Origin: a virus
IMG/VR virus record: IMGVR_UViG_3300030329_001934
Coordinates: 1-29,678 of that record
Length of the DNA stretch: 29,678 nt
Reading direction: 5' to 3' (one strand)
Below, in pieces: positions 1 to 29,678 of this stretch; position 1 is the first letter of the stretch, and each line of letters begins with the position of its first letter. A program made the position numbers and the translations under genes. Under the pieces are notes generated by a model. That model was not told where the DNA came from, made no database searches, and saw only the letters and a list, made by a program, of their open reading frames with translations.

Positions 1-1533
1 AATAACCTTGAGTGGACTCAGCAAAGTGTTAGTGAAGTTACTGACGGGATCAACAAGGCGGCAGATGCGATGCTTGTCATAGGTGGTCGATCTGTCTTGG
101 AACGAAACACCAGAGCATTGCAATTCTCGCTGGGTCGCCAGTTGACAAGACAGGCACTACGTCAAGGACTGCGATTAACTGAATATGTAGGTATTGGTGA
201 CTGGACAGCCAACAGGTTGTTAAGAAACTTGGATCAGCAGATGGGCGGTGGTGCAAACTATCGTGGCAGACGAGTCAGTTTGTCGGAGTGGGTGGGAAGT
301 AAAGAGCCTATTCCGCAAGAGGTGTTGGACCAAGCGGGTGCTGCGTGGGTTGAAATAAATCAAGGCACTTATGATATGCGTGGTCTACCCAAGTTCACGC
401 AACGAGGTGTTCCCAGCATGTTTACCTCGCTTGCACGTTGGTCGATAGAGAAATCAGACAGGATGGCCAAGGACATCTGGCTTCCATTAAGAACACAGGG
501 TGATTTTCTACCGCTACTTAAGGCAACATTTGGCGCAATTCTTGGCGGTGAAGCAATCAAGTACTTGAGTGAGGAGATTGCAAACAAGGTTCAGAGTGAT
601 CCGAAGTTGATTGAAGCAATTCAAATGGACAACCCGAAGGAGCAGTTGCAAGCAATTATAAACTCTGTTGCGTTTGCTGGTTACTTTGGTCTTCAGTCAG
701 CAGTGTTGCATGATGTTGTGAGGGCAAGTCGTCGTGGAGTTCTTGAGGGGATTCCCGGTGGCCTGACGTTCCCTGCCGCTGATGCTGCCACAACAATAGC
801 CAGAGATTTCTTTCACTTGATGAGTTCTGGTTCAGCATTTGATGAAGGTTTTGCCAAGGCTTGGTTGAAATTTTTTAGAAGTACAGTGATGGGTATTAAC
901 CAGACTTTGCGCTACTCTTTGCAGCACCTTACATTGTCTGATGACATGTCAGACTTTAACGCAAGAGCGCAGCTTCGGAAGTTTAGAACGCTGGAGAAAG
1001 GCGAACTTGATCCCGGTGTACCAGCTGGAATTAGTAATCCTTACGACTGGCCAGCCAGAATTGCGTTTAAACGAGCAAAAAGTGTTGCCGAGGCTCGCAG
1101 ATTATTACCAGCAGCAGTCAAGGAAGCTGCTGAGAAAGCGATGTCGGTGCGACCTGACAATCCAGTAGAGCAGTCAAGGTTGTTTAAACAATATTGGCAA
1201 GCACTCTATGCAAGAACTGGTCAAGGCTTTACGCCAGCATTACCTTCAACCAGAGAAGAGTCTAGGCATCTGGAAAGAATGAGATACTTGGGACTCAAGG
1301 CTTCACCGAAAGTTGAGTCAAAGATGCATAGAAAAAAACCTGCGTTTCTTGGTTCAGAAACTTTTGGTCAGAAACTTGTAGATTTTGCAGGTGGCGAAAT
1401 GATGCCGGGAACAGTCATCACGAAAGATCAAGCGAAGTCTGTCATGGCACAAGAGAAGCAGTTTTTTCACATGACCGAGGCTGCAAGAGATATGGTATTA
1501 CGCTATATTGGATCTCGTGGTAGATCATTATAG
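1..1533 (+). CDS. C-terminal part of a large phage protein, probably virion-associated (partial)
   Basis: The frame is open from base 1, so the start lies outside the window; 510 residues are visible. The fragment is rich in Arg, Gln and Ala helices and has two moderately hydrophobic stretches (around FLPLLKATFGAILGG and AIINSVAFAGYFGLQ). I see no catalytic motif. It closes a rightward unit and meets the leftward replication unit head-on. Long helical proteins at the end of a phage structural block are often internal virion or 'large polyvalent' proteins; that assignment is inference from position and composition only. The first ATG in the window (position 70) is internal and not a credible start. 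No rightward terminator with a U-tract follows the stop. Confidence 0.6.
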   Translation, partial: NNLEWTQQSVSEVTDGINKAADAMLVIGGRSVLERNTRALQFSLGRQLTRQALRQGLRLTEYVGIGDWTANRLLRNLDQQMGGGANYRGRRVSLSEWVGSKEPIPQEVLDQAGAAWVEINQGTYDMRGLPKFTQRGVPSMFTSLARWSIEKSDRMAKDIWLPLRTQGDFLPLLKATFGAILGGEAIKYLSEEIANKVQSDPKLIEAIQMDNPKEQLQAIINSVAFAGYFGLQSAVLHDVVRASRRGVLEGIPGGLTFPAADAATTIARDFFHLMSSGSAFDEGFAKAWLKFFRSTVMGINQTLRYSLQHLTLSDDMSDFNARAQLRKFRTLEKGELDPGVPAGISNPYDWPARIAFKRAKSVAEARRLLPAAVKEAAEKAMSVRPDNPVEQSRLFKQYWQALYARTGQGFTPALPSTREESRHLERMRYLGLKASPKVESKMHRKKPAFLGSETFGQKLVDFAGGEMMPGTVITKDQAKSVMAQEKQFFHMTEAARDMVLRYIGSRGRSL

Positions 1534-1569
1534 TCGGTCGAAGCGTCCTTCATAAACAAACAAGGCCAG

Positions 1570-1600
1570 AAAAAAATCTGCGGTACACTGTAGCCGCAGA
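1570..1600 (-). terminator. Intrinsic terminator of the leftward replication operon
   Basis: A perfect 7-bp stem (TCTGCGG at 1577-1583 with CCGCAGA at 1594-1600) is followed on the - strand by seven T (1570-1576). It lies 27 bp after the stop of the last leftward gene. On the + strand the stem is followed by A, not T, so it suits the leftward transcript only. Confidence 0.75.
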
Positions 1601-1626
1601 TAAAAAAGAACCTTGGTTGACCCGAC

Positions 1627-2865
1627 TTAAAAACTCATCGTGTCGTAGACATCATCTACATTGGCTGTGAACCAACCACCGGCATTTGTAACCTGCTCTG
1701 TTGTTACAAGGAACTCAAGTACTTGATCCAGTTCTTGTTTACTTACCTCGGACACAAAATTCAACCACAATTTTTTGTATCTAACACCTGCCTTGGAGTC
1801 GATAATAAAGCGCAGAATGTGCTTTGTAACCTCACCAATGGGATTTCTCCCGACTGTGTTAAAAGCTTCGTGCATCTTGTGTTCCGTGATCGTCAATAGC
1901 TTGAACGCTTTCTTCAAGTCATCAAGTGTGATGATGGGATCTGTGTTGTCTGCGAAGTGCATCAACATGGCAGTCTTTAACAGATGAACATTCTTGCGTC
2001 CGTAATAATTGTCGAGCCTTGGATCTTTGTTGACCCGTTTCTTCGACAATGCACCTGACTCATACAACTCCTTATGCCACTCCGAGGCTTCTGGCGACAG
2101 TCGAACTTCACCTGTGACCTTGTGCAGCTTGAGCATATAGTCAACTATATCATTGCGACACTGTCGTTGTTCCTCAGTTAGACCGGGGAATTGTCGAAAG
2201 AATCTGGGCGCATGACCAAACACCACGATAACACGCGAAGTGAATCCCTGTGAGATGATCTTGTCACTAAATGCTTCACGAATAAATGATGGCGTTGTGC
2301 CAGCCAACATTGTCACGCAAAGATTTGTGATGTCATCTGATCCTTGATGCTTACTCTTGTAATGATAAGAGCGAGCATCGTAGAACTGGTTTAACATATT
2401 CACCATGTCTTCAGAGTTCTTGCGAAACAACACGCCAAGCTCTTCAATCATAAAACAAATTGAATAGTGTGATCGCTTGCGCTTTGCATTCCCACCAAGC
2501 CTTGTATCAAGTACTTCAAACTTTCTCATGCAATCATCACGCAGATAACGCAACAAACTTTCCTGTGTTGTTGTGTCTGCGCCAAATGGAAACATGGGAA
2601 CCATCTTGTTCTTTTTCTTGTCTGGCTCAGTCAGCTTCTCGCTCTTGATTATATCGGCAATCTGCGAAATCACACGGGACTTGCCAGCAGCAGGTGGTCC
2701 GACAAGTAGCGTGAATATATTCGGATAGATTGCCATTGAATCTGGATACAACCAGACCCGTCTTTGCAAGGCGGCACTTATCAAACTGTAGAATCCCCAA
2801 TCAATAAAGAGATCTGGGGATTCCATGTCCTTGAGATAGAACCGCCACTTCTCAAGGTTATTCAT
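1627..2865 (-). CDS. P-loop ATPase, putative replicative helicase (DUF3987-like)
   Basis: A 412-residue protein with Walker A GPPAAGKS at residues 56-63, an acidic Walker B-like strand ICFMIEE at about 136-142, a sensor-like TMLAGTTP at 185-192, and GFTSRVIVVF at about 207-216 that may carry an arginine finger. The all-helical C-terminal third looks like a winged-helix or lid region. Placement directly after a DNA polymerase and as the last gene of the operon fits a replicative helicase or helicase loader. Phage DUF3987-type proteins have this length and Walker A placement; the family name is from memory of the pattern. It overlaps the upstream 63-aa gene by 8 nt. No strong Shine-Dalgarno precedes the ATG, which suggests translational coupling. 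Confidence 0.7.
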   Translation of the reverse strand: MNNLEKWRFYLKDMESPDLFIDWGFYSLISAALQRRVWLYPDSMAIYPNIFTLLVGPPAAGKSRVISQIADIIKSEKLTEPDKKKNKMVPMFPFGADTTTQESLLRYLRDDCMRKFEVLDTRLGGNAKRKRSHYSICFMIEELGVLFRKNSEDMVNMLNQFYDARSYHYKSKHQGSDDITNLCVTMLAGTTPSFIREAFSDKIISQGFTSRVIVVFGHAPRFFRQFPGLTEEQRQCRNDIVDYMLKLHKVTGEVRLSPEASEWHKELYESGALSKKRVNKDPRLDNYYGRKNVHLLKTAMLMHFADNTDPIITLDDLKKAFKLLTITEHKMHEAFNTVGRNPIGEVTKHILRFIIDSKAGVRYKKLWLNFVSEVSKQELDQVLEFLVTTEQVTNAGGWFTANVDDVYDTMSF

Positions 2866-3049
2866 CAGATATTATTAGGCTTACCAAGTTTGCAACAATT
2901 CCATATTCTTCTAGCCTCAATGCAAATGTATTACCATTTACTGTAATCTGAAGTAAGTCATCGTGATATGAGTTGTCATCACCTATGACTTTGTCCAGTG
3001 CAACACTTATATTTGTGTCTTCTACGTTATACGATACTGTCGGTTTCAT
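2858..3049 (-). CDS. Small acidic protein between polymerase and helicase
   Basis: A 63-residue unrecognised protein starting at ATG 3049, inside the last 23 nt of the polymerase gene and ending 8 nt inside the helicase start. The overlap at both ends argues for a translated, coupled cistron. The sequence alternates polar and hydrophobic residues (LLQITVNGNTFALRLEEYG), suggesting a small beta-rich fold. A role in replication is suggested only by its neighbours. Confidence 0.6.
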   Translation of the reverse strand: MKPTVSYNVEDTNISVALDKVIGDDNSYHDDLLQITVNGNTFALRLEEYGIVANLVSLIISDE

Positions 3050-5405
3050 CTATATCTTTCCAGTTTTGTCCAACCAACGCTTCTGAACGCATTTGAAATG
3101 GTTCACCACGCGGCGAGACGAGTTTACGGTTCATGTGCTTCATGGCCTCCTTTGCAACAAAGGGGACATCCTTCTCATAACATTGGAGCAAGACGCTGTC
3201 GTGATTATTTTGCAATACGTCAACGCCCATATCCATAAGATCTTGTCGGTTTTGTAGCTCGACAAAGGCTAGGTTAGTGATACATCCAACAGTTGATTGT
3301 GGTACAAATGCATAGGCTTCCTTGTACATTGATTCGTCAATAAAGCCGGTAAAGGTTCTTGGATAGCCGAAGAGATTCTTGAGCATCTTGGTTCTTTTGA
3401 GTGTACTGATTGTTTCGTTTTGCCATTGGCTGATTTCTGGGAATAGTTTGTGGTAGGTTGCAAGGAAGCGTTTTGCTTCCTTGTTCTCAAGCGCAATTGC
3501 GCCCTGAGATTTTTGTAGCATGTTGATACGGAAGGTTGGTGCTTTCATTCCATAGTTACTTGCGTGACAAACCATCTTTGCCATGAAGTAATATCTACGG
3601 TTAGCTGGCCAGTTGTCGCTTGACTTGATTACTGCATCCACATCTTTCCAGCCCTTGATATTCTTTAGCTGACTAACTGGTGCAGAGCAGAATTCATCCA
3701 TACTCTGACCAAGCTCGGCTTCCCACACATCGGAGAATAGACGCAAGGCAACGAAGACATGCGACTTAATTCCTTCAAGAAACAATTTTCTAAAATTCCC
3801 CGGCACACAAAGATAACCGACAACCATAGCCTCCGCACCTGACTGGTCTACTTGCATCAGAACCTTGCCGCGATCTGCGATAAATAACTTACGCAGTTTC
3901 TTGGGTATGTTCTGTACATTTGTTCCCCACTTACCAAGCAAGCGACGACTTGCGAGTCTGTAGGTTGTTGTGCCAGCCAAGTTATAGGCAGTTGTGATCC
4001 TGTCTACCATTGGCTTTGTATACAGACCTTCATAGGGCGGGAACTTGATCTGACCAGATTCCTTGGCAACAGATCGGTAGCGTAGAATCAACGAGACGGC
4101 TGGTAGATTGTGCTTGAGGCGCAACTGTAGCAGCGTTTTCTCATTGGTTGGATCACGGTCAGGTTTCTTTAGGCCAAGACCTTCGTAGAGATAGTTGGAT
4201 ACCTGCTTTGGACTGTTGGGATTCAACTCACGATTAAGTAAGACTGACAACAGGCGTTTCAACTGGAACTGATAACGCTCGTTGTGCATCAAGATCCGCT
4301 TTAGTTCCGGCGTGTCTATCCGCATTCCCTGCAACATCGCAGTTAGGTATGGCCTAACCATAGAGTTAACCTGTTCAATGGATTTCTCCGCACGAATACT
4401 CTTTGCCAGCTTGTCCATTGACGGCTTAATAAGAGCCATCGTTAGTACATCCTTTACGTTGTATTCATAGAGTTGCTGGAATTGGCTACTTGTCTGTGGA
4501 TTGAAACAACCCTCGTTCTTGTGGTAAGGTTGGTCTGTGTATAGGGAAATGCAATGACCAAGTGACTTCTCTACTTCAGGAAACAAGCGATGTTGGGCAA
4601 GCATTGTATCAAATATCCGTGTTGGAGCAGGGATACCGTAGCGATATGCTATAACAAACAAATCAAACAGGGCATTATGAATAATGACGGTGTTATCACG
4701 CAAGGCTACGGCCAAGGCACGAAGAATCTTGTGAGTGTTGTCATAATAATAGTGATTGATTTGTAGCATAGGCACACACCAGCCCTTGTCAGGACCAAAA
4801 GAGAAACCGAAACAAGTCATCTCCAAGTTTGGATTTGTTTCAATATCAAAGAACATCTCCTTGCCCTTGTTGTTTGTCAGCGCATCAATCACATCCTGTT
4901 CTTGCGGATATGTGATTAGCTCGCCGGATCTTGGATCAGCTGGGATCTTTAGGTATTGAGCAGCCTTGGAGACATCGCGCAACATCCAGAATCTCCAGTT
5001 GCTACGCTTGGTCTTACCGTGTCGAACTGTCTCGTACTCCATCTCTGTCTCATTGGCCAATGGATTGAAGTAGGTCTTACGATCAATGGCGTCTTGAGGG
5101 TGATAGGTTGCCAGATAGGTGCGCTTGTGAGCCAACCAAGGGCAACCACGCTGTTCCGCTAGTGGAATGTTCTTAAAGGCTGTGAGGGACTTTTGTCCCA
5201 TCAACAAGATGACCTTTGTGTCAGGCAGAAATCCCTCGCCTAATGTCTTGAGCAATCTAATGTCACAAGACTGACGAGGGATTCCCAATGCACCTTGAAA
5301 CAGATGCCCTGCGTAGCCAGAAATAAGTTCGCAGTTGTCGAACCTACTTGGCTGATCGAGTATTACGGTTAGACCGCTGTAGTTTAGAGTTGGTTTGTGC
5401 CGCAT
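3027..5405 (-). CDS. Family A DNA polymerase with 3'-5' exonuclease and an N-terminal uracil-glycosylase-like domain
   Basis: A 792-residue replicative polymerase. Residues 1-110 resemble the uracil-DNA glycosylase superfamily (LISGYAGHLFQGALGIPR and ATYHPQDAIDR) but lack the usual GEAPG motif, so this part is probably inactive. The proofreading exonuclease shows FFDIET (about 186-191), IIHNALFD (242-249) and YNVKD (315-319). Polymerase motif A is VDQSGAEA (D about 520), motif B is K-MVCHASNYG (about 610-619) and motif C is NNHDS (about 733-737). The residue equivalent to E. coli Phe762 is His. The start is placed at ATG 5405, with AGG six bases upstream; the TTG just before it is less likely. 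The gene's 5' end overlaps the upstream 94-aa gene by 62 nt. Confidence 0.93.
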   Translation of the reverse strand: MRHKPTLNYSGLTVILDQPSRFDNCELISGYAGHLFQGALGIPRQSCDIRLLKTLGEGFLPDTKVILLMGQKSLTAFKNIPLAEQRGCPWLAHKRTYLATYHPQDAIDRKTYFNPLANETEMEYETVRHGKTKRSNWRFWMLRDVSKAAQYLKIPADPRSGELITYPQEQDVIDALTNNKGKEMFFDIETNPNLEMTCFGFSFGPDKGWCVPMLQINHYYYDNTHKILRALAVALRDNTVIIHNALFDLFVIAYRYGIPAPTRIFDTMLAQHRLFPEVEKSLGHCISLYTDQPYHKNEGCFNPQTSSQFQQLYEYNVKDVLTMALIKPSMDKLAKSIRAEKSIEQVNSMVRPYLTAMLQGMRIDTPELKRILMHNERYQFQLKRLLSVLLNRELNPNSPKQVSNYLYEGLGLKKPDRDPTNEKTLLQLRLKHNLPAVSLILRYRSVAKESGQIKFPPYEGLYTKPMVDRITTAYNLAGTTTYRLASRRLLGKWGTNVQNIPKKLRKLFIADRGKVLMQVDQSGAEAMVVGYLCVPGNFRKLFLEGIKSHVFVALRLFSDVWEAELGQSMDEFCSAPVSQLKNIKGWKDVDAVIKSSDNWPANRRYYFMAKMVCHASNYGMKAPTFRINMLQKSQGAIALENKEAKRFLATYHKLFPEISQWQNETISTLKRTKMLKNLFGYPRTFTGFIDESMYKEAYAFVPQSTVGCITNLAFVELQNRQDLMDMGVDVLQNNHDSVLLQCYEKDVPFVAKEAMKHMNRKLVSPRGEPFQMRSEALVGQNWKDIDETDSIV

Positions 5406-5628
5406 CAAGTGCCTGTTCTTTTAGTTGGTCACGCATTGATTTACCGTCTTTACTGTCCTTGAGGTAGTCTTGAAGCATCAAGATTACATCATGTATTCCA
5501 GACAAATAACCATCAGCCACGGCTTCGGCAGTTTTGTCCATGTTAATTACACGCAAACGCTCAAGTGCTTGAGCGTATTTGGGTTGCTCGGCGCAAACCT
5601 CATCTATTATTGATTGTATTTCTTTCAT
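5344..5628 (-). CDS. Small helical protein upstream of the polymerase
   Basis: A 94-residue unrecognised protein, mostly helical and rich in Lys, Asp and Gln. The ATG at 5628 has an AGGA Shine-Dalgarno about five bases upstream, and its start overlaps the stop of the upstream membrane-protein gene by ATGA. Its 3' end runs 62 nt into the polymerase gene in another frame, so the last 20 or so residues share DNA with the polymerase N-terminus. The ribosome site and junction overlap support it as real; no function is visible. Confidence 0.6.
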   Translation of the reverse strand: MKEIQSIIDEVCAEQPKYAQALERLRVINMDKTAEAVADGYLSGIHDVILMLQDYLKDSKDGKSMRDQLKEQALDAAQTNSKLQRSNRNTRSAK

Positions 5629-5837
5629 CGTATTCCTGATCCTTTCCTTTGCAGAGGTAGATCAAATATAAAATTTGTAATTCCAAGTGGTGTAGTATGT
5701 TTAACTGGCTTCTCTTGCTGCATGCTGACTAGGATTAGTATTATTACATAGAGCAGCAGGGTAAGAATAGCTTTCGGATAGTCTTCGTTTTTCATGAATG
5801 TGTAGGCGATCAATGGAGAGTGATAGTCTCGTTGCAT
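5625..5837 (-). CDS. Small single-span membrane protein
   Basis: A 70-residue protein with one clear transmembrane segment at about residues 24-39 (ILTLLLYVIILILVSM) flanked by charged residues (KNEDYPK before, QQEKPVKH after). It sits in the replication block, ATGA-coupled to the next gene. The position and single hydrophobic segment do not identify it: a lysis role is possible, but no other lysis gene is nearby. The ATG is at 5837 and no strong Shine-Dalgarno is visible. Confidence 0.5.
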   Translation of the reverse strand: MQRDYHSPLIAYTFMKNEDYPKAILTLLLYVIILILVSMQQEKPVKHTTPLGITNFIFDLPLQRKGSGIR

Positions 5838-5870
5838 CTTAATAGCAATCTGTACCTACACATCTAGTGT

Positions 5871-6374
5871 TTATACGATGTCTTGATCGGGCGCAGCCGA
5901 CAAGAGTTGATTAACAGAATAACCGTTGAATGTGATAGGATCACCCGTTGAAGGGTCGAGCATTGCCTCACCTTCGGCATTTTTCTTGGTGATCTTCTCT
6001 GTGTTGATGGTCGCGTAAGCAGCCTTGCCCTTGTATAGGTCTGCATTAGTCTTGACCGTACCCCAAGGATCGTTTTCATCTTCACAATCCAACTCAAGAG
6101 GCAGGTTAAGAGTACGATGCACACGCTTTATACGAGCGGCAGACTTCTCCATGAACACCAAGTACTCGCGGAATTGCAAACCAGCAATCCGCACATTGCC
6201 CAATTCATCGTCGTCGATGGATTCGGGTGCAACAATTTCCCAAGACAAGACAACCATAGGATTGCCAGCTTGAGACGTTCTCGATTCTGCATCAGCAATG
6301 CGAATCGTGTATGTGTCTGCGGGTAAGAACGGTCTAGCGTTCTCCGATACTTCATTTAGGTTTATAGTAGGCAT
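5871..6374 (-). CDS. DUF669-like protein, probable single-stranded-DNA-binding or recombination accessory
   Basis: A 167-residue protein starting MPTINLNEVSENARPFLPAD. The opening, the beta-rich body and the acidic C-terminus (AAPDQDIV) resemble phage DUF669 proteins, which commonly sit beside Sak4-type ATPases and act like ssDNA-binding proteins; here it is adjacent to such an ATPase. The start is placed at ATG 6374 because AAGGA lies about nine bases upstream. The longer in-frame extension to 6482 begins with TTG and lacks a ribosome site. The Shine-Dalgarno lies at the edge of a small palindrome (6388-6402) that could partly mask it. Confidence 0.65.
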   Translation of the reverse strand: MPTINLNEVSENARPFLPADTYTIRIADAESRTSQAGNPMVVLSWEIVAPESIDDDELGNVRIAGLQFREYLVFMEKSAARIKRVHRTLNLPLELDCEDENDPWGTVKTNADLYKGKAAYATINTEKITKKNAEGEAMLDPSTGDPITFNGYSVNQLLSAAPDQDIV

Positions 6375-6387
6375 TTGTTTATGTATC

Positions 6388-6402
6388 CTTGCATCATGCA
6401 AG
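6388..6402 (-). promoter_or_regulatory. Palindrome at the ribosome site of the DUF669-like gene
   Basis: CTTGCAT-C-ATGCAAG is a perfect 7-bp inverted repeat. On the - strand transcript its right arm ends in AAG, the first bases of the AAGGAT ribosome site. A short stem here could reduce translation of the DUF669-like gene. It may instead be a protein-binding site. Confidence 0.35.
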
Positions 6403-6552
6403 AAAGTTTGGAAATTCTCCTCGACCCACCAAGGAGTTAATGAGCCGAGGTTTAGTGGCGGTTGTTGCCCAGTCATCCCCAAGACCTGTGCCAGCCTTTC
6501 TAACTGGCGGGTTATTGGTTATTACTAACACCACTAAATTGTGTTTAGGCAT
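6394..6552 (-). CDS. Possible 52-aa protein filling the gap between the Sak4-like and DUF669-like genes
   Basis: An ATG at 6552 overlaps the last codons of the ATPase gene by 8 nt and opens 52 codons, ending with TGA at 6394-6396, just before the ribosome site of the DUF669-like gene. The product begins MPKHNLVVLVITNNPP and ends LVGRGEFPNFLA. It fills an otherwise empty 170-bp gap in a tightly packed operon. No Shine-Dalgarno is visible. A competing in-frame N-terminal extension of the DUF669-like gene covers the same bases; both cannot easily be right. Confidence 0.35.
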   Translation of the reverse strand: MPKHNLVVLVITNNPPVRKAGTGLGDDWATTATKPRLINSLVGRGEFPNFLA

Positions 6553-7189
6553 AGTACTTTTCTAGTTGAGTTATAACTTCGTTGAGATCGTTTGGTATGT
6601 ATAGATTCTTAAACAAACCAAGCGGCGTTTTTGCAGAAGTTATCCCGTCTGAATTTGTCTGGAAACAATACTCGATGGAATCCTTCTCGCGTCTCACCTC
6701 GGTAAACAAAACAAGGAGTAGCTCCTTCTCTATGCAGCCTTCATGTACTTTGCCCTGCACCTTGATGCGACGGGTATTATACTCGCCGCCAGTTGGTTGC
6801 ATGACCTTGACAATTTCATCTATGGCTGTGATTACAACGATAGCCTTCTCGTTCTTGAGGCTTTCAAGCATCTTGCGAATAGCCTTGTTGTAGTATGACC
6901 AGACATCATAACCCTTATACATTTTCTGGGCTGTGTCTATGAGGATTTCACAATACTTGGTGAACGACTCGATGACAACGATGTCTGCATTTTTTGTAGC
7001 TGTGTCTATCGCCTTGTCTATCTCAGGCAACGTTGTAGCTGTGATTACATGGAAGTCTTTAGCTTCCTGAAATGGAAATCCCTTGCGCTCAAGGTCAATA
7101 ATAATTGTATCCTTGGACGGTAGATTCCGCAGTGATGTTGACTTGCCGGTCCCACTAGATCCGACTATTCCAATTAGAGGTTTGTTCAT
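6545..7189 (-). CDS. Sak4-like / AAA_24 ATPase of the RecA fold (recombination)
   Basis: A 214-residue P-loop ATPase with Walker A GSSGTGKST (residues 10-18) and Walker B-like IVVIES (70-75). Length and layout match phage Sak4-type RecA-like ATPases that act in single-strand annealing with an SSB-like partner; the DUF669-like protein just downstream and the Cas4-like nuclease upstream complete a typical recombination-replication set. ATG 7189 has AAAGG five bases upstream and overlaps the preceding stop by ATGA. ATP binding is well supported by the motifs; the recombination role is from family knowledge and neighbours. Confidence 0.8.
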   Translation of the reverse strand: MNKPLIGIVGSSGTGKSTSLRNLPSKDTIIIDLERKGFPFQEAKDFHVITATTLPEIDKAIDTATKNADIVVIESFTKYCEILIDTAQKMYKGYDVWSYYNKAIRKMLESLKNEKAIVVITAIDEIVKVMQPTGGEYNTRRIKVQGKVHEGCIEKELLLVLFTEVRREKDSIEYCFQTNSDGITSAKTPLGLFKNLYIPNDLNEVITQLEKYYA

Positions 7190-7431
7190 TTTTGCCTTTC
7201 TTTTAATTCTTTTAGTTCTCTCTCTCTTCTCAGTTTTTCTTTCAATACATAAAGGTAGTGAAATTGATCTATCGTTTCTTCAATTGCGGAATCAACAAGT
7301 TGCTCAGTCGTCATGCGCCACATTCCCTTGTCTCCTTTGGGATTGTGTTCCATCATGCCAACCTCAAACTTCTTGGGAGCTTCCTTTATAAACAATTCTA
7401 GAGCGTGTCTTTTTATTTCTGGATCTTTCAT
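7186..7431 (-). CDS. Small conserved-looking protein with an EExxD helix
   Basis: An 81-residue protein coupled by 4-nt overlaps to the genes on both sides. The central part KFEVGMMEHNPKGDKGMWRM is followed by the helix EETIDQFHYLYVLKEKL, whose EExxD pattern recalls MazG-like or dATP/dGTP diphosphohydrolase-related small phage proteins. One acidic helix is too little to claim enzyme activity. The highly charged C-terminus (KLRRERELKELKERQK) is probably a coiled helix. Confidence 0.55.
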   Translation of the reverse strand: MKDPEIKRHALELFIKEAPKKFEVGMMEHNPKGDKGMWRMTTEQLVDSAIEETIDQFHYLYVLKEKLRRERELKELKERQK

Positions 7432-8336
7432 GTTTGGAATTCTAATGGGTTGTAGAGTTTAGTATAATATTCATTTTCTATAACAACTTCGGCGTGTTCG
7501 CCTGCATTGCAGACATTAGCGAATTTGCACATTCCAAATTTTGTCTCGCAACAATTGAAATTTGGCAAGAAGGGAATCATGTTTTTCTCCAATCCCAATC
7601 TGATATTGTCAGCAAAGTTCTTTACCGTCTGCGTCAAGTGGTTCTCGAATTTCTCCATTCTATCAGCAGAGAAATCAAGAATTGCACTCCGTTGAAACTT
7701 GTTCTTGCCGGACCGCGACAAGAATATGCCATTGATAATGGCTTGGTAGTTGCGGTCAGGGAACAGTTTGCGTAGCACCATCGTGTATGCCATCAGTTGT
7801 GTGGACATGCGATAGGCATTGAGGTAACGGTCAATTGCTGTGACTGCCGTGGACTTGTGATCGCAGATTATGTTCTCGCCAAAGTAAGTGCCGAGAAAAT
7901 CTATTGTACCACAAAGCAACACATCAACTGTGCCGTTTGTATAGAACGGATACGCGAACTTCATTTCAAGAAGTGGTTCGCCCATGTGCCGGTCAACTAC
8001 AAGACCATCAATCTCTGCATAATTTTCAAAGTATTGATTCAAGCAGTTGGCCAGATGACCCGATGTGCGCCAGTCAGTTTCAGGCACAACAATTTCAGGG
8101 TTAGAGTAGTGTTCCAAGGCACGATTGAGTGCGGTAGTCTTGTCGCCGCTTGAATAGAATTCCTCAAGTGCCTTGTGATATGCAGTGCCATACTCCATTT
8201 TGTGATTCATGTGATTGTTCCGCAGACCACGAACTGTGGTGTAGTAGAACTTCAAGTCACATGTTGATTCACGATAAGAAGAGGCATCTATTCTCAGGAT
8301 GTACCTGTCTTCTGTTTTTTCAAGATAATGTTTCAA
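7428..8336 (-). CDS. PD-(D/E)XK nuclease of the Cas4/RecB type with a probable Fe-S cluster
   Basis: A 302-residue nuclease. Visible elements: Cys26 in STCDLKF, His54 in YGTAYHKALE, Asp146 in GTIDFLG, the D-x-K core CDHKS (Asp159, Lys161), Gln180 in STQLMAYT, and a C-terminal cluster CCETKFGMCKFANVC (Cys262/263, 270, 276). One N-terminal and three C-terminal Cys is the Cas4/AddB-type 4Fe-4S arrangement. It probably processes DNA ends in phage recombination; it is not part of a CRISPR locus. The start appears to be TTG at 8336: a stop lies two codons upstream and the next ATG would remove Cys26. The start overlaps the upstream 58-aa gene by 17 nt. Confidence 0.85.
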   Translation of the reverse strand: MKHYLEKTEDRYILRIDASSYRESTCDLKFYYTTVRGLRNNHMNHKMEYGTAYHKALEEFYSSGDKTTALNRALEHYSNPEIVVPETDWRTSGHLANCLNQYFENYAEIDGLVVDRHMGEPLLEMKFAYPFYTNGTVDVLLCGTIDFLGTYFGENIICDHKSTAVTAIDRYLNAYRMSTQLMAYTMVLRKLFPDRNYQAIINGIFLSRSGKNKFQRSAILDFSADRMEKFENHLTQTVKNFADNIRLGLEKNMIPFLPNFNCCETKFGMCKFANVCNAGEHAEVVIENEYYTKLYNPLEFQT

Positions 8337-8496
8337 GGTTTAATTTGCGACCACGCCGCTTCTTTACCATGTTTAATTCTTCTGGTTCATTTGGACGAGC
8401 GATCTCCAAGTAGGGCTTCATGTGTTCAAGAAGCTCCGAGTCAGTCATCTTCTCCAACTTGTCTACTGACACATCAAGTAATTGTTCAAGTGTCAT
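8320..8496 (-). CDS. 58-aa charged protein upstream of the nuclease
   Basis: A short gene with ATG at 8496 overlapping the upstream stop by ATGA, and its end overlapping the nuclease start by 17 nt. The product begins MTLEQLLDVSVDKLEKMTD and has a basic patch VKKRRGRK near the C-terminus. Two acidic/amphipathic helices followed by a basic tail recall small phage proteins of unknown role. Its position closing the gap between two genes, with overlaps at both ends, is the main support. Confidence 0.65.
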   Translation of the reverse strand: MTLEQLLDVSVDKLEKMTDSELLEHMKPYLEIARPNEPEELNMVKKRRGRKLNLETLS

Positions 8497-8780
8497 TTCA
8501 CTAGCAAATCTGCATTAGTTGCAGATTTTTTATAAAGATATGATACATCTTTAATTGATTTTACATGCTTCTTGATTATTGCTTCTCTTTTTGCATGTTC
8601 TTTTTTCAACTTGGCTGTTCTTTTAGATAGCTCAGAGCTTAAATAGGCAGACAAGTGTCGATTTACCAAGTCTTCAACAATAGTTCCGATAGATACATGA
8701 TCTCCTCCAAGTTTGTTGAAACTGTTTTTACACAACACCAAGTCTGCCCATACTTTAGAAGATAGTCTGATTGATTTCAT
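8493..8780 (-). CDS. Small protein with a ribbon-helix-helix-like N-terminus
   Basis: A 95-residue protein. The first 45 residues (MKSIRLSSKVWADLVLC, then VSIGTIVEDLVNRHL) have the strand-helix-helix pattern of ribbon-helix-helix DNA-binding proteins; the rest is a Lys-rich helix. It could be a phage repressor or nucleoid-type protein. This is inference from pattern only. It is the first gene after an 88-bp gap, and no Shine-Dalgarno is clear before the ATG at 8780. Confidence 0.5.
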   Translation of the reverse strand: MKSIRLSSKVWADLVLCKNSFNKLGGDHVSIGTIVEDLVNRHLSAYLSSELSKRTAKLKKEHAKREAIIKKHVKSIKDVSYLYKKSATNADLLVK

Positions 8781-8868
8781 GTGTTTATGTCAAAGGCTGC
8801 ACAAAATAAACAACCAAAGAAGAAAAAGAAAAAGAGTGTACAAATTATGTCTGCAAACAATGCGTCAG

Positions 8869-9369
8869 TCATTTCATCACCCTCACTTTCGATTCAGTTA
8901 TATCCACTTCAGACTCAGGGCCAACTAGATTGTAGACCCACTCTTTATCATCATTGTTCACAGCGACACTTCGCTCAAATAACTCAGAGTCCTTGGCAGT
9001 CTTGTACCATGTCTCAAGATCATTCTTCCACTTGATTGAATCGTTGAATTCGTATTCGATCTCACGGAGAGCCATTGTATTCTTTGTTGTGTCCTTGAAG
9101 TAGACAAGGATTCCATTGTCCATCTTGCGAACAGCAACACGAGGTCGTAGTAGTGTGTATTTGTCCTCGTTAAAGTTGTCGATGATGAACTTAAAACCAT
9201 CATTAAACTTAACGTACAATGTGTTGGGAGTCATGTTAGTCTCTTGTGACGACATGTAAGCGTCCCGCCCTGTCTCCAATAGCTGATCCAAGATAGGTTG
9301 AATCTGCTTGGCCGCTGCTGGTGAATAAGTTGAGCGTCTTGGCTTTATGCTAGTGTCTTCGCTTTGCAT
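8869..9369 (-). CDS. Hypothetical phage protein
   Basis: A 166-residue unrecognised protein. It has a charged N-terminus (SEDTSIKPRRST), then a body with alternating strands (TLYVKFNDGFKFIIDNF, GILVYFKD) and an acidic Trp-containing second half. ATG 9369 lies 25 nt inside the upstream gene, with GGAG close to the start. It belongs to the unit read from the sigma54-type promoter at 9781-9797. The 88 bp after its stop (8781-8868) hold no gene on this strand. Confidence 0.6.
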   Translation of the reverse strand: MQSEDTSIKPRRSTYSPAAAKQIQPILDQLLETGRDAYMSSQETNMTPNTLYVKFNDGFKFIIDNFNEDKYTLLRPRVAVRKMDNGILVYFKDTTKNTMALREIEYEFNDSIKWKNDLETWYKTAKDSELFERSVAVNNDDKEWVYNLVGPESEVDITESKVRVMK

Positions 9370-9746
9370 TGCTCCATTAATTCCTTTGCTTTATCTGTAT
9401 CACCATTGGCCATAGCCTGTTGTGACATAATGAAGAGTTTCTTTGCGGATAACTCTCTTGTTGTTGGATGCCAGCCGTTACAATCTTCCTTGGAGAAGAT
9501 GCAACCGTCAGGGTGTTTGCGATAAAGCTCATCTTTGTACCGATGAAGCTGTGAGCTTGGCAAGTTTTTTGGCAGACTATTTTTCACTTTTGTGCGTAGC
9601 CTAGACTGAACTTGTTGATTGAGCAGGGCCAAAACAGTAGGTTCTGTGTAGGCTTCGACTGCTTCGCTTAACTTCTCAAAGACCGGAACGTAAAAAGAGA
9701 TTTTACGGAAGTCTCCATCAATGAATTTTTCTAATTTGTATTGCAT
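9345..9746 (-). CDS. Hypothetical protein, first gene after the sigma54-type promoter
   Basis: A 133-residue unrecognised protein with an N-terminal helical part and a Cys/His-containing middle (HPDGCIFSKEDCNGWHP) too short to be a convincing zinc site. The C-terminus is helical (SQQAMANGDTDKAKELMEQC). The ATG at 9746 lies about 24 nt after the predicted start of transcription from the -24/-12 promoter and has no Shine-Dalgarno. It leads the replication unit. Confidence 0.6.
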   Translation of the reverse strand: MQYKLEKFIDGDFRKISFYVPVFEKLSEAVEAYTEPTVLALLNQQVQSRLRTKVKNSLPKNLPSSQLHRYKDELYRKHPDGCIFSKEDCNGWHPTTRELSAKKLFIMSQQAMANGDTDKAKELMEQCKAKTLA

Positions 9747-9780
9747 AGTAAGGTTTAAAAAGCAAACCGATTAACATATT

Positions 9781-9797
9781 AGCAACTTGCATGCCAA
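9781..9797 (-). promoter_or_regulatory. Sigma54 (-24/-12) promoter P1, facing the replication genes
   Basis: The - strand reads TTGGCATGCAAGTTGCT: GG at -24 and GC at -12 separated by exactly 10 bases, matching the RpoN consensus TGGCAC-N5-TTGCW with one mismatch. The predicted start of transcription is near 9770. It fills the 68-bp gap between the sigma54-activator gene and the next gene. Two copies of AACCGATT (9765-9772 and 9796-9803, 31 bp apart) flank it and may be a binding site. Confidence 0.75.
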
Positions 9798-9814
9798 CCG
9801 ATTCGGAGTTATTG

Positions 9815-10531
9815 TTAATAGTTGATTAATTCACCCAACAACTTGTACCGAGCAAGGATGCTTTGTAATTCACGGTAGTTGCCGTAGAGTGGCGTTAGCT
9901 TCAAGATTTTCTCAGTGATTTCTTTCGGGTTATCGAAACCTTGCTTCTTGATATATAGAGCAAGGTCATCTGGTCTATCTCGGAGTGGTGTGGTTTGGAT
10001 AACAAAGACGCTGATCCTGTGGAATAGGTCGAGGCGAAAGCTGCCTTCCCTTACCATCTCACGCAAATCCCTGTTTGTAGAACAGACAATTCGACACTTG
10101 GACTTAACCATCTTTGTTGCTCCGACTTTGCGAAACTTCTTCTCTTGTATGTACCGCAATAATTTGGGCTGTAAGGGAAGCGGTAACTCACCAATTTCAT
10201 CGAGGAATAGAGTGCCATCTTCTGCATGTTGCACTAGGCCACCTGTTTCACGGGTTGCTCCCGTGAATGAACCTTGCATGTGACCATACATAAGAGATTC
10301 AAAAAGATCTTCAGCCAGTGTGGTTGTGTTAACGGCTACAAAGTTGGAGCCGCGAGTTGTGTCTTTACGAGTACGCTTGCCGTGTAGAATTTCAGCAAAA
10401 TGCTCTTTACCCGTACCAGACTCCCCCGTCACCAAGACGGGGGAGTCGTGACATGCTAACACTTGAGCAAATCTAATTTGCTCAAGCATGTGCGGATCTT
10501 GCGTGATAAGTTTACTCATCCTTGTACTCAT
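9815..10531 (-). CDS. Phage-encoded sigma54 transcription activator, AAA+ core only
   Basis: A 238-residue protein that is nearly all the central AAA+ domain of bacterial enhancer-binding proteins. Walker A is GESGTGKE (36-43), the sigma54-contacting loop is GSFTGA (87-92, normally GAFTGA), Walker B is GTLFLDEIGEL (106-116), sensor I is STNRDL (151-156), the probable arginine fingers lie in FRLDLFHR (165-172), and sensor II is GNYREL (217-222). There is no receiver or other N-terminal domain and no C-terminal helix-turn-helix. It should hydrolyse ATP to open RpoN promoters, acting without its own DNA contact or with a partner. The ATG at 10531 overlaps the upstream gene by 20 nt; an ATG at 10519 is possible. 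Three matching sigma54 promoters occur in the window. Confidence 0.9.
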   Translation of the reverse strand: MSTRMSKLITQDPHMLEQIRFAQVLACHDSPVLVTGESGTGKEHFAEILHGKRTRKDTTRGSNFVAVNTTTLAEDLFESLMYGHMQGSFTGATRETGGLVQHAEDGTLFLDEIGELPLPLQPKLLRYIQEKKFRKVGATKMVKSKCRIVCSTNRDLREMVREGSFRLDLFHRISVFVIQTTPLRDRPDDLALYIKKQGFDNPKEITEKILKLTPLYGNYRELQSILARYKLLGELINY

Positions 10532-10706
10532 CAATTATAACTTCACTCGTTATGGCTTCCTCTAATAGTTTAGACCAATTCCAATCACTAGGATGATCGT
10601 TGTAGGATGACCACTCAAACGAGAGTGTTATCGTAATCCACTGTTTTTTCTCTGGCTCAACAGGAGGATGTTCATTCTCTCGTTGACCCCATGCATCAAG
10701 TGTCAT
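10512..10706 (-). CDS. Small acidic protein upstream of the sigma54 activator
   Basis: A 64-residue, Trp-rich acidic protein (QWITITLSFEWSSYNDHPSDWNWSKLLEEA) with no recognised family. It starts with ATG 10706, overlapping the DUF932 gene by 4 nt, and ends 20 nt inside the activator gene, so the three genes are probably translated together. It might modulate the activator, which has no sensor domain of its own; that is only a positional guess. Confidence 0.55.
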   Translation of the reverse strand: MTLDAWGQRENEHPPVEPEKKQWITITLSFEWSSYNDHPSDWNWSKLLEEAITSEVIIDEYKDE

Positions 10707-11461
10707 GTTAGCTTTGCAAGGATTTGCTTGGAGACACGTTGCGTTAACTCAAACTTATCATCAGCAAGAGGCGTGAGATATTGAGTGACAGCATTGTATA
10801 GATTGTAAGTGCTGCGTGTTCTGTCCAGATCATAGGTTGGCTTTAGCCAGATCTTCTTGATCTCCTCAATATGTTTCTTGGCAACTTTGACAGGCTTCTC
10901 TGCAAGCGAATCCAAGAACTCCGTACCTTCAAGCGGAGTAATTAGTTTGGTTGACATGTGCTTGAAGAATTCAACAGAAGCAATCCAGCTTTCTTTGGAT
11001 GCCTTAATCGTCTCTTCAAGGAACTCCAAGTTAATGTTGGTCGAGTGTTGGCGACTCACTTGTTTGCTGTCCGACATCACAATCATGCCGTTGGAGCAAA
11101 CCATGCGAAGTAAACCAGCCCCCAACATAACACCAGTTGAACCATCGTATGAGTTCTTGGCCAACAGGCGAAAGCCAACATCATCTCCCGGTTGTATTTG
11201 ACGGCGTTGATCGTTGAAATCATAGACGGCATAGATGCGCCGACCACCGTTGATTGAATAGACCTTGCGCTTGTAAGGGCCAAAGTCCAGATTATCCTCG
11301 ATAGTATCGAGAACATTTTGGTGATGAATAATCTTGTACTTGTCTGATGTAACAGCAAGGCATTCACCTGTGTCTTGTCGAAAGTTTCCTTTGTAACCTT
11401 CGATCTTGTTTCCTCCTCGATCAAAAATTGATCGACTAACGACTTGATAGTTATAGTTCAT
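10703..11461 (-). CDS. DUF932 family protein
   Basis: A 252-residue protein with the DUF932 (phage/plasmid-like) signature: a nucleotide-fold-like start SDKYKIIHHQNVLDTIED, then NSYDGSTGVMLGAGLLRMVCSNGM around residues 103-126. These proteins are common in phages and plasmids and their biochemical role is not established. The ATG at 11461 lies 11 nt inside the upstream gene. No clear Shine-Dalgarno. Confidence 0.8.
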   Translation of the reverse strand: MNYNYQVVSRSIFDRGGNKIEGYKGNFRQDTGECLAVTSDKYKIIHHQNVLDTIEDNLDFGPYKRKVYSINGGRRIYAVYDFNDQRRQIQPGDDVGFRLLAKNSYDGSTGVMLGAGLLRMVCSNGMIVMSDSKQVSRQHSTNINLEFLEETIKASKESWIASVEFFKHMSTKLITPLEGTEFLDSLAEKPVKVAKKHIEEIKKIWLKPTYDLDRTRSTYNLYNAVTQYLTPLADDKFELTQRVSKQILAKLT

Positions 11462-11687
11462 ATATTAGTTTGTCTATTTCTTTTAGGTTTTTGTCATGTA
11501 TTGTGACGTATGTGAATGCAAACACATACGCACGTTTATAGCCCTCAACACAAGTGTTGAGGACTCCGCATTTTTCGATGATTTTAAGGCAAGATCTGTT
11601 GTTGATTCTCTTGCAGATTCGATGCATCCATTCATCCAGAAGTTCCTCATCGGGCGGAATCTCCCAAGCATATCGGTGAATTACCAC
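11451..11687 (-). CDS. Small Cys-containing hypothetical protein
   Basis: A 78-residue protein with no recognised domain; four Cys are spread over its middle third (RICKRINNRSCLKIIEKCGVLNTC). The frame opens at GTG 11687, with a stop nine codons upstream; no ATG precedes residue 21. No Shine-Dalgarno is visible, so the start is uncertain. The end overlaps the DUF932 start by 11 nt, which supports translation. Confidence 0.5.
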   Translation of the reverse strand: MVIHRYAWEIPPDEELLDEWMHRICKRINNRSCLKIIEKCGVLNTCVEGYKRAYVFAFTYVTIHDKNLKEIDKLIYEL

Positions 11688-11761
11688 GGGTACAAATAAT
11701 GTTGCTATTGGTTATGATGCTGGTATGGCTTACAACCGGCACACAAAACATAGCGATTGGT

Positions 11762-12106
11762 TCACCAAAAACATTCATAGGTTACAGTGCAGCCATCGGC
11801 AAGTGCTTTCCTTGCTTTTGCAACGAAGTTTAAATCATTGGTAGTGTGATAATTCATATCATCATACGAATCTCTACCAAAGAAGAATCCCTCAGTCTTC
11901 GGCAACATTGCACCACGGACTGTCTCTTCTAGTTCATCTATATCATCAGAAGTTAATTCAATTGGTATCAAATTGAATACTTCGTCACCACCTCGACTGC
12001 GATAGAGATTATCCATCCAGCCTTGTAGCCGATTGTGCTTGCGCCACTCGGCTAATGTTATTTCCTTGCCACCTTTTGTGGCATACGCTCTTTGATCTAG
12101 TCCCAT
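11762..12106 (-). CDS. Conserved phage protein starting MGLDQRAYA
   Basis: A 114-residue protein of a type often seen in phage early regions: MGLDxxAYA start, EWRKHNRLQGWMDNLY, then ELTSDDIDELEETV and the GFFFGRDSYDD block. Such proteins are sometimes labelled phosphoglycerate kinase in databases without support; no kinase motif is visible here. The ATG has a good AAGGA site seven bases upstream. It overlaps the upstream gene by 10 nt. The 74 bp after its stop contain no gene. Confidence 0.7.
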   Translation of the reverse strand: MGLDQRAYATKGGKEITLAEWRKHNRLQGWMDNLYRSRGGDEVFNLIPIELTSDDIDELEETVRGAMLPKTEGFFFGRDSYDDMNYHTTNDLNFVAKARKALADGCTVTYECFW

Positions 12107-12312
12107 TTATTTTCCTTTCTTGCCCAGCGCACCCATTTGTCAGGATTGCCGTAGATTTTTCTTGCCCTGTTTATCCTATACTTTTTGTCAGGATAATTTG
12201 TCTTGTAGTTTGCTGTTCTACTTTCATGTAGACCAACCTCACTCCTATTCAGTCCATGCCGTATAGCAAACTTCTTAAAAGCATCATCAAAACTTTTACA
12301 ATAATTATTCAT
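12097..12312 (-). CDS. Small basic hypothetical protein
   Basis: A 71-residue Lys/Arg/Tyr-rich protein (ESRTANYKTNYPDKKYRINRARKIYG) that may bind nucleic acid by charge alone; no domain is recognised. ATG 12312 has AGGA about five bases upstream and overlaps the preceding stop by ATGA. Confidence 0.6.
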   Translation of the reverse strand: MNNYCKSFDDAFKKFAIRHGLNRSEVGLHESRTANYKTNYPDKKYRINRARKIYGNPDKWVRWARKENKWD

Positions 12313-12623
12313 ATTAGTCCTATATAAGAATTAAAAATTGAGTAGTCTTTTGGTGGTAGTACTTCTAGTGGAGGAATGCAACAGTGTACCTTGTGTTCTA
12401 GCATGTACTTGTATTGATCTATTGTTTTGTTGCACTCAGGTGGATCTTCCCAATCGTTGATATAAGATTCAAAGTACTTGTTTTTAGCCGGATACTTTCG
12501 CAGCACAAGTTGACCATTGCTTTTCTGAGTTAACCAATTGCGTGAAAACTTGCTGTTGTGATGCTTACCTCTTCTAGACCGTTTGCCGTAAGCAAAATCA
12601 TTATCCCACCAATTATAGTCCAT
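12309..12623 (-). CDS. Hypothetical protein with basic Trp/Tyr-rich N-terminus
   Basis: A 104-residue protein starting MDYNWWDNDFAYGKRSRRGKH, with a CC pair near the end (HKVHCCIPPLEV). No family is recognised. The ATG has AAGGG upstream at suitable spacing and overlaps the preceding gene by 11 nt. Confidence 0.6.
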   Translation of the reverse strand: MDYNWWDNDFAYGKRSRRGKHHNSKFSRNWLTQKSNGQLVLRKYPAKNKYFESYINDWEDPPECNKTIDQYKYMLEHKVHCCIPPLEVLPPKDYSIFNSYIGLI

Positions 12624-13014
12624 ATCTGCTAACCCTTTCTATTCCTAATTCATCTCGCAGTGTGTTTGGATAAAAGTCTATTACCTTGTACCAACTCCGA
12701 CTGTCAATAGGTTGTGTCCATTGATGGCCCACAAATGAACCGAGGTATTGTTCGTGGTCCTCTTGAAAGAACCGAATACTTCTATCATACTCAGCAAACA
12801 AGGCGTTGAGTCTTGACTTGGTTGTGGGTGTTGGCCAACCCGCTAGTGTAACGAAGAGTTGACCGTTGCGTCGTCGAGCAATAACGTGACCGTGCAAGAT
12901 TAACTCAGTCATTGGCCCAGCGATTGTCTTTGTTGTTCTAACTTGCGTATTGTCGCGTGTGAATTTGCGATCATTGCGAAATGCGCGAGCTGCGTCTTGT
13001 GCTATTTTTCTCAT
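12613..13014 (-). CDS. Conserved-looking phage protein
   Basis: A 133-residue protein starting MRKIAQDAARAFRNDRKF, with a strand pair TELILHGHVIARRRNGQLFVTLAGW and ending PNTLRDELGIERVSRYGL. The pattern of an N-terminal amphipathic helix followed by 'LHGHVIARR' is common among small phage proteins of unknown role. An AAGGA site precedes the ATG, which overlaps the upstream HNH gene by ATGA. Confidence 0.65.
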   Translation of the reverse strand: MRKIAQDAARAFRNDRKFTRDNTQVRTTKTIAGPMTELILHGHVIARRRNGQLFVTLAGWPTPTTKSRLNALFAEYDRSIRFFQEDHEQYLGSFVGHQWTQPIDSRSWYKVIDFYPNTLRDELGIERVSRYGL

Positions 13015-14243
13015 ACTATTTTCTTTCCTTTCTTTAGGTTGTCAACCGCCCATAGCGGTTGTAAATTTGACCAATGAAAGCATTCACGCTGCTCCTCTTC
13101 ATTGGTTAGATCAAATGCCGCACATGGCATGATGTGGTCGATGTGAATTTTACCGCCGGATTTTAGGAATACATCCCAGTTCATGCCCGCTGTGAACTTT
13201 GATTCAATGTGAATCACCAAGTCATCAAAGGAGCAACCTACTAATTCTTCAGTAGACATTCTTTTTTTCAAGCCTGACTCTAGCATTAATGCATCTCTCA
13301 CCCTACCTCTCAGGCGACAGGCCACTGCGTATGATGGACTTGTTTTTCTTAAAGTTCTCATATAGGTGTTTCTCTTTAGTTGAGCCTCACGGTTGTTCCT
13401 CATTCTGTTGAGGTGTCTCAGGTAGTTCTTCTCTACCATCTCCGGGTGTAGTTCCCTGTAGTGCTTTACGGAACAAGCTTGGGAGCAGTATCTTTTAGGA
13501 TTGTGGCTCCTGTTAAGTCTGCCTTTTGTAGTGGTGAAAGTGTTTGAACATTCGGGACGTTTACACACCGCTTGCACCTTTTCCACAAGCGGTTTTGCCC
13601 AACTCTTTGCAGCTATACGCATGGCCAAGGTATAGCATTTTTTGTTGCAGTATTTCTGTGATGAATAAATAAATGGGATGGATTTCTCTACTCTACCGGC
13701 CCAATCCCGTGAGCCGACTTTGGCCAGCGATTCTGCTTCACTGACTTTCTTGTATGTTCTCACACCGATGGTGAACTTGAACCACTCACCACACTGGACA
13801 CAATTCCTTCCATGTTCTTTTTTCTGGTTTTCTTTTGTCTTCTGTCTGCACCTTGCTAGGTGTGCTTCATACTCAGGGCTTTTCTTTTGCTTACGCATTC
13901 TTGCTTTGCTCTCACAACTCTTGGCCCCATAGCTACAATAATTAAGCATCTTGTTTGGACACTCATACCTATAGGCAAGCATCTCTTTGCCACACTCGTC
14001 ACACTTTTTCTTGAGCTTTCTTCTTTCTGCTCTTTGCTCATCGTTCAGCCTTGCACCTTCTCCTCTTGACTGTCTTTTCCTTTCCGCAAAACGTTGGGCG
14101 CATTTAGTTGAGCAATACTTGGGCCTCTTGCCGTTGGAGTATGTGCCTGTTTCAGGGTTGTATGTAGATATATGATTGGTTTGATTTCTCTTGGTGGGAT
14201 CAAACATCTTGTCACACCACTCACACTTGATTTGTAGGATCAT
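13011..14243 (-). CDS. HNH endonuclease with four tandem zinc-binding modules
   Basis: A 410-residue protein. The C-terminus carries an HNH nuclease: KIHIDHIMPC (His367, Asp369, His370), then WSNLQPLW (Asn393) and DNLKKGK. The first 260 residues hold four Cys sets: 7/10/44/48, 81/84/103/110, 148/151/199/203 and 227/232/253/257, each CxxC (or CxxxxC) followed by YC-x(3-6)-C, as in small zinc fingers. Such arrays are probably DNA-binding. Stand-alone HNH genes in phage operons are often mobile (homing) enzymes. The ATG has GGAGG seven bases upstream and 4-nt overlaps link it to both neighbours, so it is well fitted into the operon. Confidence 0.85.
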   Translation of the reverse strand: MILQIKCEWCDKMFDPTKRNQTNHISTYNPETGTYSNGKRPKYCSTKCAQRFAERKRQSRGEGARLNDEQRAERRKLKKKCDECGKEMLAYRYECPNKMLNYCSYGAKSCESKARMRKQKKSPEYEAHLARCRQKTKENQKKEHGRNCVQCGEWFKFTIGVRTYKKVSEAESLAKVGSRDWAGRVEKSIPFIYSSQKYCNKKCYTLAMRIAAKSWAKPLVEKVQAVCKRPECSNTFTTTKGRLNRSHNPKRYCSQACSVKHYRELHPEMVEKNYLRHLNRMRNNREAQLKRNTYMRTLRKTSPSYAVACRLRGRVRDALMLESGLKKRMSTEELVGCSFDDLVIHIESKFTAGMNWDVFLKSGGKIHIDHIMPCAAFDLTNEEEQRECFHWSNLQPLWAVDNLKKGKKIV

Positions 14244-15013
14244 GTTGTGGCCTCCAGTTGTGCGCCGTTGATAGGAGAGTAGGCGTTGCCGTCTTCAACG
14301 AAGATCAGTCCTTGACCTCGCAGTTGTGGATCATCAGTTGCCTTGTAGGTTTTAAGGTCTTCGCAACCGTCTCCATAGAAGTTGTAACCGTCGTCTGTGT
14401 ACCAAGAGTGTGAGTTGTCGTTTGTTCCAAATGGCATGATGGTTTGCTTGGGGTCAAGCGTGTTTGGCGCGTAAAGATGTGCGTCTGTGTAGTAAAAAAC
14501 CTCTTCGCCACAACTAAAGATGCGTGGCATTGTGTACCCACCACGAACATCAGCACCGTTGTGGACTTGGATTGCCACATAATCATCGCAACCGTGAATG
14601 GTGAATTGTGTGTACTGTATTGTTTGTGACAGCAGACACTCACCATTGTAAGTATTCTCACCCACTGGATCTTGACCTATAATAGAAGTTGCGTTGAAAC
14701 ACTTGATGAAGTTCTCAACTACTGTCGGCCAGTGTAAATCAACTTGTGATTTGCGTGTAGCAAACTTTTGAAAAGCAGAATCAATGCGCTCATCGTAGTC
14801 TAGCCTGTCGATCATCCAGTGGTAGAGGCTGTGAGTAATGCAGATGTCTAGTTCATCTTTGTAGATTGAGAACTCCGCTGTTGTCTCTGGCTCGTTGTCG
14901 AAATCACGGCCTTGGTTGCGTTGCCAGTGGCGATTATTTGCCCCGCCACTATCTAACATGTGACGGCCTGTGTTCTCTGTCAGCATTTGCTTGACTATGG
15001 TTTCAGTTTTCAT
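14240..15013 (-). CDS. Conserved phage protein with LDSGGANNRHW motif
   Basis: A 257-residue protein with the opening ENTGRHMLDSGGANNRHWQRNQ and a Gly/Asp/Tyr-rich body, a pattern I know from many phage early-region proteins of unknown function. The second half is rich in beta-type segments (YTQFTIHGCDDYVAIQVHNG). There is no catalytic signature. Its start overlaps the upstream gene by 11 nt and its end overlaps the HNH gene by 4 nt. Confidence 0.7.
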   Translation of the reverse strand: MKTETIVKQMLTENTGRHMLDSGGANNRHWQRNQGRDFDNEPETTAEFSIYKDELDICITHSLYHWMIDRLDYDERIDSAFQKFATRKSQVDLHWPTVVENFIKCFNATSIIGQDPVGENTYNGECLLSQTIQYTQFTIHGCDDYVAIQVHNGADVRGGYTMPRIFSCGEEVFYYTDAHLYAPNTLDPKQTIMPFGTNDNSHSWYTDDGYNFYGDGCEDLKTYKATDDPQLRGQGLIFVEDGNAYSPINGAQLEATT

Positions 15014-15509
15014 GGTAGTGTATAGTTACATTTGTATTTTTTAGTTTTCCTTTTCTTATTAGATTCTGCACACGCAGAATAAAATTCTCAGAGTGTGTGG
15101 GGATTAATACTTTCAAGGTGAATAATTCATCTAGTTTTTCACGCAACCCCATCAGATCGGCAATTGGCCACTCGTAAATTAGGTTAAGAATTAGATTAGG
15201 CAATTCACATTGTATGGCAGGGTGCAAATGTTCTTCAGGGAAAGGCCAAACGCAGTTTATTTTGTTGTCTACTGCGTATGTGAAATGCAAAAGTGAGTTG
15301 TAAATGGTTGATTCACCGTTGCCCATCATTTTTGGTGAATCTTGTGTACCAATGAGCTTGTTAGATAGGGCTTGCGCTCTTTTTTTATTTGTTGATTTCG
15401 GAAGTTCTTTAATCTCTGGCCAAGTATATGCAAGGGGATCATAAGAAATGCGCGGTCCACACAAGATATTTAGCCAAGATGTTTCTAATTTTTGTGATTT
15501 TATTTCCAT
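15003..15509 (-). CDS. Hypothetical protein
   Basis: A 168-residue unrecognised protein. It has a Pro/Trp-containing middle (NCVWPFPEEHLHPAIQCELP) and hydrophobic helices (LILNLIYEWPIADLMGLREKLDEL). The ATG at 15509 is 10 nt inside the upstream gene. No Shine-Dalgarno is clear, so coupling is likely. Confidence 0.55.
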   Translation of the reverse strand: MEIKSQKLETSWLNILCGPRISYDPLAYTWPEIKELPKSTNKKRAQALSNKLIGTQDSPKMMGNGESTIYNSLLHFTYAVDNKINCVWPFPEEHLHPAIQCELPNLILNLIYEWPIADLMGLREKLDELFTLKVLIPTHSENFILRVQNLIRKGKLKNTNVTIHYHEN

Positions 15510-15871
15510 ATTTCAACCCAAGGTAGCCGCTCTTTACAATGAGCGATAAAATCTGAGGTGCAATGAGACTCCCAAGCACCCCAAACACAAGACTCCGTGT
15601 CTGTTTCCTCGTCAAATCGGTGATAGCATGTGACTCTGTTCCACCCACCAAATACATTTTTGTTTATACAAAAATCATCCAATGCCTCACACGCTGCAAA
15701 TATATAAAAGCCAATTGCAGCAGCCAGTTCTTTGGGCGGTGGTCCACTTATGGTTGGAATTCCGTTGTTGTCTACGAAATCTTCAGCAGGGAATGTATTT
15801 TTAAATTGCTTATCGTTTGGCCTAGATAAGCCAAGATTTTTAGCAAATGTTTCAAGTTCTGATTTGTTCAT
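15500..15871 (-). CDS. Hypothetical protein with Cys-rich C-terminal half
   Basis: A 123-residue unrecognised protein. Its middle is a hydrophobic helix (PKELAAAIGFYIFAACEALDDF), and its second half has several Cys, His and Trp (CYHRFDEETDTESCVWGAWESHC). The ATG at 15871 lies 10 bases after a 22-bp perfect palindrome, which would form a strong hairpin just before the start. Confidence 0.55.
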   Translation of the reverse strand: MNKSELETFAKNLGLSRPNDKQFKNTFPAEDFVDNNGIPTISGPPPKELAAAIGFYIFAACEALDDFCINKNVFGGWNRVTCYHRFDEETDTESCVWGAWESHCTSDFIAHCKERLPWVEIWK

Positions 15872-15881
15872 TTATACAAAT

Positions 15882-15903
15882 GGGGGGTGCAATTGCACCC
15901 CCC
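15882..15903 (-). other. 22-bp perfect palindrome between two leftward genes
   Basis: GGGGGGTGCAA joined to its exact complement TTGCACCCCCC. In the leftward transcript it forms a GC-capped hairpin between the stop of one gene (15912) and the ATG of the next (15871), with only a weak T-containing tail. Possible roles are a partial terminator, RNA stabiliser or protein site. Confidence 0.6.
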
Positions 15904-15911
15904 TTGTGGTT

Positions 15912-16502
15912 TTATGCGTTCAGTTTGTCGTGTTCTGCATCAAGCGCATCCATTTTGGCATAGATTTCATCTTGTGCTTTTCCTTTTGCTTTGCGGGATG
16001 CAATTTCAAGTTTCCTGCGTTCTTTGAATATTTCATCCATTCGCGCTTGCCGTTCCTCAGTCTCCTTTAGTTTGGTTTTGAGTGTAGATTGAGACTCGCC
16101 GGGAGTTCTGATTTTGAAGCACTCTTTACCGGCAAGAGCATTTGTGACATTGTCGAGCTTTGCCTCAATGCCCAAGTTGTCAAGACGTTCACCATCTTTG
16201 CTGGTCTTTTGAGCGGTCTTAAATGCTCCATTGTTGAGCCGGTAGGCAATGGCGTCCCTAATGAATTCGTCTGCTTCACAATCAATTGAACCGTTATTTT
16301 TTAGTTGGCAAATCCAGTCAACGTAGTCTTGTAGATCGTTGACTGCTTGTGTTCCATAGGTGAATCCCCAATAGGTGAATGGTGTTTTCCCTTTTGAGCT
16401 ATTTTCAAGAGCAAGCGTGAGTTGTGGTCCTTGTGAACCGTCTTCATTTACTAGGCAGACTGTCGCCTGCTTTCCGTCATTGGATATTAATTTAGTTTTC
16501 AT
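15912..16502 (-). CDS. Hypothetical protein with coiled-coil C-terminus, first gene of the early operon
   Basis: A 196-residue protein. The N-terminal two thirds are mixed; the last 60 residues (TKLKETEERQARMDEIFKERRKLEIASRKAKG...) are a strongly charged coiled coil. No family is recognised. I place the start at ATG 16502; the frame also offers a TTG at 16517, but no conserved feature needs it. Upstream is a sigma70-type promoter (-35 at 16553-16558), giving a short leader of about 20 nt. First position after this promoter suggests early, high expression. Confidence 0.65.
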   Translation of the reverse strand: MKTKLISNDGKQATVCLVNEDGSQGPQLTLALENSSKGKTPFTYWGFTYGTQAVNDLQDYVDWICQLKNNGSIDCEADEFIRDAIAYRLNNGAFKTAQKTSKDGERLDNLGIEAKLDNVTNALAGKECFKIRTPGESQSTLKTKLKETEERQARMDEIFKERRKLEIASRKAKGKAQDEIYAKMDALDAEHDKLNA

Positions 16503-16529
16503 ATGTAGTCTGGCCAAGCCAGTTCAAGG

Positions 16530-16558
16530 ATGATGCGGCAGGGGGTAAGTTTTGTCAA
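16530..16558 (-). promoter_or_regulatory. Sigma70-type early promoter
   Basis: The - strand has a perfect -35 TTGACA (16553-16558), a 17-bp spacer and -10 CATCAT (16530-16535, four of six matches). The predicted start near 16523 is about 20 nt before ATG 16502. It would drive the long leftward operon that ends with the sigma54 activator. Confidence 0.6.
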
Positions 16559-16611
16559 CCCTTAATTTTTGAATTTTTCAAAAAATATTTAAGAAGGTTA
16601 GCGGGCTTGTG

Positions 16612-16766
16612 GTTGGGTTGATTGGTTGATTTATAAATTAACATCAACATGGATACCCCTTACGCCCTTGTATATATAGAAATATATATCTTATTTTTTT
16701 CTCTCCTTGTCAATGCGTTAGTCGCCTTGGTTAATGTTAATTTATAAATCAACATGTCAACCCAAC
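16612..16766. repeat. 37-bp imperfect inverted repeat around an AT-rich core
   Basis: Left arm 16612-16648 and right arm 16730-16766 are reverse complements at 33 of 37 positions. Each arm contains a near-palindromic 18-mer, GTTGATTTATAAATTAAC at 16625-16642 and its exact complement at 16736-16753. The 81-bp centre includes a TATATATA / ATATATAT tract (16670-16690) and a T-run. Candidates are a replication origin or a pair of operators for a dimeric repressor. Confidence 0.8.
16685..16713 (-). promoter_or_regulatory. Possible second leftward sigma70 promoter inside the inverted repeat
   Basis: The - strand has TTGACA (16708-16713), a 17-bp spacer and GATATA (16685-16690, three of six matches); TATATA two bases further on is an alternative. 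It reads towards the early operon. The perfect -35 is the main support. Confidence 0.35.
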
Positions 16767-16785
16767 TAGATTGTGCGCCGCATCC

Positions 16786-16801
16786 GTTTATTTAAATAAA
16801 C
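16786..16801. repeat. 16-bp perfect palindrome GTTTATTTAAATAAAC
   Basis: A perfect AT-rich palindrome just beyond the leftward terminator. It could be a protein-binding site or extend the terminator's U-rich end. Confidence 0.5.
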
Positions 16802-16806
16802 TAAAT

Positions 16807-16834
16807 AAAAAAGCCCACCCCTTGCGAGGTGGGC
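16807..16834 (-). terminator. Intrinsic terminator of the 74-aa gene
   Basis: GCCCACC (16813-16819) pairs with GGTGGGC (16828-16834). In the leftward transcript the 7-bp stem is followed by six T (16807-16812). It lies 22 bp after the stop of the 74-aa gene and isolates it from the early operon. Confidence 0.8.
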
Positions 16835-16856
16835 CATGATGTTCCCCATTTATATG

Positions 16857-17081
16857 TTAATCCGAGGCAGTAATTGACGAACCGTTGATAAGATCTCTGG
16901 CCTCATCAATTGCAATCTCTCTGATTTTTTCTTCGGTGAACTTTTCAGCCGCATCCGTTTCAAGATCTGAGTGTGTGTGTAATGCATCGAACCGCGCATC
17001 AATTTTTTGATGGATGTTTCTCTCGATAATTTCCAAGGCTTTATCAATAGCCTCGGCCAGTAGTTTTGTTTGTTCTGTCAT
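16857..17081 (-). CDS. Small coiled-coil protein in the control region
   Basis: A 74-residue, wholly helical, acidic protein (MTEQTKLLAEAIDKALEIIE, then DAAEKFTEEKIREIAIDEARDL). It is probably a dimeric coiled coil; no DNA-binding motif is visible. It stands alone as its own transcription unit with a terminator right after it, so it is likely expressed at a separate time. Upstream lie a 16-bp palindrome (17134-17149) and a rod-like hairpin (17174-17225) that may control it. An AGG eight bases before the ATG is a weak ribosome site. Confidence 0.6.
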   Translation of the reverse strand: MTEQTKLLAEAIDKALEIIERNIHQKIDARFDALHTHSDLETDAAEKFTEEKIREIAIDEARDLINGSSITASD

Positions 17082-17133
17082 AACATTTGCCTAGCGGCAA
17101 GAGCCAAGCTAATGCAACATCAACCCACTTACA

Positions 17134-17149
17134 AGCTAAAATTTTAGCT
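17134..17149. repeat. 16-bp perfect palindrome AGCTAAAATTTTAGCT
   Basis: A perfect inverted repeat 53 bp upstream of the 74-aa gene. The size and symmetry suit a dimeric repressor operator. A weak stem plus T-run on the + strand is also possible. Confidence 0.5.
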
Positions 17150-17173
17150 CACTTTTTGCTTGTGCTTTTCGGG

Positions 17174-17225
17174 ACCAGCCAATAAAGAGGAATGGCCGCG
17201 TGCGGCCAATGCTCTATTGGCTGGT
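17174..17225. repeat. Long rod-like hairpin (nested inverted repeats)
   Basis: The outer stem ACCAGCCAATA (17174-17184) pairs perfectly with TATTGGCTGGT (17215-17225). A GAG/CTC pairing sits inside it, and the inner stem TGGCCGC (17193-17199) pairs with GCGGCCA (17202-17208). No T-run follows on either strand, so it is not an ordinary terminator. It may be a structured RNA, an origin element or a protein site. Confidence 0.7.
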
Positions 17226-17281
17226 AACAACTAATACACGGGAGTGAATAATAACATTAGTTAGTTACAATATTAGCAAGT

Positions 17282-17311
17282 TGCACAAGATGCACGAGTT
17301 GCACACTGCAC
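17282..17311. repeat. Four closely spaced TGCAC repeats
   Basis: TGCAC begins at 17282, 17291, 17300 and 17307 (steps of 9, 9 and 7 bp), three copies followed by A/G-A/C-rich bases. It resembles a small iteron or repeated operator tract. It is too short and irregular for CRISPR. Confidence 0.5.
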
Positions 17312-17319
17312 AAGAAGCG

Positions 17320-17349
17320 AAAAAAGGGGAGCAGCCGAAGCCACTCCCC
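17320..17349 (-). terminator. Intrinsic terminator with UUCG loop for the 71-aa gene
   Basis: In the leftward transcript GGGGAGUGGC pairs with GCUGCUCCCC (two G-U pairs) around a UUCG tetraloop, followed by six T (17320-17325). It begins 14 bp after the stop at 17364. Confidence 0.85.
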
Positions 17350-17363
17350 CATGTTATGACCGT

Positions 17364-17579
17364 CTACACATACCAAAGCCATGCATGCATTGACTCTGGA
17401 TCATTAGGGCCGACATGCACTAGTCGGTAAAGATCCTGTGAGTACGGAGTCATGCAATGGTACACAAGCCACTTATTACGATCAGACAGATCGTAAAAAG
17501 CCTCTGGCATCATGTCAGTAGACGAAAGGCTAGATTCAGCCTCGCAAGCTAACTTGCACAAGATGTCAAAAACGAACAT
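17364..17579 (-). CDS. Small protein with its own promoter and terminator
   Basis: A 71-residue unrecognised protein starting MFVFDILCKLACEAESSLSS and ending ESMHAWLWYV; aromatic-rich with three Cys. It is a single-gene unit: a UUCG terminator follows, and a sigma70-type promoter (-35 at 17611-17616) precedes so closely that the mRNA leader would be only a few bases. It is next to the late-gene side of the control region. An early host-takeover or regulatory role is plausible but not shown. Confidence 0.6.
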   Translation of the reverse strand: MFVFDILCKLACEAESSLSSTDMMPEAFYDLSDRNKWLVYHCMTPYSQDLYRLVHVGPNDPESMHAWLWYV

Positions 17580-17588
17580 AGCGGGAAA

Positions 17589-17616
17589 AGAGTATCAACC
17601 ATGCAAAAGTTGTCAA
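17589..17616 (-). promoter_or_regulatory. Sigma70-type promoter of the 71-aa gene
   Basis: The - strand has TTGACA (17611-17616), a 16-bp spacer and TACTCT (17589-17594), which keeps the three most conserved -10 positions (TA...T). The predicted start near 17582 lies only about 3 nt before ATG 17579. A second perfect TTGACA on the + strand (17640-17645) faces the opposite way without a good -10. Confidence 0.5.
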
Positions 17617-17697
17617 CGTAAAAAGTACAAATTAAATGGTTGACAATATGCTGAATTCTGTCAGTCTTTGGTTTGCGGGTAGTACCCGCCTAATGTT

Positions 17698-18075
17698 ATG
17701 ACTGAAATTGAAAAACAGGAACTGGAATCACTACGTCGTCAGAAACGTGAGTGGGAGTATGAACGCGCCACAATGCTTGCCGAAATGGATTTTCAACGGA
17801 AACGTGTGAGTTTGTGCATGGAAGAGTATGAAGCGTTGGGAAAACAGTTTTCCAGATTACTAGAAATTGTTGGCAAATTAAGATCTGCATTGGGAGTATC
17901 AGAAGCGAAACTGGAAGTGGCAGATCTTGCACCCGAACTGGAGCCATTTGCGAGGCCAGAGTATCGACCAGAGGCGATTGATGAAGTGTTTGATGGGCCA
18001 GATGATGTTGACGTTGAACAAATGCAGAGTACAGCAGACTATGACATGGAGGCAATGCCGGGTGGAAACGATTGA
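17698..18075 (+). CDS. Coiled-coil protein, first rightward gene
   Basis: A 125-residue protein. Residues 1-75 form a charged coiled coil (EKQELESLRRQKREWEYERATM...), and the rest is acidic and Pro-rich, ending DYDMEAMPGGND. No family is recognised. A small hairpin (GCGGGT-AGT-ACCCGC, 17671-17685) lies just before the ATG, and no Shine-Dalgarno is visible. A strong terminator at 18127-18157 separates it from the structural operon, so it is probably not a late gene. Confidence 0.6.
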   Translation: MTEIEKQELESLRRQKREWEYERATMLAEMDFQRKRVSLCMEEYEALGKQFSRLLEIVGKLRSALGVSEAKLEVADLAPELEPFARPEYRPEAIDEVFDGPDDVDVEQMQSTADYDMEAMPGGND

Positions 18076-18142
18076 TAAGTATGCTTGGCAGGGATTCATC
18101 ATAATCTGGTGGATTGTAGTACTAATGCTGGCCTTCGGATGA
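18062..18142 (+). CDS. Possible 26-aa membrane microprotein
   Basis: A GTG at 18062, nine bases after a GGAGG, opens 26 codons overlapping the end of the 125-aa gene in another frame and stopping inside the terminator stem. The product is almost entirely one membrane helix, GFIIIWWIVVLMLAFG, after a short charged start ETIDKYAWQ. The good ribosome site and clean hydrophobic segment support it; the shortness and GTG start weigh against. Confidence 0.45.
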   Translation: METIDKYAWQGFIIIWWIVVLMLAFG

Positions 18143-18157
18143 AGGTCAGCTTTTTTT
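18127..18157 (+). terminator. Strong rightward intrinsic terminator
   Basis: GCTGGCCTTC (18127-18136) and GAAGGTCAGC (18141-18150) form a 10-bp stem with one G-U pair and a GGAT loop, followed by seven T (18151-18157). It ends the 125-aa gene unit before the late promoter. Confidence 0.9.
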
Positions 18158-18166
18158 GTGTCTAGA

Positions 18167-18194
18167 GGGGGAGGGATAACAAAGGGGGGAGGGG
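18167..18194 (+). repeat. G-rich tract, possible G-quadruplex, upstream of the late promoter
   Basis: GGGGGAGGG (18167-18175) and GGGGGGAGGGG (18184-18194) form four G-runs separated by 1, 8 and 1 bases. It sits about 120 bp upstream of the predicted late start, where sigma54 activators often bind their enhancers. Confidence 0.5.
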
Positions 18195-18284
18195 TCCAGA
18201 AGTTGTGCTGTTGCAGAACTATGCACATCTCTGAAAAAATGACCTCAAAAAACCTTAACTTTTACTGTAAGACAAAATCAAAAG

Positions 18285-18301
18285 TTGGCATACATGTTGC
18301 T
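18285..18301 (+). promoter_or_regulatory. Sigma54 (-24/-12) promoter P2 for the late operon
   Basis: TTGGCATACATGTTGCT: GG (18287-18288) and GC (18299-18300) are separated by 10 bases, and the sequence is nearly identical to P1 and P3. The predicted start of transcription is near 18312. It lies between the terminator at 18157 and the first structural-block gene at 18388. Confidence 0.75.
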
Positions 18302-18313
18302 ACCCTACGAATT

Positions 18314-18406
18314 ATGAGCCAACGCTCGATAGAGATTTGCGAGAAGACTCCCTTGATTCGGTATGCAATCCATGTTAATCCAGAGGTATGGCAACGACTA
18401 AAGTAG
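18314..18406 (+). CDS. Possible 30-aa leader peptide at the start of the late transcript
   Basis: ATG 18314 lies about two bases after the predicted P2 start, so the message would be nearly leaderless. The 30-codon product starts MSQRSIEICEKTPLIRYAI and ends NPEVWQRLK, and overlaps the start of the 956-aa gene by 19 nt in another frame. It could couple translation of the next gene, whose AGAGG is only one base from its ATG. Chance is a real alternative. Confidence 0.35.
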   Translation: MSQRSIEICEKTPLIRYAIHVNPEVWQRLK

Positions 18407-21258
18407 CTGAAGGGCCGCTAATCAAGCACATTCCCGGTGGTTACGCAGAGTTCCGTGCGCGGGAATCTGGGTTGCCGCCAGCGCGACTAGTCAACCCAGA
18501 GGGTGAGTGGTGGGGTAAACTTGTGGATGCTCCGGTTGAGCAACCATTTAAGCCAGAACCTCCGGTTACACAAGACCCACCAGAAGATGATGAAGGCTCA
18601 GACGAACAACAAGGACTAGATGATGTATCATACGCGAATAAATTAAGGGAAGAGTTAAACAGGGCAGACACAACAGCTGAACCTGTCAAAATTGGCCCAT
18701 ACGAGTCAATTGATTGGGATGTACCAACAGGAATTTATGGAGGTAAACGAGAACCTCAATATGGTCCATTCCAAGAAGATGACCCAAGATATAGAACTGA
18801 TGACTTTCGATTTTACGAACATCCCGGTGTTAGAGGTACAGAAATTAATCCACCAGTATCGCCAAGGCAACCTCTCGTACCACCACCAATTCAATCACCA
18901 CAAGAACCAAAAGTAATATATCATCCACCAAAAAGTGAAGACAGAGATCCTGTGGCAAAAGGTGAGAAACCCTTTAGATTTTACGAATACACAGGTCCAA
19001 ACCCAAGTGATGCAGTATTGGGTGTATTAAAAGGTGTAGAGTCAATGGGTGATGCAATGCTTGGTCCAACAGAGTTAGGCCAATACCCAAGGCCGGAGAA
19101 AGAAAAAGAAGTTGTAAGAATAGGTCAAAAAATAAAGGAGTGGTTTAATGGCATAGGTGAAGAAAAGTTTTTACTTTGGGAAACGAATGAATTTGGTGTG
19201 GGACCAAAATATGGAAAAACACTCGCAAATTTAGGTCGAATAATTAAAAATGAAGACAAAATAGAAATACAAGAGATGGGTGATTTACAATGGTTAGCAA
19301 TAATAAATGCAGCTAATTTAGTAAATACATACGGTCCACTAGGAGCAGCGTTACCAGCAATAGCGACAATTGCAAAGGACATGTCAAATGCTATGGCAGA
19401 TGCGTTTGCAGAACACCCAAATATGAAAGGTAATCCAATACAAGATGCTATTTACGGAACAACTTGGATTGCCGGAAAAGCTATTCAAAAAAGCTACAAC
19501 AACACATTAGGAAAGATTTTACCAAAAATTGGATCTGGAAACCTTAAAGATAAATTAAAAAACTCAAAACTATTTGATTTTACAGCTGATCCAACACCAT
19601 CAAGATTAAAAATAACTATTGGGCCACCAAAAAGACCAAAAGAAACTCAGGAATATGAAAGAGCAGACCACGATCCAATAGCTCTGGAGAAAGCGGAACA
19701 ACAAACTGGAAAACAAGTTAGGGCAAGTGATAAGCAAGGTGAAGCAGAGAGTGTTGTAGGAAGGCAAGCAAGTCCAACGCAAATACAAAGAGCGGAAGAA
19801 CAACAAGTAACAGAAACATCTGAGGACAAACCGCCCATACAGAAATCAGAATTACCATTAGAAGACGCTAAAACGCTTACAATTGTACCAACACCCCCAC
19901 CACCTCCAGTAGATTCAGACCAATTAACACAAGAAGAGTTAGATGCGAAACCGACAATAAAATACAAAGGCCCACCAATCACACCACCGGAAGCAGCGGA
20001 GATAGCCGAGGGGATTATAGGTGAAATGCCACAAGGCCAAAAAAGAGCGGAAGGAACAAAACCATACGAAGGTAAATCGCCAGAATCCAGTCGAGAATGG
20101 ACAGATAAAGAGCGTGAAGAATTTGAGAAATCACAGAAAGATCGAGAAAAACAAAAACAGAAAGAACAACAGGAAGAAGAACGGCAAGAATTCATAAGAA
20201 AAGAAACTGAATTACCCCCAAAAATACAACCACCACTAGGCGAAGCAAAAACACTTGGTGATCCAACAGGTGAATTTCCAAAAGGCAAACCTCCAGAAAT
20301 AGACCAATTAACTGAAGATCAACTAGAAGGAAAGCCAGACATCACACAACTTGAAGAAGACTTACCGGAAATAAAACCAGACACGCTGGAAGAACTAAAA
20401 AAACTCGGCATAGAACCAGCAGAAGACCCAACTGAACCATACGCAACATATACAGCAGCAGTTAAAGTTCCCGTAAGAAAAGATGGTAGTATAATAGATC
20501 CCAATGATCCTCTTCAAATGGAAGAGTATGACCGCATGATTATGTTACCAATGGAATTTCCAGCTAGAGGAAAGGACGATCCAAAAGCTGGCAGTGAACA
20601 AGCTGAATATTCCAGAAAAATGGAAGATATAGAACTAGAGCAGCAACATAAAAAAGACAACGAAGAGTGGGAAAAACAGCAAGGAACAAACACAGGCCAA
20701 ACAACAGGAGGGGAAGATGATCCACTTTGGATGGGCGGTTCATGGGGAAGGACAAAAGAAGAAGAAGAATTAGGATTATCACAGGGTGGATTTGGCTGGG
20801 AAAGTGATGAGTGGCGAACCAAACTAGATAAAATTGAAACTCAACCGGGATGGCTTGATTCACACATTACTGGAAAACGATATAATTATAGATTACCAAA
20901 ATCAGCAGATCCAGACCATCCAAATTACGAAGGTAACTTTCCAGATCATTATTCTAATGATCCCGGTAGTGTTTATGTAAGTCCAATAACACCAAAAGAA
21001 GATCCAAACACATGGGCAGTTACAGACCCAAGAGTAGAAGAAGCGGCAGAACGAGCTGGAAAGCGTTATAGAGAAGAGGTTGTATATACAAACCTTGAAG
21101 GTCAGGAAATGCGAGTATTGTTACCAGTAAGAATATTCAAAGATCAGTTTGGTTTTAGTTACGGAATAGATTATAGCGAGGCTGGTGCTTATGGAGTACC
21201 CATAGGGTGGCAACCTCGTTATATTCAAGGAAGAGTATCATTCACTCCCGGTGAGTAG
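18388..21258 (+). CDS. Long Pro/Glu/Lys-rich protein at the head of the late operon
   Basis: A 956-residue unrecognised protein. It has an acidic Pro-rich start, two copies of an FRFYE-HPG/YTG-like motif, a globular helical part at about 200-390 with a hydrophobic segment (YGPLGAALPAIATIA), then a long low-complexity stretch of Glu, Lys, Gln and Pro, and a more ordered C-terminus (GFSYGIDYSEAGAYGVPIGW). Two segments near residues 485-530 and 605-660 repeat each other (AKTL ... DQLTxExLxxKP). Codons are markedly A-rich compared with neighbours from about 18640 on. Its place before terminase suggests a late, possibly virion or DNA-associated protein. No Shine-Dalgarno at a usable distance; the start is tentative. 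Confidence 0.65.
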   Translation: MATTKVAEGPLIKHIPGGYAEFRARESGLPPARLVNPEGEWWGKLVDAPVEQPFKPEPPVTQDPPEDDEGSDEQQGLDDVSYANKLREELNRADTTAEPVKIGPYESIDWDVPTGIYGGKREPQYGPFQEDDPRYRTDDFRFYEHPGVRGTEINPPVSPRQPLVPPPIQSPQEPKVIYHPPKSEDRDPVAKGEKPFRFYEYTGPNPSDAVLGVLKGVESMGDAMLGPTELGQYPRPEKEKEVVRIGQKIKEWFNGIGEEKFLLWETNEFGVGPKYGKTLANLGRIIKNEDKIEIQEMGDLQWLAIINAANLVNTYGPLGAALPAIATIAKDMSNAMADAFAEHPNMKGNPIQDAIYGTTWIAGKAIQKSYNNTLGKILPKIGSGNLKDKLKNSKLFDFTADPTPSRLKITIGPPKRPKETQEYERADHDPIALEKAEQQTGKQVRASDKQGEAESVVGRQASPTQIQRAEEQQVTETSEDKPPIQKSELPLEDAKTLTIVPTPPPPPVDSDQLTQEELDAKPTIKYKGPPITPPEAAEIAEGIIGEMPQGQKRAEGTKPYEGKSPESSREWTDKEREEFEKSQKDREKQKQKEQQEEERQEFIRKETELPPKIQPPLGEAKTLGDPTGEFPKGKPPEIDQLTEDQLEGKPDITQLEEDLPEIKPDTLEELKKLGIEPAEDPTEPYATYTAAVKVPVRKDGSIIDPNDPLQMEEYDRMIMLPMEFPARGKDDPKAGSEQAEYSRKMEDIELEQQHKKDNEEWEKQQGTNTGQTTGGEDDPLWMGGSWGRTKEEEELGLSQGGFGWESDEWRTKLDKIETQPGWLDSHITGKRYNYRLPKSADPDHPNYEGNFPDHYSNDPGSVYVSPITPKEDPNTWAVTDPRVEEAAERAGKRYREEVVYTNLEGQEMRVLLPVRIFKDQFGFSYGIDYSEAGAYGVPIGWQPRYIQGRVSFTPGE

Positions 21259-21601
21259 TCAGCAGATAATTAACTTGGCGAAGGAGGGATTCACGGTTGA
21301 AGAGATCGTGGAAGACCTTGGTTATCCAAAGGAGAATGTTGAATTAATCCTGAGTAATCGCAAGAATGATTCACCACTCTCTGAGAAATTTAAGGACTTG
21401 GAAGACACGGCATTGGATGTTGTGAGAACAGCACTCCATGTCGGTACTGCCGACAACGCAGCGTTAAAGGCTGCGTTCTATGTATTAGACCAGCGACAAG
21501 GCTTGAAAGAACCGCAGGGCAAGACGCAGGTTAACATAGCCGATTTCAACGTGCGATTAGAAAAAGCGCGTGAAGTAATGAAAAAAGCAATAGAAGCATG
21601 A
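21251..21601 (+). CDS. Probable terminase small subunit (TerS)
   Basis: A 116-residue protein with an N-terminal helix-turn-helix-like region (QQIINLAKEGFTVEEIVEDLGYPKENVELIL) followed by helices suited to oligomerisation, and a charged C-terminal helix (RLEKAREVMKKAIEA). Size, fold pattern and place two genes before TerL fit a phage small terminase that recognises packaging DNA. The frame begins with GTG 21251, overlapping the previous gene by 8 nt; no ribosome site is clear. Confidence 0.65.
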   Translation: MSSQQIINLAKEGFTVEEIVEDLGYPKENVELILSNRKNDSPLSEKFKDLEDTALDVVRTALHVGTADNAALKAAFYVLDQRQGLKEPQGKTQVNIADFNVRLEKAREVMKKAIEA

Positions 21602-21831
21602 TACACGACAGACTAAAGGTAAAAAACGGACGGCTCTTTGCCGTGCAGAATAAAAACAGAAAGTTCGGTTCAGTCACCAAATATATCTTCACATATCTTG
21701 AAGACAGTAAGGGAGACAACGAAACACCCTACTTGTTTACACCAAGCCAACTGCGGGTTGCAAAGAAACGAGCCGAGGCAAATCCAGAAGACTTGCTGGA
21801 GAAAGACTTTCTAACAGACTGGTTTGATTGA
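21598..21831 (+). CDS. Small basic protein in the packaging block
   Basis: A 77-residue protein, Lys/Arg-rich at the start (MIHDRLKVKNGRLFAVQNKNRKFG), ending EDLLEKDFLTDWFD. No family is recognised. ATGA overlap with TerS and a TGATG junction with the nuclease gene place it firmly in the packaging operon. Confidence 0.6.
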   Translation: MIHDRLKVKNGRLFAVQNKNRKFGSVTKYIFTYLEDSKGDNETPYLFTPSQLRVAKKRAEANPEDLLEKDFLTDWFD

Positions 21832-22193
21832 TGGAAAGTAAACTATACCACTACAGCGCAGAAGTTACCCGTGTTGTTGATGGCGATACGGTTGATGCGT
21901 TTGTTGATCTTGGTTTTGACATGCACTCCAAGCAGCGCGTTCGATTATACGGTATTAACACGCCAGAATGTCGGACACGCGATAAAGAAGAGAAGGTTGC
22001 TGGTCTTGCTGCCAAGGCACGGCTAAAGGAGATGCTGCGCGAAAACAAGAACAAATGTGTTATTAAAACTCGCTTGGATAAGAAAGGTAAGTTTGGTCGT
22101 GTGCTTGGTGTTTTATACGTTGGCAAGAAAGACTTGAACAAGACTCTTGTGAGCGAAGGACACGCCAAGCCTTACTATGGGCAAAGAAGATAG
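21831..22193 (+). CDS. Staphylococcal-nuclease-like (SNase/TNase) endonuclease
   Basis: A 120-residue single-domain nuclease. The SNase motifs are VVDGDTVDAFVDLGF (Ca-binding Asp17, 19, 22), RVRLYGINTPEC (Arg38 and Glu46 matching the catalytic Arg35 and Glu43; the usual Asp40 is Asn) and KKGKFGRVLG (Arg90 matching Arg87), ending LVSEGHAKPYYG. No signal peptide is present, so it acts in the cytoplasm. Position between TerS and TerL, overlapping TerL by 17 nt, hints at a role in packaging or DNA degradation. ATG 21831 is used; the preceding TTG is less likely. Confidence 0.88.
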   Translation: MESKLYHYSAEVTRVVDGDTVDAFVDLGFDMHSKQRVRLYGINTPECRTRDKEEKVAGLAAKARLKEMLRENKNKCVIKTRLDKKGKFGRVLGVLYVGKKDLNKTLVSEGHAKPYYGQRR

Positions 22194-23682
22194 CATAGAT
22201 TTTACTGATCCTTACGAGATGCTCACCGTCATTGACGATGACATTTTGGAGGGAACTTTAAAGTTGCATCCTTGGCAAAAGGAAATTCTGACTGACTATG
22301 GTAAGCCGTCGAGTGCAGCCAAGCCATTCAAGGCAGCCGTTCGTGCGGCCAACGGTTCAGGCAAGGACCAGTTTGTAATTGCGCCATGTGCCTTGTGGAC
22401 CTGCATGACATCAGCGAATGCAGTCGCCATTGTTACCACGGCATCTGGTAATCAGCTTGATAGACAAACCGACAAGTACATCCGACAACTGATGACATCT
22501 GTAAACAAGATGTTTGGAACACAGGTTTGGAAGATGAACTATCGGCACTATACAAACCTTATCAACAACTCAACAATAGAATTGTTTGTGACGGATGAGC
22601 CGGGACGAGCGGAAGGCTGGCATCCTGTCGTGCAAAATGGTGAGTTGGCAATATTTGTCTCGGAGGCGAAGTCAGTTCCCGATGAAATCTTCACGGCACT
22701 AGCACGTTGCACAGGCTTCACGAAACGTGTGGATGTCTCAAGCCCCGGCCCACCTTCGGGACATTTTTATAATGTGTGTACTGGAGGCAACTGGACGCAA
22801 TATCATGTGACAGCGTTTGATTGCCCACATCTCTCGACAGACTATATAGAAGAAATAAAGGAGTCTTACGGAGACACATCTGCGCTCTACAAATCCATGA
22901 TAATGGCAGAGTTCGGTGGTATGGATGAGCAAGTCGTCATCAATCACCAGAAACTTGTCGAGTTGGATAAGATTGAGTTGGAGCATATAGATGAACCACA
23001 CAATGTTGCTGGATTAGACTTGTCAGCGGGTGGTGATGAACAGGTTCTTGTTGTGCGAAATGGTAACAAGACACTGGCTGTCGAAGCATTTAATTTTAGG
23101 GATACAGTTGCCTTGGTCGATCATCTGGAATTTTTATTTAGAAAATATAAACTGGAAGAGTCTGTAATCTACGGTGATGCGGGTGGTTTAGGTAAACCAA
23201 TACTGGATCAACTGCGAGTTAACTGGAACATCAAGTATGTCTTGAACCAAGCCAAGCCATACAACGGTCTTGCCTACTTGAATCGTGGTGCGGAACTTTG
23301 GTTTAGCGTGGCTAAATTAATTGAGTATGGTGATATAATGATTCCACGGGACACAAAGTTACGCAAACAGTTGGCTTCCAGATACTTTGTTGTTACGCCG
23401 CAAAACAAGTTGCAACTTGAAAGTAAAAAACAGGCGAGATCAAAGGGTCATGTGTCGCCGGATAGAGCAGACGCTTTTGTGCTTGCCTTCGCTGACTATC
23501 GTGGTAGGAAACCAAAGAGATTGGGCGCGAAAAAGCCTGAAAAACATGAGCATAAACAACTTACGCTAAATTCGCCACGAGTTACATTTGGCAGAGCAAT
23601 TTACGGTAAACCAATAAAACCTAATCCTTGGTTAAGAGATGAAATACAACAATTACAAGAACTATCAGGACGCATCAACTAA
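22177..23682 (+). CDS. Terminase large subunit (TerL)
   Basis: A 501-residue packaging motor. The ATPase has AANGSGKD (57-64) as Walker A and AIFVSEAKS (158-166) as a Walker B variant, in which the usual Asp is Ser before Glu. The RNase H-like nuclease has GLDLSAGGD (Asp281), YGDAGG (Asp334) and SPDRADAF (Asp429/432). The Walker A lacks the Thr/Ser that usually follows Lys (here Asp). Order TerS-SNase-TerL-portal is standard for tailed phages apart from the inserted nuclease. The start overlaps the SNase gene by 17 nt and the end overlaps the portal by 44 nt. Confidence 0.9.
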   Translation: MGKEDSIDFTDPYEMLTVIDDDILEGTLKLHPWQKEILTDYGKPSSAAKPFKAAVRAANGSGKDQFVIAPCALWTCMTSANAVAIVTTASGNQLDRQTDKYIRQLMTSVNKMFGTQVWKMNYRHYTNLINNSTIELFVTDEPGRAEGWHPVVQNGELAIFVSEAKSVPDEIFTALARCTGFTKRVDVSSPGPPSGHFYNVCTGGNWTQYHVTAFDCPHLSTDYIEEIKESYGDTSALYKSMIMAEFGGMDEQVVINHQKLVELDKIELEHIDEPHNVAGLDLSAGGDEQVLVVRNGNKTLAVEAFNFRDTVALVDHLEFLFRKYKLEESVIYGDAGGLGKPILDQLRVNWNIKYVLNQAKPYNGLAYLNRGAELWFSVAKLIEYGDIMIPRDTKLRKQLASRYFVVTPQNKLQLESKKQARSKGHVSPDRADAFVLAFADYRGRKPKRLGAKKPEKHEHKQLTLNSPRVTFGRAIYGKPIKPNPWLRDEIQQLQELSGRIN

Positions 23683-25402
23683 CGTACACAAGCTCGCTTC
23701 GTTGTGTGATGAGCAGCACGTTACAGCACAAGACCAAAGACAGCAACGTCGTCTAAACATTGATTTGGATTTGGAGCGTCGTGATGGTTACTTGGCTCCA
23801 GATGAAGTCTATATACCCACACACATAATCGACAGTAATATACGCCGTGAACAGGCCAAGTATGTTTCTTACATAGTCAATTCACGCCGTACTGTTATCT
23901 TTTCAAGTTCGACAGATCCGGCATTTAACACAGGACCACTTGAACGTGATTTCACGGAGCGTTGTCGTTACGACGGCTGGCAGGTTCCACTATTTCGTAC
24001 AATAGACTGTATGCAATTGCATGGTTATTGTGTGGCTGAAGTTCAATTTGACGACACGAAGCCGGGACACTTTGGAGTAGAATCTGTAAACTACGAGGAC
24101 TTTGCATTCCCAGACGACACACGCGACATTCAAGCGTGTGGCATGTTGGTACATCGGCATTACTTCACACGCGAGCAACTCATTGATATGACAAAAAGCC
24201 GCGAGTTTAGTAAAAAAGAGGTCGAGACGTTGGTCGGAGAGGAACCAGTAGACGAACAAACTGAATCTTTGTTCAAGGTAGAGAAGGTCATGTTTAGGTC
24301 AGAGGGTATTGTTCATGTAGGGTGGTCTTGCGTAGCTAGGTGCAACGACTGGTTACGCAAGCCACGCCCTCTGTTTTTGGGTAAACGTGATGCTGGCGGT
24401 GAAATCTACGAGACAGAATATCCCTACGTTATTTTTCATTACATGATAGCGGAGGACATGACCATTAAGAATTGTGTGGGTCGCGCCTACATGGATAAGC
24501 ACACGCAAGAAGCAGTCAGTTCTTTGATGTCATCATTTGTCACGGCACACCGTCGAGCTTCTAATTTTTACTTTTCAAAGGAAACAGATGATCCAAATCA
24601 GAGTAATGAGCAGACTAGTGTACAGTTTGTACCGGGAGCATTGATTGATTCTAATGTTCGACAATTTCAGTTGACGCCACCGAACTCAACAATGTTGTCG
24701 GCTATTCAGACTCTTGTGACACAGAATGCACAAGAGCAGTCGCAGATGAACTATGCTGCGATGAATCGTCAGGACAGTCGTAAGACAGCTACTGAGATTC
24801 AAACTGCATCGGCAGAAGCCCAACTTCTTTCAGCAACACAGGTTGCGCTCTTTAGTATTTCGATCAAACAAATTTACGAGAAGTGTTGGGACATTTATCA
24901 GTCACGAGTATTGGATAACTTGATTGATCCAACAATTCCTTTGCATTATTTCTTGGATCATAAATACAACATTAAACCGGCTGGTGACACGGATGTTGTT
25001 GAGAGACAGGAGAAAGCGCAGAAGATGCTGCAAGTTTGGCCGGTTATCCAGCAAAATAGTGCGCTTGCAATTACTTACATGGAAGACATGTTGACAATGT
25101 TGTTTCCAGATGAATCACCAAAATATCTGGAGCAACTCAAGGAAGATCAGACCAAGACACAATTGTTGCAGCAAATGTCAACAATCATACAGAGTCTTAT
25201 CGTTGATCCGCAAACAGGTCAACTGACGCCAGAAGCACAACCTTATGCACAGCAACTACAAGCGTTACAGCAGCAGGTCGCAGCCATTTCAGGAGGCGAC
25301 AAGGGAGGTGCTGGAGGAGCAGGTATGGCGGCAATGGGTGGACAATCCAACAACCAAGGTGTTCCTGCATCTGCTCCAACAGGAGCGGGAGCGGTTGGTT
25401 AA
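23639..25402 (+). CDS. Portal protein
   Basis: A 587-residue protein with the size and composition of a portal. It has an N-terminal ordered part, a long helical stretch around MSSFVTAHRR, a middle rich in Gln/Asn, the helix QSQMNYAAMNRQDSRKTATE typical of portal wing/stem regions, and a Gln/Gly/Ala-rich tail (QLQALQQQVAAISGGDKGGAGG). It follows TerL and precedes scaffold and capsid. It should form the dodecameric ring through which DNA passes. ATG 23639 lies within TerL; the 44-nt overlap is unusual, and a later start is possible. Confidence 0.85.
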   Translation: MKYNNYKNYQDASTNVHKLASLCDEQHVTAQDQRQQRRLNIDLDLERRDGYLAPDEVYIPTHIIDSNIRREQAKYVSYIVNSRRTVIFSSSTDPAFNTGPLERDFTERCRYDGWQVPLFRTIDCMQLHGYCVAEVQFDDTKPGHFGVESVNYEDFAFPDDTRDIQACGMLVHRHYFTREQLIDMTKSREFSKKEVETLVGEEPVDEQTESLFKVEKVMFRSEGIVHVGWSCVARCNDWLRKPRPLFLGKRDAGGEIYETEYPYVIFHYMIAEDMTIKNCVGRAYMDKHTQEAVSSLMSSFVTAHRRASNFYFSKETDDPNQSNEQTSVQFVPGALIDSNVRQFQLTPPNSTMLSAIQTLVTQNAQEQSQMNYAAMNRQDSRKTATEIQTASAEAQLLSATQVALFSISIKQIYEKCWDIYQSRVLDNLIDPTIPLHYFLDHKYNIKPAGDTDVVERQEKAQKMLQVWPVIQQNSALAITYMEDMLTMLFPDESPKYLEQLKEDQTKTQLLQQMSTIIQSLIVDPQTGQLTPEAQPYAQQLQALQQQVAAISGGDKGGAGGAGMAAMGGQSNNQGVPASAPTGAGAVG

Positions 25403-25553
25403 AGATGTTGCATATCTGTCTACCAAGCGTTCTGTTTCGGATTCTGATGTTCGCATTGCGGCATCACAGATAAAAACCATAGACGAAATAATAAACACGA
25501 TAAATGACAAAGACGGATACAAAAACAGCGGAAGCTCTGGAGCAAGAGTTTGA
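25308..25553 (+). CDS. Hidden gene overlapping both portal and scaffold genes
   Basis: A frame of at least 66 credible codons bridges the 101-bp gap between portal and scaffold and overlaps both. The product contains QWVDNPTTKVFLHLLQQERE, then STKRSVSDSDVRIAASQIKT and ends near YKNSGSSGARV. The portion in the gap is Glu/Lys/Arg-rich and helical, like the short protein often found between portal and scaffold in related phages. A GTG at 25308, about eleven bases after AGGAGG, is my best start; GTG 25341 is the alternative. The open frame reaches further upstream to 25245. Confidence 0.6.
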   Translation: MLEEQVWRQWVDNPTTKVFLHLLQQERERLVKDVAYLSTKRSVSDSDVRIAASQIKTIDEIINTINDKDGYKNSGSSGARV

Positions 25554-26646
25554 TTTTGGCAACATTGATGTAGGCGACCAGTTGGATGTTGAATCACTAG
25601 ACACAGTCAAGGAAGAGAGAGTACTTGAAGAACCAGAAGAGTCAGAAGAAGCTGAAAAGCCGGTAGAAGAGTCTACAGAAGAAAAAGCTGAATCAGAAGA
25701 GGAGACAGAGGAGGCCGAAGAGGAGTCCGAGGAGAAAGAGGATTCGGAGGAGTCTGAAGAGGAGTCTGAAGAATTGACGACTGAAGAAGTCCTCGGTGAT
25801 CCCTTGAAGGATAAAGAAGAAGAAAAGGATGAGAAAGGCCGTAGTTATGAAGGTTACGATGATGAGGACAAGCAATACGCTAAACAGATGTCCAACTCCG
25901 CTTACGAACATTTCTCCAAGAAACTTCAAAAACTAAAGACTGAAAAATCCTCTGCCGAGGAAACGCAGGATTTACTGTCACACCCCGAAGCCTACTCGCT
26001 TAATCCCGAATATCAACAACTTGTCACAGACTATGATAAGGCTTCACAAGAACATGCACACTGGAAAAAGCAACTTGTTGCGATTCGTAAAGGTGATCCG
26101 TGGCGTTCTATTGAGGGTTATGACAAGAGCGGTAAACTGGTTCTTGGTCGAGACGAGTATCAACCTACATCAGAGTCGGAGATTGATGTACAAGCTGCCC
26201 TGACAGAAGCACAAACTTTAAGTAAAAACTTCAGTCAAAGAGCGTATTCAATTCAACATAACCACGCTAAAAGCTACACAGAATCCGTACAGATGTTGGA
26301 TGAAGAACAGCGAAAGCAGTTTAAGTGGTTGGAGGATAAGGAGATGGGTAAGAAAATTATTGAAATACCAAACTTTGGTAAAACTTCAATAAACAAGTTA
26401 CGAAAAACTTTTAAAGATGTTTTGCCAAAAGTTTTTTCCAATCATCCAATGACAGAATTGGCCACAAATCTTTGGATAAACAACCAAATTATGGCTAAAC
26501 AGCAGCAAGAACTGACGCAAAAGGTTAAGAAACAGACGCGAAACAAGAAAGACATGCTGCGTAGTGAGCCAACCTCAAAGTCAACAAAGTCAAAAGGTGA
26601 CGATGAGTATTTTACAACAGATTCCTTCATGGAAGACTTCATGTAA
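25504..26646 (+). CDS. Scaffold-like protein with an acidic N-terminal region
   Basis: A 380-residue protein. Residues 30-100 are almost all Glu, Ser, Asp and Lys, a highly acidic disordered stretch. The rest is helical and charged, ending in a Lys-rich segment and EYFTTDSFMEDFM. Composition, size and place between portal and major capsid match an assembly scaffold, which directs shell formation and leaves before packaging. No protease is recognised nearby. The ATG lacks a Shine-Dalgarno; it overlaps the hidden gene by 50 nt. Confidence 0.75.
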   Translation: MTKTDTKTAEALEQEFDFGNIDVGDQLDVESLDTVKEERVLEEPEESEEAEKPVEESTEEKAESEEETEEAEEESEEKEDSEESEEESEELTTEEVLGDPLKDKEEEKDEKGRSYEGYDDEDKQYAKQMSNSAYEHFSKKLQKLKTEKSSAEETQDLLSHPEAYSLNPEYQQLVTDYDKASQEHAHWKKQLVAIRKGDPWRSIEGYDKSGKLVLGRDEYQPTSESEIDVQAALTEAQTLSKNFSQRAYSIQHNHAKSYTESVQMLDEEQRKQFKWLEDKEMGKKIIEIPNFGKTSINKLRKTFKDVLPKVFSNHPMTELATNLWINNQIMAKQQQELTQKVKKQTRNKKDMLRSEPTSKSTKSKGDDEYFTTDSFMEDFM

Positions 26647-26663
26647 TTGGCACACAAGTTGCT
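26647..26663 (+). promoter_or_regulatory. Sigma54 (-24/-12) promoter P3 for the capsid gene
   Basis: TTGGCACACAAGTTGCT is a full match to the RpoN consensus TGGCAC-N5-TTGCW. It starts one base after the scaffold stop; the predicted start of transcription is near 26674, about 85 bp before the capsid ATG. It could give extra capsid mRNA. Confidence 0.8.
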
Positions 26664-26758
26664 CGATTTCTAATTGCTTCTATTGGTAAGGGCATACCAC
26701 GCTACTCGTGTGAAGGGCATCACAAACTCGTGTATAACAAAGTAAATACTAAAATATT

Positions 26759-28153
26759 ATGGCTGTAACAGCAGTTGATCCTAGTAGTAGTCTCGCACAA
26801 GCGATGTCTACAACGGCAGTATCCAACAACTTTAACAAGTTGGATTTCTACCTAGTTAAAAACGAGGTTGCCCTTTTTCCCAAATGGAATGTCTACGACA
26901 CTCTTTATGGTTCGATTAAGTGGCAACCTAATATGGGAGACACCCTTCAAGGGTTGACTCCAACGCCCAGTCCCGTACAGCGTTCTACATTCGCGCCGAA
27001 TGTATTGGCTGACGCGCCACTCAAGGACATCTACAAAATTGGTGAGCGGAATGAGTCTGCGAAGCTTTCTTACCACAGGTATGAGAGTACGCGGTTTCGT
27101 TTCCTTAACAGCTTTGAGTCGTTCTGGCGTGACCAGTTATCCTACGCTCATAAGGACATCGTTCGTCAAATCCAGACATCACAGAATCAGTTCATCCGAA
27201 CCTTGATGTGGTATCAAACACCAGACCTTTATATTTCTAAAGGTGGATCTGGTTATTTATCAAGTTCTGTTGATCTTGATGGAGATGCTGCAAAAGTCTC
27301 ACTGACACAAGATCAGATTCGCACTATTGATGCTGATGCTGATAGTACTTCTTCTACCACAGCTGCAATTGGTGAAGGCGGTGGACAGGAGTATCGTGAT
27401 TCACTGGTAACAGGCGGTTCCGGTCAAGAAGCTGGAGCTTTAACGCTGAAAGACTTGTATAAAGCTATGCTTGTCTTGCAGGAGGATGTTCAAGCACCAC
27501 CATTTGATCGTCAATTTGGTACTCCAAAGACCTCTGAGATGATTAAGGGTAAGTATGTTCTTGTTTGTTCAACTGAAGCATGGGCATCGCTCATGTGGGA
27601 TAGTGACTTGGCGGCTCAAACTGGTCGTCGTCTTGCTCCCGCCAACATGAACCTCGTTAATGAGGGCTTTGCTGGCGATTTGTGGGGTAAGATTACAGTT
27701 AAGTTTGATCCATTCCCGTTGCGTTTTACAGACACGGGTGCGTGGGTCAACCCACAAACTGTCACTAACAACAAGGTTGTACCTAACTCGAATTATACCA
27801 AGATTGCTTCAAGTGCCAGTAATGATATTGGTTCTAATGAGGTTGCATTCTTGTGTGGTGCAGATGCCTTTAAGGCGATCTCTGTTGGCCCACCGCCAAA
27901 AGAGTTTGCTGGCAAGAACGTCTCCAAGAAGAAACTGTATGGCATGAATTGGAATGGTCAGATTGACTTGACCGATCAGTTCTTGGTTCCGACAGCCTCA
28001 ACTACCGACATAACAAACGGTGCTGGCGAAGGTTGGGACTTGAATGTCTATGGTGACTTCCTGAAGTTCATCTCGCAGACAATACACGGTGGTATTCCGG
28101 GTGATGCACGGCATTGCCTACCTATTGTATATCGTCGCAGACGCACTGCTTAA
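26759..28153 (+). CDS. Major capsid protein
   Basis: A 464-residue protein right after the scaffold. It has a mixed alpha/beta composition, few Cys, and a long helix region around NSFESFWRDQLSYAHKDIVRQIQ; the C-terminus ends GDARHCLPIVYRRRRTA. Order, size and its own sigma54-type promoter support the call; no fold was modelled. The start at ATG 26759 has no Shine-Dalgarno but an AT-rich leader TAAAATATT identical to that of the next gene. A GC-rich UUCG hairpin follows the stop. Confidence 0.85.
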   Translation: MAVTAVDPSSSLAQAMSTTAVSNNFNKLDFYLVKNEVALFPKWNVYDTLYGSIKWQPNMGDTLQGLTPTPSPVQRSTFAPNVLADAPLKDIYKIGERNESAKLSYHRYESTRFRFLNSFESFWRDQLSYAHKDIVRQIQTSQNQFIRTLMWYQTPDLYISKGGSGYLSSSVDLDGDAAKVSLTQDQIRTIDADADSTSSTTAAIGEGGGQEYRDSLVTGGSGQEAGALTLKDLYKAMLVLQEDVQAPPFDRQFGTPKTSEMIKGKYVLVCSTEAWASLMWDSDLAAQTGRRLAPANMNLVNEGFAGDLWGKITVKFDPFPLRFTDTGAWVNPQTVTNNKVVPNSNYTKIASSASNDIGSNEVAFLCGADAFKAISVGPPPKEFAGKNVSKKKLYGMNWNGQIDLTDQFLVPTASTTDITNGAGEGWDLNVYGDFLKFISQTIHGGIPGDARHCLPIVYRRRRTA

Positions 28154-28160
28154 CAATCAT

Positions 28161-28181
28161 GGGGGGCTTCGGCCCCCCTTT
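28161..28181 (+). terminator. GC hairpin with UUCG loop after the capsid gene
   Basis: GGGGGGC (28161-28167) pairs with GCCCCCC (28172-28178) around TTCG. Only TTT then CCTTT follow, so it is likely a partial terminator or mRNA-stabilising structure that keeps capsid message above downstream genes. Confidence 0.6.
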
Positions 28182-28194
28182 CCTTTAAAATATT

Positions 28195-28572
28195 ATGGCT
28201 ATTGTAAAAACTCCCTCCGCTGTTGATAGGAGTGTTACCTACAACACACCCTCTCAAGTTGACATAGACACGGCTAATGTAGCTGATTCCAGCCTTGGTT
28301 GGGACCCAAATGTAAACTACGCACAGGCTTTGTTGCAGAACACAGGTTCTACAAATTTATTCTTACGTTATGGCTCAACGGCTGCAACCACATCTGTTTA
28401 CCACACAAAGTTAGCACCGGGAACGCAGGTTGACTTGAGTGATAATGTGGGCAGCAGTCTCAACATAATTTCAGATGCAAACAACGGTATAGCTGTATTT
28501 ACGCTGGCATCGCCAGACTATGCAGTTACTGATTATCCAGCGCAGCCTAGCAACAACATAAACGGATACTAA
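28195..28572 (+). CDS. Small beta-rich protein next to capsid (possible decoration protein)
   Basis: A 125-residue protein rich in Thr, Ser, Asn and Val, with alternating beta-type segments (NTGSTNLFLRYGSTAATTSVYHT, GIAVFTLASPDYAVTDY) and no charged helices. Size, composition and position after the capsid gene suggest a head decoration or stabilising protein; that is inference. Its leader shares 15 bases including the ATG with the capsid gene. It overlaps nothing and is 1 nt from the fibre ATG. Confidence 0.55.
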   Translation: MAIVKTPSAVDRSVTYNTPSQVDIDTANVADSSLGWDPNVNYAQALLQNTGSTNLFLRYGSTAATTSVYHTKLAPGTQVDLSDNVGSSLNIISDANNGIAVFTLASPDYAVTDYPAQPSNNINGY

Positions 28573-28573
28573 A

Positions 28574-29678
28574 ATGGCACGGATTGTACAACAGGGAGTA
28601 ATTACCACATCAGGCGTTTCTTACGAGAACGAACCTATCATCCGTGGAGATGGTGCTGGTGAGATCATGCAATGGCAGCCGTCTGATGGTGGTACAGATG
28701 GTATTTATATTATAGAGTCAGTAGATGATGGCCCAGCGTTCTTGGGTGTTGGTGTAACACCAACAAAACCTTTAACAGTTAAGTCACACGTTGCCGCTGC
28801 TGCTGATATTATTCTGGCCCTAGCAGATGATGGTGGGAATGTGTTTCGTGTAGGTAAAGATAATAGTGACAATGGTTATATTGAGTTGTTTGATGGTGCT
28901 GGCAATCTTGATGTAAAACTTGACACTGCGGCTGCATCGACTTTTGCAACTGGCATCACAGTCGGCTCGCTGGACATTGGCCACGGTGCAAGCGGCAATT
29001 TAGACAGCACGGCGGTTGGTAAAGATGCGCTAGATTCAAACGCAACCCACATAACAACTGGTGCGCTTCGCAATACAGCTATTGGTGCTAGTGCGCTGAC
29101 TGCGCTAAACGATAATGCCGCTGATGACAATACGGCAGTTGGCGCGTATTCAATGGATGCAATGTCAGGCGCTGGTCATAGTAATACTGCGGTTGGTTCA
29201 TATTCATTATCATCAACTATCGCTGGCGACCAAAATACTGCTGTCGGAAAGTCTGCGTTACATTCTACTGATTGTGAAAATGATAATACCGCAATAGGTT
29301 ATAATGCGCTCTATGCATTCGGCGGAAGCAACGCAACCGCTGTTGGTAGTGGTGCAGCAGCAGCATCAGTTAGTGATCTGCGTTTAACTGCCGTTGGACA
29401 GGGTGCGTTGGCGGCTTGTAATGGTGGTGACAATAATACAGCAGTTGGGGTTGTTGCTGGTGATGCAATTACAACAGGTAATAGGAACACTTGTATGGGT
29501 GTTTGGTCACTTTCGTCAGCGGCAACAGATGACAATGTAGCAGTTGGCTATTATGCGCTTGAAGCATTCACAGGTAGCAACGCAACCGCCGTAGGTTCTG
29601 GTGCTGCTGACGCTGCTGTCAGTCAACTTGGTCTAACAGCAATAGGTAAAGATGCATTAAGCGCAGCCACAAGTGGAA
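28574..29678 (+). CDS. Fibre-like protein with YadA-head-type repeats (3' end outside window)
   Basis: ATG 28574 opens a frame that runs without a stop to the last base (368 codons visible). After a 110-residue lead-in come about twelve repeats of the NTAVGxxAL type (NTAIGASAL, NTAVGAYSM, NTAVGSYSL, NTAVGKSAL, NTAIGYNAL, ATAVGSGAA, ...). This is the pattern of trimeric adhesin (YadA/Hep-Hag) heads and some phage tail or head fibres, forming left-handed beta rolls that contact the host. A larger block of 83 residues is duplicated (29304 and 29553 regions). Its place directly after capsid genes may mean a head fibre; a tail fibre is the alternative. Confidence 0.75.
   Translation, partial: MARIVQQGVITTSGVSYENEPIIRGDGAGEIMQWQPSDGGTDGIYIIESVDDGPAFLGVGVTPTKPLTVKSHVAAAADIILALADDGGNVFRVGKDNSDNGYIELFDGAGNLDVKLDTAAASTFATGITVGSLDIGHGASGNLDSTAVGKDALDSNATHITTGALRNTAIGASALTALNDNAADDNTAVGAYSMDAMSGAGHSNTAVGSYSLSSTIAGDQNTAVGKSALHSTDCENDNTAIGYNALYAFGGSNATAVGSGAAAASVSDLRLTAVGQGALAACNGGDNNTAVGVVAGDAITTGNRNTCMGVWSLSSAATDDNVAVGYYALEAFTGSNATAVGSGAADAAVSQLGLTAIGKDALSAATSG

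Follow-up and report, generated by a model that had tools for sequence, protein, structure and literature searches.

A phage-encoded core-only sigma-54 activator and a predicted set of sigma-54 promoters in an uncultured phage family

A phage genome deposited in IMG/VR encodes a protein that, judged by its sequence, is a sigma-54 activator cut down to its AAA+ core. We propose, with a probability of about 85%, that this protein is made early and acts on host sigma-54 polymerase to open three phage promoters, for the replication, structural and capsid genes, probably independently of enhancers. The analysis covered the whole virus record (29,678 bases), referred to here as the window. Phages redirect the host RNA polymerase by means of sigma-like factors, co-activators or polymerases of their own, and sigma-54 is the one bacterial sigma factor that needs an ATP-driven activator.

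The core-only activator and its relatives

The activator reading frame starts at ATG 10531 (or TTG 10534) and stops at 9815-9817; the initial annotation had located it correctly, and only the strand had to be changed to minus. The Pfam family Sigma54_activat (PF00158) spans residues 9-179 with 191 bits against a curated cut-off of 20.2, and the closest solved structures are the AAA+ domains of NtrC1, NtrC, FleQ and PspF (E 4e-38 for PspF). The NCBIfam sigma-54 activator models match as well, led by RtcR (E 8.9e-68), whose full-length cut-off is set far above this match. In PHROGs the protein matches phrog_7998 (E 6.6e-39), yet this family is 339 positions long and has no described function. 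An AlphaFold model on a 13-sequence alignment had a mean pLDDT of 48.8 and was set aside.

All of the motifs first noted in this 238-aa protein were seen again, namely GESGTGKE (Walker A), GSFTGA, GTLFLDE (Walker B), FRLDLFHR (arginine fingers) and GNYREL (sensor II), together with STN as sensor I. GAFTGA is the sigma-54 contact loop. Downstream of sensor II the protein has nothing beyond LQSILARYKLLGELINY. Since it stops just past sensor II and no open frame precedes it, it has neither an N-terminal sensor domain nor a C-terminal helix-turn-helix (HTH), in agreement with the initial annotation.

In three scans of viral contigs, a complete activator gene could be read in 25 relatives, at 61-100% identity. 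Their activators are all 239-248 aa from stop to stop, and neither flanking domain is found in them. Walker A, G(A/S)FTGA, Walker B, sensor I and sensor II are each kept in 25/25 relatives and the arginine-finger motif, by a strict pattern, in 22/25; the loss of GAFTGA or Walker residues that would have spoken against an activator was thus looked for and is absent. At the sequence level the gene is under purifying selection, with dN/dS of ~0.07-0.18 and synonymous sites near saturation.

A scan with a mixed alignment returned 80 loci, about 30 of which are distant core-only activators at 36-46% identity, most of them 255-305 aa long. In some of these the GAFTGA loop has Tyr/Ser variants, GSYSGA among them. 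Of 31 distant core-only genes, 24 are followed within 300 nt of the stop by a site that differs from the sigma-54 pattern at no more than two positions; close downstream of the genes L104, L106 and L114 none was found. The pattern TTGGCAYNNNNNNTGCW is carried by 22 of the 25 records whose activator is a distant core-only one (55 sites) and by 2 of the 16 whose activator is full-length (one site each), and a reversed-pattern control gave 0 in both sets. The corresponding Fisher p of 1.9e-6 overstates independence, because the records of each set are related to one another. At one further locus (L112, 3316-3867) a core-only relative has GSHSTA, a degraded form, in place of GAFTGA, and a weak site, CTGGCATATACAATGCT, lies one base past its stop; this may be a decaying copy.

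Five distant records were read whole (G022, G027, G034, G044 and G045). They have their gene order in common with the window, including homologous polymerase, DUF3987, nuclease, terminase and portal genes, and four of the five have a homologous capsid gene, the G045 record stopping short of it. All five have candidate sites behind the activator and ahead of the structural genes. Of the four that extend to the capsid gene, three (G022, G027 and G044) have a candidate in front of that gene as well; no recognisable sigma-54 site was found at this place in G034. In a tree, a branch with 99/99 support separates the core-only proteins from the full-length ones, and the only protein classed as full-length on the core-only side (L111) is cut by a contig end. 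The best fit, on a tree that is unrooted and has long branches, is a single old acquisition, after which the gene was passed down along with the phage family. The comparisons point to a core-only activator as a trait of a whole uncultured phage family. This family is apparently without an isolate among the 50,697 phage records searched, since none of them contains a match to its capsid protein.

Among the matches in INPHARED that were inspected, MT121960, a human-gut phage, is the sole genuine phage. It carries a separate core-only activator of 304 aa (19770-20684) between a primase gene and further genes, and a nearby 226-aa protein (16540-17220) that by eye is possibly sigma-like. The MT121960 core-only protein falls outside the family clade on a long branch, no sigma-54 site was found in this genome, and a scan for relatives with its activator as query gave no matches. 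Four other entries filed as phage (MT838090, MT836026, OR848101 and PQ159899) have full-length sigma-54 activators amid bacterial genes and are probably contamination. The first three, with their activators in host-type DNA, were rejected on this ground, as was a Helicobacter match that resembles the host protein FlgR. A polymerase scan of bacterial genomes for the host gave a best match of only 23%, and the nearest terminases, from Akkermansia phages at ~30%, are too weak a match for naming one.

Predicted sigma-54 promoters and genome layout

The window has exactly three perfect matches to TGGCAYNNNNNTTGCW (Table 1), where 0.10 would be expected and 100 shuffles gave at most 1; we reject chance as their origin. 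All three sites are intergenic and each is oriented toward the downstream gene. In published sigma-54 promoters TGGCAC is centred at -24 and TGC at -12 (PMC12316311), and the phage sites match this definition in their elements, their GG-N10-GC spacing and their sense direction upstream of genes.

Table 1. Features of the window, with their positions and the evidence or context for each
Feature	Position	Strand	Evidence or context
Replication module, predicted promoter 1 target	1627..9746	-	ORFs, Pfam/PHROGs, synteny
Predicted sigma-54 promoter 1, TTGGCATGCAAGTTGCT	9781..9797	-	Between activator stop and replication module; perfect match to TGGCAYNNNNNTTGCW
Core-only sigma-54 activator (bEBP AAA+ core), 238 aa	9815..10531	-	PF00158 E 1.4e-56; PDB NtrC1 E 2e-47
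Leftward gene block, putatively early (DUF932, small ORFs, 410-aa Cys-rich protein)	10512..16517	-	ORFs, Pfam, synteny
Candidate sigma-70-type early promoter TTGACA-N17-CATCAT	16530..16558	-	Upstream of leftward block; conserved place in relatives
Predicted sigma-54 promoter 2, TTGGCATACATGTTGCT	18285..18301	+	Upstream of structural operon; orthologous in G003, G017, G018, G019 and G020; candidate counterparts in G022, G027, G034, G044 and G045
Structural/packaging operon, predicted promoter 2 target	18388..26646	+	PHROG terminase match, weak SU10 portal match, synteny
Predicted sigma-54 promoter 3, TTGGCACACAAGTTGCT	26647..26663	+	Between scaffold-like and major capsid gene; orthologous in G003 and G017-G020; counterparts in G022, G027 and G044
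Major-capsid-like protein, 464 aa, predicted promoter 3 target	26759..28153	+	Position after portal and scaffold-like gene

The sites recur in the close relatives. Each of the first 16 relatives has one TTGGCAYNNNNNNTGC, directly after the activator, and the reversed control gave none; in a clade at 76% polymerase identity the site at this place is the textbook TTGGCACGAAGGTTGCT in most members. The near-complete relative G003 has three sites at orthologous places despite diverged surrounding DNA. Across six genomes, a site that keeps the GG-N10-GC spacing exactly and deviates from the pattern at two positions at most is present in 18 of 18 regions, whereas the same regions when shuffled had one in 0-1% of cases, or about 0.5% per region, and the antisense strands held none. 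We therefore regard the three conserved sites as predicted sigma-54 promoters, and the three promoters invoked by the initial annotation are borne out to this extent.

Promoter 1 would serve a replication module with genes for 133-aa and 166-aa proteins, a PD-(D/E)XK nuclease, AAA_24, an SSB-like protein, DNA polymerase A and DUF3987. The operon behind promoter 2 consists of a 956-aa gene, the terminase (22177-23682; PHROG match E 2e-25), a portal-like gene (23639-25402) and a scaffold-like gene. The capsid-like protein is 97% identical in G003; no family match was found for it, and the names 'major capsid' and 'scaffold' are given from position only.

The leftward block adjoins the activator gene on its upstream side and on the same strand, with the activator as its final gene before the first sigma-54 site and a gene for a 64-aa protein overlapping the activator start. 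The candidate sigma-70-type promoter of this block rests on conservation, because in a promoter scan the count of TTGACA-type sites in the region was no higher than chance; GGTTGACA stands at the same place in G018, G019 and G020. This recurrence makes early synthesis by the main host polymerase plausible, and to the same degree the original placement of the activator in an early operon.

Several other elements of the layout were noted. The 410-aa protein of the leftward block (13011-14243, minus strand) has, by eye, several CxxC pairs and an HNH-like C-terminus, and in G003 the neighbouring genes have nothing between them that corresponds to its gene, which suggests the insertion of a mobile endonuclease. 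Between two leftward genes lies a perfect palindrome, GGGGGGTGCAATTGCACCCCCC (15882-15903), a predicted terminator on both strands and a possible attenuator in the block. Upstream of promoter 2, a terminator-like hairpin followed by G-rich tracts and the block TCTGAAAAAATGACCTCAAAAA (18127-18260) is strongly conserved in relatives; its possible roles are those of a packaging site, an end site or an upstream activator site.

The leader of the capsid gene (26684-26724) contains two hairpins with the same hexaloop, AGGGCA, and stems that differ yet are complementary: GGTA/TACC and GTGA/TCAC in the window, and GCCA/TGGC, GCGA/TCGC and GTAAA/TTTAC in relatives. Exactly two AGGGCA hairpins, both in the capsid leader, are present in 10 of 11 genomes of the phage family, and the G045 contig ends just after its two. 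No Rfam match was found for them, and their single-sequence folding energy is not unusual (z 0.5). They are a strong candidate for an undescribed RNA element.

Proposed mechanism and rival explanations

We propose that the activator is synthesised early, probably from the sigma-70-type promoter of the leftward block, and that it would assemble into an ATPase ring. The ring would contact host sigma-54 holoenzyme poised in closed complexes at the three phage -24/-12 promoters, and ATP hydrolysis would remodel these complexes so that open complexes form. In this way promoter 1 would switch on the replication module directly downstream of the activator gene, promoter 2 the packaging and structural operon, and promoter 3 the major capsid gene. 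The partner is likely to be the host sigma-54, since an RpoN DNA-binding domain is absent from six relatives, whose records are near complete at best, and also from MT121960; RpoN is assumed to be present in the host. Together with the orthologous positions of the three sites, this lends support to the earlier suggestion that the phage uses host RpoN.

How the activator would reach its promoters is where the main rival arises. It has no domain for binding DNA, and the regions upstream of the three promoters have no sequence in common, so that action from solution, without an enhancer, is probable; in a k-mer comparison of the window, no k-mer of at least 9 nt is common to the 250 nt upstream of all three. 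The rival holds that the core acts at the same promoters while tethered by a second phage or host protein, in an enhancer-dependent split system. An activator without an HTH is open to this reading, natural AAA+ activators being usually tethered, and DNA binding could come from adjacent phage proteins; the candidates for a tether are the 64-aa protein and a host enhancer-binding protein. A block around TCTGAAAAAATGACC, shortly before promoter 2, is conserved in the window and G003, with variants in G017 and G020. This block, however, is found at one promoter only. Moreover, promoter 1 begins 18 nt past the end of the activator gene and promoter 3 immediately at the stop codon of the gene before it, so that only coding DNA lies upstream of both. 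Together with the k-mer comparison, these observations make a tethered system unlikely.

The remaining alternatives concern what the activator is for. It could be an accessory gene of host origin, rewiring or jamming the host sigma-54 regulon (nitrogen, envelope, stress), the phage promoters being incidental. A core-only activator is expected to be promiscuous, as DctD250 is (PMC3844500), so host sigma-54 genes would probably be affected, and we regard their activation, by analogy with DctD250, as a possible side effect. For an accessory gene, however, one would not expect three phage promoters to stay at orthologous positions over large divergence, nor sites to track the core-only activators, and we consider this reading improbable. 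More improbable still is that the -24/-12-like motif is read by something other than sigma-54 while the AAA+ protein has a different function, for example as a helicase loader. The gene adjoins replication genes and has a weak PHROGs match to a DnaC-like helicase loader (E 5.6e-5), but PF00158 matches at E 1.4e-56 against E 6e-7 for the next, unrelated AAA family, the contact loop is intact throughout the close relatives, and the sites keep exact GG-N10-GC spacing and in one clade match the textbook consensus in full. Activation of the three phage promoters by a core-only protein acting through host sigma-54 thus remains our preferred reading, and the genomic support for it is strong.

Significance and comparison with known systems

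The protein family itself is known; its use as a phage transcription switch with its own promoter set appears new. In the open-licence literature searched, which leaves most subscription journals outside, neither a phage-encoded sigma-54 activator nor a phage programme based on sigma-54 promoters was found. The initial remark that this is not known as a common phage strategy is consistent with that search, but the window is not a one-off, the trait extending over a whole uncultured family. We consider it likely that this family of tailed phages runs its replication and virion genes via host sigma-54 with its own enhancer-free core-only activator, and so represents an undescribed class of host takeover.

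Looking ahead, if the proposal is correct, these proteins would be natural counterparts of engineered core-only activators in phages dependent on host rpoN. The switch would be a tight one, with no middle or late transcription unless the activator is present. Host range would be tied to RpoN, rpoN mutants are predicted to resist infection, and infection is predicted to flood the host's own sigma-54 regulon. We note that natural minimal activators of ~240 aa, apparently enhancer-free, could be used for studying sigma-54 promoter opening and as orthogonal expression tools.

The closest functional parallel is DctD250, the engineered AAA+ core of Sinorhizobium DctD, which activates many sigma-54 promoters from solution, enhancer-free and without promoter specificity (PMC3844500). 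Both proteins consist of the AAA+ core alone, with no sensor and no DNA-binding domain. DctD250, however, is a man-made bacterial truncation, whereas the window protein occurs naturally in a phage, with a lid region that is shorter and with promoters of its own to which it is linked. Natural activators without one or both flanking domains include FleT of Rhodobacter sphaeroides, CtcC of Chlamydia and FlgR of Helicobacter (type Ic; PMC3162934, PMC7482065). All three resemble the window protein in having no DNA-binding domain, and FleT, like it, has neither an N-terminal sensor nor a C-terminal HTH, whereas CtcC retains its N-terminal regulatory domain; all are chromosomal and none belongs to a phage. 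PspF is a close AAA+ relative that also lacks a sensor domain, but it is a host stress protein that binds enhancers through a C-terminal HTH. Among phages, precedents for takeover are the phiEco32-type sigma factors (PMC8948821) and T4 late transcription with the gp45 clamp as activator (PMC2988020), in which, as proposed here, a phage product redirects the host RNA polymerase to middle or late promoters. These phages supply sigma-like factors or a sliding clamp, whereas the phage described here would supply an ATPase that activates the host's own sigma-54.
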